From the NCBI GenBank assembly GCA_902760595.1, contig CACWHI010000003.1, positions 62,001 through 126,000 on the forward strand: a stretch of DNA of 64,000 nt, given 5' to 3'. Under the pieces are notes generated by a model. The model worked only from the letters and a program-made list of their open reading frames with translations, was not told where the DNA came from and ran no database searches. The stretch is from an uncultured Eubacteriales bacterium (GTDB taxonomy: Bacteria; Bacillota; Clostridia; Christensenellales; Aristaeellaceae). Below are positions 1 through 64,000 of this stretch, in pieces; the first letter of the stretch is position 1, and each line of letters begins with the position of its first letter. Position numbers and translations under genes: made by a program.

Positions 1-2
1 AT

Positions 3-524
3 ACCTATCGCGGGCACACCGTGCGCCTGACGACCGACAGCGGCGTCTTTTCGCGCGGCGAGGTGGACGAGGGCTCCGCGCTGCTCCTGAACAGCCTGCC
101 GGCGCTGACGGGCAGCGTGCTGGACCTGGGCTGCGGCGCGGGCGTGATCGGTGTGTGCGTGGGCAAGGCGAACCGGGTCGAGCTCACGCAGAGCGACGTG
201 AACGAGCGCGCCCTGGCGCTGACGCGGGAGAACCTGGCCCGCAACGGCGTGGCCGGGACCGTGGTGGAAAGCGATGGCTTTTCCGCGCTGAGCGGCGCCT
301 TCGATACCATCCTGACCAATCCGCCGATCCGGGCGGGAAAGGCCGTGATCTACCGGATGTTCGCGGAAGCGAAGGAGCATCTGGCCGCAGGCGGCGCGCT
401 CTATCTGGTCATCCGCAAGCAGCAGGGCGCCGAAAGCGCCAAAAAGTACCTGGAGACGCTCTTTTCGTCGGTCGAAATGATCGAGCGGAAAAAGGGATAC
501 TGGATCCTGAAGTGTGAAAGGTGA
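3..524 (+). CDS. Class I SAM-dependent methyltransferase, RsmC-like (5' partial)
   Basis: The reading frame is open from the first bases of the window, so the N-terminus lies outside. The visible part begins in the strand leading to the conserved DSGVFS segment of RsmC/YbxB-type rRNA guanine-N2 methyltransferases. It is followed by the SAM-binding glycine loop LDLGCGAGVIG and the catalytic-type motif TNPPIRAGK (the NPP signature of N-methyltransferases acting on bases). The stop overlaps the leader of the next gene, suggesting co-transcription. The known role of the family is methylation of 16S rRNA or a similar nucleic acid; which substrate applies here is inferred from family only. Confidence 0.85.
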   Translation, partial: TYRGHTVRLTTDSGVFSRGEVDEGSALLLNSLPALTGSVLDLGCGAGVIGVCVGKANRVELTQSDVNERALALTRENLARNGVAGTVVESDGFSALSGAFDTILTNPPIRAGKAVIYRMFAEAKEHLAAGGALYLVIRKQQGAESAKKYLETLFSSVEMIERKKGYWILKCER

Positions 525-528
525 AAAC

Positions 529-1701
529 ATGAGATTTGACAAGGCTTTTTTCGACGCCGGGCTGGACCGCCGGGGCACGGACTGCGAGAAGTGGGACGAC
601 CGTGCGGTGGTGGATGAGAATACGGTGCCGCTGTGGGTGGCGGATATGGATTTCCGCTGCGCGCCGGCCATCGGCGAGGCGCTGGCCCGCCGGGCGGCGC
701 ATCCCTGCTATGGCTATACCATGAGCGGAGAAGCGGACGCCGGGGCGGCGCTCGCCTTTTTGGAAAAGCGGCACGGGCTCAGCCTGGAGCCGGCGGATAC
801 GCTGATGCTGCCCTGCGTGGTGACGGGCCTCAAGCTCTTCGTGCGCTGCTTCACCGCGCCGGGAGAGCGCGTGGCGATCCTGACCCCGGTCTACGGCCCC
901 TTTACCTCGGCGATCGAGCTGAACGGGCGGACGGCTGTGCGCGTGGCGCTGGTCCGGGGCGGGGACGACCGATACCAGATCGATTTTGAGCAGCTGGAGG
1001 CGGCCTTCCGCTCCGGCGTGCGCGTATTGCTGATGTGCAGCCCGCACAATCCCGTGGGCCGCTGCTGGACGGAGGCGGAGCTGACCCGCCTGCTGGAGCT
1101 CACCCGGCGGTACGGCGTGAAGCTCTGTGTGGACGAGATCCACGCGGAATTCGTGTTCGCGCCGCACCGCTTCGTGTCCATCCTCTCCCTGACGAAGCCG
1201 GAGGACGAGGTGGTGTGCCTGATGAGCGCCAGCAAGACCTTCAACATTGCCGGGCTGCAGCAGGCGACCGCCCTGACCCGGCAACATACGCTGCTGGACG
1301 CCATGCGCCGGGAAAGCGAGGCAGCCGGCGTGGTGACGGGCAATATCTTTGCGCTGGAGGGTACCCACGCGGCGTGGACGGAGGGCGAGGCCTGGCTGGA
1401 CGGGCTGATGGACTACCTGACCGGGAACCTGCAGCTGCTCGGCCGGCTGCTCAAGGAAAACCTGCCCTTCGCGCGGATGAGCCCGGTGGAGGCGACCTAC
1501 CTGGCCTGGCTGGACCTGCGGGCCTACGACGGCTCCTGCGCCCGCATGGAGCAGAAGTGCCGCCGCGCCGGGGTCGCGCTGACCTCGGGCACCTTCTTCG
1601 GCCCCGAGGGCGAGGGCTTCATGCGCCTCAACTTCGGCTGTCCCGCGGCGCAGCTGACCGAGGGCGTCAAACGGCTCAAAAAAGCGCTGAATCAGGCGTA
1701 A
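529..1701 (+). CDS. MalY/PatB-family PLP-dependent C-S lyase / aminotransferase
   Basis: This 390-residue protein is a fold-type I PLP enzyme of the MalY/PatB group, which cleaves cystathionine or cysteine conjugates. Visible hallmarks are WVADMDF near the N-terminus, the SPHNPVGR loop, the DEIHAEFV PLP-ring aspartate motif and the Schiff-base lysine in SASKTFN (about residue 236). I chose the ATG at 529 because it follows a GAAAGG-type ribosome binding site; an in-frame GTG at 514 would overlap the preceding methyltransferase by 11 bases. It is probably the second gene of a small operon. Whether it acts mainly as cystathionine beta-lyase or as an aminotransferase cannot be told from sequence. 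Confidence 0.9.
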   Translation: MRFDKAFFDAGLDRRGTDCEKWDDRAVVDENTVPLWVADMDFRCAPAIGEALARRAAHPCYGYTMSGEADAGAALAFLEKRHGLSLEPADTLMLPCVVTGLKLFVRCFTAPGERVAILTPVYGPFTSAIELNGRTAVRVALVRGGDDRYQIDFEQLEAAFRSGVRVLLMCSPHNPVGRCWTEAELTRLLELTRRYGVKLCVDEIHAEFVFAPHRFVSILSLTKPEDEVVCLMSASKTFNIAGLQQATALTRQHTLLDAMRRESEAAGVVTGNIFALEGTHAAWTEGEAWLDGLMDYLTGNLQLLGRLLKENLPFARMSPVEATYLAWLDLRAYDGSCARMEQKCRRAGVALTSGTFFGPEGEGFMRLNFGCPAAQLTEGVKRLKKALNQA

Positions 1702-1730
1702 TGATCAATGAGTGATAAGGAGATATGAAA

Positions 1731-3110
1731 ATGGACCGTGAAATGATCGAAAAGGTATTGACGGAGCTGGAACAGCCGATGATCGACACCCTGCGGACGC
1801 TGGTGCGCATTCCGTCCGTGAAGGATGCGCCGCAGCCCGGCGCGCCCTTTGGCAAGCCGGCGCGCGAGGCGCTGGACAAGGCGCTGGAGATCTGCGCCGG
1901 GCTGGGCTTCGACTGCGCGAACATCGACGGCTACGCCGGCCACGCGGACCTGGGCGAGGGCACGACTCAGGACGCCCTGGCGGTCCTCGGCCACCTGGAC
2001 GTGGTGCCAGTCGGCGATAACTGGACCTGCGAGCCCTTCGGCGCGGAGATCCGGGACGGAAAAATGTACGGCCGCGGCACCTCGGACGACAAGGGCCCGG
2101 TGGTGGCGGCCATGTACGCCATGGCCGCGATCAAGCGGCTGGGACTGCCGCTCAGGCGCAAGATCCGCCTGATCCTCGGCACGGACGAGGAGAGCGGCTG
2201 GGAGGACATGCGCTACTACCGCAAGGCGTGCGGCATGCCGCGCAGCGGCTTCTCGCCGGACGCGGATTATCCGGTCATCAATATTGAAAAGGGCAGCATC
2301 CACCTGGAGATCGAGGGCAAGCTCTCTGACCAGGGCCTGCCGGTGATCCGCTTCGATACCGGCGACCGGCCCAACGTGGTGCCCGGCCGCGCCGAGGCGC
2401 TGATCGCGGGCGATCAGGCCCTGGCTGATATGATCAACGCCACGGACTACGGCTGGTCCGTCACGGCGGAAGCAACGGATGAGGGCGTGATCCTGCGCAC
2501 CGAGGGCATCCCCGGCCACGCCGCCATGCCTGAAGGCACCTGCAACGCCATCGGCCTGATGCTGAAGACCCTGAAGGCGCTCGGGGCGCAGGGAGACCTG
2601 GCGGCGCTGGCGGACAAGCTGGGCACCGAGTACGACGGCGCCTCCCTGGGCATCAAGATCGCGGATCAGGTGTCCGGCGCGCTGACCTGCAACATGGGCA
2701 TCATCCGTGCCGGCGAGCAGGGCGTCCGCGTAACGCTGGACCTGCGCTGCCCGATCCTGGCGGACCTGCAGGGCATCGCGGACCAGGTAACCCGCGCGCT
2801 GCCGGGGATGAAGGTGAACCTGACCAAGCGGACCGAGCCGCACTACGTGTCCGCGGATTCTGAACTGGTGCGCAAGCTGATCAGGGCTTACGAGGATGTT
2901 ACCGGTGAAAAGGGCTACGCCATGGCTATCGGCGGCGGCACCTACGCCAAATGTCTGGAGGAGGGCGTGGCCTTCGGCGCGCTGTTCCCCGGCGAACCGG
3001 AGCTGGCGCATCACGCCGACGAGTTCATCAGCCTGGACAGCCTGCGCAAGAACCTGCGCATTTTCACCTACGCGCTGATCTCCCTGGCCTGCGAGGAAGG
3101 AGCCGGCTGA
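1731..3110 (+). CDS. pepV: Dipeptidase PepV-type (M20 metallopeptidase)
   Basis: The protein is an M20-family dipeptidase of the PepV/Sapep group, about 459 residues, which is the usual size. Metal-ligand motifs are clear: GHLDVVPVG, GRGTSDDKGP, and the catalytic GTDEESGW segment, with a final histidine in the PELAHHADEF segment. It should release amino acids from dipeptides in the cytoplasm using two zinc ions. Two start codons are possible. The ATG at 1731 is placed 8 bases after AAGGAG and is preferred; the ATG at 1725 sits only 2 bases from the same site. The gap to the lyase gene is about 30 bases and the next gene starts one base after its stop. Confidence 0.93.
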   Translation: MDREMIEKVLTELEQPMIDTLRTLVRIPSVKDAPQPGAPFGKPAREALDKALEICAGLGFDCANIDGYAGHADLGEGTTQDALAVLGHLDVVPVGDNWTCEPFGAEIRDGKMYGRGTSDDKGPVVAAMYAMAAIKRLGLPLRRKIRLILGTDEESGWEDMRYYRKACGMPRSGFSPDADYPVINIEKGSIHLEIEGKLSDQGLPVIRFDTGDRPNVVPGRAEALIAGDQALADMINATDYGWSVTAEATDEGVILRTEGIPGHAAMPEGTCNAIGLMLKTLKALGAQGDLAALADKLGTEYDGASLGIKIADQVSGALTCNMGIIRAGEQGVRVTLDLRCPILADLQGIADQVTRALPGMKVNLTKRTEPHYVSADSELVRKLIRAYEDVTGEKGYAMAIGGGTYAKCLEEGVAFGALFPGEPELAHHADEFISLDSLRKNLRIFTYALISLACEEGAG

Positions 3111-3111
3111 T

Positions 3112-4083
3112 ATGTCTCTGAAACCGATCGTCATGACGCCCGCTTACCGTTACGGCGCGGCTACCCCATGGGGCGGGAACGCGCTCAGGACCATGTTCGG
3201 GCAGGAGATCCCGGACGAGCGCACGGGGGAGGCGCTGGCCTTCAGCGCGCTGCCCGGCCTCAACAGCCGGGACGCCGAAGGGCATGGGCTGACCGAGCTG
3301 ATCGAACGGTACGGCGATGCCTTCCTGGGCACGGACGTCAGCCTGCCCGTGCCGCTGCTCCTGAAGCTGATCGACGCCCGGCAGGACCTGAGCGTGCAGG
3401 TGCATCCCGACGACGCATACGCCGCCCGGGTGGAGGGCAAGCTGGGCAAAACTGAGGCCTGGATTATCCTGCGGGCGGAGCCCGGCGCGAGGCTGGTATA
3501 CGGCATCCGCCCCGGGTACGACCTGGCGGCGCTGCGCAGCCTGTGCGAAAAAGGCTCAGCGGTGGAGGAAGCGCTGAACACCCTGCCGGTACGGGCGGGA
3601 GACGTGGTCTATATCCCCTCAGGCACGGTCCACGCCATCGGCGCGGGCATCGTGCTGTACGAGATCCAGCAGTCCAGCGACGTCACCTACCGCTTCTATG
3701 ACTGGGACCGGAAGGACGAGCACGGCCGGGGCCGCGAGCTGCATTTGGACAAGGCGCTGGATGTGACGAACCTCGACGTGGAAACCAGGACCGTCCAGCC
3801 CGTGACCCTGCGGGCTGACGGCGCGGGTACGCTCGAGCGGGTGCTGGATACCCGTTATTTCGTGGTGGACAGGCTGACGGACTGCGCGGATATGCCGCTC
3901 GAAACCGACCGGCGGCGCTTCGGCATCCTGACCGCGCTGGAGGACGGCGAGCTGCGCCTGGAGGAGGAGACCATCGCGCTGAAGGCCGGCCAGACGGCCG
4001 CGATCCCCGCGGACTGTGTGCCCGTGAGGCTGAAGGGCGCGCATTTCCTGTACGCCTATCCGCAGATGAAGGAAAATCAATGA
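3112..4083 (+). CDS. manA: Mannose-6-phosphate isomerase, class I
   Basis: This 323-residue protein matches the short Firmicute form of type I phosphomannose isomerase, a cupin zinc enzyme that interconverts mannose-6-phosphate and fructose-6-phosphate. The zinc-binding QVHPDD motif and the second-half VYIPSGTVHAIG motif are both present, as is the LLLKLID segment before the first. It starts 2 bases after the dipeptidase stop and overlaps murB by 4 bases (ATGA), so it is part of a tightly packed operon. Its partners (peptidase, MurB) give no specific pathway clue; supply of fructose-6-phosphate to cell-wall or exopolysaccharide synthesis is plausible. Confidence 0.93.
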   Translation: MSLKPIVMTPAYRYGAATPWGGNALRTMFGQEIPDERTGEALAFSALPGLNSRDAEGHGLTELIERYGDAFLGTDVSLPVPLLLKLIDARQDLSVQVHPDDAYAARVEGKLGKTEAWIILRAEPGARLVYGIRPGYDLAALRSLCEKGSAVEEALNTLPVRAGDVVYIPSGTVHAIGAGIVLYEIQQSSDVTYRFYDWDRKDEHGRGRELHLDKALDVTNLDVETRTVQPVTLRADGAGTLERVLDTRYFVVDRLTDCADMPLETDRRRFGILTALEDGELRLEEETIALKAGQTAAIPADCVPVRLKGAHFLYAYPQMKENQ

Positions 4084-4994
4084 TCAATAAAGAGTTTCTG
4101 GAAGCCCTGCGGGCGGAAATGCCGCAGCTGGACTGGCGGACGGACGCGCCGATGAGCCGTTATACTACCCTGCGGGTGGGCGGTCCGTCGGACTGCCTGG
4201 CGGAGCCGGACAGCGACGACGAGCCCGGCGCACTGCTGCGGCTGGCCGAACGCTTCCAGGTGCCGGTCACGGTGATCGGCAACGGCAGTAACCTGCTGGT
4301 GCGCGACGGTGGCATCCGCGGACTGGTGATCCGCTTCGGACATCGGTTTTCCGCCTGCGGCGTAGCGGGAGAGACCGTGACGGCCCAGAGCGGCATCCTG
4401 CTGGCAGACCTTGCCCAGCACGCGGCGAACGCCGGACTGGCGGGGCTGGAATTCGCCTCCGGCATCCCCGGCGCCCTGGGCGGCGCGGTGGTGATGAACG
4501 CGGGCGCTTACGGCGGGGAGATCGCGCAGGTGATCGATAGCGCGGAGGTGCTCAGCGGGGAGCGGATCGTCACCCTGGACCGGGAAGCCCTGGCGCTCTC
4601 CTACCGGCACAGCCGGCTGCAGGATACGGGCGAGCTGGTGCTTTCAGCGCGCTTCCGGCTGAAGCGGGACGATCCGGCGGCTATCCGGGAACGAATGGCC
4701 GAGCTGAAGATCCGCCGCCTGGAAAAGCAGCCGCTGAGCCTGCCCAGCGCGGGCTCGTTCTTCAAGCGTCCCGCCGGCGCTTATGCCGCCCAGCTCATCG
4801 ACGAAGCGGGGCTGAAGGGCTGCCGTGTGGGCGGGGCCATGGTCAGCGAAAAGCATGCGGGCTTCCTGGTCAACGCGGGCGGCGCGACCGCCGCGGACTT
4901 CCTGGCCCTGATGCGGCAGGTACAGGAAACGGTATATAAAAACAGCGGGTTCCGGCTGGAGCCCGAGGTGCGGATCATCGGAGAGGACGCCTGA
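4080..4994 (+). CDS. murB: UDP-N-acetylenolpyruvoylglucosamine reductase
   Basis: MurB is the FAD enzyme that reduces UDP-GlcNAc-enolpyruvate to UDP-MurNAc in peptidoglycan synthesis. The 304-residue sequence is of the type II (Gram-positive) length. Recognisable elements are the FAD-binding GNGSNLLVRDGGIRG loop, the FASGIPGALGGAVVMNAGAYGGE block, the catalytic-serine segment PSAGSFFKRP and the C-terminal AGFLVN motif. It overlaps manA by 4 bases and whiA by 1 base. A murB-whiA neighbourhood is common in Firmicutes, where wall synthesis and division control genes travel together. Confidence 0.96.
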   Translation: MINKEFLEALRAEMPQLDWRTDAPMSRYTTLRVGGPSDCLAEPDSDDEPGALLRLAERFQVPVTVIGNGSNLLVRDGGIRGLVIRFGHRFSACGVAGETVTAQSGILLADLAQHAANAGLAGLEFASGIPGALGGAVVMNAGAYGGEIAQVIDSAEVLSGERIVTLDREALALSYRHSRLQDTGELVLSARFRLKRDDPAAIRERMAELKIRRLEKQPLSLPSAGSFFKRPAGAYAAQLIDEAGLKGCRVGGAMVSEKHAGFLVNAGGATAADFLALMRQVQETVYKNSGFRLEPEVRIIGEDA

Positions 4995-5923
4995 TGGCCG
5001 GCTTTTCGGATACGGTCCGCCGGGAGCTGCTGAAAACCCTGCCTGAAAAGTCCTGCTGCCTGCAGAGCGAGCTGAACGCCCTGACCCAGGGTTACGGCGT
5101 CATCCTGCTGAAAGGCGGCGGGCGTTTTCAGGTGCGCTACCGCCTGCCGGACAGCGATACGGCGCGCATGGTCTTCCTGCTGCTCAAGCGCCGCCTGGGC
5201 ATGACGCCGGCGATTTCCTTCCACGTCGAGCCGAGGTTCCGCAAGCGCCGCCTGATCGACCTGACGATCCCGGAGTATGACGCCAAGCGCCTGCTGCTCA
5301 TGCTGCATATGTTCGACCCCAAGACCAGCAGCGTGATGCTGCACCATATCCCGCGCGGGACCCGCACCCGGCGCTGCTGCCGCCGTGCCTTCCTGCGCGG
5401 GCTGTTTATCGCGAAGGGCCATGCCCGCGACCCGGAAACGGCGTACATGATCGAGTATGCCATGGACAGCGAGGAACGGGCTGAGATCCTGGTCCAGCTG
5501 CTCAGGCAGTCCGGCATCGAGCCCCGGACCCGCCAGCGCGGCGCGGAGCATGTGGTGTACGTGGAGCGCGGAGACGAGGTCAGGGACCTGCTGGCCCTGA
5601 TGAGCGCGCACCAGGCCCTGTTCGCCCTGGAGGACGCGCGCATCCGCCGCGCCGCCGGGGGCATAGCGAACCGCCAGACCAACTGTGACACGGCCAATAC
5701 GGGCCGACTGCTGGCCGCGGCGCAGCGGCAGTATGACCGGATCGCGGCCTGGCGGGCGGCACACAGCCTGGACGAGCTGCCTCCGCGCCTCAAGGAGATC
5801 GCCGCGCTCCGGTTGGCGCACCCGGCGGCCGCCCTGCAGGAGCTGGGTTCCCTCTGCCGCCCGCCCATTGGGAAGGCGGCGGCTTCGATCCGGCTCAGGC
5901 AGCTGCTGGAGCTGATCAGATGA
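4994..5923 (+). CDS. whiA: DNA-binding protein WhiA (division/sporulation regulator)
   Basis: WhiA homologues combine an N-terminal LAGLIDADG-type fold, here without nuclease function, with a C-terminal helix-turn-helix. The 309-residue length is normal. The central FLRGLFIAKGHARDPE segment is the degenerate LAGLIDADG helix, and the C-terminal block contains NRQTNCDTAN and LPPRLKEIAALRLAHPAAALQELG, the family hallmark. In Firmicutes it affects chromosome segregation and cell division. Here it is directly downstream of murB, with TGATG overlap, and is the last gene before a strong intrinsic terminator. The usual yvcK and rapZ neighbours are not within the window. Confidence 0.95.
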   Translation: MAGFSDTVRRELLKTLPEKSCCLQSELNALTQGYGVILLKGGGRFQVRYRLPDSDTARMVFLLLKRRLGMTPAISFHVEPRFRKRRLIDLTIPEYDAKRLLLMLHMFDPKTSSVMLHHIPRGTRTRRCCRRAFLRGLFIAKGHARDPETAYMIEYAMDSEERAEILVQLLRQSGIEPRTRQRGAEHVVYVERGDEVRDLLALMSAHQALFALEDARIRRAAGGIANRQTNCDTANTGRLLAAAQRQYDRIAAWRAAHSLDELPPRLKEIAALRLAHPAAALQELGSLCRPPIGKAAASIRLRQLLELIR

Positions 5924-5927
5924 ATAC

Positions 5928-5966
5928 AGGGGCTGTTGCACAGAATCGCGCAACAGCCCCTTTTTT
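5928..5966 (+). terminator. Intrinsic terminator after whiA
   Basis: An 11-bp GGGGCTGTTGC / GCAACAGCCCC stem with a 10-base loop is followed by six T residues. It begins 5 bases after the whiA stop and ends the plus-strand operon. argD converges from the other side, but the A-run needed for termination in that direction is weak. Confidence 0.9.
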
Positions 5967-5971
5967 GGTGC

Positions 5972-7135
5972 TTATCTGGCTGCCTCCAGGATGACGGCGG
6001 CGGCCTTTTCAAGCAGGTCACAGGGAATGTTGAGGGCGGGCAGCAGGCGGACCTTGTCCTTGGCAGTGAGGCAGAGGACACCCGCGGCCATGCAGTCCGC
6101 CACCACCTGGGCGGCGGGCTTTTCGGTCGCGAGGCCGAGCATCAGGCCCATGCCGGTGACCTCGCGGATGCCGGGCGCGCCGGTGAAGGCATTCGTCAGG
6201 TATTCGCCCTTGGCGGCGACCTTCTTCAGGAAATCGTCGGTCAAGCGCGAATGAATGCTGTAGGCGCCGGCGCTGCACACGGGATTGCCGCCGAAGGTGG
6301 AGCCGTGGTCGCCGTAGGAGAAGACGCCCTGCAGCTTCTCGTCCAGCATGGTGGCGCCCAGCGGCAGGCCGCCGGCCAGGCCCTTGGCAGTGCTGACGAT
6401 ATTGGGCCGCAGGCCGTAGCGCATATAGGCGTACAGCGCGCCGGTGCGGCCGTTGCCGGTCTGCACCTCGTCCACGACCAGCGGAATGTCATGCGCCTCG
6501 GTGAAACGCTGCACGGCGGAGGCATACTCCTGCGGGAGCGGAACGACGCCGCCCTCGCCCTGGATGCATTCGATCATGACGGCGGCGATCTTCGTCGTCC
6601 TGGCCAGCGCCTCGAGCTCCTCCATGTTCCCGGCGGCCACATGCGCGAAACCGGGAGTCAGGGGCCGGAACAGCTCGTGATAGTGCTCCTGTCCCGTGGC
6701 GGCCAGGGTGGTCAGCGTGCGGCCGTGGAAGCTGTTCTTCAGCGTCACCACGGTATAGCAGTCCGGGCCGTGCTTTTCGGCGGAATACTTGCGGGCGGCC
6801 TTGATGGCGCACTCGTTCGCCTCCGCGCCGGAATTGCTGAAGAACACATTGCTCATGCCGGTCTTCTGGCAGAGCAGCTCCGCCAGGCGGATGCAGGGGT
6901 CGGTATAATAGAGGTTGGACATGTGCTGCAGCGTGGCCAGCTGCGCCGTGACCGCCGCCTGCCATTCGTCGTCCGCGATGCCGAAGGAGGTGACGGCGAT
7001 GCCGCTGCCCATGTCGATATACTCCTTGCCGTCCGCGCCGTACACCAGCGAGCCCTTCCCGGACACGATCTCGAGTGGGAACCGCTTGTAGGTGGAGGCG
7101 ATGTATTGCTGGTCCTTGAGCATCATTTCATTCAT
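5972..7135 (-). CDS. argD: Acetylornithine aminotransferase
   Basis: ArgD transfers the amino group of glutamate to N-acetylglutamate semialdehyde, giving N-acetylornithine. This 387-residue class III aminotransferase shows the SNSGAEANECAIKAARK segment, the CIQGEGGV motif, VDEVQTGNGRTG and the PLP-lysine motif TAKGLAGGLPLGA. A GAGGA-rich ribosome binding site precedes the ATG. It is the last gene of the arginine operon argC-argJ-argB-argD and is separated from argB by 61 bases made mostly of a dispersed repeat. The gene order CJBD is the common Firmicute order. Confidence 0.96.
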   Translation of the reverse strand: MNEMMLKDQQYIASTYKRFPLEIVSGKGSLVYGADGKEYIDMGSGIAVTSFGIADDEWQAAVTAQLATLQHMSNLYYTDPCIRLAELLCQKTGMSNVFFSNSGAEANECAIKAARKYSAEKHGPDCYTVVTLKNSFHGRTLTTLAATGQEHYHELFRPLTPGFAHVAAGNMEELEALARTTKIAAVMIECIQGEGGVVPLPQEYASAVQRFTEAHDIPLVVDEVQTGNGRTGALYAYMRYGLRPNIVSTAKGLAGGLPLGATMLDEKLQGVFSYGDHGSTFGGNPVCSAGAYSIHSRLTDDFLKKVAAKGEYLTNAFTGAPGIREVTGMGLMLGLATEKPAAQVVADCMAAGVLCLTAKDKVRLLPALNIPCDLLEKAAAVILEAAR

Positions 7136-7165
7136 GATAATATCCTCCTGAAAGGCTCTGATTAC

Positions 7166-7308
7166 AGTGAGGAGTTAGGAGTGAGGAATGAGGAGTTCAG
7201 GCGCGATCTCTTCGGCTGTCGGCCTCAGAGATCGTTTGATTGTTGCGGCGCACAGCGCGGAATAGAAGAAATCGTGCGCTGCACGATTTCTGCCGCCACT
7301 CCTCACTT
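7166..7308. repeat. GTGAGGA-type dispersed repeat, copy A (argB/argD junction)
   Basis: This copy has short heptamer tracts (GTGAGGA and close variants) at one end and their inverted form (CTCCTCACTT) at the other. Inside lies a perfect subterminal hairpin, GAAATCGTGC/GCACGATTTC, at 7268-7290. The core from about 7190 to 7290 is the inverted counterpart of copy B at 8211-8374. It overlaps the 3' end of argB, whose last 36 codons and stop lie in it. Confidence 0.85.
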
Positions 7309-8168
7309 CCCTTGATCCACGTACCCGCGCCCTCGTTGGTGAGCAGCTCCATCAGGATGGCGTGGGGAACGCGGCCGTCCATGATGACGGCGTTTTTGAC
7401 GCCCTGGGCGATGGCGGTCAGGCAGCAGTCCACCTTCGGGATCATGCCGCCGGAGACGATGCCCTCCGCGTAGAGGGACCGTGCCTCGTCCACGGTCAGC
7501 TCGGGGATCAGGGTCGACGGGTCTTCCCGGTCGCGCAGGATGCCGCTGACGTCGGTCATCAGGATCATACGCTCGGCCTGCAGCGCGCCGGAAATGTACG
7601 CCGCGGCGGTGTCGCCGTTGATGTTGTATACGTTGCCCTCCGGGTCGCAGCCGACGGTGGAGACCACCGGGATGTAGCCGTTGCTCAGCAGGTCGAGGAT
7701 GGGCTGGATCTGCACGCCCACGATCTCGCCGACATAGCCCAGGCGCTCGTCCTTCATGCGCGCCTGGATCAGGCCGCCGTCGATGCCGGACAGGCCGACC
7801 GCCCTGCCGCCGCACTGCTCCAGCAGGTTCACGAGGGTCTTGTTGACCTTGCCGGCCAGCACCATCTGCACGATGTCGACGGTCTCCTGGTCGGTGACGC
7901 GGAGCCCGTCCACAAATACAGGCTGCTTGCCCAGCTTCTTCATCAGGTCGGAGATCTCCGGCCCGCCGCCGTGTACCAGCACCACCCTGACGCCGATCAG
8001 CCACAGGAGCACGATGTCCTGCATCACCTGCTGCTTGAGTTGCTCGTTGACCATGGCGTTGCCGCCGTACTTGACGACCACGATCCTCCCCACATACCGG
8101 CGGATGTAGGGCAGCGCCTCCGTCAGCACCTGGGCCCGGTCGGCGTTTGAAAAGATGAGTTCTGACAT
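7197..8168 (-). CDS. argB: Acetylglutamate kinase with repeat-encoded C-terminal tail
   Basis: ArgB phosphorylates N-acetylglutamate, the second step and usual feedback point of arginine synthesis. Motifs include VVKYGGNAM, VLVHGGGPEIS, the NINGDTAAAYI block and the GGMIPKVDCC segment. The family normally ends a few residues after the conserved NEGAGT motif. Here the frame runs on for 36 more residues (SEEWRQKSC... to ...RRDRA) that are entirely encoded by the dispersed repeat copy A. The kinase core is therefore about 287 residues and the tail looks like an accidental extension after the repeat removed the original stop. The start follows AAGGAGACAAGT. Regulation is likely with argC and argJ from the upstream promoter. 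Confidence 0.95.
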   Translation of the reverse strand: MSELIFSNADRAQVLTEALPYIRRYVGRIVVVKYGGNAMVNEQLKQQVMQDIVLLWLIGVRVVLVHGGGPEISDLMKKLGKQPVFVDGLRVTDQETVDIVQMVLAGKVNKTLVNLLEQCGGRAVGLSGIDGGLIQARMKDERLGYVGEIVGVQIQPILDLLSNGYIPVVSTVGCDPEGNVYNINGDTAAAYISGALQAERMILMTDVSGILRDREDPSTLIPELTVDEARSLYAEGIVSGGMIPKVDCCLTAIAQGVKNAVIMDGRVPHAILMELLTNEGAGTWIKGSEEWRQKSCSARFLLFRAVRRNNQTISEADSRRDRA

Positions 8169-8210
8169 ACTTGTCTCCTTTGAGCGATGAGCAGTATCTG
8201 AGTGCGGAGA

Positions 8211-8374
8211 GTGGAGTGAGGAGGGAGGAGTGAGGAGTGAGGAGTGGCGGATGAAATCGCTGGCGCGATTTCTTTGTTATTGCGCATTAGCACCCAGGCA
8301 ATTGAACGATCGCTCAGGCGAAAGCCAAAGGGCTCGCGCCTGAACTCCTCACTCCTCATTCCTCACTCCTAACT
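8211..8374. repeat. GTGAGGA-type dispersed repeat, copy B (argJ/argB gap)
   Basis: The copy starts with an array of GTGAGGA heptamers, continues with GGCGG, then the GAAATCGCTGGCGCGATTTC hairpin. It ends with the inverted heptamer array (ACTCCTCACTCCTC). It fills nearly all of the 210-base gap between argJ and argB and is in the opposite orientation to copy A. Confidence 0.88.
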
Positions 8375-8378
8375 CAGC

Positions 8379-9593
8379 TTACGTCCTGTAATCCCCGTTG
8401 ATCTTCACATAGTCGTACGTCAGGTCGCAGCCCCAGGCGGTGGCGGCGCAGGGGCCGGCGTTCAGGGAGACGAGGATCTCGATCTCCTTTTCAGAGAGGA
8501 TCTTCTTGGCGGTCTCCTCGGAGAAGGGGATGCCCGCGCCGTTTTTGCATACGGGGATCGTGCCGGCGGGGCTGCGGAAGCTGACGTCGATCCGGTCCAC
8601 GTCGACCGCCGCGCCGCTGTAGCCGATGGCGCAGAGTACGCGGCCCCAGTTCGCGTCCGCGCCGAACATGGCGGCCTTCAGCAGGCTCGAGCAGATGACG
8701 GATTTGGCCACCGTCCTGGCGGTCTTTTCGTCTGCCGCGCCGTCCACACGGCATTCCAGCAGCTTGGTCGCGCCTTCGCCGTCTCCCGCGATCATGCGGC
8801 ACAGGGCCACGGTCACACTGTTCAGGGCCTTCATGAAGGCGGCGAAATCCTCGCCCTCGGTCTCGACTGTGGCGTTGCCGGCCAGGCCGTTGGCCAGGAC
8901 GACGACCATGTCGTTGGTGGAGGTATCGCCGTCCACGCTGACCATGTTGAAGGTGCTCTGGATGTCGGTGGACAGGGCCTTCTGAAGCATGGCGGGGGCG
9001 ATGGCGGCGTCCGTGGTGATGAACACCAGCATGGTGGCCATGTTCGGGTGGATCATGCCGCTGCCCTTGGCCATGCCGCCCAGGCGGCAGGTTTTTCCGG
9101 CCATGGTAAACTCTACGGCGGCTTCCTTCATCACGGTATCCGTGGTCATGATGCCCTCTGCGGCGCTCTGGTTGCCCTGGGTGGACAGTCCTGCGGCCAG
9201 GGCCGGGAGGCCGTCCGCGATCGGCGCGATGTTCAGCGGCTCGCCGATGACGCCGGTGGAGGCGACCACCACGTCCTCGGGACGGATGGACAGCGCCTTC
9301 GCCGTCAGGGCGGACATCTGCTCGGCGATCTCGATACCGTTGGCGTTGCAGGTGTTGGCGTTGCCGCTGTTGCAGATCACCGCCTGGGCGGTGCCGTCGC
9401 ACAGGTGCGCCTTGGTCACCTTCAGGGGCGCCCCCTTGACCAGGTTGGTGGTGTATACCGCGGCGCAGGATGCCGGTACCTGACTGAACACCAGGGACAG
9501 GTCCTTCTTGGTCCGGCTCTTGCGGATGCCGCAGTGTACGCCGTTGGCGGTAAAGCCCTTCGCGGCGCAGACGCCGCCGTTGATCATTTTCAT
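8379..9593 (-). CDS. argJ: Bifunctional ornithine acetyltransferase / N-acetylglutamate synthase
   Basis: ArgJ recycles the acetyl group from N-acetylornithine to glutamate and can also acetylate glutamate from acetyl-CoA, so no separate argA or argE is required. The 404-residue precursor contains the autocleavage site KGSGMIHPNMATML, where the chain is cut before the threonine to give alpha and beta subunits. The typical VICNSGNANTCN motif is near the N-terminus and the AATAWGCDLTYDYVKINGDYRT block ends the protein. It starts 3 bases after the argC stop, with its ribosome binding site inside argC. Whether it is mono- or bifunctional cannot be decided from sequence alone. Confidence 0.96.
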   Translation of the reverse strand: MKMINGGVCAAKGFTANGVHCGIRKSRTKKDLSLVFSQVPASCAAVYTTNLVKGAPLKVTKAHLCDGTAQAVICNSGNANTCNANGIEIAEQMSALTAKALSIRPEDVVVASTGVIGEPLNIAPIADGLPALAAGLSTQGNQSAAEGIMTTDTVMKEAAVEFTMAGKTCRLGGMAKGSGMIHPNMATMLVFITTDAAIAPAMLQKALSTDIQSTFNMVSVDGDTSTNDMVVVLANGLAGNATVETEGEDFAAFMKALNSVTVALCRMIAGDGEGATKLLECRVDGAADEKTARTVAKSVICSSLLKAAMFGADANWGRVLCAIGYSGAAVDVDRIDVSFRSPAGTIPVCKNGAGIPFSEETAKKILSEKEIEILVSLNAGPCAATAWGCDLTYDYVKINGDYRT

Positions 9594-9596
9594 AGG

Positions 9597-10529
9597 TTAT
9601 TCCTCCATCAGGCGGAGCCCGGCGTATTCCGGACTGCCTGTCATCAGGTTCATGTTCTGGATGGCCGCGCCGCACGCGCCCTTGCCCAGATTGTCGAAAC
9701 GGGCGATCAGCAGGATCCGCTCCCCGTTCCCGCAGACGGTGATGCGCATCTCGTCCGTGCCCCGCAGCGCGTTGGCGGACAGGAAGCCGCCCTCCGCGTA
9801 GGCAATCTCGTACCGGACGAGCCCGCTTCGGTAACAGGCCTCATAGCACTGCGCGATCTCCGCGGGGGAGGCGTTCACCTGCGCGCGGAACAGCGGCACG
9901 GTGACCTCCATCCCGGCGTAGTACGGCGCGACGATGGGGCAGAAGACCGGCGCCTGACTCAGGCCGCACAGCGCCTGCATCTCGGGCAGATGCTTGTGGG
10001 TCTGGCCGAGGCCGTACATCCTGGGCGCGTCCAGCAGCGCGGGCCGGTCCGCCGCCTCGTACTCCGCGATCATCTTTTTCCCGCCGCCGGAATAGCCGGT
10101 CAGGGAGAAGCAGGAGAGCGGCAGATCTGCGGAGATCAGTCCCGCGTCCGCCAGCGGGCGCACGAGGGCGATAAAGCCGCTGGCGTGGCAGCCGGGGTTG
10201 GCGACCAGGCGCGCGGACCGGATCCTTTCCCGCTGTCCCGCGAGCTCCGGGAATCCGTACACCCAGCTGGGGCTGGTGCGGTGGGCCGTGGAGGTGTCGA
10301 TCACCCGGGTGTGGGGATTTTCCAGCCAGCCGACGGCCTCCTCGGCCGCCGCGTCGGGCAGGCACAGGAACGCGATGTCCGCTTCGTTGAGCGTTTCGCG
10401 GCGGCAATTCTCATCCTTGCGCTTTTCCTCCGGCAGGGTAAGCAGGGTGAGATCCCGCCGCCCGGCCAGGCGCTCAAGGATGCTCAGGCCGGTGGTGCCC
10501 GCACTTCCGTCTACGAATACTTTGATCAT
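9597..10529 (-). CDS. argC: N-acetyl-gamma-glutamyl-phosphate reductase, type 2
   Basis: This is the short form (310 residues) of AGPR, the NADPH enzyme that reduces N-acetylglutamyl phosphate to the semialdehyde. The N-terminal Rossmann start IKVFVDGSAGTTG, the catalytic-cysteine motif NPGCHASGF and the LTGYSGGGK block are characteristic of the uncommon AGPR form rather than the common form of about 345 residues. It is the first gene of the arginine operon. A good sigma-A promoter and a candidate ArgR site precede it. Confidence 0.93.
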   Translation of the reverse strand: MIKVFVDGSAGTTGLSILERLAGRRDLTLLTLPEEKRKDENCRRETLNEADIAFLCLPDAAAEEAVGWLENPHTRVIDTSTAHRTSPSWVYGFPELAGQRERIRSARLVANPGCHASGFIALVRPLADAGLISADLPLSCFSLTGYSGGGKKMIAEYEAADRPALLDAPRMYGLGQTHKHLPEMQALCGLSQAPVFCPIVAPYYAGMEVTVPLFRAQVNASPAEIAQCYEACYRSGLVRYEIAYAEGGFLSANALRGTDEMRITVCGNGERILLIARFDNLGKGACGAAIQNMNLMTGSPEYAGLRLMEE

Positions 10530-10582
10530 GGTGTCACTCCAGAAAAAAAGGCAATTAAATGGAAGGTTTCATCGCACAATAA

Positions 10583-10595
10583 TGAATAAAATGCA
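10583..10595. promoter_or_regulatory. Candidate ArgR (ARG box) operator
   Basis: The sequence TGAATAAAATGCA closely resembles the ArgR half-site pair consensus TGAAT-N4-ATGCA/ATTCA, but with the centre shortened by one base. It lies about +5 to +17 relative to the predicted argC start point, a suitable place for repression. A second palindrome, ATACAGAATGTAT, at 10611-10623 sits inside the promoter spacer. Confidence 0.4.
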
Positions 10596-10607
10596 CGATT
10601 AACGCAT

Positions 10608-10636
10608 AATATACAGAATGTATGCGCATATGTCAA
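10608..10636 (-). promoter_or_regulatory. Sigma-A promoter for argCJBD
   Basis: On the minus strand there is a perfect -35 TTGACA (10631-10636), a 17-base spacer and a -10 TATATT (10608-10613). It lies about 80 bases upstream of argC. Confidence 0.8.
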
Positions 10637-10676
10637 GAAAATTCTGATCAAAAACTGCTGAAAGTTTGGTTTTTTC

Positions 10677-10705
10677 TTGCACTTTCCGGGGGATGATGCT
10701 ATAAT
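10677..10705 (+). promoter_or_regulatory. Sigma-A promoter for the hydrogenase operon
   Basis: TTGCAC (10677-10682), a 17-base spacer and TATAAT (10700-10705) precede hndA by about 60 bases. The promoter is divergent from the argC promoter. Confidence 0.8.
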
Positions 10706-10767
10706 AAAATGTCTTTATGCGTCCGCGCTGTATCCAGCGCCGGCCAAGACTGAAGGAGGATGAATTC

Positions 10768-11244
10768 ATGGCAAGTGTAAAGGAGCAATACGAGGCTCTG
10801 GACCGCGTCATCGCGGAAAACAAGGACCTGCCCGGCGCGCTGATGCCCGTGCTGCAGGGCGCGCAGGAGATTTTTGGCTGCGTGCCGATCGACGTGCAGA
10901 AATACATCGCCCAGGCGCTGCATGTGACGCTGAGCGAGGTGTACGGCGTTGCGACCTTCTATTCCCAGTTCTCGTTGCAGCCCAAGGGCGAATACCTGAT
11001 CAGCGTGTGCCTGGGCACCGCCTGCTACGTCAAGGGCAGTCAGAAGGTGCTGGACAAGCTCTCCGAGGTGCTGAACGTGCCGGTTGGCGGCACCACCCCC
11101 GACGGCCGCTTCACCCTGCAGGCGACCCGCTGCCTGGGCGCGTGCGGCCTTGCCCCGGTCATGACCATCAACGACGAAGTCTACGGCCGCCTGACGCCGG
11201 ACGCGATCCCGGACATCATCGCCAAGTACCAGAAGGCCGAATAA
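10768..11244 (+). CDS. hndA: NuoE-like subunit of bifurcating [FeFe] hydrogenase (HndA)
   Basis: This 158-residue protein is a NuoE/HydC-type thioredoxin-fold [2Fe-2S] subunit. Ligand cysteines appear as CLGTACYVKG and CLGACGLAP, and the HVTLSEVYGVATFYSQF helix is the family signature. In bifurcating hydrogenases it connects the NADH-oxidising flavin subunit to the iron-sulfur chain. The ATG at 10768 follows AAGGAGGA at the correct distance; an upstream in-frame ATG at 10717 lacks a ribosome binding site and lies inside the untranslated leader. It is the first gene of a five-gene operon. Confidence 0.93.
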   Translation: MASVKEQYEALDRVIAENKDLPGALMPVLQGAQEIFGCVPIDVQKYIAQALHVTLSEVYGVATFYSQFSLQPKGEYLISVCLGTACYVKGSQKVLDKLSEVLNVPVGGTTPDGRFTLQATRCLGACGLAPVMTINDEVYGRLTPDAIPDIIAKYQKAE

Positions 11245-11245
11245 T

Positions 11246-11800
11246 ATGCGCGATATATCCCTGCACCTGTCCGACATCGTGCAGAACAGCATCACCGCCG
11301 GCGCGAGCCGGGTGGACATCGGCTTCAGGCTGGATGAGAACAGGGTGCTGACGGTGTCTGTGCGGGATGACGGCTGCGGCATGAGCGAGGACCTGCTCAG
11401 GCGGGTGCAGAGCCCGTTCACCACCACCCGCACCACGCGGAAGGTGGGACTGGGCATTCCGCTGCTCACGCAGAACGCGCAGCTGTCCGGCGGCGATGTG
11501 CGGATCGAGAGCAAGGTGGGGGAGGGCACGCTGATCGAAGCGGCCTTCCACACGGATTCCATCGACTGCCTGCCGGTTGGAGACCTGGCGGAGACGATGG
11601 CGACCCTGGTGCTCAGCAATCCGGACAGGCCGGACTTCATCCTGACCTGTACGTCCCCGGACGGAGAGATGCAGTTTTCCACGGAGGAGATCCGTGCGGC
11701 CCTCGGCGGCGTTTCGCTGGCGGAGCCGGAGGTATATCAGTGGATGCTCGCTTCCTTGAGAGAAGAAATAGAACCTATATTGGGAGGGATCATGAAATGA
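11246..11800 (+). CDS. HATPase_c ATP-binding protein in hydrogenase operon
   Basis: The 184-residue protein carries a GHKL ATPase domain: an N-box helix (SDIVQNSITA), a G1 box (DDGCGM) and a G2-like box (KVGLGIPLL). There is no dimerisation/histidine-phosphotransfer domain, receiver domain or membrane segment. It starts one base after the hndA stop and overlaps hndB by 4 bases. Related proteins sit in this position in many clostridial hydrogenase operons, but I know of no established function. An anti-sigma-like or redox-coupled kinase role is only a guess. The C-terminal 70 residues match nothing I recognise. Confidence 0.85.
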   Translation: MRDISLHLSDIVQNSITAGASRVDIGFRLDENRVLTVSVRDDGCGMSEDLLRRVQSPFTTTRTTRKVGLGIPLLTQNAQLSGGDVRIESKVGEGTLIEAAFHTDSIDCLPVGDLAETMATLVLSNPDRPDFILTCTSPDGEMQFSTEEIRAALGGVSLAEPEVYQWMLASLREEIEPILGGIMK

Positions 11801-12174
11801 AATCGTTGGCAGAGCTCGAACAGATCCGCAAGCAGACTCTGGAGCGCATCAACCTGCGCAAAGAGGACAAGGGCGAACTGACCCGCATCGTCATCGGCAT
11901 GGCGACCTGCGGCATCGCCGCCGGCGCGCGTCCCGTGATGCACGCCTTTATGGACGAACTCAACAAGCGCCAGCTGCAGCACGTCACCGTCTCCCAGACC
12001 GGCTGCATCGGCATGTGCCGCCTGGAGCCCATGGTGGACGTCATCACCCCCGACGGGAACAAGGTGACCTATGTGCACGTGAAGCCGGAAATGGTGCCGC
12101 GCATCGTGGCTGAGCATGTGGTCAACGGCCGCCCGGTGGAGGAGTACACCATCGGCGCCGCGGAAGCGCAATAA
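11797..12174 (+). CDS. hndB: [2Fe-2S] ferredoxin-like subunit HndB
   Basis: The 125-residue protein is a thioredoxin-like ferredoxin of the HndB/NuoE-C type, with cysteines in MATCGIAAGARP and QTGCIGMCRLEP. It begins in an ATGA overlap with the HATPase gene, which fixes the start; a longer upstream frame would overlap that gene by about 60 bases. It is an accessory electron-transfer subunit of the HndABCD-type hydrogenase. Confidence 0.92.
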   Translation: MKSLAELEQIRKQTLERINLRKEDKGELTRIVIGMATCGIAAGARPVMHAFMDELNKRQLQHVTVSQTGCIGMCRLEPMVDVITPDGNKVTYVHVKPEMVPRIVAEHVVNGRPVEEYTIGAAEAQ

Positions 12175-12195
12175 CAGGGCAAAGGAGACGACAAA

Positions 12196-13998
12196 ATGGA
12201 GATTTATCGCGCTCACGTACTGGTCTGTGGCGGCACCGGCTGCTCATCCTCCGGTTCTGCCAAGCTGATCGAACGCTTTAACGAAAAGATCAAGGAAAAT
12301 GACCTGGATAAGGAAGTCAAGGTCATCCGCACCGGCTGCTTCGGCCTGTGCGAGGCCGGCCCCGTGGTCATCGTGTACCCGGACGGCACCTTCTACAGCC
12401 GCGTGAAGGAAGAGAACGTGGACGAGATCGTCACCGAGCACCTGCTGAAGGGCCGCAAGGTGGAGCACCTGGTCTACACCGATCACGCCACCCACGAGCA
12501 GAACGCCAACAAGTCCCTGGAGGACATCAACTTCTATAAGGACCAGACCCGTGTGGCCCTGCGCAACTGCGGCGTCATCGATCCGGAGAACATCGACGAA
12601 TACATCGCCTTCGACGGCTACCGTGCCCTGGAAAAGGCCCTGACCCAGATGACCCGTGAGCAGGTCATCGAGGAAGTGCTGGCCTCCGGTCTGCGCGGCC
12701 GCGGCGGCGGCGGTTTCCCCACCGGCCTCAAGTGGAAGTTCGCCTACGGCGACGGCAGCCTGGGCCAGCAGAAGTACGTGGCCTGCAACGCGGACGAGGG
12801 CGACCCCGGCGCGTTCATGGACCGCTCCATCCTGGAGGGCGACCCCCACAGCGTCATCGAGGCCATGACCATCGCGGGCTATGCCATCGGCGCCTCCGAG
12901 GGCTATATCTACGTCCGCGCCGAGTACCCCATCGCCGTGCAGCGCCTGCGCACCGCCATCAAGCAGGCGGAGGAATACGGCCTGCTGGGCGACAACATCT
13001 TTGAGACGGGCTTCAGCTTCCGGCTGCATATCCGCCTGGGCGCCGGCGCCTTCGTCTGCGGCGAGGAGACCGCGCTGATGACCTCCATCGAGGGCCACCG
13101 CGGCGAGCCGCGCCCCCGTCCGCCCTTCCCGGCGGTCAAGGGCCTGTTCGGCCAGCCCACCATGCTCAACAACGTGGAGACCTACGCGAACATCCCGCAG
13201 ATCATCCTGAAGGGCGCGTCCTGGTTCTCCAGCATGGGCACCGAAAAGTCCAAGGGCACCAAGGTGTTCGCCCTGGGCGGCAAGATCAACAACACCGGCC
13301 TGGTGGAGATCCCCATGGGCACCCCGCTGCGCAAGGTCATCTATGACATCGGCGGTGGCATCCCCAACGGCAAGAAGTTCAAGGCCGTGCAGACCGGCGG
13401 CCCCTCCGGCGGCTGCATCCCGGCGGAGCACATCGACATCCCGATCGAGTACGACAGCCTGATCTCCATCGGCTCCATGATGGGCTCCGGCGGCATGATC
13501 GTCATGGACGAGGACAACTGCATGGTCGATATCGCCCGCTTCTTCCTGGACTTCACCGTGGACGAGAGCTGCGGCAAGTGCGCGCCGTGCCGCATCGGCA
13601 CCCGCCGCATGCTGGAGATCCTGAACCGCATCGTGGAAGGCAAGGGCGAGGAAGGCGATATCGAGAAGCTGGAAGCCCTGGGCAAGACCATCAAGGCCAC
13701 CGCGCTGTGCGGCCTGGGCCAGACCGCCCCGAACCCCGTGCTGTCCACCATCCGCTATTTCCGCAATGAGTACGAAGCGCATATCAAGGAAAAGCGCTGC
13801 CCGGCTCACCACTGCCGCAACCTCCTGCAGTATGTCATCACCGACAAGTGCCGCGGCTGCACCGCCTGCGCGCGCGCCTGCCCGGCCGGCGCGATCACCG
13901 GCACCGTCAAGCAGCAGCACCACATCGATCCCGCGAAGTGCCTGAAGTGCGGCGCCTGTATGGAGAAGTGCCGCTTCGGCGCCATCATCCGCGAGTAA
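12196..13998 (+). CDS. hndC: NADH-binding flavoprotein subunit HndC (NuoF-like)
   Basis: The 600-residue protein is the electron-bifurcating NuoF-type subunit. Domains in order are an N-terminal [2Fe-2S] thioredoxin-like part (CGGTGCSSSG and TGCFGLCEAGP), then the FMN/NAD fold with GLRGRGGGGFPTG and the NADEGDPGAFMDR motif. After these come an SLBB region, the NuoF [4Fe-4S] site ESCGKCAPCRIGT, and a C-terminal 2x[4Fe-4S] ferredoxin (CRGCTACARACPAG and CLKCGACMEKC). It should accept electrons from H2 oxidation by HndD and split them to NAD(P)+ and ferredoxin, or run in reverse. A GGAGACGACAAA leader precedes the ATG. Confidence 0.95.
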   Translation: MEIYRAHVLVCGGTGCSSSGSAKLIERFNEKIKENDLDKEVKVIRTGCFGLCEAGPVVIVYPDGTFYSRVKEENVDEIVTEHLLKGRKVEHLVYTDHATHEQNANKSLEDINFYKDQTRVALRNCGVIDPENIDEYIAFDGYRALEKALTQMTREQVIEEVLASGLRGRGGGGFPTGLKWKFAYGDGSLGQQKYVACNADEGDPGAFMDRSILEGDPHSVIEAMTIAGYAIGASEGYIYVRAEYPIAVQRLRTAIKQAEEYGLLGDNIFETGFSFRLHIRLGAGAFVCGEETALMTSIEGHRGEPRPRPPFPAVKGLFGQPTMLNNVETYANIPQIILKGASWFSSMGTEKSKGTKVFALGGKINNTGLVEIPMGTPLRKVIYDIGGGIPNGKKFKAVQTGGPSGGCIPAEHIDIPIEYDSLISIGSMMGSGGMIVMDEDNCMVDIARFFLDFTVDESCGKCAPCRIGTRRMLEILNRIVEGKGEEGDIEKLEALGKTIKATALCGLGQTAPNPVLSTIRYFRNEYEAHIKEKRCPAHHCRNLLQYVITDKCRGCTACARACPAGAITGTVKQQHHIDPAKCLKCGACMEKCRFGAIIRE

Positions 13999-14016
13999 GC
14001 CAAGGAGGACGCAGAA

Positions 14017-15768
14017 ATGAGCGAAAAAATGATCAGCCTGACCATTGACAACGTCAAGGTCGAGGTTCCCGCCGGCACGACCGTGCTGGAAGCCGCCAAG
14101 CAGGCCGGCATCAATATCCCCACCCTGTGCTACCTGAAGGACATCAACGCCATCGGCGCGTGCCGCATGTGCGTGGTGGATACCGGCGGACGCGCCCTGC
14201 AGGCGGCCTGTGTGCTGCCCGCTACGGACGGCATGGTGGTCAAGACCAACACCCCCGCCCTGCGTGAATACCGCAAGACCCTGTTGGAGCTGGTACTCAG
14301 CGCCCATGACCAGAAGTGCCTGACCTGCGTGCGCAGCCAGAACTGTGAGCTGCAGAAGCTGTGCCGCGACCTGGGCGTGGAGAGCGGCGAGCGCTTTGCC
14401 GGCAAGCGCAACGAGTACGATGTGGACGACGCTTCTCCCTCCATCGTGCGCGACAACAACAAGTGCATCCTCTGCCGCCGCTGCGTGGCCGTCTGCGCCA
14501 AGGTGCAGAACGTGGGCGTCATCGGCCCGGTCAACCGCGGCTTTGCCACGGCCATCGAATCCCCCTGGAACATGAAGCTGGCCCAGATGGGCTGCATCAA
14601 CTGCGGCCAGTGCATCACCGCCTGCCCCGTGGGCGCGCTGCGTGAGAAAGATTCCACCGACGTGGTCTGGAACTACCTGAACGATCCCGATCTGCACGTG
14701 GTGGTGCAGCCCGCGCCCGCCGTCCGCGCCGCGCTGGGTGAGGAGTTCGGCTATCCCATGGGCACCAGCGTCACCGGCCAGATGGCTGCCGCCCTGCACC
14801 GCCTGGGCTTCGACAAGGTGTTCGATACCGACTTCGCCGCCGACCTGACCATCATGGAAGAGGCCAACGAGCTGATCGCCCGCATCCAGAACAAGGGCGT
14901 GCTGCCGATGATCACCTCCTGCTCTCCCGGCTGGATCAAGTTCTGCGAGACCTATTATCCGGACTTCCTGGACAACCTGTCCACCTGCAAGAGCCCGCAC
15001 GAGATGCTGGGCGCCATGGTCAAGAGCTACTACGCCGAAAAGGCCGGCATCGATCCCGCCAAGATCCGCGTGGTCTCCGTCATGCCCTGCACCGCGAAGA
15101 AGTTCGAGGCCAAGCGTGAGGAGCTGGCCGGCACCGGCTATCCGGATGTCGACGCGGTCATCACCACCCGCGAGCTGGCCCGCATGATCAAGGAAGCCGG
15201 CATCGATTTCCGGGCCCTGCCCAACGAGGACTTTGACAGCCTGATGGGCGAGAGCACCGGCGCTGGCGTCATCTTCGGCGCCACCGGCGGCGTCATGGAG
15301 GCCGCCCTGCGCACCGCCTACGAAGCCCTGACCGGCACCGTGCTGGAGAACGTTGATTTCCGTGCGGTCCGCGGCATCGAGGGCATTAAGGAAGCGGATG
15401 TGAAGATCGGCGACCAGACGATCAGCGTGGCCGTGGCCAACGGCACCGGCAACGCCTCCAGGCTGCTGGACAGCGTGCGCTCCGGCGAAAAGAACTACCT
15501 GTTCATCGAGGTCATGGGCTGCCCCGGCGGCTGCGTGAACGGCGGCGGCCAGCCGATCGTCCCGGCCCAGGTGCGCATGACCTGCGACCCGCGCGTGGAG
15601 CGCGCCAAGGCCCTCTACCAGGAGGATGCCGACAAGCCCCTGCGCAAGAGCCACGAGAATCCCGAAATCAAGCAGATCTATGCGGATTATCTCGGCAAGC
15701 CCAACAGCCACAAGGCCCACGAGTTGCTGCACACCCACTATCAGAAGCGCGAGCTCTATAACGACTGA
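14017..15768 (+). CDS. hndD: [FeFe] hydrogenase catalytic subunit HndD
   Basis: This 583-residue enzyme carries the H-cluster that makes or oxidises H2. Domains in order are an N-terminal [2Fe-2S] domain, a His-ligated [4Fe-4S] motif (HDQKCLTCVRSQNC), two [4Fe-4S] ferredoxin motifs (CILCRRCVAVC and CINCGQCITAC), the H-domain and a small C-terminal subunit-like domain. The H-cluster motifs read TSCSPGW, MPCTAKKFEA and EVMGCPGGCVNGGGQP. The first has Ser where many hydrogenases have a second Cys. It is the last gene of the operon and is followed by a clear terminator. Maturases HydEFG are not in the window. Confidence 0.96.
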   Translation: MSEKMISLTIDNVKVEVPAGTTVLEAAKQAGINIPTLCYLKDINAIGACRMCVVDTGGRALQAACVLPATDGMVVKTNTPALREYRKTLLELVLSAHDQKCLTCVRSQNCELQKLCRDLGVESGERFAGKRNEYDVDDASPSIVRDNNKCILCRRCVAVCAKVQNVGVIGPVNRGFATAIESPWNMKLAQMGCINCGQCITACPVGALREKDSTDVVWNYLNDPDLHVVVQPAPAVRAALGEEFGYPMGTSVTGQMAAALHRLGFDKVFDTDFAADLTIMEEANELIARIQNKGVLPMITSCSPGWIKFCETYYPDFLDNLSTCKSPHEMLGAMVKSYYAEKAGIDPAKIRVVSVMPCTAKKFEAKREELAGTGYPDVDAVITTRELARMIKEAGIDFRALPNEDFDSLMGESTGAGVIFGATGGVMEAALRTAYEALTGTVLENVDFRAVRGIEGIKEADVKIGDQTISVAVANGTGNASRLLDSVRSGEKNYLFIEVMGCPGGCVNGGGQPIVPAQVRMTCDPRVERAKALYQEDADKPLRKSHENPEIKQIYADYLGKPNSHKAHELLHTHYQKRELYND

Positions 15769-15785
15769 TTGACGATCGTATGATC

Positions 15786-15817
15786 AGACCTCCCCTGCGA
15801 TGCGGGGGAGGTCTTTT
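15786..15817 (+). terminator. Terminator after hndD
   Basis: A 10-bp stem AGACCTCCCC / GGGGAGGTCT with a 9-base loop runs into TTTTA, 17 bases after the hndD stop. Confidence 0.88.
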
Positions 15818-15871
15818 ATACTTGAAAGCGGCTCCGGACAGAAAAGACAACAGCGGGTTGCTTGCCAGGAC

Positions 15872-16075
15872 ATGTCAACCTTGGAGTACCGGCTACCGAA
15901 CGGTGCGAAGATGAAGTTTTTGGACGACAAGACGACCTATCTGGGCAGCCAGCTTGAATGCCCGTCCGACCAGGAACGGTACTTCGGCGTCCTGGCCCAT
16001 ACGGATTCCATCCTTGTGAGCACCTATGGAAAGGATGCGTCGGATCCCGAGCTGATCCTGTACAGGAAAAGATGA
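15872..16075 (+). CDS. Small hypothetical protein (67 aa), uncertain
   Basis: A short frame of 67 residues starts at an ATG preceded by a weak CAGGA and ends just before a strong terminator. The sequence is hydrophilic with no signal peptide, membrane segment or motif I recognise. It lies between two terminators with no clear promoter of its own, so it may be a decayed gene end rather than a functional gene. Composition is close to that of the neighbouring genes. Confidence 0.35.
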   Translation: MSTLEYRLPNGAKMKFLDDKTTYLGSQLECPSDQERYFGVLAHTDSILVSTYGKDASDPELILYRKR

Positions 16076-16090
16076 CCCGCGGCCGGACGG

Positions 16091-16137
16091 AAAAAGCGAG
16101 GGGCTGCTGCATATCGCTATGCGGCAGCCCCTGTTTT
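16091..16137. terminator. Bidirectional terminator
   Basis: A 14-bp stem (GGGGCTGCTGCATA at 16100-16113, TATGCGGCAGCCCC at 16118-16131) has a 4-base loop. TGTTTTT follows on one side and AAAAA precedes on the other. It can end transcription from both the small plus-strand frame and the minus-strand toxin gene. Confidence 0.85.
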
Positions 16138-16158
16138 TGGCGAAAACCACTATACTGG

Positions 16159-16473
16159 CTAATACACTTTTCTTCCATAGTCTTCCAGCATGTGGAAGAC
16201 CCCAAGAATATAAATTGTCTGTGAATCTGTACGAAAAACTACACGGTAATTCATTTCGTGAAATATGGCTTCCCTGTATCCGCGGAGGAACAGATACTCA
16301 TTTTTACTCTCAGCAAACTGATATGGGTTCTCTTCAAGGAGCTCATAGATCGTTTCAAGCTCATCCAGAAAATGGGATGCTGCTTCCGGATTATTCAGAT
16401 GACTGATCAGATACGCGACCAGACGATCGATCTGTTCATCTGCCCGGTCCGTAACAATCAGTTTATAAGCCAT
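16159..16473 (-). CDS. RelE/ParE-family toxin
   Basis: This 104-residue basic protein has the typical ParE/RelE pattern: an N-terminal strand YKLIVTDRADEQIDRLVAYL, a middle FLRGYREAIFHEMNYRVVFR beta-hairpin and the IYILGVFHMLEDYGRKV C-terminal strand. Its start lies 11 bases inside the antitoxin gene, the usual coupled arrangement. Members either cleave ribosome-bound mRNA (RelE) or inhibit gyrase (ParE); the sequence does not separate these options with confidence. Base composition is markedly AT-richer than the neighbours, consistent with horizontal transfer. Confidence 0.9.
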   Translation of the reverse strand: MAYKLIVTDRADEQIDRLVAYLISHLNNPEAASHFLDELETIYELLEENPYQFAESKNEYLFLRGYREAIFHEMNYRVVFRTDSQTIYILGVFHMLEDYGRKVY

Positions 16474-16723
16474 ATTTGTCCCTCACCGATTGCAGTGCCC
16501 TCTTCGCATCTTTTGTTTTTCCCTGAACGATCTGTTCCTCTGAAAGATTCAGATCGGCGTACATTTCCCATTTTTTCAGTATTGCTTCATAATAGTCTAT
16601 GTTCATCAGTACCATATCGCCATAGCCGTTTTTTGTTATAAAAATCGGCTCATTGAGGGAGTGACAGAGTTCAGATATATTGGCGGTATTCTTCAAGTCT
16701 TTGATGGGAATAATCTGAGGCAC
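16463..16723 (-). CDS. Phd/YefM-family antitoxin
   Basis: The 86-residue protein has the Phd/YefM N-terminal DNA-binding fold, with IIPIKDLKNTANISELCHSLNEPIFITKNGYGDMVLM followed by an MNIDYYEAILK helix. The C-terminal half should wrap and neutralise the toxin. The gene starts with GTG 9 bases after AAGGAG. Autoregulation of the pair through the upstream promoter is the known family behaviour. Confidence 0.92.
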   Translation of the reverse strand: MPQIIPIKDLKNTANISELCHSLNEPIFITKNGYGDMVLMNIDYYEAILKKWEMYADLNLSEEQIVQGKTKDAKRALQSVRDKYGL

Positions 16724-16750
16724 CTTTCAACACTCCTTTCTCATGGCCTG

Positions 16751-16779
16751 ATAATACCATAAATATGCGATCATTTCAA
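16751..16779 (-). promoter_or_regulatory. Promoter of the toxin-antitoxin pair
   Basis: On the minus strand TTGAAA (16774-16779), 17 bases and TATTAT (16751-16756) lie just upstream of the antitoxin ribosome binding site. Confidence 0.65.
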
Positions 16780-16812
16780 GAACCGAAAGATGATCGAAAG
16801 TATGCAGCCATC

Positions 16813-18975
16813 TCAGGCTTGCGGTTTTTTCATGGTCAGGGAGATGCGCTTCTTTTTCAGGTCCACGCTGAGTACCCAGACCTTGACGATGTCGCCGACC
16901 TTGACCACGTCGGAGGGGTGCTTGACGAAACGGTCGGCCAGCTGAGAGATGTGTACCAGGCCGTCCTGATGCACGCCGATGTCCACGAAGGCGCCGAAGT
17001 CGATCACGTTGCGCACGGTGCCGGTCAGCTCCATCCCGGGCTGGAGGTCCTCCATGGCCAGCACGTCGCGGCGCAGTACGGGCTGGGGCAGCTCGTCGCG
17101 GGGGTCGCGGCCCGGCTTCTGCAGCTCGGCCAGGATGTCGTTCAGGGTCGGCAGGCCGATCCCCAGGGTCCCGGCCAGTTTGTCCAGTCCGTAGGCGCGG
17201 GCGGTCTCGCCGATGTCCGCGATGCCGCCCTTTTTGAGCGCTGTCAGCGGGCAGTCCAGCAGCTTCAGCAGTTCCTTGGCCGCGTCATAGCTTTCCGGAT
17301 GCACGGCGGTGGCGTCCAGCGGGTTTTTGCTGTCCGCCACGCGCAGGAAGCCGGCGCACTGCTCAAAGGCCTTCGCGCCCAGCTTGGGCACCTTTTTGAG
17401 CGCGGCGCGGGAGGGAATGCCGTTCTCGTCACGGTAATCCATGATGTTCTGCGCCAGCTTCGGCCCGATGCCCGCCACGTGGGAGAGCAGGGCCGCCGAA
17501 GCCGTGGATACCTCCACGCCCACCTGGTTCACGCACTGCTCCACCACGCCGTCCAGGGCCTGGGTCAGCTCTGCCTGCTTGAGGTCGTGCTGGTACTGGC
17601 CCACACCGATGGACTTGGGCTCGATCTTCACCAGCTCGGCCAGCGGGTCCTGCATGCGGCGCGCGATGGACACGGCGCTGCGCTGGGTCACGTCGAAGTC
17701 CGGGAACTCCTCCGCGGCCAGCTTGCTGGCGGAATACACCGACGCGCCGGCCTCGCTGACGATCATGTAGGCCACGCCGGGCAGCTCCGGCAGCAGGGAG
17801 ACGATGAACTGCTCGCTCTCCCGGGACGCGGTGCCGTTGCCGATAGCGATGGCGGTGACGCCGTATTTTTTCACAAAGCTCCGTATCATCCACGCGGCTT
17901 CCGCCTTGGCCCGCTCCTGGCCGGGCAGGGTAAAGTGCCCGACGCCAGTATCCAGGACCTTGCCGTTCTCATCCACCACTGCCAGCTTGCAGCCGGTGCG
18001 GAAGCCCGGGTCCACGCCCAGGGTCACCTTGCCCTTGATGGGCGGCTGCATCAGCAGCTGGTGCAGGTTGTCGGAGAATACCTTGATCGCCTGCACGTTG
18101 GCGCGGTCGGTCAGCTCGTTGCGGATCTCGCGCTCCATGGAGGGGGCCAGCAGGCGGCTCCAGGCGTCCTCGCAGGCCAGGATCACCTGCTGGGTGGCCT
18201 GGGAGCCGGGGCGAACGTACGCGCGGCGGATGATCTGCACCGCCCGGTCGTCGGGCATATCTACGCTGACCTTCAGCGCTTCCTCACGCTCGCCGCGGTT
18301 CAGCGCCAGGATCCGGTGCGCGGGCAGCGTGCCTACGGGCTCGGAAAACTCGAAGTACATGCCGTATACGCTGTCGGATTCGCTGTCCTCTTCCTTGGCC
18401 TTGGCGCTGCGGATCACGCCCTCGCGCATCAGCAGCTCGCGCAGACGCTTACGCACCTCCGCGTCGTCGCTGAAGGTCTCGGCCAGGATGTCCCGTGCGC
18501 CGGCCAGGGCGGCCTCCGTATCGTTTACGTTCTTTTCGGGGTCCACGTACCGCGCGGCCTCCGCCTGCACGTCCGTGCCCGGCGCCTGGCTGAGCAGCAG
18601 CTCCGCCAGCGGCGCGAGGCCCTGCTCCCGGGCTACGGTGGCGCGGGTGCGGCGCTTCGGGCGGTAGGGGCGGTACAGGTCCTCCAGCTCGGTCATGGTC
18701 CGGGCCCGGGCCAGCTTCGCCGCCAGCTCGTCCGTCATCACGCCCTGCTCGTTCAGGGCTTTTTCGATCTCCCCGCGCCGCTTGTCCAGACCGCGCAGGT
18801 ATTCCAGCCGCTCGGCCAGCTCGCGCAGCAGCTGGTCGTCCATGGCGCCGGTCATTTCCTTGCGGTAGCGGGCGATGAAGGGGATGGTGTTCCCCTGGTC
18901 CAGCAGGTCGATGACGGCCTGCACATATTGCGGGTTCTGGGAAAATTCCTCAGCGAGGATCGCGGTATAATCCAA
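16813..18975 (-). CDS. tex: Tex-family S1 RNA-binding protein
   Basis: Tex is a highly conserved nucleic-acid-binding factor linked to transcription. The 720-residue protein shows the N-terminal helical domain (TIPFIARYRKEMTGAMDDQLLRE, split here only for reference), a YqgF/RNase H-like domain (VTLGVDPGFRTGCKLAVVDE), a helix-hairpin-helix region (NQVGVEVSTASAALLSHVAGIG) and a C-terminal S1 domain ending KRISLTMKKP. The start codon is TTG, placed 6 bases after GGAGGAG. It follows the aldolase gene by 17 bases, so it probably shares the sugar-operon transcript although its role is general. Confidence 0.95.
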   Translation of the reverse strand: MDYTAILAEEFSQNPQYVQAVIDLLDQGNTIPFIARYRKEMTGAMDDQLLRELAERLEYLRGLDKRRGEIEKALNEQGVMTDELAAKLARARTMTELEDLYRPYRPKRRTRATVAREQGLAPLAELLLSQAPGTDVQAEAARYVDPEKNVNDTEAALAGARDILAETFSDDAEVRKRLRELLMREGVIRSAKAKEEDSESDSVYGMYFEFSEPVGTLPAHRILALNRGEREEALKVSVDMPDDRAVQIIRRAYVRPGSQATQQVILACEDAWSRLLAPSMEREIRNELTDRANVQAIKVFSDNLHQLLMQPPIKGKVTLGVDPGFRTGCKLAVVDENGKVLDTGVGHFTLPGQERAKAEAAWMIRSFVKKYGVTAIAIGNGTASRESEQFIVSLLPELPGVAYMIVSEAGASVYSASKLAAEEFPDFDVTQRSAVSIARRMQDPLAELVKIEPKSIGVGQYQHDLKQAELTQALDGVVEQCVNQVGVEVSTASAALLSHVAGIGPKLAQNIMDYRDENGIPSRAALKKVPKLGAKAFEQCAGFLRVADSKNPLDATAVHPESYDAAKELLKLLDCPLTALKKGGIADIGETARAYGLDKLAGTLGIGLPTLNDILAELQKPGRDPRDELPQPVLRRDVLAMEDLQPGMELTGTVRNVIDFGAFVDIGVHQDGLVHISQLADRFVKHPSDVVKVGDIVKVWVLSVDLKKKRISLTMKKPQA

Positions 18976-18992
18976 ATCTGTCTCCTCCGGGG

Positions 18993-19805
18993 TCAGTCGA
19001 GATAGCCTTCGCGGGCTTTGATATTGAAACGCTTCTCCAGCAGGTGCATCTGCTCGTCGGTGATGGTGTTCAGCCGGGGGAGATGCGCGATCTTCATGTA
19101 GATCTCGGCGGCCTTCTCAGCCGTCTCGATGAGGCCGAAGGTCTCATCCAGGTCCTTGCCCGCGCCGTAGATGCCGTGCTGGCTCCACACCACCAGGCGC
19201 GCGGTGAGCATCTTCTCGGCCGTCGCCTCGCCGATTTCATTGGTGCCGCAGAGCATCCAGGGCAGCACGTTCACGCCCTCGGGGAAGACCACGATGCACT
19301 CGGTGCACATCTGCCACAGGGTGCGGGTGAAGGCCTTCTCGTCCAGGCTGTGCACATAGGTCATGGCCAGCAGGTTGGCCGGGTGGCAGTGCATCACCAC
19401 GCGGTTCTTCGGATCCACCTTCAGCCGCGCCACGTGGCTCATCATGTGGGCCGGGAACTCGCTGGTGAACTGGCCGCCGTCCTCAAAGCCCCACAGCAGG
19501 TCCGCCTGGCGGCCCTGGTCTTTGAGGCGAACGATGCCCAGGTTGACATCCGGCGCGTACTGCACGTTTTTGAAATACTTGCCCGTGCCGGTGACCAGGA
19601 AGAACTTCCCGTCCAGCTCCGGCGCGGTGAAGCCCGTGGGGATCGTGCGCAGCACCCGGCCATAGTCCAGATAATCCGCCGTCTGCTCCGGCTCCAGCAT
19701 CAAGGAAATATTTCCCCCGTTGCGCTCGTCCCAGCCGTGGAGATACATGTTCGTCGCCGCCCGGACCATTTCCACCATGAAGGGGGCAGATAAGATGTTT
19801 TTCAT
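18993..19805 (-). CDS. rhaD: Rhamnulose-1-phosphate aldolase
   Basis: RhaD is a class II zinc aldolase that splits L-rhamnulose-1-phosphate into dihydroxyacetone phosphate and L-lactaldehyde. The 270-residue length is typical. The YLHGWDERNGGNISLML block, the LVTGTGKYFKN motif and the zinc histidines of MHCHPANLLAMTY agree with the family, and a further metal histidine is in VWSQHGIYGAG. It is downstream of a sugar isomerase and separated from it by a 300-base gap filled by a repeat. No rhamnulokinase is seen nearby. Confidence 0.94.
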   Translation of the reverse strand: MKNILSAPFMVEMVRAATNMYLHGWDERNGGNISLMLEPEQTADYLDYGRVLRTIPTGFTAPELDGKFFLVTGTGKYFKNVQYAPDVNLGIVRLKDQGRQADLLWGFEDGGQFTSEFPAHMMSHVARLKVDPKNRVVMHCHPANLLAMTYVHSLDEKAFTRTLWQMCTECIVVFPEGVNVLPWMLCGTNEIGEATAEKMLTARLVVWSQHGIYGAGKDLDETFGLIETAEKAAEIYMKIAHLPRLNTITDEQMHLLEKRFNIKAREGYLD

Positions 19806-19843
19806 GTTTGAAGTCTCCTTTACAGTTATAACCAGTATTTAGG

Positions 19844-20089
19844 CGAGTGAGGAGCAAATTAGTGAGGAGTGATGAGTGAGGAGTGAGGAGCAAATTAGTG
19901 AGGAGTGAGGAGTGAGGAGTGATGAGTGAGGAGTTGTGGTGGAAATCGCTCCGCGATTTCTTTGATCATATGATCGAACATCCGATATCAGCCGTATCGC
20001 CTGCCGCAGGCAGACCTCAGCAATCATCCAAACGCCATAGCGAAGCGGCGTCGTTTGTACCTGCACTCCTCACTCCTCACTCATCACTT
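19844..20089. repeat. GTGAGGA-type dispersed repeat, copy C (isomerase/rhaD gap)
   Basis: The left end is an expanded heptamer array that itself contains two copies of a GTGAGGAGCAAATTAGTGAG unit. A GGAAATCGCTCCGCGATTTC hairpin follows at about 19942, then a unique centre, and then the inverted array CACTCCTCACTCCTCACTC. The centre differs from copies A and B, so only the ends are conserved. Confidence 0.85.
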
Positions 20090-20110
20090 CTACCTTCTCC
20101 CTTCCCCCTT

Positions 20111-21535
20111 CTACCTCGTAATGACCTCCACCGGCACGTCGAAGATCTTCGCGACCTTCAGGATCGTATCGATGTGGCGGCCGGCGGCGGCGGCCATGTG
20201 ATGGGTGGGGCCGGCCTCGCTCCACTGGTTGCAGAATTCCCTCGCGCCGCAGGTGAAGCGCATGCGCATGTTGGTGTCGCCGAACATGAAGATGGGGCCC
20301 TTTTCGTTGACGCCCTCGGCCACGACGAACTTGAAATGCCCGTCCTTATCCTGGGTGATGCCCAGGAAGGTGATGGGCGTGTCGGTGGGCGGATAGAACT
20401 GGGTCAGGTACCCGCCGCCGGTCTTGCCGTGGAACACGGGCACGATCTTCATGGTGGGCTTCCGCGCCTGGGAGATGTCCGCGTCGCCGGAGCCGGAATG
20501 GCCGATGATGCAGATGTCCTCGTTGAAGTCGATGGAATACATCTCGGAGAGCTGACCGGTGCCGGCAATGGTCTTCAGGATGCTCATTGCCATGGCGACC
20601 TTGATGTCGCCCTCCACGGCGCAGGCGGTGCCCTGCTTGATCAGCATGGAGAAGGCGGGGATGAGCATGCTGTCCAGCTTGCCCGCGACGCCCTGGGCAA
20701 AGCCGTCGTAGTGCGAGGCCACGAAGCCCAGCTGCTCGTCCTTGACCCACTGCTCGAAGGCGACTACGTACTTTGCCATGTCCCACACCTGCTCGACGGT
20801 GCCGCCGCCCTCGATGTCGAAGGTATCCAGGATGTCCTGCGCCTTTTCGCGGATCGCGGCCTCATCGGTGATATGGTCGGCGATGGCCCACATCTTTTCC
20901 CAGTCGAACTGCTTGGTGTACAGCCACATGCGGTGATAGAGGTTGGTCTCGTCGATGTACAGGTCCATCATGCCGGGATAGGGACGGCCGATCTGCGCCA
21001 GGTTGGTGTCGCGGAAGCGGCGGCGCACCTGCGCGGCCCTGCACCAGTCCAGTATCTCGTGCTCCACCTGCGGGTCGCCGCCCTCCACCACGCCGGTGAT
21101 CACGGCGTGGCGCTTGCCGGCGCGCTCCAGGTCGGCCACCATCTCGCCCACGGCGCCGCAGGCGTACAGCTCGCCCAGCCAGGTGGGCGTATCCGTGGCG
21201 GCGTAGTCCGGGGCCTTCTTCTTCTGCACGTTCACCAGCACCACCGGCACGTTCAGGTCGCGCACGGCGGGCAGCATGTTATAGGAGGTGGCGTAGGTCA
21301 GCAGCTGCAGGATCACCAGGTCCACGTCGGCGGCGCGGAATTTGTCGCCCGCGGCCATGGCCTGCTCCTTGGTGGTCACCATCCCGCCGTCGATCATCTC
21401 CACCGTGTCGGGGATCAGCTTTTTGAAGGCCGCGTACTGGCCCTGGAACTCGGGCACCAGGGACGGAAACTGCGGCAGATAGGCGCCTAACGCGATCGAG
21501 AAGACGCCGATCCGGGCTTTGGTCTCGACTAACAT
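20111..21535 (-). CDS. L-fucose/L-arabinose isomerase family protein
   Basis: The 474-residue protein belongs to the AraA/FucI ketol-isomerase superfamily: an N-terminal sugar-isomerase domain (RIGVFSIALGAYLPQFP), DVDLVILQLLTYATSYN in the second domain and a C-terminal beta-barrel with FGDTNMRMRF. Its neighbours are rhamnose mutarotase (divergent) and rhamnulose-1-phosphate aldolase, so the likely substrate is a 6-deoxy sugar such as L-rhamnose or L-fucose, not arabinose. The ATG at 21535 follows AAGGAGAAAGAAAC; an in-frame start 12 codons upstream has no such site. Classical RhaA is a different family, so this may be a non-orthologous replacement. Confidence in the exact substrate is low. 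Confidence 0.85.
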   Translation of the reverse strand: MLVETKARIGVFSIALGAYLPQFPSLVPEFQGQYAAFKKLIPDTVEMIDGGMVTTKEQAMAAGDKFRAADVDLVILQLLTYATSYNMLPAVRDLNVPVVLVNVQKKKAPDYAATDTPTWLGELYACGAVGEMVADLERAGKRHAVITGVVEGGDPQVEHEILDWCRAAQVRRRFRDTNLAQIGRPYPGMMDLYIDETNLYHRMWLYTKQFDWEKMWAIADHITDEAAIREKAQDILDTFDIEGGGTVEQVWDMAKYVVAFEQWVKDEQLGFVASHYDGFAQGVAGKLDSMLIPAFSMLIKQGTACAVEGDIKVAMAMSILKTIAGTGQLSEMYSIDFNEDICIIGHSGSGDADISQARKPTMKIVPVFHGKTGGGYLTQFYPPTDTPITFLGITQDKDGHFKFVVAEGVNEKGPIFMFGDTNMRMRFTCGAREFCNQWSEAGPTHHMAAAAGRHIDTILKVAKIFDVPVEVITR

Positions 21536-21609
21536 GTTTCTTTCTCCTTCGCTTCGTTGTGGTTCGCTCATCGCTGCGCCCCGCGCGTCCGGGGTGGCAT
21601 CAGGGTTTC

Positions 21610-21638
21610 ATTATAGCGCCTCATGCCGCTTTTTTCAA
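21610..21638 (-). promoter_or_regulatory. Promoter of the isomerase-rhaD-tex operon
   Basis: TTGAAA (21633-21638), a 17-base spacer and a perfect TATAAT (21610-21615) are read on the minus strand, 75 bases upstream of the isomerase start. Confidence 0.75.
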
Positions 21639-21646
21639 CGCCCGCA

Positions 21647-21675
21647 TTGTATTTTTGCCCCCGTTCTGCTATGAT
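21647..21675 (+). promoter_or_regulatory. Divergent promoter for rhaM
   Basis: TTGTAT (21647-21652), 17 bases and TATGAT (21670-21675) with an extended TGC before the -10. It is back-to-back with the isomerase promoter, so a shared regulator between them is likely. Confidence 0.65.
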
Positions 21676-21707
21676 GGAAGCGGCAAAAAGCAAAGGAGGC
21701 ACGGAAC

Positions 21708-22025
21708 ATGGAACGATTTGCCTGGAAGGGACGCATTAAACCGGGAATGCAGGCGGAATACAAGCGCCGGCACGACGAGATCTGGCCGGAGATGCTGACG
21801 CTGCTCAAGGAGGCCGGCATCCGCAATTACACCATCTGGAGCGACGGCCGGGACGTGTTCGGCTATTACGAGTGCGAGAAGGGCGTCGCCTACGCGGAGC
21901 GGACCCAGGCCGAAAGCGCGGTCGTGGACCGCTGGAACGACTATATGCGGGACGTGCTGGAGCTGGAAATGGATCCTGAGACCGGGGCCCAGCCCAAGCT
22001 GCGGCTGATGTTCAGGATGGAGTGA
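21708..22025 (+). CDS. rhaM: L-rhamnose mutarotase
   Basis: RhaM (YiiL family) interconverts the alpha and beta anomers of L-rhamnose. The 105-residue size and the sequence FAWKGRIKPGMQAEYKRRHDEIWPEM, split by family convention into the mutarotase strand and the RHDEIWPEM catalytic helix, are diagnostic. The active-site histidine and the later NYTIWSDGRDVFGYYE motif are present. A good AAAGGAGGC site precedes the ATG. It is divergent from the isomerase/aldolase genes and supports rhamnose or fucose use by this cluster. Confidence 0.92.
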   Translation: MERFAWKGRIKPGMQAEYKRRHDEIWPEMLTLLKEAGIRNYTIWSDGRDVFGYYECEKGVAYAERTQAESAVVDRWNDYMRDVLELEMDPETGAQPKLRLMFRME

Positions 22026-22031
22026 CGGGCC

Positions 22032-22313
22032 GTGCTCTCCTATATCATCGTGTGCTCCGGCTACCGCGCGCTGGATACCCAGGCGCTGCGCGACCGGCGC
22101 AGGAACTGGCAGGCTGAGCTGGCTCCCGATACAGTGCAGGACGAGTTCGCCATCGCTTCGCTGCTGATGGACATGGGCGGCTATCTGGCCGGCGGCCCCT
22201 CGCCCTATCCCCTCGAGGAGGCGCTGGAGGACGCGTGGTTCTGGCTACTGCTCACGCGCGCGCTGGAAACGCCCTGGCAGGAGGTCTCTTCCCAGCCGAA
22301 GCCGTGGGAATGA
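22032..22313 (+). CDS. Hypothetical protein downstream of rhaM
   Basis: A 93-residue frame starts with GTG 6 bases after rhaM, with GGAG inside the rhaM end as a possible ribosome binding site. It is acidic, has no membrane segment or signal peptide and contains LLMDMGGYLAGGPSPYPLEEALEDAW, a proline-glycine loop followed by an acidic helix (quoted in parts only). Codon composition is like neighbouring genes, which supports it being coding. I do not recognise the family. A role linked to sugar use is suggested only by position. Confidence 0.5.
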   Translation: MLSYIIVCSGYRALDTQALRDRRRNWQAELAPDTVQDEFAIASLLMDMGGYLAGGPSPYPLEEALEDAWFWLLLTRALETPWQEVSSQPKPWE

Positions 22314-22436
22314 AGAGCCTGGTTCACGCAGGGATTCGGCCATGAGAATTCAATTCTTTATGCTGCAGGAGTTTGATGAGTTAGAAGTAGAATAAAACAT
22401 CGCTAATTCCGTAAAACCACCGGAGTTTAGAAATAA

Positions 22437-23273
22437 ATGCAGTATGGGGGCAGTGACATGGAACCTGGCTCGTTTCAGGAGCTTCTGAACAGTGAACGGA
22501 TGCAGAATGCTCGTAATAAACTTACATTAGCCATTGGGAAAGATGAGTCTGGCGAGGTAGTTGCTTGTGATTTGATGACCACAGGACCTATTCTGATTGC
22601 CGGCGAGGAAGGCTACGGAATAACCGAATGCCTCAACGCAATGATTTGCAGTGTTTTGTATCGTACCAATTCTGATGAAACGAAGCTTATATTGGTGGAT
22701 ATAAAAAATGAAAAACTGCAGATATACAATAATTCCTCCCATTTACTCATCCCGGTTATTACTGATCCCAATAAAGCGCTGAAGATTCTTGCCTGGGCTG
22801 CGGAAGAAATGAACGAGCGGTTTTCTTTATTCGCCCGTCACTGCGTTTGTCAATTAAAACAGTATAACGACAGCTTAAAAGAAAAAGAGAAACGAAAACC
22901 GGAGATTGTCATAATCATCAACGGAATAGAAGACCTGGTGTCCCTAAACACAGAAGAAATCAATAGATGCTTAATTCCCCTTGTACGATTTGCAAAGCCG
23001 ACTGTTGGATTACATTTGATCATCGTGACACATCATCCATCATTGGATAACCTTCCCGTACCAATCAGAGTATGCTGCGGATGCTGCATTGCTTTTAAAA
23101 CATCGAGCTCAGAAACGAGTATGATGATTGTTGATCATTATGGAGCGGAGAAGCTGTCGGGGAAGGGAGATATGCTCCTGTCCGTATATCCTGAATTTTC
23201 GCCGAGATTGGTCAGATGTTGTACAATAACAGACGATGAAATCAGTAAAATGACTATGAGCGATCAGGTTTGA
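22437..23273 (+). CDS. FtsK/SpoIIIE motor-domain homologue with degenerate ATPase motifs
   Basis: The 278-residue protein aligns by eye across the whole FtsK/SpoIIIE translocase motor: ETKLILVDIKNEKLQIYNN, HLLIPVITDPNKALKILAW, EIVIIINGIEDLV and GAEKLSGKGDML all have direct FtsK counterparts. However the Walker A motif (normally GTTGSGKS) reads GEEGYGIT at residues 56-63, so the essential lysine is isoleucine. The Walker B aspartate-glutamate pair is Asn-Gly (residues 162-163). There are no membrane segments and no gamma DNA-recognition domain. It is unlikely to hydrolyse ATP. The region is distinctly AT-rich, pointing to transfer. The start is uncertain; ATG 22458 is an alternative. Confidence 0.8.
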   Translation: MQYGGSDMEPGSFQELLNSERMQNARNKLTLAIGKDESGEVVACDLMTTGPILIAGEEGYGITECLNAMICSVLYRTNSDETKLILVDIKNEKLQIYNNSSHLLIPVITDPNKALKILAWAAEEMNERFSLFARHCVCQLKQYNDSLKEKEKRKPEIVIIINGIEDLVSLNTEEINRCLIPLVRFAKPTVGLHLIIVTHHPSLDNLPVPIRVCCGCCIAFKTSSSETSMMIVDHYGAEKLSGKGDMLLSVYPEFSPRLVRCCTITDDEISKMTMSDQV

Positions 23274-23307
23274 GAGTATAACCTCAATGATTCTTATACC
23301 GGCTTAA

Positions 23308-23353
23308 CCCCGGCCCGACTTTGTCAATGAAGCGCTGCCGGGGCTTTTTCTTT
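23308..23353 (+). terminator. Terminator after the FtsK-like gene
   Basis: CCCCGGC (23308-23314) pairs with GCCGGGG (23337-23343) and is followed by CTTTTTCTTTT. The loop is long (22 bases). Confidence 0.6.
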
Positions 23354-23412
23354 TCCTGCTCCCGTGTGGCATCCCATGCCTGCGGACGAAGGCTGGCCCA
23401 GCATACGCAAAG

Positions 23413-23442
23413 GGGGCTGTGCACACCATCGTGCACAGCCCC
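23413..23442 (-). terminator. Hairpin downstream of htpG
   Basis: A 12-bp stem GGGGCTGTGCAC / GTGCACAGCCCC with a 6-base loop lies 16 bases past the htpG stop on the minus strand. The T-run is poor (CTTTG), so it may be a weak terminator or an mRNA-stabilising hairpin. Confidence 0.6.
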
Positions 23443-23457
23443 TGAAACAATGAGCGG

Positions 23458-25404
23458 TTATTTGTTTTCCGCGTCCCCGTTTTCCTGCGCCAGCATCTCC
23501 ACCAGCTTGTTGCTGCGGGCGATGAAGGCCTTCAGGTCCTCGGACTCGAGCGGGCGGGAGGAGAGACGGGCGATGTCGTAGAGCTGCTTCGCCAGCAGAT
23601 CGCGGGTCTCGCCGTCGGGCATCTTCTCCAGCTTCTGCACGGCGGGGGAACGGCGGTTCAGGATCAGCGTATAGCGGCTGGGGAAGGGGAAGTCCTGGCC
23701 GTAGTAGGAGCTCATCTCCTTGTAGCGGCGCACCTGCTCCTCCTCAGTCAGCACCACGGGCAGGGCCGGGTCGGCCAGCGCCTCGGATTTGACCACCAGC
23801 TCCTTCTGGTTCAGCGCCTTGCGGAAAAACTCCTGCATGGCCTCGTCGTCCAGCTTCTCGCCCTCATCGCCGTCCTGCTTGAGGCCGGCGATGTCCGCGT
23901 CCACGCGCACGAAGGCCAGGCCCTCGATGCCGCCGGAGTACTCCAGGAAGGACATGAAGTTGAGGTCGATCAGCGTGTCCATGACTACCACGTCGATGCC
24001 GCGCTCGGTGTACAGCTGCACGGCCGCCGCCTGGCGCTGGGGCTCGGTGGTGTAGAAGACCTTCTTCTCGGTCTTCTCACTGTTCTTGTCCTGGTATTCC
24101 TTCAGGGTCAGGTACTCGTCCTTCACCGTCTTGAACAGCAGGATGCCCTTGACCTGCTCGAAGAATTTTTCTTCCTTGGTGCAGCCGTACTTAACGAAGG
24201 GCGCGATATCGTTCCAGTAGCCCTCGAAGGTCTTGCGCTCGGTGTTGAACAGGGAGTTCAGCTTGTCCGCCACCTTCTTGGTGATGTGCTGGGACAGGCG
24301 GCGCACATAGCCGTCGTTCTGCAGGAAGGAACGGGACACGTTCAGCGGCAGGTCCGGGCAGTCGATGGCGCCCTTGAGCAGCATCAGGAACTCGGGAATG
24401 ACCTCCTTGATGTTGTCCGCCACGAACACCTGGCGGTTGAACAGCTTGATCTGGCCGTCGTTCACGCCGAAGTCCTTGCGGATGCGCGGGAAGTACAGGA
24501 TGCCCTTCAGGTTGAAGGGGTAGTCCACGTTCAGATGCACCCAGAACAGCGGATCCTCCCAGGTGTTGAACAGCTTGTGGTAGGCGGCCTTGTACTCCTC
24601 GTCGGTGCAGTCCTTCGGGGCCTTCAGCCACAGCGGATGCGTGTCGTTGATGGGCTTGTCCTCGGGGGCCTCGGTGTTGAACTCGTCGTCTGCCGCCTCG
24701 TCCCCGGGCTTGCTTTCGTCGCCCTCCTTGGCTTCCTTGGCCTTCTCGGCTTTCTTCTTTTCTTCCTCGGCGCGGCGCTTTTCGGCCTCGCGGATGGCCT
24801 CCAGGTCCTCCAGGTAGATCGGGATGGCCATGTAGCCGCAGTAACGGTTCAGCACCTCGCGCACGCGGGTGCCTTCCAGGAATTCCTCCTCGCCCTCCAT
24901 CACGTGCAGGGTGATGGTGGTGCCGCGGGTGGTGCGGCCGCCGTCGCGCATGGTGAAGGCCATGCCGTCCTCGCTCTCCCAGATCACGGGCTTGGCGCCC
25001 TCCTGCCAGGAGAGGGTGTCGATGGTCACCTTGTCCGCGACCATGAAGGCGGAATAGAAGCCCAGGCCGAAGTGGCCGATGATGCCGCTCTGGTCCGCGC
25101 CCTCGTAATTCTTCAGGAACTCCTCCGCGCCGGAGAAGGCCACCTGGTTGATGTACTTCTCCACCTCGTCGGCGGTCATGCCGATGCCGTTATCGGTGAA
25201 GCGGAGCTCCTTCGCTTCCTTGTCCACGGTCACGGTCACGCGGAAGTCGTCCTCCGCGCCGGGGTTCGCCAGCTTGTACTTGGTGATGGCGTCGCAGCCG
25301 TTGGATACCATTTCACGGATGAAAATGTCTTTGTCCGAATAAAGCCAGCGCTTGATGACCGGCATGATATTTTTCGCGTCAATGGAAATATTGCCCGATT
25401 GCAT
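23458..25404 (-). CDS. htpG: Hsp90-family chaperone HtpG
   Basis: HtpG is the bacterial Hsp90 ATPase chaperone. The 648-residue protein has the GHKL ATP site (REMVSNGCDAITK, DNGIGM, GHFGLGFYSAFMV), the middle domain and the C-terminal dimerisation domain. An unusual feature is a highly charged segment of about 45 residues (residues 205-250, rich in Glu, Lys and Ala) between the N-terminal and middle domains, resembling the charged linker of eukaryotic Hsp90. An AGGAGG site precedes the ATG. The gene is likely heat-inducible through HrcA, since a perfect CIRCE lies upstream. Confidence 0.96.
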   Translation of the reverse strand: MQSGNISIDAKNIMPVIKRWLYSDKDIFIREMVSNGCDAITKYKLANPGAEDDFRVTVTVDKEAKELRFTDNGIGMTADEVEKYINQVAFSGAEEFLKNYEGADQSGIIGHFGLGFYSAFMVADKVTIDTLSWQEGAKPVIWESEDGMAFTMRDGGRTTRGTTITLHVMEGEEEFLEGTRVREVLNRYCGYMAIPIYLEDLEAIREAEKRRAEEEKKKAEKAKEAKEGDESKPGDEAADDEFNTEAPEDKPINDTHPLWLKAPKDCTDEEYKAAYHKLFNTWEDPLFWVHLNVDYPFNLKGILYFPRIRKDFGVNDGQIKLFNRQVFVADNIKEVIPEFLMLLKGAIDCPDLPLNVSRSFLQNDGYVRRLSQHITKKVADKLNSLFNTERKTFEGYWNDIAPFVKYGCTKEEKFFEQVKGILLFKTVKDEYLTLKEYQDKNSEKTEKKVFYTTEPQRQAAAVQLYTERGIDVVVMDTLIDLNFMSFLEYSGGIEGLAFVRVDADIAGLKQDGDEGEKLDDEAMQEFFRKALNQKELVVKSEALADPALPVVLTEEEQVRRYKEMSSYYGQDFPFPSRYTLILNRRSPAVQKLEKMPDGETRDLLAKQLYDIARLSSRPLESEDLKAFIARSNKLVEMLAQENGDAENK

Positions 25405-25469
25405 GATGTGCCTCCTCTTAGGTGTTGATCCCGCCGCCCGGACCGTACGCGGTCCGACGCCGTGCGGCT

Positions 25470-25498
25470 ATTATAGCACCCTTCTTCGCATATTGCAA
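25470..25498 (-). promoter_or_regulatory. Sigma-A promoter of htpG
   Basis: TTGCAA (25493-25498), a 17-base spacer and TATAAT (25470-25475) on the minus strand, about 65 bases before the htpG start. Confidence 0.8.
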
Positions 25499-25505
25499 CA
25501 AAAAA

Positions 25506-25532
25506 TTAGCACTCAATCAAAACGAGTGCTAA
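25506..25532. promoter_or_regulatory. CIRCE operator (HrcA site)
   Basis: A perfect CIRCE inverted repeat, TTAGCACTC - 9 bases - GAGTGCTAA. It lies 7 bases upstream of the htpG -35 box. HrcA, known to repress heat-shock genes through this site, is the expected regulator. Confidence 0.95.
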
Positions 25533-25581
25533 CAATGCGATCGGCGCGCTCGCGCTCGGGCAGACGCGTGAACGGTTTGTC

Positions 25582-25610
25582 TTGTCTATCCCCGGCCCGC
25601 GGCATATAAT
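25582..25610 (+). promoter_or_regulatory. Promoter of the CDF transporter gene
   Basis: TTGTCT (25582-25587), 17 bases and TATAAT (25605-25610), about 90 bases before the transporter start. Confidence 0.65.
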
Positions 25611-25697
25611 ATCCTGTTGAATGGCTGTCAATATATCCTGGCTGACGCATGGGTTCATGATGCCATATTTTCATGAAAGAATGGCGAGAGGCGCGGA

Positions 25698-26843
25698 ATG
25701 ATGAGCGGGACAAATGAACGTGATACGAACGGGCGGCTTCCCGGCGGCCGGGAGGCGGTGATCGTGCGCGCCAGCCTGATCGGCATCGGGACCAACCTGG
25801 CGCTGGCGGCGGGCAAGGCGGTCGCCGGGCTGATGGCGCGCTCCATCGCGATGGTGCTGGACGCGGTCAACAACCTGAGCGACGCGCTGTCCTCGCTGAT
25901 CACCATCATCGCGACCCGGCTGGCGGGACGCGCGCCGGACAAGCACCATCCCCTGGGCCATGGGCGCATCGAGTACCTGAGCGCGCTGATCATCGCGGGC
26001 ATCGTGCTGTACGCGGGCATCGCGGCGCTGCTGGAGTCGGTCCGGAAGATCATTTCTCCGGTAACGCCGGAATACTCCGTCCTGTCTCTCATCGTGCTGG
26101 GCGTCGCCGTCGCGGCCAAGCTGTTTCTGGGCTATTATTTCCGCAGGGTGGGGCGGGAGACGGATTCCGGCTCCCTGCGCGCCTCCGGCACGGACGCCCT
26201 GTCGGACGCCTTCCTCTCCGCCTCAGTGCTCGCCGGCGCGGTCGTCTATATGACCAGCGGCCTGAACCTGGAGGCTTGGATAGGCGTGCTGATCTCCTGC
26301 TTCATCCTCCGCGCGGGTATCGGCTTGATGAAGGAAGCCGTGGACGACCTGCTGGGCAAGCGCCTGGACCCGGAGATCACCGCGGCGATCCGGCAGACCA
26401 TCCTCGCCGAGGAGCCGGTCAGCGGCGTCTTTGACCTGATCCTCAACAGCTACGGCCCGGAGCGCATGATCGGCTCCGCGCATATCGAGGTGCCGGACAC
26501 CATGACCGCCGCCGCGATCGACCGGCTGGAGCGCCGCATCGCAAGCCGCGTGCTGGAAAAGCACGGCGTGCTGATGACGGCCATCGGCATCTACGCGAAA
26601 AACAGCACCGACGACCGCATCGCGGAGATGCGCAGCCGGCTCACGCGCATGGTCATGTCCCACGACGGCATCCTGCAGGTGCATGGCTTCAGCGTCAACG
26701 AGGAGGAAAAGACGATCCTCTTCGACGTGATCGTGGATTATGACCGCGCGGACCGCAGGGCAATCTTCGAGCATATCTCCCGGGAAGCGGCGGAAATGTA
26801 CCCGGACTATGACTTCCGGCTGGTGATGGACATAGATATTTGA
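25698..26843 (+). CDS. Cation diffusion facilitator, manganese-type site
   Basis: The 381-residue protein is a CDF antiporter with six predicted membrane segments and a cytoplasmic C-terminal domain extended at its end. The two metal-site motifs read N58-xxx-D62 (in LDAVNNLSDALSS) and D166-xxx-D170 (in GTDALSDAF). Zinc transporters have HxxxD or DxxxD at the first site and HxxxD at the second, whereas the N-D-D-D combination is typical of manganese-exporting CDFs. Mn2+ (possibly Fe2+) efflux is therefore the best guess. The stop is followed directly by a dispersed repeat. Confidence 0.9.
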   Translation: MMSGTNERDTNGRLPGGREAVIVRASLIGIGTNLALAAGKAVAGLMARSIAMVLDAVNNLSDALSSLITIIATRLAGRAPDKHHPLGHGRIEYLSALIIAGIVLYAGIAALLESVRKIISPVTPEYSVLSLIVLGVAVAAKLFLGYYFRRVGRETDSGSLRASGTDALSDAFLSASVLAGAVVYMTSGLNLEAWIGVLISCFILRAGIGLMKEAVDDLLGKRLDPEITAAIRQTILAEEPVSGVFDLILNSYGPERMIGSAHIEVPDTMTAAAIDRLERRIASRVLEKHGVLMTAIGIYAKNSTDDRIAEMRSRLTRMVMSHDGILQVHGFSVNEEEKTILFDVIVDYDRADRRAIFEHISREAAEMYPDYDFRLVMDIDI

Positions 26844-27305
26844 TGGAGTGAGGAGTGAGGAATGAGGAGTGAGGAGTGGAGGAGTGGCGGAAGAAACTTC
26901 TCCGCTGCGCTGCGAAATATTCTTTGATTGTTGAGGCGCTCTGCGCGATATGGTTTTCTGTGGCCTGCCTTGGGACGGTGTTTTACTCTTGCAGAGCAGG
27001 AAAAATGTAGATAGCTTCTGTCATACCAGTAATTTTGTTGGGTCAACCCCCACTGTCGTTCTGAGCCGGCCCCCTTCGTCAGGGGGCCGAGCGAAGAATC
27101 TGTTCTGCTGTTCCAAGTTCGACAAAGAAGGTTCACGCTACGCCAACAGGGCGGGCGCCCCAGTGTGGCGCCCGCCCTGTGACGCGTAAACGCAATCAGG
27201 CCTATCCGATACAAGCCGATCAGAAAGAAAAAATATTCCGCGGAACAACTCAATTTCCTGCGTGCGTGCGTTCCGGCGTTCGACCTGAACTCCGCACTCA
27301 TTTTC
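26844..27305. repeat. GTGAGGA-type dispersed repeat, copy D, with insertions
   Basis: A heptamer array (GGAGTGAGGAGTGAGG and variants) begins right after the CDF stop. The arm continues with GGCGGAAGAAACTTCTCCG and TTCTTTGATTGTTG. The matching far end (CCTGAACTCCGCACTC) is at about 27277. The interior carries unrelated repeats, including a TTCTGAGC...GAGCGAAGAATCT unit near 27058 and the hairpin repeat at 27134. No gene is seen in this 677-base interval before the primase gene apart from repeats and the regulatory region. Confidence 0.75.
27134..27192. repeat. GGCGGGCGCC hairpin repeat, copy 1
   Basis: CAGGGCGGGCGCC and GGCGCCCGCCCTG form a near-perfect hairpin (27147-27179), flanked by TACGCCAA and GACGCGTAAACGC. 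The same flanks and arms recur at 30861-31038. Confidence 0.8.
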
Positions 27306-27315
27306 CCCCCTGTTA

Positions 27316-27381
27316 CGTTTCTGATCGCATTTTGATATGGTTTTGATATGGTTTTGATACGCTTTTGATCCTGTTCTGATA
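27316..27381 (+). repeat. Six phased 11-bp direct repeats (iteron-like)
   Basis: Units of the form NNN-TTTTGATA start at 27316, 27327, 27338, 27349, 27360 and 27371, with TTCTGATC/TTCTGATA variants at the two ends. The 11-bp period places them on one face of the helix. The array ends exactly at the -35 element of the promoter leading into the primase and helicase genes. Confidence 0.85.
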
Positions 27382-27410
27382 TTTACGCGCCAAAGATTTG
27401 CTGCTATACT
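27382..27410 (+). promoter_or_regulatory. Promoter of the primase/helicase module
   Basis: TTTACG (27382-27387), 17 bases and TATACT (27405-27410) with an extended TGC motif. The weak -35 next to the repeat array suggests an activator or replication protein binding at the repeats. Confidence 0.6.
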
Positions 27411-27421
27411 ATGAACATCAG

Positions 27422-27448
27422 ATCCGTCCGGACATCCGGGCGGATTTT
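27422..27448 (+). terminator. Leader hairpin before the primase gene (possible attenuator)
   Basis: ATCCGTCCGG / CCGGGCGGAT with a 4-base loop is followed by TTTTGATTT, within the 110-base leader. It has terminator form, so read-through may be controlled. Confidence 0.5.
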
Positions 27449-27520
27449 GATTTGGGGAAAGGAGCTCCTCATTCCTGACCGCATCAGTACACGCCTGACC
27501 ACACCAGCACAGGAGGGATC

Positions 27521-28090
27521 ATGAGAAACGTATTCAGCATCGTCAAAGCGGCTGTCACAGCCCGGCAGGCCGCGGAACACTACGGGCTGGAGGTGGGGCG
27601 CGGCGGCATGGCCCGCTGCCCGTTCCACGCAGACAGGCGCCCGTCCATGAAGGTGGACGAGCGCTATTATTGTTTTGGGTGCCATGAGACCGGCAGCGTC
27701 ATCGACCTGACCGCCAGGCTGTTCGATCTCACGCCCTATGAAGCCGCCCTGAAGCTGGCGGCGGACTTCCACCTGGACCCGGACGCCCCGCCGCCAGCGC
27801 CCGCGGCCCCGGCGAAATGGCAGCTCGAAAGGCAGGAGCGGGAGCTGGAGGCGCGCTGCATCCGGGCGCTCACCCGCGAGGAGCGCGAGCTCAGGACCAG
27901 GCTGGAGGCCCTCGCCCCGCAGTCGTCGGAGCAGGGCTTTTCCCCGGAGTACCCGGCGGTCTCCCGGAAGCTGCAGGGCACCACGTATTTTCTGGACCTG
28001 CTGTACGCGCCTGACGCCGAAACGCGCAGGGGAGCCGCCGAAGCCCTGCGCAACTGCGGGGAGCTCGAGCGGCTCGAGAAAAGCGCATGA
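27521..28090 (+). CDS. CHC2 zinc-finger primase-like protein
   Basis: The 189-residue protein starts with a DnaG/phage-type CHC2 zinc finger: ARCPFHADRRPSMKV followed by YYCFGCHETGSVIDL, giving the C-x2-H-x17-C-x2-C pattern. No TOPRIM catalytic domain follows; the rest is a charged helical region. Such truncated zinc-finger proteins occur next to D5-type helicases in phages, plasmids and integrative elements. AGGAGGGATC precedes the ATG. Immediately after the stop a dispersed repeat begins, and the helicase gene follows about 480 bases later. Confidence 0.88.
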   Translation: MRNVFSIVKAAVTARQAAEHYGLEVGRGGMARCPFHADRRPSMKVDERYYCFGCHETGSVIDLTARLFDLTPYEAALKLAADFHLDPDAPPPAPAAPAKWQLERQERELEARCIRALTREERELRTRLEALAPQSSEQGFSPEYPAVSRKLQGTTYFLDLLYAPDAETRRGAAEALRNCGELERLEKSA

Positions 28091-28091
28091 A

Positions 28092-28536
28092 TGAGTGAGG
28101 AGTGATGAGTGATGAGTGAGGAGTGGCGGTAGAAACTGCGCAAAGCGCAGTTTCATACTAATCTTAGGTTAAAACAGCGAAAGATTGTACCCGTTTTTTT
28201 GTTCTGGCAAGGAAGACATCCGAAAGCGTACCCGAAGGGACGTATCCTGCCGCCGCCTGTGGCGGATAAAGGCAGGAGGAGTCCCAATGAGGCACAGAGT
28301 GCAGGATGCGGCAGCATACTGCACGACAATGCCGAATTGAGGGCGCAGCCCGGTGAGGGTGGCTGACGCAGCCAGGGCGGAAAAGGCGGGTGCAAGATGA
28401 GCTGCTTTAATCTGAGATTAGTATCAATCTATATCGCGCGGAGCGCCGCAACAGTTGAAGAATACTTCGCAGCGAAGCGGAGAAGTTTCTTCCACAACTC
28501 CTCACTCCTCACTCCTCACTCCACACTCCTCACTCG
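28092..28536. repeat. GTGAGGA-type dispersed repeat, copy E, split by an inserted element
   Basis: The left heptamer array, GGCGG and the GAAACTGCGC/GCGCAGTTTC hairpin are at 28092-28155. The right arm (GCCGCAAC, a long hairpin region and the inverted heptamers) is at 28424-28536. The two halves are separated by the 268-bp element at 28156-28423. The right arm read backwards matches the left arm of copy D over about 65 bases. Confidence 0.85.
28156..28423. mobile_element. MITE-like element with 23-bp terminal inverted repeats
   Basis: The ends TACTAATCTTAGGTTAAAAC... and the inverted TACTAATCTCAGATTAAAGC... match at 20 of 23 positions. Both ends abut TA, compatible with the TA target duplication of IS630/mariner elements. 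The inside has no gene but contains strong nested hairpins (for example CCTGCC-CCGCC-GGCGG-GGCAGG around 28238-28270). It is too short for a transposase and would need one in trans. Confidence 0.7.
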
Positions 28537-28569
28537 CTAAAAAACCCCAATCAAAGGAGGACATAACAA

Positions 28570-29922
28570 ATGAAAGAATTAGCCCCCGAAACGCCGTCCT
28601 GGTTCGACGGCTCAAAGATCAATGAAAGTCTGTTCTGCCAGGAGTTCATCAAGCGGCACAGGCTCGCTTACGCGGAGGGCTCGTTTTTCACGCCGAAGGG
28701 CCGCGTGGCGGATGAAAACGCGATCCGCAAGGCGGTGTACCTGCTGGTGGAGCCGCTGCTGACCTCCGGCGTGACGCAGAAGATCAGCAGCCTGATCGAC
28801 CTGATGAAGATCGCCGCGGCCACGAACGACCTGTGCCCGCAGACGGACCGCATCCACCTGGCCAACGGCACCCTCTTTCTGGACGGGCGCTTTGAGCCGG
28901 GACAGAACGAGATCGTCCGCGCGCGCTTTCCCATCGACTATATGCCTGACGCGAAGCAGCCCGCCCTGTGGCTGCATTTCCTGAACGGGCTGCTCTATGA
29001 GGAGGACATCCCCACCCTGCAGGAGTTCATCGGCTACTGCCTGATCCCCAGCAGCAAGGGCCAGCGCATGATGGTGATCAAGGGCAAGGGCGGCGAGGGC
29101 AAGAGCGTGGTGGGCGCGGTGCTCGCCCGGTTGTTCGGGACGAACCTGAAGGACGGCAGCGTGGGCAAGATCTCCGAGAACCGCTTCGCCCGCGCGGATC
29201 TGGAAAACATCCTGCTGATGGTGGACGACGACATGCAGATGGAAGCCCTCAAGCAGACCAACTATGTCAAGTCCCTGGTCACCGCCCACGGCATGATGGA
29301 CCTGGAGCGCAAGGGCAGACAGAGCTACCAGGGCTGGCTGTACGCCCGCATCCTGGCCTTCTCCAACGGCGACCTGCAAAGCCTGTATGACCGCAGCGAC
29401 GGCTTCTACCGCCGCCAGCTGATCCTGCAGACCCGGGAACGCCCCGAAAACCGGACGGATGAGCCCGACCTCGCCGAGTGGATGACCGCCGAGCTGGCCG
29501 GCATCTTCAACTGGGCCTTCGCGGGCCTGCGGCGCCTGATCGGCAACAACTGGCACTTCACCGAGAGCGAGCGGGCGAAAGCCAACCGCGAGCTGGTGAA
29601 GCAGGACGCCAACAACGTGCTCGCCTTCATGGAGGCGGAGGACTTCGTCCGCTTCGGCCCCGGCCTGTCCATCAGCTCCAAGGACCTGTACCGCGTGTAC
29701 TGCGTGTGGTGCGATGAGAACGCGTTCTCGCCCGTCAGGCCCCGCAGCTTCAGCGATTTCCTGATCGCGAACCAGAAGAAGTACGATATTGAACCCAACA
29801 ACCGCCAGCTCAACGCCGCTGGTCAGCGCGTCCGCGGCTTTTCCGGCATCGGGTCGCTGCGCTGCGTCCTGCAAAGGCCGAACCGGATCCCGGGGGAAGC
29901 CGGGCCTGCCGATGAGCCCTGA
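28570..29922 (+). CDS. D5/P4-type phage-plasmid helicase (SF3 ATPase)
   Basis: This 450-residue protein is a D5N/P4-family replicative helicase found in phages and mobile elements. Evidence: the D5N region (TDRIHLANGTLFLDGRFEP, LWLHFLNGLLYEEDIPTLQEFIGYCLIP read in parts), the Walker A motif IKGKGGEGKSVV, the Walker B-like ILLMVDDDMQ and sensor motif ILAFSNGDLQSLYDRSDGFYRR. A C-terminal winged-helix region is expected around VYCVWCDENAFSPV. GGAGG precedes the ATG. With the CHC2 protein it forms a primase/helicase replication pair; no integrase, relaxase or capsid gene is nearby. Confidence 0.9.
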   Translation: MKELAPETPSWFDGSKINESLFCQEFIKRHRLAYAEGSFFTPKGRVADENAIRKAVYLLVEPLLTSGVTQKISSLIDLMKIAAATNDLCPQTDRIHLANGTLFLDGRFEPGQNEIVRARFPIDYMPDAKQPALWLHFLNGLLYEEDIPTLQEFIGYCLIPSSKGQRMMVIKGKGGEGKSVVGAVLARLFGTNLKDGSVGKISENRFARADLENILLMVDDDMQMEALKQTNYVKSLVTAHGMMDLERKGRQSYQGWLYARILAFSNGDLQSLYDRSDGFYRRQLILQTRERPENRTDEPDLAEWMTAELAGIFNWAFAGLRRLIGNNWHFTESERAKANRELVKQDANNVLAFMEAEDFVRFGPGLSISSKDLYRVYCVWCDENAFSPVRPRSFSDFLIANQKKYDIEPNNRQLNAAGQRVRGFSGIGSLRCVLQRPNRIPGEAGPADEP

Positions 29923-29978
29923 CGAGTATGGGCGAATCGCTGCGTACGTACATACCAGCCGAAGAAGGAGACAGCATC

Positions 29979-30185
29979 ATGGAATTTACCATTATGATCG
30001 ATAAGAACGAGTACGAGGCCATGTACCAGACCGTGATGAAGGAGGTGATGAGAAGGTATCCTTATTCAAAGGTCATCTATATCGACCTGACAAAGGAGGA
30101 GTATGCGGAGTACGCGGCCCTTTCCTACTGCAGGAAGCTGCAGGCGCTGAGGGAGGAAGGAGCGAAGGTCCAAAGCGAGGAGTGA
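29979..30185 (+). CDS. Small hypothetical protein of the replication module
   Basis: The 68-residue protein (MEFTIMIDKNEYEAMYQTVM...) is mixed-charge with no membrane segment or recognised domain; helical content looks high. The ATG at 29979 follows AAGGAG at a good distance, while an in-frame ATG at 29928 lacks a site and overlaps nothing useful. It lies 56 bases after the helicase, so it is likely co-transcribed. The last three codons (Ser-Glu-Glu) and the stop are supplied by a fragment of the GTGAGGA repeat. Confidence 0.6.
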   Translation: MEFTIMIDKNEYEAMYQTVMKEVMRRYPYSKVIYIDLTKEEYAEYAALSYCRKLQALREEGAKVQSEE

Positions 30186-30195
30186 GGAGTGATGG
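30174..30195. repeat. GTGAGGA repeat fragment, copy F
   Basis: AGCGAGGAGTGAGGAGTGAT is a short remnant of the heptamer array. It contains the stop codon of the preceding small gene. Confidence 0.7.
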
Positions 30196-30232
30196 GCGGC
30201 TGTTTTATCGGAGGGAGTAAGCGGCTTTCATA

Positions 30233-30249
30233 GTGTACGTACGTACGCA
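30233..30249 (+). repeat. GTACGTAC palindrome site 1
   Basis: GTGTACGTACGTACGCA occurs here and, in inverted orientation, at 30794-30810. A shorter variant GCGTACGTACAT is at 29942. The core GTACGTACGTAC is itself palindromic, as expected for a protein-binding or resolution site. Confidence 0.6.
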
Positions 30250-30770
30250 GATAACGGGCTATACTCCCCCGTAGTTTTGGCGCAATGGGGGCCTGCCGGT
30301 GCGGGCCCCCTCTATTCTATATATTGATTGTCGTATAAAAACACTAATCGGGTCTATCCCAAACTCTGTGTAAACTGCAAACGATGAGTATGAAACATCT
30401 GGGGGCAATGAACGACGCCTCCATTGCCGACTGAGTTTATTCACCGGAGCTGTAGTTGTAAACCAATTTGCGCATAACTCTTGACACTATCGACACTATT
30501 TAACGAATAATGAAAGTGTTATTAAAGAGCCTCCCTCTTTGTAATAGCATTATAATATAGCAGGATATCTTTTGCATTTCAAGTAAAATCACAAGATGTC
30601 GTGAGAGGCTGTGAACATGTCAAAAGAGAATCCTATTAAAATTAGTAAAAAGTACTTGACAAAATGTTTCAGGAAAAGCCGATCCCCGCGAAGTACCTGA
30701 GAAGGGTCCAGCAGGTGATCGGATAAACGGGTACATGGTTGTTTTGCCGGATTGCACTCCGCCAAAATCT

Positions 30771-30794
30771 CCGGGGAACAACCCCCGGTTTTTT
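30771..30794 (+). terminator. Terminator-like hairpin in the repeat region
   Basis: CCGGGG pairs with CCCCGG across a short loop, followed by TTTTTT. It ends right at the second GTACGTAC site. No gene is recognised upstream, so it may belong to an unannotated small RNA. Confidence 0.55.
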
Positions 30795-30810
30795 GCGTAC
30801 GTACGTACAC
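30794..30810 (-). repeat. GTACGTAC palindrome site 2 (inverted)
   Basis: The reverse complement of the 17-bp site at 30233, about 550 bases away. Confidence 0.6.
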
Positions 30811-30860
30811 ATTGCATGGCCTGTCATTCGCCGGAGAAAAAGACAGGCGGGCTTGAATTG

Positions 30861-31038
30861 GATATGCCTGGTTGACCTTACGCCAACAAGGCGGGCGCCC
30901 CAGTGTGGCGCCCCTACAGGGCAACCGGCGATACGTTCCTTGCCCAACAATGTGCAGTTTGTTTGTCGGCACGGAATCAATCGACGCTTACGCCGTAGGG
31001 GCGCCACACTGGGGCGCCCGCCCTGTGACGCGTAAACG
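30861..31038. repeat. GGCGGGCGCC inverted-arm repeat, copy 2
   Basis: The element begins GATATGCCTGGTTGACCTTA and has 28-bp arms at 30890-30917 and 30995-31022 that are exact reverse complements. The middle holds CGGCGATACGTTCC and GGCACGGAATCAATCGACGC. The right flank ends in GACGCGTAAACGC like the copy at 27134. Confidence 0.8.
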
Positions 31039-31137
31039 CTGCGGGGGATGCGCCGAATGCATGTTCTCACGCACGGCACGGATGAAATTGAAATTGTTCC
31101 GTCGGGAAATTCATTGATGCCTGCAAGATCAATGTTG

Positions 31138-31300
31138 GATATGCCTGGTTGACCTTACGTCAACGGGGCGGGCGGGCCGGGTGTCCCGCCCCTACGGCCG
31201 ACCGGTGAAACGTTCTTTACCTGACGATCAGAAACCGTTTGCCGGTACGGAATCAATCGACGCTTACATCGTATGGGCGGGACACCGGCCATTTCGCGCC
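31138..31300. repeat. GGCGGGCGCC-related repeat, copy 3 (diverged)
   Basis: It starts with the same GATATGCCTGGTTGACCTTA and keeps the GGAATCAATCGACGCTTAC core, but the arms read GGGCGGGCGGGCCGGGTGTCCCGCCC and the inverted GGGCGGGACACCGGCC (quoted in parts). It is a direct copy of the repeat 277 bases upstream with compensating changes in the arms. Confidence 0.75.
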
Positions 31301-31325
31301 CTGAACCTGTGTTTTGCGCTCTTTC

Positions 31326-31353
31326 TTGCGTTTTTCAAATTATGTGATATAAT
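31326..31353 (+). promoter_or_regulatory. Promoter of glgP
   Basis: TTGCGT (31326-31331), 16 bases and TATAAT (31348-31353) with an extended TGA before the -10. Confidence 0.7.
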
Positions 31354-31433
31354 AGCACGGCATAGCCGCGCTTTTCTGCGTCTGTGCTGCGAGCAACGAC
31401 ACCCTATGCCGAAAATACAGGAGGATTTACCGC

Positions 31434-33881
31434 GTGCCAACTACGAAATTCGATAAGGAATCCATCAAGCAGTCCATTCTGGGAAAGCTGCAGCGCTATA
31501 ACGGCAAAACGCTGGAGGATGCGACTGAATACCAGATCTATTACGCCATCGCTTCCACCGTGCGCGACCAGGTGATGCAGAAGTGGTCGGAGTACCGCCA
31601 GAAGGATAAGAACTATCTGGGCAAGCGGCTCTATTACCTCTCTGTGGAGTTCCTGACCGGGCGCAGCCTGATGTGCAACATGCTGAACCTGTGCTCCACC
31701 GATAACTATATGCAGGCCATGAAGGAGCTGGGCATCGACTGGCGCAAGGTGGTGCGCGAGGAGCCGGAACCCGGCCTGGGCAACGGCGGCCTGGGACGCC
31801 TGGCGGCCTGCTTCATGGACTCGCTCTCTTCCCTCGACATCCCGGCGATGGGCTGCACCATCCGCTATGAATACGGCCTGTTCCGCCAGAAGCTGCTGAA
31901 CGGCCAGCAGGTGGAGCTGCCCGACGACTGGCTGGAGAACGGCAACGTCTGGGAAGTCGCCGCCATGGAGGACAGCTGCGAGGTGCACTTCGGCGGCTGG
32001 ATCGAGGAAAAGCAGGAAGACGGCCGCATGATGTTCATCGAGCACGATTACAACACCGTGCAGGCGGTCCCCTACGATATGCCCGTGGCCGGCTATGACA
32101 CCAAGACCGTCAACACCCTGCGCATGTGGCGCGCCAAGTCCTCCCACTCCATGGACCTGAAGGACTTCAACTCCGGCAACTACGTCAAGGCCATGCAGGA
32201 GGAGGAGCTGGCGGCGGTCATCTCCAAGGTACTGTATCCCGAGGACAACCATTACGAGGGCAAGGAGCTGCGCCTGAAGCAGCACTACTTCTTCACCTCC
32301 GCCACCCTGCAGTACGCGCTGAAGGACTTCAAGCGCCGCTTCGGCTGCAACTTCCAGCTGTTCCCCGAAAAGGTGACCATCCAGATCAACGACACGCATC
32401 CGGGCCTGGCGATCCCCGAGCTCATGCGCCTGCTGATCGACCAGGAGGGCCTGGGCTGGGATGAGGCCAGCGCCATCGTGCAGCGTACCGTGGCGTACAC
32501 CAACCACACCGTCATGTCCGAGGCGCTGGAGCGCTGGCCGGAGGAGATGGTGCGCAAGCTGCTGCCGCGCATCTACATGATCCTGCAGGAGATCAACCGC
32601 CGCGTCTGCGCGCGCCTGGCGAACCACTACCACAACGGCATGGATCCGCGCATCGCGGGCATGGCCATCACCGCCTACAACATGGTGCACATGGCCAACC
32701 TGTGCGTGTCCATGAGCTATTCCGTCAACGGCGTCAGCCAGCTGCACGGCCAGATTCTCAAGGACCAGACCTTCCACGACTATTATGAGATCATGCCGGA
32801 AAAGTTCACGGCGATCACCAACGGCATCACGCACCGCCGCTGGCTGATGGTGGCGAACCCCGGCCTGCGCGAACTGATCAACGACACCATCTGCGACAAG
32901 TGGGTCCGCGAGCCGGAGCGCCTGAAGGAGCTGCTGCCCTACCGGGACGACGCCGCCTTCCGCGACCGCTTCGCCCGCATCAAGCGCGACAACAAGATCG
33001 CCTTCAGCAACATGCTCTCCGCGCGACAGGACATGACTGTGGACCCGAGCTTCCTGTTCGACGTCCAGGCGAAGCGCCTGCATGAGTATAAGCGCCAGCT
33101 GCTGAACGCGCTGCACATCATGGTGCTGTACAACCGCATCATGGACGACCCGAACTTCACCATGCAGCCCCGTGCCTTCGTCTTCGGCGCGAAGGCGAGC
33201 CCGGCCTACTACATGGCCAAGCAGATCATCCGCCTGCTGCTGGCGATCAGCAGGCTGATCAACAAGTCCCCGCGCGCGCGGGAGATGCTGCAGGTCGTCT
33301 TCCTGGAGAACTACGACGTCTCCAGCGCCGAGTGCCTGATGCCCGCGGCGGACCTGTCCGAGCAGCTGTCCCTGGCCGGCAAGGAGGCCAGCGGCACCGG
33401 CAACATGAAGTTCATGATGAACGGCGCGGTGACCATGGGCACCATGGACGGCGCGAACATCGAGATCTGCGACGCGGTGGGTCTGGACAACATCTATATC
33501 TTCGGCATGCGCGCCAACACCGTCCACGACCTGGACAGCGAGGGCAGCTACCAGCCCATGCACATCTTCGAGACCAACGGCGAGCTGCGCCGCGCACTCA
33601 CGCAGATGATCGACGGCACTCTGTTCCCGGAGAACGCCGCGGCCGTGCAGGAGATCTACCACAACCTGCTGTTCCGCGACACCTATTACGTGCTCAAGGA
33701 TTTCGGCTCCTACTCCATGGCCCAGCGCCGCGTGGACCACGACTACCAGGACCGTGAGAAGTGGCTGCGCATGGCGATCACCAACACCGCCTGCTCCGGC
33801 GTCTTCTCCTCGGACCGCACCATCCGCGAGTACAACGACAAGATCTGGCACATCGGCACCAGAAACTGGACGAAGAAATGA
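31434..33881 (+). CDS. glgP: Glycogen/starch/alpha-glucan phosphorylase
   Basis: GlgP releases glucose-1-phosphate from glycogen. The 815-residue length is typical. Family motifs include YLSVEFLTGRSL, EPEPGLGNGGLGRLAACFMDS, INDTHP, NGITHRRW and the PLP-lysine motif ASGTGNMKFMMNG. The start is GTG, 8 to 9 bases after AGGAGG. The stop overlaps the start of the next gene (ATGA), an unusual coupling to a secreted peptidoglycan-binding protein. No other glycogen genes are in the window. Confidence 0.96.
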   Translation: MPTTKFDKESIKQSILGKLQRYNGKTLEDATEYQIYYAIASTVRDQVMQKWSEYRQKDKNYLGKRLYYLSVEFLTGRSLMCNMLNLCSTDNYMQAMKELGIDWRKVVREEPEPGLGNGGLGRLAACFMDSLSSLDIPAMGCTIRYEYGLFRQKLLNGQQVELPDDWLENGNVWEVAAMEDSCEVHFGGWIEEKQEDGRMMFIEHDYNTVQAVPYDMPVAGYDTKTVNTLRMWRAKSSHSMDLKDFNSGNYVKAMQEEELAAVISKVLYPEDNHYEGKELRLKQHYFFTSATLQYALKDFKRRFGCNFQLFPEKVTIQINDTHPGLAIPELMRLLIDQEGLGWDEASAIVQRTVAYTNHTVMSEALERWPEEMVRKLLPRIYMILQEINRRVCARLANHYHNGMDPRIAGMAITAYNMVHMANLCVSMSYSVNGVSQLHGQILKDQTFHDYYEIMPEKFTAITNGITHRRWLMVANPGLRELINDTICDKWVREPERLKELLPYRDDAAFRDRFARIKRDNKIAFSNMLSARQDMTVDPSFLFDVQAKRLHEYKRQLLNALHIMVLYNRIMDDPNFTMQPRAFVFGAKASPAYYMAKQIIRLLLAISRLINKSPRAREMLQVVFLENYDVSSAECLMPAADLSEQLSLAGKEASGTGNMKFMMNGAVTMGTMDGANIEICDAVGLDNIYIFGMRANTVHDLDSEGSYQPMHIFETNGELRRALTQMIDGTLFPENAAAVQEIYHNLLFRDTYYVLKDFGSYSMAQRRVDHDYQDREKWLRMAITNTACSGVFSSDRTIREYNDKIWHIGTRNWTKK

Positions 33882-34618
33882 GACACAATGCCTGGACGCG
33901 CCGGCTGACGGCGCTCTGCGCGCTGATGCTGCTCCTGCTGGCGGCACCCGCCGCGCGGGCTGAGGAAAGCCCCCTCGGCGAGCGACTGGCCGGCCTGGAC
34001 GCTTCGGAGCTGACGGAGCTGCGTGAGCTGATCGACCTGCGCCTGCGCGCGCTGGGGGAGTACCCCTTCGTGAAGCTGAGCGAGGGCAGCAGGGGCGACG
34101 AGGTCACCGCGCTGCAGAAGCGGCTGAAGGAGCTCGGGTATTTCACCGACGAGCCGGACGGCCGCTACCGCCAGAAGACGGTCAACGCCATGAAGGCCTT
34201 TGAAAAGGCCGCCGGGCTCAAGCGCGACGGCGCGGCCTCCGTGGAGGATCAGAAGGCGCTGTTCGCGGACGCCGCCCCGGCGCAGCCGACGCCGACCCCG
34301 TCCCCGACGCCCAAGCCCACCCGTACGCCCAATATCGCGAAGGACTACGAGCGGTTCGATTTCCGCCTGGCGGGCCTGATGCCGGAAAAGTACGCCGGCA
34401 GCCGCTACCGGGTGACAGGCCGCCTGCTGGCCCTGCTCGAGGACGGGCGCTGGCTGGTGGAGTTGGACGACGGGCTGGTGGCGGTGCAGCGGACCCCCGC
34501 GGAACGGGAAATTGGCAGCACGGTCAGCGTATGGGGCGAATACGCCGGGCTGACCGCCTACGAGAGCGAGAGCGGGCCGGTGACCCTGCCGCTGATCAAC
34601 TGCGAACATCTGGAATAA
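33878..34618 (+). CDS. Secreted peptidoglycan-binding-domain protein
   Basis: The 246-residue protein has a signal peptide (positive start, LCALMLLLLAAPAARA, then AEE). A PG_binding_1 domain follows at about residues 65-130 (GSRGDEVTALQKRLKELGY, DGRYRQKTVNAMKAFEKAAG). After it come a Pro-Thr linker and a C-terminal OB-like domain with YRVTGRLLALLEDGRWLVEL. The ATG at 33878 overlaps the glgP stop. The export signal and wall-binding domain place it at the cell wall. No enzymatic domain is visible. Confidence 0.82.
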   Translation: MRHNAWTRRLTALCALMLLLLAAPAARAEESPLGERLAGLDASELTELRELIDLRLRALGEYPFVKLSEGSRGDEVTALQKRLKELGYFTDEPDGRYRQKTVNAMKAFEKAAGLKRDGAASVEDQKALFADAAPAQPTPTPSPTPKPTRTPNIAKDYERFDFRLAGLMPEKYAGSRYRVTGRLLALLEDGRWLVELDDGLVAVQRTPAEREIGSTVSVWGEYAGLTAYESESGPVTLPLINCEHLE

Positions 34619-34638
34619 CACCTATTCAGGAGGTTGCC

Positions 34639-35136
34639 ATGAGAAAATTTGCGGTATGCCTGTTACTGATCGGCATCATCGTCGCCGCCGCCGCCATCGG
34701 CGTGGGCATCCTGGTCCGGGATAACGAGGAGGTCCAGGCCATCTCGGCCGTGACGGGCATCCCGATCACGCCGGACAGGGGCGTGGAGCTGCGCCAGGCG
34801 GCGCTGAACGGGAACCTGAAGATGTCCGGTATCGTTTCCTTCCTGCTGCGGGTCTATCCGTATATCACCCGGGTCACGACGATCAGCGCGGCGGTGGCGG
34901 CCTTCGGGCTTCTCTTGCTGATCCTGGTGCTGATCATCAAGCCGGTGCTGTCCATCATCGTGCTGATCCTGATCGCGGCGGTCATCTATTTCGGCTCCCG
35001 CGGCTATCTCGGGGCAGAGGTGGGCAGCTTCGTCAATATGATCATCGGATACCTGAAGAGCTTCTTTGATCAGATCGTCAGCTTCGTCAACGAAACGAAG
35101 ATCGTCGATACGATCCAGAACCTGGTCAATCGGTAA
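34639..35136 (+). CDS. Hypothetical membrane protein
   Basis: The 165-residue protein has an N-terminal hydrophobic segment (residues 4-26), a pair of long hydrophobic segments (about 80-125) and an amphipathic C-terminus. AGGAGG precedes the ATG. It follows the peptidoglycan-binding gene by 20 bases and is probably in the same transcript. I recognise no family. It could be a small membrane partner of the secreted protein. Confidence 0.7.
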   Translation: MRKFAVCLLLIGIIVAAAAIGVGILVRDNEEVQAISAVTGIPITPDRGVELRQAALNGNLKMSGIVSFLLRVYPYITRVTTISAAVAAFGLLLLILVLIIKPVLSIIVLILIAAVIYFGSRGYLGAEVGSFVNMIIGYLKSFFDQIVSFVNETKIVDTIQNLVNR

Positions 35137-35145
35137 AATTAGCGC

Positions 35146-35174
35146 TTGCCACATGGAGTTTTTTCCTGTATAAT
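35146..35174 (+). promoter_or_regulatory. Promoter of the PrsA-like foldase gene
   Basis: TTGCCA (35146-35151), 17 bases and TATAAT (35169-35174), about 45 bases before the gene. Confidence 0.78.
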
Positions 35175-35217
35175 AGGCGGGCTGTGATTATAGCACAAGT
35201 AAGGAGATGCATTTGCC

Positions 35218-36615
35218 ATGCAAAAGAAACTGTTTCTGCTGATGCTGCTGGTAGCCAGCATCGCGCTGAGCGGCTGCGCTCTCGTGGTCAAGGATCCCGT
35301 GCGCGACGCGCAGCAGGTCATCGTGGATGTGAACGGCGAAACGGTCGACAAGCAGACCATGAACCGCGCGATCTCGGATTATACCAACTACATGATGAAC
35401 TATTACTACCAGATCTACGGCATGATGGGCCAGTCCTTCAACCCGTCCAGCATCGATACCAGCGCCTATCCCCAGCAGGTGGTGGACAGCCAGGTCCGTC
35501 AGCTGGTGCTGAAGCAGAAGTTTGCCGCCATGCCTGAGCTGGCCTTCACCGAAGAGGAAGAGAAGGCGATCGAGGAAGACGCCCAGAAGGAATATGACGA
35601 GCAGATCGAGCAGATCAAGACCACGTACCTGGCCGACTCCGAGAAGGAAGGCGACGAGCTGACCGCCGAGGCCCAGGCCTACGCCCTGACCCTGGACGAC
35701 CGCTTCACCCTCGACTATGTCAAGGAGCACGTCCGCGAGGAAAAGATGCAGGAAAAGCTGCGCGAGTACGCCATCCGCGACGTGGCCGTGACCGAGGACG
35801 AGATCAAGGCTGAATTCGACAGCCGTGTGGAAGAGGCCAAGACGAATTACGAGTCCAACCTGTCCTCCTTCGGCTCTTCCGTGAACAACGGCAGCACGGT
35901 GTACTACCGTCCGGCCGGCTACCGCTACGTCAAGCAGATCCTGGTCGGCTTCCCCGATGAGCTGAAGACGGCGCTGAATACCGCCAACAACGAGAAGAGC
36001 ACCGCCCAGACCGCCGTGAACAACGCGCAGACCGCGCTGGACAGCAACACCAGCGCCCTGGCGGAGGAAGGCATCACCGACGAGGCCAAGGCCGAGCTGG
36101 AAGCCGCCACCGAGGGCCTGCAGAAGGCGCTGGACGACGCCAAGGCCGACCTGGAGCAGAAGACCGCCGCCGCCGATCAGGCGCTGGCTGACGCCTACGC
36201 CGCCATCGAGCCCACCGTGGAAGAGGTCAAGGCCAAGCTGGCCGCGGGCGAGGACTTCGACGCCCTGATGGAGCAGTACAATACCGATCCCGGCATGCAG
36301 CGCGAGCCCGGCAAGACCAACGGCTACGCTGTCTGCGAGGGCTTCTCCTCCTTCGATCCGAACTTCGTGTCCGCCGCCATGGCCCTGGAAAAGATCGGCG
36401 ACGTATCCGAGCCTGTCAAGAGCGACAGCTACGGCTACTACATCATCCGCTACCAGGCTGACATCGAGGAAGGTCCGGTCGCCCTGGACGACGTCCACAG
36501 CACCATCGAGTCTTCCGTCCTCAGCGACAAGCAGGACAAAACCTACGACGAGACCGTTGAAAAGTGGACCGGCGAGGCCAGCGTCAAGACCTACATCGAG
36601 CGCCTGAGCAACTGA
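35218..36615 (+). CDS. PrsA/SurA-like lipoprotein peptidyl-prolyl isomerase
   Basis: The 465-residue protein starts with a lipoprotein signal (lipobox LSGC, Cys20). A SurA-N-like helical domain follows, then a parvulin PPIase domain beginning YVKQILVGF (about 237-245) and resuming with EEVKAKLAAGEDFDALMEQYNTDPG (about 335-359). Between these two parvulin elements sits an alanine-rich coiled coil of about 80 residues (248-330), which normal parvulins lack. It should assist folding of exported proteins on the outer face of the membrane. The gene is monocistronic, with its own promoter and terminator. Confidence 0.88.
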   Translation: MQKKLFLLMLLVASIALSGCALVVKDPVRDAQQVIVDVNGETVDKQTMNRAISDYTNYMMNYYYQIYGMMGQSFNPSSIDTSAYPQQVVDSQVRQLVLKQKFAAMPELAFTEEEEKAIEEDAQKEYDEQIEQIKTTYLADSEKEGDELTAEAQAYALTLDDRFTLDYVKEHVREEKMQEKLREYAIRDVAVTEDEIKAEFDSRVEEAKTNYESNLSSFGSSVNNGSTVYYRPAGYRYVKQILVGFPDELKTALNTANNEKSTAQTAVNNAQTALDSNTSALAEEGITDEAKAELEAATEGLQKALDDAKADLEQKTAAADQALADAYAAIEPTVEEVKAKLAAGEDFDALMEQYNTDPGMQREPGKTNGYAVCEGFSSFDPNFVSAAMALEKIGDVSEPVKSDSYGYYIIRYQADIEEGPVALDDVHSTIESSVLSDKQDKTYDETVEKWTGEASVKTYIERLSN

Positions 36616-36634
36616 TCGGCCGCCTGACATAATA

Positions 36635-36678
36635 ACGGAGCTTTCAACCGCCCTTTGGTGGAAGAAAGCTCCGTTTTT
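36635..36678 (+). terminator. Terminator after the foldase gene
   Basis: An 11-bp stem ACGGAGCTTTC / GAAAGCTCCGT with an 18-base loop runs into TTTTT. Confidence 0.85.
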
Positions 36679-36746
36679 GTATTCAATGCTGCGCTGCCGC
36701 GCCTGGTAAGTCAACGACCTTATTGCTGAAAGCTATAACAATGCGC

Positions 36747-36775
36747 TTGACAAATGCTGTCAATTGGATTATCCT
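36747..36775 (+). promoter_or_regulatory. Promoter with overlapping palindrome, DUF4143 gene
   Basis: TTGACA (36747-36752), 17 bases and TATCCT (36770-36775). The -35 is one half of a TTGACA-AATGC-TGTCAA palindrome, a likely operator. A CGACG/CGTCG mini-hairpin is at 36790-36803. Confidence 0.6.
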
Positions 36776-36828
36776 TTTGCTGAAAAGTTGCGACGTAAAC
36801 GTCGTGAATATTCAATGAGGTGGTCGAG

Positions 36829-38103
36829 ATGGTAGCAAGAGATCTGTACCTGAATCAGTTGATCTCTCTAATGTGGGACGGACAAATCAAGGTTATCACC
36901 GGCATCCGCAGGTGCGGCAAGTCGGTACTGCTATTCCAGCTCTTTTATAATTATCTGCTCCAATCAGGGGTGCCTGATGATCACGTCTTGAAGATGGAGC
37001 TGGATAAGCGGAAAGACGCAAAATACAGAAATCCAATCACTCTTGCTGATACAGTGGATGAGTGGATCAGCGCCAGGAGTGGAAAGTGCTATCTGTTCAT
37101 TGATGAAGTGCAATTCAGCTATGAAGTTGAAGACCCCGATAATCCAGGTCATACAATCACTGTGTACGACATGCTTAATGAGCTGAAAGGCTATGATCGC
37201 CTGGATGTTTACGTGACTGGCAGCAATTCAAAGATGCTTTCCACTGACATTGCCACGGAATTCAGAGGCCGGGCATCACAGGTTCATGTGTACCCTCTTT
37301 CCTTTGCCGAGTACCAGGCTGCTGTCGGTGGTGACAAACGGGACAACTTTGATCATTATCTTGTCTATGGCGGAATGCCTTATTTGTTGAATCTTCAGAC
37401 TGACCAGAAGCGCCAGGAATATCTTGCATCTCTGTTCCGCGAAGTATACATCAAGGATATTGTGGATCGCTACAAGCTGGAACGGCAAGACATTCTGGAG
37501 GATATGCTGGATTATCTGGGCTCATCCATCAGCTCCCTGACTAATCCCACAAATATCGCCAACTCTCTGAACACTATCCGGCATGCACATACCAGCGTCA
37601 ACACAGTCAGTGCCTACCTTGGATACATGGTCGATGCTTTCCTTGTCAGCATTGCGCGCCGCTATGACATCAAGGGTAAATCTTACTTCGAGTTTCCAAA
37701 CAAATACTACTTTACTGATGTCGGTCTGCGTAATGCCCGGCTTAATTTCAGACAGATTGATCCGGGACATATGATGGAAAACGTCATCTATCTGGAATTG
37801 CTGCGCCGCGGATATCAGGTGGATGTGGGAGTGGTGACGGATCGTTCAAACGGACAGAACAAGCAAAAAGAGATTGATTTTGTAGTCAACAGCGGCAATA
37901 GGCGGATGTACATTCAATCCGCATGGCAGATGGCCGGAGAACACAAAGAGACCTCCGAGACCGATTCTCTTCGGCTGACAAATGATTTCTTCAAACGTAT
38001 CGTCATCCGGGCAGATGTCCCCGGTGTTATGACCGATGAAAAAGGAATCATACATTGCAATATCATGGACTTTCTCCTGAGGGACGATACTGTTACCCCA
38101 TAA
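36829..38103 (+). CDS. AAA+ ATPase with C-terminal DUF4143 domain
   Basis: The 424-residue protein has an N-terminal P-loop domain (GIRRCGKSVLL; Walker B YLFIDEVQ; arginine-rich GSNSKMLS region) and a DUF4143-type C-terminus with a nuclease-like KEIDFVV segment near residue 350. The ATG at 36829 follows GAGGTGG; a GTG at 36820 is an alternative. This family is widespread and common in anaerobes, but its function is unknown. The gene is clearly AT-richer than its neighbours and uses different codons, suggesting acquisition. It stands alone with its own promoter. Confidence 0.87.
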   Translation: MVARDLYLNQLISLMWDGQIKVITGIRRCGKSVLLFQLFYNYLLQSGVPDDHVLKMELDKRKDAKYRNPITLADTVDEWISARSGKCYLFIDEVQFSYEVEDPDNPGHTITVYDMLNELKGYDRLDVYVTGSNSKMLSTDIATEFRGRASQVHVYPLSFAEYQAAVGGDKRDNFDHYLVYGGMPYLLNLQTDQKRQEYLASLFREVYIKDIVDRYKLERQDILEDMLDYLGSSISSLTNPTNIANSLNTIRHAHTSVNTVSAYLGYMVDAFLVSIARRYDIKGKSYFEFPNKYYFTDVGLRNARLNFRQIDPGHMMENVIYLELLRRGYQVDVGVVTDRSNGQNKQKEIDFVVNSGNRRMYIQSAWQMAGEHKETSETDSLRLTNDFFKRIVIRADVPGVMTDEKGIIHCNIMDFLLRDDTVTP

Positions 38104-38132
38104 TCTGACAAACACTTACGGTCCCTGCCAGC

Positions 38133-38354
38133 TCATAGGTCGCACTCCTTCCAGAGCACGCTGACAGGGCGGCTCTTCCTGTGGTCCGAGACGTATTCGG
38201 CAAACGCTTCCTGTCCGAGCGTCAGGTCAAATTCGTCCTCGATTCTTTCAAACAGCGCTCTTTTGAAGGCTTCGGAGACGGAGCAGGAATGGAGTCTGGC
38301 GTAGCTTTCTGGCAGTTTTCTTTCATCATCGGTTAAGCGGATGGAAAACGCCAT
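38133..38354 (-). CDS. RelB-like (DUF6290) antitoxin, orphan
   Basis: The 73-residue protein (MAFSIRLTDDERKLPESYA...) has the ribbon-helix-helix start and the EAFKRALFERIEDEFDL helix of DUF6290/RelB antitoxins. AAGGAG precedes the ATG at 38354. These antitoxins normally overlap a RelE toxin gene downstream; here the next gene on that side is the convergent DUF4143 ATPase 30 bases away, so the toxin is absent. It may be a remnant or act in trans. Confidence 0.8.
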   Translation of the reverse strand: MAFSIRLTDDERKLPESYARLHSCSVSEAFKRALFERIEDEFDLTLGQEAFAEYVSDHRKSRPVSVLWKECDL

Positions 38355-38438
38355 AACAGCATCTCCTTGCGCGGTACGTTGTACTGCATGCGTTGCCGGA
38401 ATGTCATTACGCAGCGCGGCTCGTTGCGCGCGCAATGT

Positions 38439-38467
38439 TTGACAGGGGTTCCGGGGAATGCTACAAT
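38439..38467 (+). promoter_or_regulatory. Promoter of the GT2 gene
   Basis: TTGACA (38439-38444), 17 bases and TACAAT (38462-38467), about 55 bases before the gene. Confidence 0.78.
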
Positions 38468-38524
38468 AAATAAGCAATAAGCATCTGATCCATGAAGGAA
38501 CCGAACGCGAACGAGGAGGACGGC

Positions 38525-39547
38525 ATGAGCGGAAAACTCCTGTCTGTGGCGATCCCGAGCTATAATTCCGAAGCGTATATGGCCCATGCCATCGAATCCC
38601 TGCTGCCGGGCGGGGACGAGGTGGAGATCCTGGTGGTGGACGACGGCTCGAAAGACCGGACGGCGGAAATCGCGGATGAATACGAGCGGAAGTATCCGGG
38701 CGTCGTGCGCGCGATCCACCAGGAAAACGCCGGGCACGGCGGCGCGGTGATGACCGGGCTCAGGAACGCCACGGGCCTGTATTTCAAGGTCATCGACTCA
38801 GACGACTGGGCGGACGAGCAGGCGTACCCGAAGGTCCTGGAGACGCTCAGGGGCTTTTCGGCGCCCGGTCAGCAGATCGACATGCTGATCAGCAACTATA
38901 TCTATGACAAGGTAGGCGCGGCCCACAAGCATGTGGTGCGCTACCATCACGCCCTGCCCTCGGGCCGCGTGTTCGACTGGGACGAGGCGCGGCACTTCCG
39001 CAAGGGGCAGTACATCCTGATGCACTCGGTCATCTACAATACGGAGATGCTGCGGACCTGCGGGCTCGACCTGCCGCTGCACACCTTCTATGTGGACGAG
39101 CTGTATGTGTACGTGCCGCTGAAGGCGGTCAAACGCATGTACTACCTGGACGTGGATTTCTACCACTACTTCATCGGCCGCGACGACCAGTCCGTGCAGG
39201 AGCAGGTGATGATCCGCCGCATCGACCAGGCGCTGCTGGTCAACCGCCTGCTTGTGAAGGAGGCGGACCCGTATGCCGTGGAGAATGTCCACCTGCGCCG
39301 GTACATGCTGAATTATCTGGAAATCGTGACCACGGTCAGCTCCGTACTGCTGCTGAAAGCAGGAACGCCCGAGCACCTGAAAAAGAAGGACGAGCTGTGG
39401 GCTTATATCCGGGAAACGAATCCGCGCGTCTATCAGGCGCTGCGCCGTCGCGCCCTGGGCCGCATCCTGCATCTCCCGGGGCGCTTCGGGCGTTCGGTAG
39501 CCATTACGGGCTATAAGCTCGCGCGGAAAATCTTCGGATTCAACTGA
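38525..39547 (+). CDS. Family 2 glycosyltransferase
   Basis: The 340-residue protein has a GT-A fold of the GT2 family: VAIPSYNSEAYM at the start, the nucleotide-binding VVDDGSKDRT, NAGHGGAVMTG and the metal-binding DSDDW. There are no membrane segments; the C-terminal part is basic and may contact the membrane. The ATG at 38525 follows GAGGAGG; an upstream in-frame ATG at 38492 lacks a site. The acceptor is unknown; wall-polymer or exopolysaccharide synthesis is the usual role. It is a single-gene unit. Confidence 0.88.
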   Translation: MSGKLLSVAIPSYNSEAYMAHAIESLLPGGDEVEILVVDDGSKDRTAEIADEYERKYPGVVRAIHQENAGHGGAVMTGLRNATGLYFKVIDSDDWADEQAYPKVLETLRGFSAPGQQIDMLISNYIYDKVGAAHKHVVRYHHALPSGRVFDWDEARHFRKGQYILMHSVIYNTEMLRTCGLDLPLHTFYVDELYVYVPLKAVKRMYYLDVDFYHYFIGRDDQSVQEQVMIRRIDQALLVNRLLVKEADPYAVENVHLRRYMLNYLEIVTTVSSVLLLKAGTPEHLKKKDELWAYIRETNPRVYQALRRRALGRILHLPGRFGRSVAITGYKLARKIFGFN

Positions 39548-39553
39548 TATATA

Positions 39554-40672
39554 TCACGCAACGGTAATATCCCCGGACACGCTTTTCAGGGTCAGCTTCG
39601 CGGCACGGGGCCCGTCCTGGCAGTTCATTTGAATGCTGCCGGATACGGAGTTCACCTGGACGCTGGCGGGCTGGCGGTCGGCCAGGGTGATCTTCGCGTC
39701 GCCGGAAACGGCGGAGCCGTTGATCCGCATGAGCGGCCCAGCCAGGGTCAGATCAATATCGCCGGAAACGGTTTTGTAATCAATCTCGTGCGCCTCGCCG
39801 ATGAAGGAGAGGTCGCCCGAGGTTGTTTTGCATATCAGCGTTTCCGCCCGGGACTGGGCCAGCTCCGCGTCGCCGCTGGTGGTGCTGATGCGCAGCGCGC
39901 TGGCGCTGCAGGAGCTGAGGCTGATGTCGCCGCTGGCGGTGGAAACGCTGATGGCGGCGGCGCTGCCGCGAAGGGTGATGTCGCCGCTGGCGGCGGAGAG
40001 CTGCGCCTTCCGGCAGCTCTCATACAGCCGGACGTCCGCGTCTCCGCTGCCGGTGCGGATGACCAGGGTGTCGAGGGGCAGGTCCACATCGACGTTCCCG
40101 CTGCCGGTGCCGATGTCCATGCTGCCGCGCCAGCCGGCGGGGACGCGGAGGACGCCGCGGCAGAACTCGGTCTTCGAATAGGCGGCCAGCGTGTTCAGCG
40201 CCCGCTTCACCCAGCCGGTGAAGGTCTGGGGGAATTCCTCCGCCTGCCCTTCTTCGTCGGGACGGACGATCTCCAGCGCCAGCACGTTCCCGTCCTGCCA
40301 GCTGTGCCACTGCGCCTTGGGATCCCCGGTCAGGGACAGGTGGATCATCGCGTCCTCCGAGGGGAGAACCTGCAGGTCGTCGGCGCCCAGACGGACACGG
40401 ATCACGCTGACGCCGCCGGCGGGGATCGCGTCCGGCGCGACGGGCATCAGGTCGTGCCGGCGGTGGGGGAAGGAGCCGGTCAGCTCGCTGAAGTCGGCCA
40501 GGTCCTCGCTGATGCGCCGGGCGGCCTCGTCCTCGCTGACCCCGTCGGCTAACAGGTCGGCATAGCGCTCGTTCAGGTCGGCGGTCAGCTCCTCCTTCAG
40601 GGCCTGCGCCTCCTCGGTCATTTCGATATCCTGAAACAGGCGATCGGTGATCTCTGTGATTCTCTGATACAT
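39554..40672 (-). CDS. DUF4097 beta-helix protein with HAAS-like N-terminus
   Basis: The 372-residue protein begins with a helical domain (EITDRLFQDIEMTEEAQALKEEL, read in parts; DGVSEDEAARRISEDL) like the HAAS/DUF1700 signalling domains. It continues with a repetitive beta-solenoid in which SGD or SGS triplets recur about every 19 to 20 residues (GTGSGNV, RTGSGDA, SAASGDI, STASGDI, STTSGDA and so on), the DUF4097 signature. No signal peptide or membrane segment is seen. It follows a PadR regulator in the same operon, a pairing common in Firmicutes for envelope-stress-type sensing. Function is not established. Confidence 0.85.
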   Translation of the reverse strand: MYQRITEITDRLFQDIEMTEEAQALKEELTADLNERYADLLADGVSEDEAARRISEDLADFSELTGSFPHRRHDLMPVAPDAIPAGGVSVIRVRLGADDLQVLPSEDAMIHLSLTGDPKAQWHSWQDGNVLALEIVRPDEEGQAEEFPQTFTGWVKRALNTLAAYSKTEFCRGVLRVPAGWRGSMDIGTGSGNVDVDLPLDTLVIRTGSGDADVRLYESCRKAQLSAASGDITLRGSAAAISVSTASGDISLSSCSASALRISTTSGDAELAQSRAETLICKTTSGDLSFIGEAHEIDYKTVSGDIDLTLAGPLMRINGSAVSGDAKITLADRQPASVQVNSVSGSIQMNCQDGPRAAKLTLKSVSGDITVA

Positions 40673-40684
40673 GGCGTTATCCTC

Positions 40685-41032
40685 CTATTCAATCGATGAT
40701 CCGCTGCCGTCCAGCAGCAGCAGATCCAGCGCCTGGCGCGTCTCGAGCCAGGCCTGCTGGTCCGTGTGCAGCCTTTCACGTCCCTTGTCCGTCAGCCGGT
40801 AATAGCGCCGGCGCGCGCCGCTCTGCTCGTCGCCCCAATAGCTGTCGATCAGCCCGTCCTGGGTCAGCCGCCGAAAGGCGGTGTACAGGGTGGGTTCCTT
40901 CAGCTGCAGCGCGCCCCCGCTCAGCCGGGCGATCTCCTTGACCATCTGGTAGCCGTAGCTGTCGCCCCCGCTCAGGCATTTGAGCAGGATCGTATCGGTA
41001 TAACCCCGCAGGATGTCCGAGGTCAGTGCCAT
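40685..41032 (-). CDS. PadR-family transcriptional regulator
   Basis: The 115-residue protein has the PadR winged helix (DILRGYTDTILLKCLSGG, YGYQMVKEIARLSGG, LKEPTLYTAFRRLTQDGLI) followed by the RRRYYRLTDKGRERL wing. The start at 41032 is 8 bases after AAGGAA; an ATG two codons upstream (41038) is possible. It is 12 bases upstream of the DUF4097 gene and probably regulates that gene and itself, perhaps also the MFS gene behind it. Confidence 0.9.
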   Translation of the reverse strand: MALTSDILRGYTDTILLKCLSGGDSYGYQMVKEIARLSGGALQLKEPTLYTAFRRLTQDGLIDSYWGDEQSGARRRYYRLTDKGRERLHTDQQAWLETRQALDLLLLDGSGSSIE

Positions 41033-41096
41033 TCGCATCACTTCCTTTTCTGTAAATAGTATTTCAACCTGATCCGCCGCTTTCCTTCAGGCGGGG

Positions 41097-42395
41097 TCAG
41101 ATTTCCCGGATGTGCCGGTTGAAAAACATGCATACGGCGGTCACGGTCAGGCCCGCGGTGCAGATCGCCAGCATCCCGGTGCTGCCCAGGTATTGCAGCG
41201 CGAACCCGGCCAGCATGGCGGCGATGGGCGTGAGGCCCTGCGAGGCCATCGCGGTGATGCTGCTGACCTTGCTCAGCTGGGCCCGGTCGACGATCCGCAT
41301 CAGGGTGGTGCTGAGCGGGATGTTGATCCATGTGAGCAGGAAACCGATCGCAAAGCAGCCGACGCTGAACAGGACCAGGAACACGTTCAGCGAGGCCTCG
41401 CGGCCGATGAGCAGCCAATAGGAGAACGTCAGCCCGATCATGATGACGGCGATCACTAAGAGGAGCAGCGATATCATCCGCCCGCACTTTTCACGCTGGC
41501 GCCGGGCGCTGAGAACGGCGGCGCCGATCAGCGAGCTGACGCCGATAAGCATCGTGAACACGGACGACCACAGCTCCGGCGTCAGCCAGTGGTCCAGCAG
41601 GTAGCGGGGCGCGTTCGCGATGTCCGTACGCACGAAGTAGGGGATGAAGTTGCTGCCGACCGGCAGGAAGAAGAAATTGATGAACAGCGTGCTGGCCATC
41701 AGCGCCAGGATGGCCTTCCGGCCCTTCAGGTAGTCGACGCCGGCCCGCAGGTCCCGCCACGCCAGGCGGAGGGTCAGGCGCTCCTTCGGCGCGGTATGCG
41801 CGTAACGGATGAACATCTCGGACACGCCGGACAGGATATAGCAGAGCCCGACCAGCACGAGCAGCAGGTGTATGGGCAGGGCGGCGTACAGCACGCCGGC
41901 CAGCACGATGCCGAGGATGGATTCCAGGGAACTCTTGATCGTAAAATACGCGTTGGCCTGCTGGAGTCTCTCTTCCTCCACGATGTGCGGCAGCAGGGCG
42001 CGCGACGCGGGAGAGAAGATGCCGCTGATGACGCCGCCGCAGACGCCGGAAACGAAGAGGATGAGGATCTGCGCGTCAGGGGCCCTGAACAGGAGCAGGA
42101 GCAGCCCGGCCAGCAGGATGATCCCGCCCTTGATATAATCACAGGCGGACATGATAGCCGATTTGCGGCACCGGTCGCCCAGCACGCCGCCCAGCGGGGT
42201 GGCCAGCAGCGTGGCCGCGCCGCATGCCGCGAGGTACAGCCCCTGCAGCACCGCGTTGTTGCCGCTGATCTGCAGGATGTAGAAGCCGACCGCGAAGCTG
42301 TACATCACGGCCCCGAGCTCCGATACGAGCGCGCCGAAGAACACCAGACGGAAATTTCTGGAGCGGAACACGTTTTGCGGGGTGTGCGTGCTCAT
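41097..42395 (-). CDS. MFS transporter (macrolide-efflux-like)
   Basis: The 432-residue protein has twelve predicted membrane helices and the MFS loop motif GGVLGDRCRKSAIM. Its overall pattern (NFRLVFFGALVSELGAVMYSFAVG, read in parts; ALMASTLFINFFF) resembles the MFS_3/MefA-like group of drug exporters and permeases. The ATG at 42395 follows AAAGGAGGTCCACGCC; an upstream in-frame start overlaps the promoter. Substrate is unknown. It could be co-transcribed with the PadR gene 64 bases downstream. Confidence 0.87.
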   Translation of the reverse strand: MSTHTPQNVFRSRNFRLVFFGALVSELGAVMYSFAVGFYILQISGNNAVLQGLYLAACGAATLLATPLGGVLGDRCRKSAIMSACDYIKGGIILLAGLLLLLFRAPDAQILILFVSGVCGGVISGIFSPASRALLPHIVEEERLQQANAYFTIKSSLESILGIVLAGVLYAALPIHLLLVLVGLCYILSGVSEMFIRYAHTAPKERLTLRLAWRDLRAGVDYLKGRKAILALMASTLFINFFFLPVGSNFIPYFVRTDIANAPRYLLDHWLTPELWSSVFTMLIGVSSLIGAAVLSARRQREKCGRMISLLLLVIAVIMIGLTFSYWLLIGREASLNVFLVLFSVGCFAIGFLLTWINIPLSTTLMRIVDRAQLSKVSSITAMASQGLTPIAAMLAGFALQYLGSTGMLAICTAGLTVTAVCMFFNRHIREI

Positions 42396-42426
42396 GGCGT
42401 GGACCTCCTTTACTTGATGCGGATAT

Positions 42427-42455
42427 ACATTATCACACAATACATCTCCTGTCAA
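42427..42455 (-). promoter_or_regulatory. Promoter of the MFS gene
   Basis: On the minus strand TTGACA (42450-42455), 17 bases and TAATGT (42427-42432) with an extended TGA. Confidence 0.7.
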
Positions 42456-42527
42456 GGTATATTGCGAAAAAATATAACAAGGACAGCAAAATCCCCCTTC
42501 AAATCCGGAAAAGCGCCGTTTTCAGCC

Positions 42528-43238
<711 letters not shown>

Positions 43239-43252
43239 GGGGGAGCCTGCAA

Positions 43253-43714
43253 GTGAAGGTCCAACCTGCCGTCCGGCAGGAGACGGCGAGGATCGCGGCC
43301 GGGACCGCCGTGCTGACGGTGATCATGGTCGCGGTGTTCCTGATCCTGGGACGATTCGACTGGACGGTGATCACCGGCGCGCTGCTGGGATACCTGGCGG
43401 CGGTGGGCAACTTTTTCCTGATGGCGCTGACGGTGCAGAAGGCGGCGGACGAGATGAAGCCGACCGGAGCGCCTGACCCCATAGAAACGGATGGGGACGA
43501 AGCGGAGGAGAAGGACGTCCCGCTCAGCGAGGACGCCAAGCGCGGCAAGCAGCGCATCCAATTGAGCTATACGCTGCGCATGTTCGGCCTGGCGGCCATC
43601 GCCATCCTCGGCGTGACGCTGCCCTGCTTCAATTCCGTGGCGGTGCTGCTGCCCATGCTGTTCCCGCGCATCGTCATCGCCCTCCGGGGGGCGCTGCAAT
43701 CATCGAAACATTAA
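43253..43714 (+). CDS. AtpI-like membrane protein (ATP synthase accessory)
   Basis: The 153-residue protein has four hydrophobic segments, two at the N-terminus and two at the C-terminus, with an acidic linker of about 35 residues (residues 70-105) between them. Its place directly before atpB is that of AtpI, which helps assemble the c ring. The sequence itself is too diverged for certainty and the acidic central insert is not typical. The start is GTG after GGGGGAG. It overlaps nothing and precedes atpB by 17 bases. Confidence 0.75.
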   Translation: MKVQPAVRQETARIAAGTAVLTVIMVAVFLILGRFDWTVITGALLGYLAAVGNFFLMALTVQKAADEMKPTGAPDPIETDGDEAEEKDVPLSEDAKRGKQRIQLSYTLRMFGLAAIAILGVTLPCFNSVAVLLPMLFPRIVIALRGALQSSKH

Positions 43715-43731
43715 AGGAGGAAAGGCGGCGC

Positions 43732-44619
43732 ATGAAACAAAAGGATTCGCGTTTCCGACTGATCGACGGCCTGTATATCGCCCTGATGGCCGTACCGCTG
43801 CTCGCGTGCATGGTGCTGAAGGTGCTGACTACGCCGCAGAGCGAGGGCATTTCCATCACCGGCGCGCAGATCTACCTGACGATCCCGATGCCGCTGATGG
43901 ACCTGACCATCACCGCGTCGCAGATCACCTCGTGGGCGGTCATGATCTCCATCCTGGGGCTGTGCCTGTACCTGACCCACGGGCTCGCCGTGCGCCCGGG
44001 CACCAGGCGCCAGCTGGTGGCCGAGTGGATCGTGGAAAAGGTGAACGGCCTGGTCTCGGAGAACATGGGCCAGCGCTTCATGGCCTTCGCGCCCTTCGTG
44101 GCGGCGATCATGGCCCTGTCGGCCTTCTCCAGCCTGACCAGCCTGCTGGGGCTCTTCCCGCCCACCTCCGATATGAACGTGGTGGCCGGCTGGGCGATCC
44201 TGGTGTTCATCCTGATCACGCACTATAAGCTCAAGGGCGGCGTGTGGCCCTATGTCAAGGGCTTCTTCGAGCCGGTGCCGATCTTCGCGCCTTTCAATAT
44301 CATCGGCGAGATCGCGACCCCCGTCTCCATGTCCTTCCGTCACTACGGCAACGTGCTGTCCGGCGTGGTTATCTCCACCCTGGTGGCGTACGCGCTGCGC
44401 AGCCTGTCGCATATGATCTTCGGCTTCCTGGGCAATTTCACCATCCTGCAGATCGGTCTGCCGGCGGTGCTGTCCATCTACTTCGATATCTTCAGCGGCC
44501 TGATGCAGGCCTTCATCTTCGCGATGCTGACGATGCTCTACATCGCGACCGGCTTCCCGGAGGAAGAATACGAACGGCGCAAAGCGAAGAAGGCAAACGC
44601 CTCTTTGCATGCAGCATAA
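43732..44619 (+). CDS. atpB: F-type ATP synthase subunit a
   Basis: Subunit a forms the ion half-channels next to the c ring. The 295-residue protein has about six hydrophobic segments. The essential arginine is in GEIATPVSMSFRHYGNVLSG, and the C-terminal QAFIFAMLTMLYI segment is typical. An insertion (GISITGAQIYLTIPMPLMD) lies between the first two membrane parts. It is part of the order a-c-b-delta-alpha-gamma-beta-epsilon. Confidence 0.95.
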   Translation: MKQKDSRFRLIDGLYIALMAVPLLACMVLKVLTTPQSEGISITGAQIYLTIPMPLMDLTITASQITSWAVMISILGLCLYLTHGLAVRPGTRRQLVAEWIVEKVNGLVSENMGQRFMAFAPFVAAIMALSAFSSLTSLLGLFPPTSDMNVVAGWAILVFILITHYKLKGGVWPYVKGFFEPVPIFAPFNIIGEIATPVSMSFRHYGNVLSGVVISTLVAYALRSLSHMIFGFLGNFTILQIGLPAVLSIYFDIFSGLMQAFIFAMLTMLYIATGFPEEEYERRKAKKANASLHAA

Positions 44620-44961
<342 letters not shown>

Positions 44962-45040
44962 GGCGGCAGACGGGCGGCGGCCGCGTAAAGGCGGCTCAAG
45001 GCCCGCGCGACGCCTGATTACCATTCAGAAAGGCAGATGA

Positions 45041-45549
45041 TTGAGCGTGGTTCAATCCCTGGATATCATTTCTGTCAATATCTGGCAGATTCTTATCTCT
45101 CTGATCAATCTGCTGCTTCTGTTCCTCATGCTCAAGAAATTCCTGTTCAAGCCCGTGCAGAACATCATGGCCGCGCGCCAGGCGCAGGTGGACCAGGTGT
45201 ACAAGGACGCCGACAAGCGTCTGCAGTCCGCCACCCAGATGAAGCAGGAATATGAGCAGCGCCTCTCCACCGCGCGCGACGAGGCGGATACGCTGGTGAA
45301 AAACGCCACCGTGACCGCCCAGCAGCGCGGCGACCAGCTGCTCAGCGAAGCGCAGCAGCAGGCCAGCCGCCTCAAGCAGAAGGCGGAGGAGGAGATCGAG
45401 CAGCAGAAGAAGCAGATGCTCAATGAAGTCCGCCAGGATATTTCCGGTCTGGCGGTGGATATCGCTTCCAAGGTGATCGAACGCGAGATCAAGCAAGGTG
45501 ATTATGACGCGTTCGTGGACGAATTTATCAGAAACGTGGGTGACAAGAC

Positions 45550-45553
<4 letters not shown>
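45041..45553 (+). CDS. atpF: F-type ATP synthase subunit b
   Basis: This is the peripheral stalk subunit: one N-terminal membrane helix (residues 12-32) followed by a long charged coiled coil. FLFKPVQNIMAARQAQVDQ and the alanine-glutamate-glutamine-rich helix to residue 165 are characteristic. The start is TTG with AAAGG 7 bases before it; the next in-frame GTG (45047) is possible. It overlaps atpH by 4 bases. The 170-residue length is normal. Confidence 0.93.
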
Positions 45554-47620
<2,067 letters not shown>

Positions 47621-47632
47621 AGGAGGCGCGAC

Positions 47633-48484
47633 ATGGCAGGTTCGTCCATGAAAGCCATCAAGCTCCGCATCAAAAGTGTCGAGAGCACGATGCAGATCAC
47701 CCGGGCCATGCAGCTCGTCGCCACGTCCAAGCTGCGCCGCTCCAAGGAGCGCATGGAGACCAGCAAACCCTACGCGGATATTTCCCGCGAAGCCATCCAG
47801 GCGGCGGTGCTGGCCTGCACGGATACGAGCGTGCCCTATGTCACGGCGCGTCCGGTGCGCAGGCGCTGTTACATCGTCATCGCGGGCGAGCGCGGCCTGG
47901 CCGGCGGCTATAACGCCAACATCTTCAAGGCGCTCGCGGCGGACGCGGGGGAGACGCCCTATGTGGTGCTCCCGATCGGACGCAAGGCGATCGACAAGTA
48001 TCAGCGCATGGGCGTGGAGCTCCTGAATACGGAGCACGGCCATGTGGAGGGCCTGAGCGTCAGCGCCTGCTTCAAGCTGGTGCGCCAGCTGACCGAGGGC
48101 TATCTGGCTGAGCAGTTCGACGAGCTGGTGCTGGTGTATACCAATTTCGTCAGCATGATGAGCCAGGAGGTCCGGGTGGAGCGCCTGCTGCCGGTAGAGA
48201 AGCCGGATGCCCCCGAGGCGGACAAGCGGATCGTCCAGACCCTGTACGATCCGACCCCGGAGGAGACGCTGATGAAGGCCATGCCGGATTACCTGGCGGG
48301 CCGCCTGTATTCCGCCGCGTGCGACGCCTTCGCCAGCGAGGTGGCGGCCCGCCGCAACGCGATGGATTCCGCCACCAAGAACGCCGGCGAGATGATCGAC
48401 GGCCTGCGCCTCCGCTACAACCGGGCGCGCCAGGGCGCGATCACCCAGGAGATCACGGAGATCGTGGCCGGCGCGGAAGCTTAA
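47633..48484 (+). CDS. atpG: F-type ATP synthase subunit gamma
   Basis: Gamma is the central rotor shaft. The 283-residue protein has the N-terminal helix MKAIKLRIKSVESTMQITRAM (read in parts) and the C-terminal helix with RNAMDSATKNAGEMIDGL and YNRARQGAITQEITEIV, both diagnostic. AAAGGAGG precedes the ATG, 12 bases after atpA. Confidence 0.96.
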   Translation: MAGSSMKAIKLRIKSVESTMQITRAMQLVATSKLRRSKERMETSKPYADISREAIQAAVLACTDTSVPYVTARPVRRRCYIVIAGERGLAGGYNANIFKALAADAGETPYVVLPIGRKAIDKYQRMGVELLNTEHGHVEGLSVSACFKLVRQLTEGYLAEQFDELVLVYTNFVSMMSQEVRVERLLPVEKPDAPEADKRIVQTLYDPTPEETLMKAMPDYLAGRLYSAACDAFASEVAARRNAMDSATKNAGEMIDGLRLRYNRARQGAITQEITEIVAGAEA

Positions 48485-48520
48485 GGCCGGTACGCAATAG
48501 CAGCCTGTTTACAACGCTGA

Positions 48521-49971
<1,451 letters not shown>

Positions 49972-49972
<1 letters not shown>

Positions 49973-50370
49973 TGGCTGCGTTTACCTTACAGATCGTGAC
50001 GCCGGACCGCCTGATCTATGAGGGCGAGGCGGAGCGCCTGATCGTGCGCGGCATGACGGGCGACCTCTGCGTGCTGGCGCATCATATCGACTACGCGACG
50101 GCGCTGGTGCCGGGCGAGGCGAGCGTGACGACCGCGGAGGGCGAGCGCCACGCGGCGTGCAGCGGCGGCATGCTCAGCGTCAATGATAACCACGTCCGCC
50201 TGATGGCCACCACCTTCGAGTGGGAGGACGAGATCGACCTGGCCCGCGCCCAGCGCGCCCAGGAGGCCGCCGAAGAGCAGCTGAAGCAGATGAGCGCCGA
50301 CGACCAGAATTACGCGCTGGTCGAGGCCAAGCTGAAGCGCGCCCTGGCGCGTATCCGCACAAAAGGATAA
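49972..50370 (+). CDS. atpC: F-type ATP synthase subunit epsilon
   Basis: Epsilon couples the rotor to the head and can inhibit ATP hydrolysis. The 132-residue protein has the beta-sandwich start FTLQIVTPDRLIYEGEAERL and the C-terminal helical hairpin (DLARAQRAQEAAEEQLKQM). The ATG overlaps the atpD stop by one base (TGATG). It ends the operon and a strong terminator follows. Confidence 0.95.
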
Positions 50371-50380
50371 GGGAAACAGA

Positions 50381-50423
50381 GGGACCGCCGCGCTGCGTCT
50401 GCAGTCACGGCGGTCCCCTTTTT
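50381..50423 (+). terminator. Terminator of the ATP synthase operon
   Basis: The stem GGGACCGCCG / CGGCGGTCCC with a 17-base loop is followed by CTTTTT. Confidence 0.9.
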
Positions 50424-50454
50424 ATACTTTTGTAGGACAGCAACAGCCAGTTGC

Positions 50455-50483
50455 TTGCCTGTGGATGAGGATTTGCATATAAT
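50455..50483 (+). promoter_or_regulatory. Promoter of the XRE regulator gene
   Basis: TTGCCT (50455-50460), 17 bases and TATAAT (50478-50483). Confidence 0.72.
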
Positions 50484-50516
50484 GTCAGCAAGATCAAACG
50501 ACAGGAGGAAGTCATT

Positions 50517-50972
50517 ATGGCAATGAAGGATACGCTCAAACAGCTGCGCGAAAAGAACTGTCTGACCCAGGAGCAGATGGCGGAAAGGCTGATGGTCACC
50601 AGGCAGGCGGTCAGCCGCTGGGAGACGGGGGAGACCCAGCCGAACACGGAGACGCTGAAGATCCTTTCCCGGGAGTTCGGCGTTTCGATCAATACGCTGC
50701 TGGGAGCGCCCAGGCAGCTCTACTGCCAGTGCTGCGGCATGCCGCTGAACGAGGATGAAACGATCAGCCGCGAGCCGGACGGCAGCTTCAACGAGGACTA
50801 TTGCAAGTGGTGCTACACGGACGGGAAATTTACCTATGTTTCCAAGGATTCACTGCTGGATTTCCTGATGGCAAACGTTCCCAATCCGGCGCAGACGCCC
50901 GACCCGGAACGCCGCGCCTTTTTCAGCGGTCAGCTTTCACAGCTCAAGCACTGGCGCGGCGACAAACAGTGA
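50517..50972 (+). CDS. XRE-family regulator with C-terminal zinc ribbon
   Basis: The 151-residue protein has an N-terminal Cro/C1 helix-turn-helix (TLKQLREKNCLTQEQMAERLMVTRQAVSRWETGETQP, read in parts). A zinc ribbon with two CxxC pairs, CQCCGMPL and CKWCYTDG, follows, then a short helical tail. This HTH plus putative zinc-ribbon arrangement is common in clostridial regulators of unknown target. AGGAGG precedes the ATG. It is a single-gene unit. Confidence 0.87.
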   Translation: MAMKDTLKQLREKNCLTQEQMAERLMVTRQAVSRWETGETQPNTETLKILSREFGVSINTLLGAPRQLYCQCCGMPLNEDETISREPDGSFNEDYCKWCYTDGKFTYVSKDSLLDFLMANVPNPAQTPDPERRAFFSGQLSQLKHWRGDKQ

Positions 50973-51037
50973 GCTGCGGCTGGCAGTGTTTGTGCATACA
51001 GACACAGGCGAAAACATCGGCTGGGCGGCGGTGCCGT

Positions 51038-51451
51038 TCAGCTTTGTTTTTTTGCCGTATCGATGGACTTCCCGAATACGAACCACCGCTGATAGAGGAA
51101 TTCAGTCACAAAATTCAGGATCATGTTGAGGGCGGTGACCAGGTATTCGTTCCAGCCGAGGGTACCGACCAGCCAGTTGCCCAGCAGGGTGCTGAGGGGC
51201 GTAAAGACGGCGTAATAGGCCGCGACCTTGGCCATGACGACGGGTACGTTGGCCGCGGACCGGAAGGTATACTTCCGGTTGAGGGTGAAATTCCACAGTA
51301 CGGAGAGTACGAGGCTCAGCAGATAGCAGACCCAGTAGCTCCAGTGAAAGATCTCATTGAACAGGGTGAAGCTGCCGATCTGGATCAGCCCGGCGCTGAC
51401 GGAAAAGAGGGCGAATTTGACGGCGCGCAGCGCTTCCTGACGCTTGTTCAT
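51038..51451 (-). CDS. GtrA-family membrane protein
   Basis: The 137-residue protein has four membrane helices and the GtrA landmarks: FALFSVSAGLIQIGSFTL, the central WNFTLNRKYTF motif and the C-terminal NFVTEFLYQRWFVF. GtrA proteins are thought to help move lipid-linked sugars across the membrane. It overlaps luxS by 4 bases (ATGA), so the two are co-transcribed, although no functional link is obvious. No polyprenyl-glycosyltransferase partner is adjacent. Confidence 0.88.
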   Translation of the reverse strand: MNKRQEALRAVKFALFSVSAGLIQIGSFTLFNEIFHWSYWVCYLLSLVLSVLWNFTLNRKYTFRSAANVPVVMAKVAAYYAVFTPLSTLLGNWLVGTLGWNEYLVTALNMILNFVTEFLYQRWFVFGKSIDTAKKQS

Positions 51452-51924
51452 GCCCTCGCCTCCGGATAAGCGAGGCGGGGCGAGTCCGTAAGTTCACGCA
51501 GATAGCGGCGGATATAGTACTTGGCCATGTTCAGGTTCTGTTCGGAATAATTGCCGCACTCCTCGGGCTTCGCGCCGGGGATGTCGCCCTCGAAATCCAG
51601 GATGAAGGCGCACATGTCTTTTACCAACGGCAGGATATCTGCGGATTCGTGTGCGCCGAACACCAGCAGGTAAAAGCCCGTCCGGCATCCCATGGGGCCG
51701 AAGTAGACGATCTCGTCCTTCCGTTCGCTGTTGCGCAGCCAGGTCGCGCCCAGGTGCTCGATGGTGTGGATGGCCGGGGTATCCATGACCGGCTCGCGGT
51801 TCGGCGCAGTCAGGCGCAGGTCGAATGTGGTGACTGTTACAGCGCCGCGGCTGTCCCGCCGGGACACGTACAGGCCGGGCAGCAGATCCAGGTGGTTCAC
51901 GGTGAAGCTGGCGATTTTATCCAT
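51448..51924 (-). CDS. luxS: S-ribosylhomocysteine lyase
   Basis: LuxS cleaves S-ribosylhomocysteine to homocysteine and the autoinducer-2 precursor. The 158-residue length is typical. Metal ligands are in HTIEHLGA and ECGNYSEQN, and the catalytic cysteine is in PMGCRTGFYL. GGAG precedes the ATG, only 7 bases after a terminator-like hairpin from the yebC side. Expression may depend on read-through. It links to the C-S lyase and methionine recycling functions. Confidence 0.96.
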   Translation of the reverse strand: MDKIASFTVNHLDLLPGLYVSRRDSRGAVTVTTFDLRLTAPNREPVMDTPAIHTIEHLGATWLRNSERKDEIVYFGPMGCRTGFYLLVFGAHESADILPLVKDMCAFILDFEGDIPGAKPEECGNYSEQNLNMAKYYIRRYLRELTDSPRLAYPEARA

Positions 51925-51941
51925 AACGAATCTCCTTCATG

Positions 51942-51971
51942 AAAAAACTGCCGCCAGAATTGACGGCAGTT
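51942..51971 (-). terminator. Terminator between yebC and luxS
   Basis: On the minus strand AACTGCCG pairs with CGGCAGTT, followed by a T-run (TTTTTT with the last stem bases). The luxS ribosome binding site follows within 10 bases, so this may act as an attenuator for luxS. Confidence 0.75.
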
Positions 51972-51985
51972 TGGCTTCGGAATAA

Positions 51986-52732
51986 TTATTCCTCTTCTTC
52001 CTCTTCGGGAAGCTCAGCGTTGTGATAGACCTCGGACACGTCGTCGTTGTCGTCCAGCATGTCCAGGAGCTTCTGGATCTTCGCGACCGTATCGGGATCC
52101 TCGACTTTGACGGTGTTCTGCGGCACCATCTGCTTGTCGGCGGAGAGGAAGGACAGGCCTTCGTTCTCCAGCGCCTCGCGGACGGCGGAGAAATCGTTGG
52201 GGGCGGTGTAGATGATGAAGGCGTCCTCTTCGGTCTTCATATCCTCGGCGCCGGCGTCCATGGCCTTCATCATGATGTCGTCCTCGTCCATGTCGGGCTC
52301 GCGCTCGATCACGATGACGCCCTTGTTGTCGAACTGGTAGCTCACGGAGCCGGTGGTGCCCAGAGAGCCGCCGTTCTTATCGAAGATGTGGCGGATATCG
52401 GAGGACGTGCGGTTGCGGTTGTCAGTCACCAGGTCCACGATGATCGCGACGCCGCCGGGCGCGTAGCCTTCGTAGCTGAATTCCTCGTAGTTCACGCCGC
52501 CGCCCTCGCCGGAAGCCTTTTTGATGCTGCGCTGGATGTTATCGTTAGGCATGTTGTTGGCCTTGGCCTTGGCGATGATGTCGCGCAGCTTGCCGTTCAC
52601 GTTCGGGTCGGGACCGCCCTCGCGCACCGCGATGGCGATCTCACGGCCGATCTTGGTGAAGATCTTGCCACGGGCGGCGTCAGCCTTGCCCTTTTTGGCC
52701 TGGATATTATGCCATTTAGAATGTCCGGACAT
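51986..52732 (-). CDS. YebC/PmpR-family protein
   Basis: The 248-residue protein matches the YebC family throughout: [22 protein letters not shown] (read in parts), the [19 protein letters not shown] block and the [19 protein letters not shown] core. YebC proteins have been described as regulators and, more recently, as translation factors helping ribosomes through difficult stretches such as polyproline. The C-terminus ends in an acidic EEEEEE run. It has its own promoter, whose -35 overlaps the stop of the Rho-like gene upstream. Confidence 0.95.
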
Positions 52733-52765
52733 ACGGAAACCCTCCTGTCAAATACGAATCGATGT

Positions 52766-52795
52766 ATTATAACACGCGATATGCTGATGCGTCAA
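52766..52795 (-). promoter_or_regulatory. Promoter of yebC
   Basis: On the minus strand TTGACG (52790-52795), 18 bases and TATAAT (52766-52771), overlapping the end of the Rho-like gene. Confidence 0.7.
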
Positions 52796-54465
52796 ACAAA
52801 TATTTGGAAAGCGCGCACGCTGACGCTGCCGTCCAGGGCGAACACGCCCTGGTCCCCGTCCGGGGTCAGGGTCACGCGCTGGCTGGCGGCCTTGGCGAAG
52901 CGCGGGTCCGCCGGTTCCTGCGCCACCAGGATGGTGGTGAGGCTGCCGCCCTCCTTGAAGGCGCGGCCGCAGGAGAAGAGGCGGATCAGCGCCTCGTACA
53001 GCGGGCTCTCGGACGGCTCCAGATGGTTGGGACAGCTGATCAGCAGCGCCACGTCCATCTTCTGCTCCACCAGGCGGGAAGCCCAGGCTCCTGCCAGGCT
53101 GACAGTCTGGCACTGCTTTTCCATGGGGGAGGAGGGCTCGGTGGCCAGCAGGGGCCACTGCTGGGACGCGGAACGCGCCAGGGCGGCCTCCTCAGGCGTA
53201 TCCTGAACGGTCAGAAGCAGGATCCGGGCGTTCGGCTTGGACTCGCGGAGCTGCTTGCCCAGCGCGTGGGCCAGCTTGAGCGGCGTCGCGCCCTGTGCCT
53301 CGGCGTAGATGCGCTGGCCGTACAGGAACGGCGCGCTGGCGGTCTCACCCTTTTCGCCGGTCTCAGTCCTGAGCGGGACTGACAGCAGGCGCTTGGTCGG
53401 CACGATCACGTGCAGGGAGTCGAAGGAGACGCGGTTTTTGACGTCGTCCACGGGGATCCCGTTGATCCCGGTCACATAGAGCATGAAGCGGTATTTATCT
53501 CCCTCGCGGCGGGAACGGATCTTGCCCGCGACGCGGTCGCCCATGCGCAGCTGGAAGCGGCGCACCTGGGCGGCGGTCAGATAAATGATGGTCTCGTCAT
53601 CCAGAGTCGCGTCCGGATAGAGGTAGGCGGTGCCGTCATTCAGCAGCACGCACACGCCCTCGGCGTCCTCGCTCTCATCCTGGTTCAGCAGCTCGTTGAC
53701 CGCGGGCTTGCCCAGACTCTGGTAGTCACGCAGGGCGGCGGGCGGAACGGTCGAACGTGTGTTCTGCCACGGCGCGGTGCGGGGCAGGGCATCCGGCAGG
53801 ACGGGGTTCTCGGCGGGAGCGCCCTCCGGGCGCGCGGCGGCGGTCTCCGCGGGGCCGAAGCGCTGCTGGGGCAGGGCCTGGCGCGGCGCGGCCGTATGCG
53901 CCGGGGCGGCCGGGGTCCTGGCAGTGTCCGCGGCGGGACGCTGCTGTGTATAGCCCGCGCGGGGCGCGGGCGCGGCGGGCGCCGACGGGGCGTGGTAATT
54001 GTTCGGCTGGAAGCTGCGGGGATTATGCCAGGCCTTGGTGCCGCTGTCGATATGGAAGGCGGGCGCCTTGCTGGAGATGGTGCTCAGCACGTCTCCGCTG
54101 CGTGTTCCAGCCGCCGGCTGGGAACGGATGGGGTCAGAGCTGTAGCGCGGGCGCTCAGGCTGCGGACAGGAATAGCTGCCCATACCGTAGCCGATCTCGT
54201 GGCTCTCGTCATCGTCATCCGCGATGATCGAAGCCTTGCGCACTGGACGCCGGGGCTGCTCCTCAGCCGGGCCGGCTTCCGCCGCTTCGGGGGCCGGGGC
54301 TTCCTCCGCGGGCTCAGGCATCGTGATCTGCTGCTGGGCGCCCTCAAAGCTCTCGATACGTTCGACGATCCCTTGCTTGTTGATCCCTGCGGACAGGGTG
54401 ATGCCGTGCTCACGCGCATACTTCCTCAGCTCAGCGACTGTCATATCATCCCAGGTAGACGCCAT
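52792..54465 (-). CDS. Rho-like protein with degenerate ATPase motifs
   Basis: The 557-residue protein has the architecture of transcription terminator Rho: a Rho-N/SAP helix pair (WDDMTVAELRKYAREHGITL), a 220-residue disordered Ala/Pro-rich linker, and a cold-shock RNA-binding domain (EGVCVLLNDGTAYLYPD to HVIVPTKRL). A RecA-like domain follows. In the last, Rho landmarks are visible but altered: the GQRGLIVAPPKAGKT loop reads GQRIYAEAQGATP, LLIDERPEEV reads LLTVQDTPEEA, and VVILLDSITRLAR reads DVALLISCPNHLE, while EGGSLT is kept. It should not hydrolyse ATP. It may still bind RNA. The ATG at 54465 follows GGAGG. Confidence 0.85.
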   Translation of the reverse strand: MASTWDDMTVAELRKYAREHGITLSAGINKQGIVERIESFEGAQQQITMPEPAEEAPAPEAAEAGPAEEQPRRPVRKASIIADDDDESHEIGYGMGSYSCPQPERPRYSSDPIRSQPAAGTRSGDVLSTISSKAPAFHIDSGTKAWHNPRSFQPNNYHAPSAPAAPAPRAGYTQQRPAADTARTPAAPAHTAAPRQALPQQRFGPAETAAARPEGAPAENPVLPDALPRTAPWQNTRSTVPPAALRDYQSLGKPAVNELLNQDESEDAEGVCVLLNDGTAYLYPDATLDDETIIYLTAAQVRRFQLRMGDRVAGKIRSRREGDKYRFMLYVTGINGIPVDDVKNRVSFDSLHVIVPTKRLLSVPLRTETGEKGETASAPFLYGQRIYAEAQGATPLKLAHALGKQLRESKPNARILLLTVQDTPEEAALARSASQQWPLLATEPSSPMEKQCQTVSLAGAWASRLVEQKMDVALLISCPNHLEPSESPLYEALIRLFSCGRAFKEGGSLTTILVAQEPADPRFAKAASQRVTLTPDGDQGVFALDGSVSVRAFQIFV

Positions 54466-54538
54466 ACTTTTTCCTCCGCTTTTTCTCCGACAATACACGA
54501 ATCGCATCAGTATCCATTCGCTGTCTTCAGTGTGCAAT

Positions 54539-54567
54539 ATTATAACAGACAAATCCTGGTTATGCAA
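54539..54567 (-). promoter_or_regulatory. Promoter of the Rho-like gene
   Basis: On the minus strand TTGCAT (54562-54567), 17 bases and TATAAT (54539-54544), about 75 bases before the gene. Confidence 0.78.
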
Positions 54568-54666
54568 GGCAAAAATCCGAGCAAAATCATGGATTTATAA
54601 GGATTTTCGACCTTTTGAGAGTATTTTGCCCGCATCTTTGATATCATTATGGAAATCAGACAAATC

Positions 54667-54688
54667 AAAAACGCCCCGCAATGGGGCG
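54667..54688 (-). terminator. Terminator of the small acidic protein gene
   Basis: CGCCCC / GGGGCG stem with a short loop, followed on the minus strand by TTTTTGATTTG. It lies 24 bases past the small gene. Confidence 0.85.
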
Positions 54689-54712
54689 CTTTGAGTGCTT
54701 ACCGGAGCCACG

Positions 54713-54877
54713 TCAGGCGGACAGCTGTTCGGAATACTCGATGGACCAGAAGAGCTTTGTCTCGTCCTCGCTGGCGGAAACGACGATCTCGTTCTCACGG
54801 TTATCTGTATTCGCAGCCAGCGCGTCGCTTTCCTCGATCGTGCTCTGCAGCATCTTCATGTTTTCAGCTTCATTCAT
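54713..54877 (-). CDS. Small acidic protein (54 aa), own transcription unit
   Basis: The frame encodes MNEAENMKMLQSTIEESDAL and ends KLFWSIEYSEQLSA. It is rich in Glu, Asp and Ser with no Cys, membrane segment or signal peptide. A GGAG site lies about 13 bases before the ATG, a little far. A strong promoter, a 5' hairpin and a terminator frame it exactly, which supports a real gene. I do not recognise the family. It lies between the Rho-like gene and hisS. Confidence 0.65.
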   Translation of the reverse strand: MNEAENMKMLQSTIEESDALAANTDNRENEIVVSASEDETKLFWSIEYSEQLSA

Positions 54878-54940
54878 GGTGTTTTTCTTTCTCCTTCTTA
54901 CATACGCGGCGTCCGCTCCTGCGGCGGGGCCGTCCTCAAT

Positions 54941-54965
54941 CCGAAGAACATCGGCTGTTCTTCGG
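54941..54965 (-). promoter_or_regulatory. 5'-end hairpin of the small-gene mRNA
   Basis: CCGAAGAACA pairs with TGTTCTTCGG over a 5-base loop. The predicted transcription start, 7 bases after the -10 box, coincides with the first base of the stem, so the mRNA would begin with a hairpin. Confidence 0.65.
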
Positions 54966-54971
54966 TGGAGG

Positions 54972-55000
54972 ATTATAGGTTGTTTCGGGAGAAATTGCAA
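54972..55000 (-). promoter_or_regulatory. Promoter of the small acidic protein gene
   Basis: On the minus strand TTGCAA (54995-55000), 17 bases and TATAAT (54972-54977). Confidence 0.8.
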
Positions 55001-55082
55001 TCGACGGAAAGTGATGATAACGGTCAGATCAGACATGAACGGCCGCTGAATTGTAAACAAACCGTAATGATTCAGCCGTTTA

Positions 55083-56348
55083 TCAGGAGAGCAGGCTTCG
55101 AATCTCCTTCGCCGTGTCCTGGAGCGCGATCTCCCGCTCCTCGCGGGTCGAGAGGTCCCGCACCCTGACGTTGCCCCGCTCGAACTCGTCGCCGCCCACC
55201 ATGACGATCAGGCGCGCGCCGAGCTTATCGGCAAACTTGAACTGCGCCTTGAGGCTGCGGGCGCACAGGTCGCTGTCCGCCTTGACGCCCTCGGCGCGCA
55301 GGGCCTGGGTCAGGCGGAAGGCGTCCGTCCGGCGCTCGTCGCCGATATTGGCGACATAAACGTCCGTGACCGAAGGCGCGGGCGGCTCAAGACCCTGGTT
55401 TTTGAGCTCCAGCAGGATGCGCTCCAGTCCCAGGCCGAAGCCGGCCGCGGGCATGTCCGGACCGCCCAGCTGCTCGATCAGGTTGTCGTAGCGCCCGCCG
55501 CCGCAGAGCGCCAGGCCTTCCCGCCCGGTCTGCATGATGACCTCGAACACGGTGCGGGTGTAATAATCCAGCCCGCGTACGATGGTGGGGTCCACCGCGA
55601 AGGGAATGCCCTGGGCGGTCAGCAGCTCCTGCAGGGCGGAGAAGTGGGCCCTGCAGTCGTCGCAGAGGCAGTCCAGGATGGACGGCGCGTCCTTGACGAT
55701 GGCCTTGCACTTGTCCTTCTTGCAGTCCAGGATGCGGAGGGGATTGCGGTCGAAGCGGGAACGGCAGTCCTCGCACATCTCGTAGATGCGCCCGCCCAGA
55801 TAGGCGCGCAGCGCCTCGTGGTACTTCGGGCGGCATTCCCTGCAGCCGATGGAGTTGATGTGTACGACCAGGTTTTTCAGCCCGACCTCGCCCAGCAGCG
55901 TCATCAGCAGGTTGATCAGCTCGGCCTCCACCGCGGGGGATTTGCCGCCGAAGCACTCCATGCCGAACTGGTGGTGCTCGCGCAGGCGGCCGGCCTGGGG
56001 ATTCTCATAGCGGAAGATCGGCGCGGCCAGGTAATAGACCTTGCAGGGCAGCGGTTCCGCGTACAGCCTGCTTTCGATGAAGGCGCGCACGGCTCCGGCG
56101 GTGCCCTCCGGCTTCAGGGTGATGGAGCGGTCGCCCTTGTCCTTGAAGGTGTACATTTCCTTGTTCACGATGTCGGTGGTGTCGCCGACGCCGCGCAAAA
56201 ACAGCTCCGTATGCTCAAACACGGGGGTGCGGATCTCGCGATAGCCCCACAGCGCGGCAAGCGCGCGCATCTTCGCTTCGAGTCCCTGCCACAGATAGGC
56301 CTGCTGCGGCAGCATGTCCCGTGTACCCTTGGGTGCCTGTGTCAGCAT
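55083..56348 (-). CDS. hisS: Histidyl-tRNA synthetase
   Basis: The 421-residue protein is a class II aminoacyl-tRNA synthetase for histidine. The motif 2 region FRYENPQAGRLREHHQFGME, the histidine-binding RGLDYYTRTVFEV and the LCGGGRYDNL segment are characteristic, and an anticodon-binding domain ends the chain. Internal cysteines (CRECRP, CEDCRSRF, CLCDDC) sit in the insertion domain and may bind zinc. The ATG at 56348 follows GGAGGAAACACC. A T-box leader was looked for and not found. Confidence 0.96.
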   Translation of the reverse strand: MLTQAPKGTRDMLPQQAYLWQGLEAKMRALAALWGYREIRTPVFEHTELFLRGVGDTTDIVNKEMYTFKDKGDRSITLKPEGTAGAVRAFIESRLYAEPLPCKVYYLAAPIFRYENPQAGRLREHHQFGMECFGGKSPAVEAELINLLMTLLGEVGLKNLVVHINSIGCRECRPKYHEALRAYLGGRIYEMCEDCRSRFDRNPLRILDCKKDKCKAIVKDAPSILDCLCDDCRAHFSALQELLTAQGIPFAVDPTIVRGLDYYTRTVFEVIMQTGREGLALCGGGRYDNLIEQLGGPDMPAAGFGLGLERILLELKNQGLEPPAPSVTDVYVANIGDERRTDAFRLTQALRAEGVKADSDLCARSLKAQFKFADKLGARLIVMVGGDEFERGNVRVRDLSTREEREIALQDTAKEIRSLLS

Positions 56349-56398
56349 GGTGTTTCCTCCGCTTTCACTCATTTCGTAACCGGTGCGTTACGCGCTTC

Positions 56399-56428
56399 AT
56401 TATAAATGGTACGGGGCGGTTTTGTCAA
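56399..56428 (-). promoter_or_regulatory. Promoter of hisS
   Basis: On the minus strand TTGACA (56423-56428), 18 bases and TATAAT (56399-56404). Confidence 0.78.
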
Positions 56429-56669
56429 TTTGGCGGCGCGGCGTCATGTGGCTGCAAAACCACGGAGGCTGAATGGCCGGGCTTGTCATATATAGCCCGT
56501 TTTCCGCCGGATGCGTCGAAAACTGCGTAAAACATGTAAAATCTGTAGTCAGATTATCAATTGACACAATCTTAGCATAATTATGTTTTGGAAATACTTT
56601 TTTTCTATTTGCTGTTGCCGGCGCGGTTCGCCCGGAAGCTGCGCGACAGCGTACGAGGTGCTATATCAG
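56429..56669. other. Intergenic region between hisS and the ABC operon
   Basis: No gene is recognised. An AT-rich tract at 56525-56610 includes TTGACA (56561-56566) and several TATAAT-like words but no well-spaced pair. It probably holds the promoter of the sugar-transport operon. A frame open from the ATG at 56583 joins the next gene but starts with an unconvincing cysteine-rich stretch. Confidence 0.5.
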
Positions 56670-57257
56670 GTGAGAGAACAGCGTACTGTCGGACAATACC
56701 GGGCGATCGACCTGTCCCTGTTCGCGCTGATGGTGATGGTGGCTGAAACGCTGCTGGTCACGGCGGCGACGAGATGGTTCCCGCGCGAGGCGTACACCGT
56801 GTCGGTCACGGCGGCGCTGACCGCGATCGTGATGATCCGCTGGGGGCCCTGGAGCGCGATCCACGCCTTTCTGGGCGGGCTGGCGTTCTGCCTGGCATCG
56901 GGCGGGAGCCTCAGGCAGTTTGCCATTTACTGTATCGGGAACGAGCTGGCGATGCTGCTGCTCCTGTTCGTCAAGAAGAAGGGCGATGAGTACATCCGGT
57001 CCGACGCGCTCAGGTCGATGGCCTTCGGCGGGGCGGCGCTGCTGCTGATGCAGGCGGGGCGCGGGGCGGTTTCCCTGCTGTTCGGGACCAGCCTGGCGCA
57101 GGCGGCAGGGTTCTTTACCACAGATTCCGTATCCATGGTATTCACGCTGACGGTCATGTGGATCGTCAGGCGGCTGGACGGTGTATTCGAAAATCAGTAT
57201 CACTATCTCAGGCGTATCCAGTCGGAGCGCGAGAGGGAAGAGGGAGGATATCGATGA
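56670..57257 (+). CDS. Small polytopic membrane protein, first gene of sugar ABC operon
   Basis: The 195-residue protein begins REQRTVGQYRAIDLSLFALM after a GTG start (GAGGTG 9 bases upstream) and has about five hydrophobic segments. The topology and the final IVRRLDGVFENQYHYL segment resemble substrate-binding S components of ECF transporters, but the similarity is only by eye. It overlaps the first permease gene by 4 bases, so it is translationally coupled. An alternative ATG at 56583 adds 29 residues. Its role in transport is unknown. Confidence 0.7.
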   Translation: MREQRTVGQYRAIDLSLFALMVMVAETLLVTAATRWFPREAYTVSVTAALTAIVMIRWGPWSAIHAFLGGLAFCLASGGSLRQFAIYCIGNELAMLLLLFVKKKGDEYIRSDALRSMAFGGAALLLMQAGRGAVSLLFGTSLAQAAGFFTTDSVSMVFTLTVMWIVRRLDGVFENQYHYLRRIQSEREREEGGYR

Positions 57258-58309
57258 AAGGACAGGCGGGAGATTATCTGATCCTTGATCAGGCGACAGG
57301 CCGGTATCGGGAAAATCCGGAGCAGGTCGTCCGCGACGATGTCGAAAAGCATTACTGGCTGCATGTGGGCCGCACCATCGTGAAGGACTGGCGGCTCTAT
57401 GTCATGTTGGTGCCGATGCTGCTGGTATTCCTATTCTGGCGCTACTTCCCGATGTACGAACTGCTGGGCTGCTTCAAGGTATCGGATGATACACTGGCGG
57501 TCAGCGATCAGCTGTTCTCCGGCTTCAGCTATTTCAAACGGCTGCTGGTCGGGGGGGACAGCCTTTCAAGCAGTTTCTGGATGGCAATGCGGAATACCTT
57601 CCTGCTGAGCTTCTACGGCCTGTGCTTCGGCTTCCCGATGCCGATCATCCTGGCCCTGTTCTTCAATGAAGTCCGCTCCAACGCGGTCCGCAGCGGCCTG
57701 CAGGTGATGACTTATCTGCCCAAGTTCATGTCCACCGTCGTCATGACCTCCCTGGTGACCATGCTGGTCAAACAGGGCTCTTCCATCAGCCAGATGGGTA
57801 TCGTGTCCCAGGCGCTGGAGCATATGGGGCTGATCACCAAGGAAGTCGGCAACGCCGGCTTGTTGAACAATCCCGCTTTCTTCCGTGCGATCTACCAGAT
57901 CAGCGGTATCTGGGAAGGCGCCGGCTATGACAGCATCGTCTTCTTCGCCGCTATCATCGCCATCTCGCCCACCAGCTACGAAGCTGCCCAGATCGACGGC
58001 GCCAACAAGTGGGCCCAGATGCGCTATGTGGTGCTGCCCAGCATGCTTTCCACCATCGTCATCATGCTGATCACCCGCATCGGCTCCCTGCTGAATATCG
58101 GTTACGAAAAGGTCATCCTGCTTTACAACACCAGGACCTATGTTACGGCGGACGTGATTTCGACGCTGGCTTACCGCACCGGCCTGGCCGGCGGCGCCGG
58201 CAAGGGCATTGCTTCCGCAGCTGAAATGATGAACAACGTGGTGGGCATGCTGCTGGTCATCGGCGCCAACACCATCGCCCGCAAGGCCTCCAACACTTCG
58301 CTGTATTAA
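57254..58309 (+). CDS. Sugar ABC transporter permease, LplB type
   Basis: The 351-residue protein is a CUT1 permease of the LplB group, whose members move oligosaccharides or uronate-containing sugars. An N-terminal cytoplasmic stretch of about 45 residues precedes the first helix (LYVMLVPMLLVFLFWRYFPMYE). The ATPase-coupling EAA loop is SYEAAQIDGANKWAQMRYVVLP (read in parts). The ATG follows GGAGGATATCG in a 4-base overlap with the previous gene. It forms a heterodimer with the next gene product. Confidence 0.93.
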   Translation: MKGQAGDYLILDQATGRYRENPEQVVRDDVEKHYWLHVGRTIVKDWRLYVMLVPMLLVFLFWRYFPMYELLGCFKVSDDTLAVSDQLFSGFSYFKRLLVGGDSLSSSFWMAMRNTFLLSFYGLCFGFPMPIILALFFNEVRSNAVRSGLQVMTYLPKFMSTVVMTSLVTMLVKQGSSISQMGIVSQALEHMGLITKEVGNAGLLNNPAFFRAIYQISGIWEGAGYDSIVFFAAIIAISPTSYEAAQIDGANKWAQMRYVVLPSMLSTIVIMLITRIGSLLNIGYEKVILLYNTRTYVTADVISTLAYRTGLAGGAGKGIASAAEMMNNVVGMLLVIGANTIARKASNTSLY

Positions 58310-58325
58310 GAGAGGGAGGATTCGC

Positions 58326-59216
58326 ATGAAAAGAAAGCTTGAAGTTTCCGAACTCATCTTCAAGGTCATCAGCTATCTGCTGCTGACGGTCTTTGCGCTG
58401 TGCTGCCTGTATCCCTTCGTGTATGCGATCTCCGCGTCCATTTCAGGACGCCACGTGGTGGAATACAACGAAGTGGTGCTCTTCCCGAAAGCCGTTCAGT
58501 TTGACGCCTTCGCCGGCATGTTCAAGAACAACATGTTCTGGAATGCCTACAGCAACACCCTGTTTGTAACGCTATACGGTACTCTGTGGGCGATGGGCGT
58601 CTCGATCCTCGGCGCTTACGCGCTGTCCAAGAAACGCTTGCTGTTCAGGAAAACATTCAATTTCTTCCTGGTCTTCACCATGTGGTTCTCCGCCGGCATC
58701 GTGCCGCAGTACCTGAATTACCTGCAGACCCAGACCGTGTTCCGCTCCATCGGCATTATGGATGACAAGTGGCTGGTGGTCATCGCCATGGGTATGGCGG
58801 CCATGAACATCATCCTGCTGCGCAATGCTTTCGAGAATGTCCCCTCCGAGATCGAGGAAGCCGCCATCGTGGACGGCGCGACCGAAACCCAGGTGCTCAG
58901 CAAGGTCTACGTTCCCATGAGCAAATCGACCATCGCCACCGTGGCGCTGTTCTTCGCGATCTCCCGCTGGAACGGCTACTTCTGGGCCCGCCGCATGATC
59001 TCAAACCAGTATGAGCATCCGCTGCAGGTTTTCATCCGTCTGCAGCTGGAAATGTATACAGACCCGGACCAGATGACCGGCTGGAGCGCCAATTACGCCT
59101 CCGACAGTGCCATTTACGCCCTGATCGTCTGCTCTATCATCCCGATCCTGATCATTTATCCCTTCATTCAGAAGTACTTCGCCAAGGGCACCAATGTCGG
59201 CGGCGTGAAGGAATGA
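58326..59216 (+). CDS. Carbohydrate ABC transporter permease, LplC/YtcP type
   Basis: The 296-residue partner permease has six predicted helices and the EAA loop EEAAIVDGATETQVLSKVY. The start motif LCCLYPFVYAISASISG and the end IIYPFIQKYFAKGTNVGGVKE (read in parts) are typical of LplC-like subunits. GGGAGG precedes the ATG 17 bases after the first permease. Confidence 0.94.
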   Translation: MKRKLEVSELIFKVISYLLLTVFALCCLYPFVYAISASISGRHVVEYNEVVLFPKAVQFDAFAGMFKNNMFWNAYSNTLFVTLYGTLWAMGVSILGAYALSKKRLLFRKTFNFFLVFTMWFSAGIVPQYLNYLQTQTVFRSIGIMDDKWLVVIAMGMAAMNIILLRNAFENVPSEIEEAAIVDGATETQVLSKVYVPMSKSTIATVALFFAISRWNGYFWARRMISNQYEHPLQVFIRLQLEMYTDPDQMTGWSANYASDSAIYALIVCSIIPILIIYPFIQKYFAKGTNVGGVKE

Positions 59217-59275
59217 TCCACTTGTTGACCCGCGAGCCGGTGGTTCGCATATTAATAATTTGGAGGTTACCTACA

Positions 59276-61336
59276 ATGAAGAAACTCGTTTCTCTCGTGA
59301 TGGCGCTGGCCATGCTTCTGTCCGTGGTCAGCATCGCCGCTGCCGAAGACACGCTTCCCGTGGCGGAAGGCACCGTGCTCCGCATGGCTGTCGGCTACAA
59401 CAATGCCAAGACCGGTCTGCGCTTTGATCCTGAAGTCGCCGGCGAAGGCATCACTCTGGCTGACGGCAAGACCTATCATTCCGGCGAATTCAAGCCCACC
59501 TGGGTGGCGATTCAGGAACTGCTGGGCTTCACCATCGAGGACCTGTATCAGGGCAATGGCGCTGCCGCGGAATTCGACGTGTGGAAGGAAAAACTGGATC
59601 AGGTCGATATGCTGAGCGGCACTGCGGCCAAGCTGAGCGAAAACGGCGAAGCCGGACTCCTGGTCAATATCGGCGATTATCTGGATAAGATGCCCAATTT
59701 CAAGGCCTATCTGGATGCCAATCCCATTGTCCGCCTGTCCATCACCGGCAACGTGGAAAACGGCGCAATCTACTTCAGCCCGTATTTTGACGGTGTAAAC
59801 GACATTGAGAAGATGCCCCTGATGCGTACGGACTGGGTCGAGAAGCTGCTGAACGGCGAAGGCAAATTCGCCGCTGACGCCTGCAACAAGCTGGCAGCCC
59901 CCGTTTATACGCCTTATATGCCCACCGAAGGCCAGATCAAGATCGACGTCGTGACCCCGGACGGCAAGGCTGTTGAAGAAGTGACCAAGGACTACGACGC
60001 CGCCGGCAACATCATCGCCAAGATGAATGCGACTGCCGACCTGGACGGCGTGGCTGCTGTCAACATGCTTCGCGATTACATTGACGCCGCATACCACGGC
60101 TACTATGGCAACGACCGTGCCAACCTCTTTATCGGTCAGAACGCCGCGTGGGATGCTGACGAGCTGGTAGCGCTGGTTCGCTGCGTGGTCGCCAATCCCC
60201 AGACCCTGAACGGCAAGGACAAGGTGAACGGTATCTTCACCCGTGAAGAAAACAACAATTCCCGCCGCTCGGATATGTTCCGTTTCGCCGGCACGCTCTT
60301 CGGCGTCCGCGGCCTTGAGTCCCGTCAGGATTACCTGTATGTGGGCACTGACGGAATGCTGCACGATGCCCGCCAGGAAGCCGCGACCTACGAAGCCCTG
60401 GCCCGCATGAACGCTCTGGCGCAGGAAGGCCTGCTTTCCGAGGATTTCCTGACTGCGTCTGATATGAAGACCGAAAAATACCTGGAAAACGATTCCGGCT
60501 TCATGCACTATGACTATAACCAGACCCAGACCATCTACAATGCCACCAAGCTGGACAGCGCGGCGGGCGAAAAGTACATGGCGGTCATGGTACCTGTGGC
60601 CCGCTGGTACGACGGCACGGATGAGAACGGCGTCTACATGCGCTTTACCGAGTCCTGGCGTTCTGTGAAGACTGACGGCTGGGGCATTTCCAAGGCTGGC
60701 GTGGGCGATGATGTGAACAAGCTGAACGCCGCGCTCAAGCTGATCGACTACGCTTACTCTCCGGAAGGCACCATCATGATGTCCTACGGCCCCGAAGCTT
60801 TCCGCAAGGATGAGACGTTCCTCTTCAACGGTCAGGAAATGCCCGTTATCGCCGACGCGACCTATGCAGAACTGTGGGAGAAAGCCAACGGCAACTATAC
60901 CAACTATGCCCGCCAGTTCCTTGGCTCGACCCTGAGCTTCATGAAGAGCCAGGCCTTTGAGTATCAGTGCACGCACGAAGTCGGCCGCGAAGGTGCCGGC
61001 AAGATTTCCGCCGCTATCGGTCTGGGGACCATCAAGTACCCGCTGCTGGCCGTGAACACTGAAAACATGTGGTACACCTCTGTGCCCACTGTTCTGCCGA
61101 CGACGCCCGAAGACAATCAGCTGCTGGGCGAACTCACCGACCTGACTGAAAAGTTCTCTACCAACAACAAAGCTCAGAACGTGCTGGTCGATCTCATCGT
61201 CAAAGGCTTTACCCTCGAAGGAATGAGCTCTGTCGAGGAAGCTGTGAATACTGTTGCCGAAACCATGAGCGGCGCAGTGTATCTGGACGTGAAGAATCTG
61301 GCCTGGCAGGATCTGCTGGACTTTTTCCAGAACTGA
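59276..61336 (+). CDS. Large extracellular solute-binding protein without lipobox
   Basis: This 686-residue protein is the substrate-binding component of the ABC system, larger than the 500-560 residues common for LplA-type proteins. The N-terminus is a Sec signal peptide (KKLVSLVMALAMLLSVVSIA then AAEDT), with a likely signal-peptidase I site and no lipobox cysteine, which is unusual for a Gram-positive ABC binding protein. Aromatic and acidic residues are common, as in sugar-binding proteins. The ATG follows TTGGAGG. A strong GC hairpin follows the gene. Confidence 0.87.
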   Translation: MKKLVSLVMALAMLLSVVSIAAAEDTLPVAEGTVLRMAVGYNNAKTGLRFDPEVAGEGITLADGKTYHSGEFKPTWVAIQELLGFTIEDLYQGNGAAAEFDVWKEKLDQVDMLSGTAAKLSENGEAGLLVNIGDYLDKMPNFKAYLDANPIVRLSITGNVENGAIYFSPYFDGVNDIEKMPLMRTDWVEKLLNGEGKFAADACNKLAAPVYTPYMPTEGQIKIDVVTPDGKAVEEVTKDYDAAGNIIAKMNATADLDGVAAVNMLRDYIDAAYHGYYGNDRANLFIGQNAAWDADELVALVRCVVANPQTLNGKDKVNGIFTREENNNSRRSDMFRFAGTLFGVRGLESRQDYLYVGTDGMLHDARQEAATYEALARMNALAQEGLLSEDFLTASDMKTEKYLENDSGFMHYDYNQTQTIYNATKLDSAAGEKYMAVMVPVARWYDGTDENGVYMRFTESWRSVKTDGWGISKAGVGDDVNKLNAALKLIDYAYSPEGTIMMSYGPEAFRKDETFLFNGQEMPVIADATYAELWEKANGNYTNYARQFLGSTLSFMKSQAFEYQCTHEVGREGAGKISAAIGLGTIKYPLLAVNTENMWYTSVPTVLPTTPEDNQLLGELTDLTEKFSTNNKAQNVLVDLIVKGFTLEGMSSVEEAVNTVAETMSGAVYLDVKNLAWQDLLDFFQN

Positions 61337-61356
61337 CGCAACCATTTAGGGGGACT

Positions 61357-61385
61357 GCGGGAGCCTTCGGTACCGAAGCTCCCGC
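61357..61385 (+). promoter_or_regulatory. Stabilising hairpin after the binding-protein gene
   Basis: GCGGGAGC and GCTCCCGC enclose the palindrome TTCGGTACCGAA. No T-run follows, so it is not a good terminator; it fits the 3' hairpins that protect binding-protein mRNA and give it higher abundance than downstream genes. Confidence 0.6.
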
Positions 61386-61434
61386 CCCCCTGCTACAGGG
61401 ATGCTTTTACGCAATAACAACCCGGAGGTCGATC

Positions 61435-62010
61435 ATGTATAAAAAACAAATGACCCTGCAAAGATACCTTTGCCTGGCAGCTCTGATCATCAGCGCGGTG
61501 GTATTCATCTACTCATTGGGGATCATGACTGACCTCTATGACTCTCTGTACGGGACCTATCGCCGGGGCAAAACCACCATCTCTGGCGCTGAGGTGTATA
61601 TGGACATGCAGGGCTTCAACAAGCTGTTCCTGCGCGGCTCCATCGGCCTGATCCTGCTGAGCGTGCTGCTTTTTGTGACCAGCACCCACTCCCGCCGCCG
61701 CTATTATGTGGGCAATTATGCTGCCGTGGGGCTGTTCTCCGCAGCGAGTATTGCCTTTACTGTATGGGCGCATGGGCAGATCGAGGCTTTCAAGGCACAG
61801 TTTCTGACCATTGATTTTGCCAAGCTGCTGACTCACGCCACAAGCCGTAAAACCCTGTATACTGAATCTACATTCTGGTTTGATATTCATTATTTGGTTT
61901 TCGGTCTGCTGCTGGTCAGCGTTGTATTGTTGATTATAAATGCTGTCTGGAAGAGTAAACTCATGAAAGACGAACAGGCCCTGATCGCTCAGGGGAAGGA
62001 GGCGGTCTGA
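61435..62010 (+). CDS. Polytopic membrane protein of sugar ABC operon (191 aa)
   Basis: The protein has four hydrophobic segments (about residues 10-32, 66-86, 92-112, 150-174) joined by short loops and a cytoplasmic tail. The external loop between the first two (YGTYRRGKTTISGAEVYMD) is polar. GGAGG precedes the ATG. It overlaps the next gene by one base. I recognise no family; position between the binding protein and the ATPase suggests a role in this transporter. Confidence 0.78.
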   Translation: MYKKQMTLQRYLCLAALIISAVVFIYSLGIMTDLYDSLYGTYRRGKTTISGAEVYMDMQGFNKLFLRGSIGLILLSVLLFVTSTHSRRRYYVGNYAAVGLFSAASIAFTVWAHGQIEAFKAQFLTIDFAKLLTHATSRKTLYTESTFWFDIHYLVFGLLLVSVVLLIINAVWKSKLMKDEQALIAQGKEAV

Positions 62011-62504
62011 TGACTATGACTGATGATCGGGAGATCAAACTGGATCGCATGCGGTATGTCAAGAACACCGAATCATCCCGTCTTTGCTACCTGGCGATTT
62101 TGCTGGATGTTCTGTATTTCGTTTCGATATATAAATCTGACGTCGGCTCCTGGTATTACCAGATCCTGATCGGCGCGTCCATCGTGTACAATCTGCTTTT
62201 CCTGCTGATGGCGTTTCTGGCGTCTGAAAGCGTCAAGAACTATCAGCAGAATTACAGCTGGCTGCTGTACGGCCTCGGAGCAGGGCAGATCCTGCGTATA
62301 TTCATCCTGCCTTTGCAGGCGCATCAGGCTGTCGTAAAGGTCGGCGGCACCGATACTGTCGTGATGCAGACCCCGCAGTTCATCCGCGTCGTCATTTATC
62401 TGGTCGGCAGCGCAGCCTGCCTGCTGATTGCCGCTTTTATCAATCAGCGGAAATGCGCTCTGCTGAACAATCACCTGAAGACACTGGAAAAGGAGGCGGC
62501 TTAA
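62010..62504 (+). CDS. Polytopic membrane protein of sugar ABC operon (164 aa)
   Basis: The protein has four hydrophobic segments (about 25-44, 52-72, 83-103, 125-146) and charged ends. It starts in a TGATG overlap with the preceding gene and ends at the codon before the ATPase gene, so translation of all three is coupled. No family is recognised. A polar external loop (VVKVGGTDTVVMQTP) faces out if the N-terminus is inside. Confidence 0.78.
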   Translation: MTMTDDREIKLDRMRYVKNTESSRLCYLAILLDVLYFVSIYKSDVGSWYYQILIGASIVYNLLFLLMAFLASESVKNYQQNYSWLLYGLGAGQILRIFILPLQAHQAVVKVGGTDTVVMQTPQFIRVVIYLVGSAACLLIAAFINQRKCALLNNHLKTLEKEAA

Positions 62505-63587
62505 ATGGCAGAGCTGAGCCTTCAGCATATCGATAAGATTTATGACAACAACGTTCAGGCGGTCTTTGATTTCAACCTGGACGTCAAGGACGGCGAGCTC
62601 ATCGTTCTGGTCGGCCCGTCCGGCTGCGGTAAGTCTACGACCCTGCGCATGGTAGCCGGCCTGGAGGATATCAGCCGCGGCCATCTGCTGCTGGACGGGC
62701 GGGACATTACCCAGACGCCGGCCAAGGACCGCGACATGGCCATGGTTTTCCAGAACTATGCTTTGTACGGCCATATGACCATCTATGAGAACATGGCTTT
62801 CTCCCTGACGCTGCGCAAGGAAAATCCGAACGTCATTCACAAGAAGGTCCTTGCCGCCGCTGAGATACTGGGCCTTACCAGCCAGCTGAACAAGAAGCCT
62901 TCCCAGCTGTCCGGCGGCCAGCGCCAGCGCGTCGCCATGGGCCGCTCCATTGTCCGCAACCCCAAGGTTTTTCTGTTCGATGAACCGCTCAGCAATCTGG
63001 ATGCCAAGCTCCGCGGCGCGACCAGACGGGAGATTCTCCTGCTGCATAAACGTCTTAACGCCACCATGCTGTATGTTACCCATGACCAGACCGAAGCCCT
63101 GACCCTGGCAGACCGGATCGTTTGCATGTCGATGGGTCATGTGCAGCAAGTCGGCACACCGCTGGAGCTGTATGATAAGCCCGCGAACACCTTTGTAGCC
63201 GGCTTCATCGGCCTTCCGCCGATGAATACCTGGCATGTCACCGTGCGTGAGGGCTATCTTGAGGGCAAAGGCTTCAAAGCGCCTCTGACCGAGGATGAGC
63301 GCGGCATCCTCTCGTCTTATGCCGGCAAGGAGATCATCCTGGGTGTGAGGCCTGAAAATATCTCGCTGGGTGACGAAATACTCGTAAAAGTCATCAACAG
63401 CGAGAATCTGGGCATGAACACCCTGATGTATGGCCATATGGGCGGCTCACAGAATGCGGACCACAAAGTGGCTGCGAAACTGAAAGGCTGGATGGAGTAT
63501 CAAAACGGCGAGGACGTCCAGATACGTTTTGACCGGAAACACTTCTTCGACATTGAAACGACCAACGCGATCCGGAAGGAGGCTTGA
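62505..63587 (+). CDS. Sugar ABC transporter ATP-binding protein, MsmK/UgpC type
   Basis: The 360-residue ATPase energises CUT1 permeases. Motifs are Walker A GPSGCGKSTT, signature LSGGQRQRVAMGR, Walker B VFLFDEPLSNLD and switch YVTHDQTEAL, followed by a TOBE/OB regulatory domain from about residue 235. Many LplB/LplC systems lack their own ATPase and share a genome-wide MsmX-like one; here it is in the operon, with no gap to the preceding gene. The TOBE part is shorter than usual. Confidence 0.95.
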   Translation: MAELSLQHIDKIYDNNVQAVFDFNLDVKDGELIVLVGPSGCGKSTTLRMVAGLEDISRGHLLLDGRDITQTPAKDRDMAMVFQNYALYGHMTIYENMAFSLTLRKENPNVIHKKVLAAAEILGLTSQLNKKPSQLSGGQRQRVAMGRSIVRNPKVFLFDEPLSNLDAKLRGATRREILLLHKRLNATMLYVTHDQTEALTLADRIVCMSMGHVQQVGTPLELYDKPANTFVAGFIGLPPMNTWHVTVREGYLEGKGFKAPLTEDERGILSSYAGKEIILGVRPENISLGDEILVKVINSENLGMNTLMYGHMGGSQNADHKVAAKLKGWMEYQNGEDVQIRFDRKHFFDIETTNAIRKEA

Positions 63588-63589
63588 GC

Positions 63590-64000
63590 ATGAAGGAAAA
63601 GTTTCGGAAATTTCTGGTCGCGCTGAAACGGAAACCCCATATGATTCCTCTGGTCGTGCTGGTAGTCGCCTTCGTGTTCTATTCTTTGAGGCTGACGGTC
63701 ATTTCCAACACAACTGCCCGCATTCAGGGTGAAGGCATGGGTTTGTGCGGATTTGTCACCATGCTGTTCTCCATGCTGGGGCTGGTCTCCTTCGGGCGTT
63801 CCTTCCCGCACCGCAAACCGGTCAATAAAGCAATGCTCATTCTGATGTTTGTCATGTTTGCTGCAGTGATTTATGCGGATATCAGGTATATCGGCGCTGT
63901 CAATAATGCCCTGTATCGTGAAGTTGATCCGATTACGGTCACAGAAAGCACCAGCTATATTACCGAGTCTGTTTCGATGCTGCGCGGGCACATCGTCATC
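63590..64000 (+). CDS. Membrane protein of sugar ABC operon (3' partial)
   Basis: An open frame starts 2 bases after the ATPase stop, with AAGGAGG upstream, and runs through the window edge. The 137 visible residues include hydrophobic segments at about 17-35, 50-70 and 80-100, and a basic N-terminus (KEKFRKFLVALKRKPH). It resembles the two other small membrane proteins in layout, though not clearly in sequence. No family is recognised. Confidence 0.7.
   Translation, partial: MKEKFRKFLVALKRKPHMIPLVVLVVAFVFYSLRLTVISNTTARIQGEGMGLCGFVTMLFSMLGLVSFGRSFPHRKPVNKAMLILMFVMFAAVIYADIRYIGAVNNALYREVDPITVTESTSYITESVSMLRGHIVI

Follow-up and report, generated by a model that had tools for sequence, protein, structure and literature searches.

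Gene transfer agents (GTAs) are among the closest described systems. In Caulobacter crescentus, control of the GTA has two tiers, with GafY as activator and GafZ as antiterminator; the site of the latter is found between −35 and −10, and the first gene is followed by the terminator (PMC11150451). RcGTA of Rhodobacter capsulatus is made of domesticated phage genes located at several loci, which respond to one direct activator, GafA (PMC6363796; review PMC11841831). A known difficulty in the field is that GTA loci dispersed over a genome resemble prophage remains (PMC11841831). Here we analysed a 64-kb stretch of DNA from a rumen bacterium (the window) in which a tandem repeat array precedes a primase/helicase module. 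Our data suggest that these repeats are a control switch common to the scattered modules of a tamed phage, which would be turned on together by one putative regulator.

The array lies on the forward strand (27319..27381) and is composed of six WWWTGATACG-like units at exact 11-bp spacing, which start at 27319 (TTCTGATCGCA), 27330 (TTTTGATATGG), 27341 (TTTTGATATGG), 27352 (TTTTGATACGC), 27363 (TTTTGATCCTG) and 27374 (TTCTGATATTT). At 27308, CCCTGTTACGT is a weaker, possible seventh unit. When up to 3 mismatches were allowed, the two-unit pattern matched five times in the window and always inside the array, against 0.09 matches expected from shuffles. Self-identity at a lag of 11 reached 41/55 at 27318, compared with a maximum of 34 among 100 dinucleotide shuffles at lags 9-13. 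The phased six-unit array reported in an earlier note on this DNA is thus borne out, and so is its description of a weak −35 and an extended −10 at the array end: the promoter TTTACG-N17-TATACT (27382..27410, forward strand) has its −35 (TTTACG, 27382-27387) in contact with the last unit, and its −10 (TATACT, 27405-27410) is preceded by TGC (extended −10 sequence TGCTATACT). Two features had escaped that first reading, namely the array copies elsewhere in the genome and a terminator-like hairpin followed by TTTTG right behind the promoter (27420..27448, forward strand), which begins about 10 nt past the −10 and has a modelled stem of −19.8 kcal/mol. An Rfam search of the window matched no known RNA family at this leader. 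Head-to-tail 11-bp direct repeats with seven conserved and four A/T-rich positions, ending at or near the −35, are known from PhoB/OmpR-type or SARP-type promoters. The array shares this 7+4 arrangement with A/T tracts, a likeness in which the spacing alone fits and which is a lead only; it differs from those promoters by its number of units (up to 10 across the copies described below), its genome-specific units and the phage modules that are its targets.

Three genes follow on the same strand. The first encodes a 189-aa CHC2 zinc-finger (primase-type) protein (27521..28090; PF01807, E=4e-12; phrog_11992), the second a 450-aa DUF5906/D5-like primase-helicase (28570..29922; PF19263, E=2e-17; PHROG 864 'DNA primase', E=3e-79). 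The third is a small conserved ORF of 85 aa (29928..30185, start perhaps at 29980), for which no family match was found and which also stands behind the helicase in two related metagenome-assembled genomes, Clostridia bacterium RGIG2628 from goat omasum (G002) and uncultured Clostridiales bacterium RUG13503 (G004). The CHC2 protein announced in the earlier note is confirmed; the D5-type helicase is a fair assignment as a fold family, the only Pfam match being DUF5906. The module is bounded by host genes, a cation-efflux transporter (25698..26843, forward strand; PF01545) and a glycogen phosphorylase (31434..33881, forward strand; PF00343). Among the ORFs from 22437 to 36615 we found no integrase or mobilisation gene: besides the module they are FtsK-like, efflux, phosphorylase, PG-binding or PPIase genes, or have no match. 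The proposal that the module replicates a small integrated element is thus unsupported at this locus, where it sits directly between the efflux and phosphorylase genes. Comparison with plasmids gave no match for the module, and that with phages gave partial ones, about 70% identical and confined to stretches of the helicase or CHC2 protein. The FtsK/SpoIIIE-like gene at 22437-23273, which is A/T-rich and stands alone in GC-rich host surroundings, appears to be a foreign remnant of separate origin.

Searching the source genome itself (G000, in which the window belongs to contig C3) revealed a second array on contig C52, and a looser pattern revealed a third on C13. The C52 array precedes an operon (module M1) encoding terS, terL, portal, scaffold, major capsid protein, connectors, holin and lysin. 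The C13 array precedes a second module (M2) composed of a major tail protein (MTP, phrog_41), a small protein, a phrog_1194 protein and a tail hub-like protein, whose AlphaFold model was too poor for use (pLDDT 57). A tape-measure gene was not found within the M1 or M2 loci. The modules on C3, C13 and C52 are unlinked and each is flanked by host genes at either end, and all three arrays precede phage modules. Since the array is found before the C52 and C13 operons as well, it is a property of a promoter set and not of the helicase module (M3).

Arrays of this class are present in seven of the eight genomes of the genus, namely G000 and its relatives G001, G002, G003, G004, G005 and G007; none was found in G006, whose assembly is 68% complete. 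The array-promoter architecture of the window recurs in 28 further copies. The full anatomy is shared by 28 of 29 copies: an 11-bp array, a −35 that touches it, an extended −10 and a terminator-like hairpin within about 60 nt. G002 and G004 carry five copies each, eight of these ten preceding phage modules. The modules are the same as in G000, to which G004 adds a DnaD-like gene (M4), so that the cassette-bearing modules, scattered among host genes, comprise packaging, head and lysis (M1), tail (M2), primase/helicase (M3) and DnaD-like (M4) functions. The same architecture is found with TTTTGC units in G005, before a contiguous head-tail-lysin cluster, with ACATGATAC units in G007, before a tail module, and with TTTTCAACG units in the four copies of G001, one of which precedes a CHC2 and helicase pair. 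At least two of these four lie between convergent genes without a downstream gene on the same strand. G003 has 11 copies with units AAACGCTAC and variants, most of which are flanked by convergent genes and have no downstream gene on their own strand, and one G002 copy also has no same-strand gene behind it. These lone copies in G003, G001 and G002 are not explained by plain operon control. At the G003 loci (L157-L166) the eleven arrays, each of 110 bp and with promoter and hairpin, are near-identical; the lone ones may be scars, a spreading cassette or small-RNA genes.

A generic pattern run over 308 genomes of the family gave 10 matches, 9 of them in this genus, and its reversed control gave none. 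A strict genome-wide scan returned only G002, G004 and chance AT-rich matches, mostly in a phytoplasma. The strict pattern had no match in viral contigs, and a TTTAC-anchored scan of 80 viral relatives of the capsid gene found no array. A sequence model built from promoters of this set recovered its input copies and no convincing further copy of their code. Look-alike promoters in G029 and G058 were left out of the count because they are located in integrase- or conjugation-type elements. With their AATTGAGCGCAAAATGG units, CTTTACA and hairpin (L081:9425-9560 in G029; L082:9300-9400 in G058), they possibly represent a related control class. The G029 promoter is followed by an SSB-like gene in an element carrying an integrase and two sigma-70-like genes; L082 includes TraG-like and BhlA holin genes.

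In G000, G002 and G004 the unit words cluster according to genome (p=0.01), with no clustering according to module (p=0.68), and those of G004 are distinct from those of G000 and G002 taken together (p=0.0008). The units of G000 and G002 are TGATAC/TGATAT/TGATCG; in G004, across five promoters, they are mainly TGATAG/TGAACG/TGCACC. One trans-acting protein is the best explanation for unlinked sites that shift together in one genome. The unit code thus points to a single co-evolving, putative trans-acting factor.

The leader hairpin is likewise a constant element. A hairpin with a T-run at or below −10 kcal/mol is present in 28/29 leaders versus 51/300 intergenic controls, and at or below −15 kcal/mol in 24/29 versus 31/300. 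The hairpins of G003 differ in sequence and keep their pairing, and at four pairs both partners have changed. Nearly all of these transcripts would begin with a terminator, which suggests antitermination or attenuation. Two CHC2/helicase modules that have no 11-bp array, one in a human-gut phage record (L278 1891-3793) and one in the family genome G197 (L309), also show a strong hairpin upstream, near a promoter-like stretch.

Most of the module genes are intact and show purifying selection. For most of them dN/dS is 0.15-0.4, without stops in the alignments, and a few short genes have higher values. The dS of the main M1 and M2 genes is 0.43-0.73, compared with 0.40-0.42 for the host genes argF and carB. 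Intact M1 genes are found in three species and an intact tail hub in four. M2 occupies the argF/carAB region in three genomes, and the M4 site has the same position among host genes in G002 and G004. The host neighbours of M1 and M3 differ between species, which shows that those modules moved or were inserted separately. Decay is also visible: the helicase frame is broken in G004 (C8) and truncated in G007, and the MTP is missing at the G004 M2 locus. In G002 (C9), an array copy without the DnaD-like gene stands at the very M4 locus where G004 retains this gene, which means that a lone copy can be the scar of a lost module. A rumen viral contig (L178 4074-4928) encodes a capsid protein 85% identical to that of C52, while the C52 terminase and portal are unmatched there, which shows exchange of genes with real phages.

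The array is probably the binding platform of a putative trans-acting activator serving a dispersed phage-derived regulon, with hairpin-based antitermination or attenuation. The earlier suggestion of activator sites on one helix face gains support here, since the contact between array and −35 recurs across several species and ahead of different operons. From this arrangement we infer that a DNA-binding protein would fill one helix face of the array head-to-tail and touch RNA polymerase at the −35, and that it would switch all modules on together. The hairpin would be a second lock that needs read-through, by antitermination or attenuation, and we propose that the modules would therefore be silent without the regulator. 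With less certainty, we infer that the whole may be a domesticated, GTA-like or dispersed-prophage system with a replication module of its own. A more specific version of this idea is tentative: in this genus of rumen Clostridia, GTA-like scattered phage modules, including one for replication, might be kept together by a spreading array-promoter-terminator cassette, the binding code of which would be rewritten genome-wide along with one regulator.

The tandem phased repeats adjoining a CHC2/D5 module had also been read as iterons of a replication origin that autoregulates this module, and relatives of the module are indeed found in mobile elements. Helicase homologues occur in 50/308 family genomes, those of other genera being 60-68% identical, and PHROG 11992 and 864 pairs of Firmicutes mobile elements and phages consist of the same CHC2 and DUF5906/D5-like genes. 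These pairs lack the array and, in gut records, several of them adjoin integrase or mobilisation genes, unlike the window locus. The array was absent upstream of 27 homologous CHC2/helicase modules of other genera (best lag-11 score 27/55). The expectation that it precedes orthologous helicases therefore holds within the genus (G000, G002, G004 twice and G001) and fails in other genera; it was not found at the damaged G007 copy. Together with the mobile-element neighbours, this indicates that the module family is of mobile-element origin and that the array belongs to the genus. As the same array also precedes head and tail operons that have no replication genes, is coupled to a −35, a −10 and a hairpin in nearly every copy, and in many G003 and G001 copies has no gene behind it, we rejected an iteron-type origin, which we consider highly improbable.

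The lone copies lend themselves to another explanation, in which the cassette is primarily a small-RNA gene or a spreading promoter element yielding a short hairpin RNA, with phage modules merely downstream of some copies. The convergent-gene setting of most G003 and at least two G001 copies fits this idea, as does the retention of promoter and hairpin in lone copies whose leader sequences differ. It accounts poorly for the phage modules behind 3/3 G000 and 8/10 G002 and G004 copies, and the G002 array at the gene-bearing locus of G004 indicates that lone copies can have another origin; we regard it as rather unlikely. Broken or missing genes, the lack of an integrase near the modules and of a tape-measure gene at M1 and M2 would agree with decaying, scattered prophage remains whose late promoter was duplicated and which have no current function. 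Such remains would not be expected to keep M1 and the tail hub intact in several species, with mostly low dN/dS and host-like dS, nor would neutral arrays stay precisely in phase and change in concert within one genome, so this reading appears quite unlikely. The activator-binding platform remains our preferred interpretation.

By analogy, the anatomy of 28/29 copies, in which the −35 is preceded by putative activator sites and the structural genes by a terminator, fits a GafY/GafZ-like function. Phage-derived genes, a dedicated activator (here putative) bound upstream of the promoter, one or more terminators to bypass and accessory genes located elsewhere are the points in common with the Caulobacter system (PMC11150451). 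Here, in contrast, the array is upstream, the hairpin lies at the transcript start, and the modules, each with a copy of its own, include one for replication. The resemblance to RcGTA is in the scattered domesticated phage loci under one direct, here putative, activator. Phage-derived packaging and structural genes (terL, portal, scaffold, MCP, connector, MTP, tail hub, holin, lysin) are present, as in GTAs, and so is their distribution over several unlinked host loci (C3, C13 and C52 in G000). GTAs have no replication genes of their own, whereas here the CHC2/helicase module bears the same promoter cassette. Because of this module, and with particles only hypothetical, the system is not classed as a GTA. 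If our interpretation is true, a GTA-like regulon of Clostridia has been found through its regulatory signature and not through gene homology, which sidesteps the resemblance to prophage remnants (PMC11841831). These genomes would also form a natural series in which one DNA-recognition code changed jointly at unlinked promoters, and both the regulator and the read-through of the hairpin are directly testable.

Repeats of two other kinds were also observed in the window. Palindromic GGGCGGGCGCCCCAGTGTGGCGCCC repeats flank the primase/helicase module (27138-27195 and 30876-30920) and recur at 53974 and 54058, and similar repeats are present in L009. GAGTGAGGAG repeats and their reverse complement are found at 8214, 19845-19935, 26846-26890, 28093-28130, 28498-28535 and 30180; they are MITE-like, often forming inverted pairs in intergenic gaps, and also occur within phage modules.
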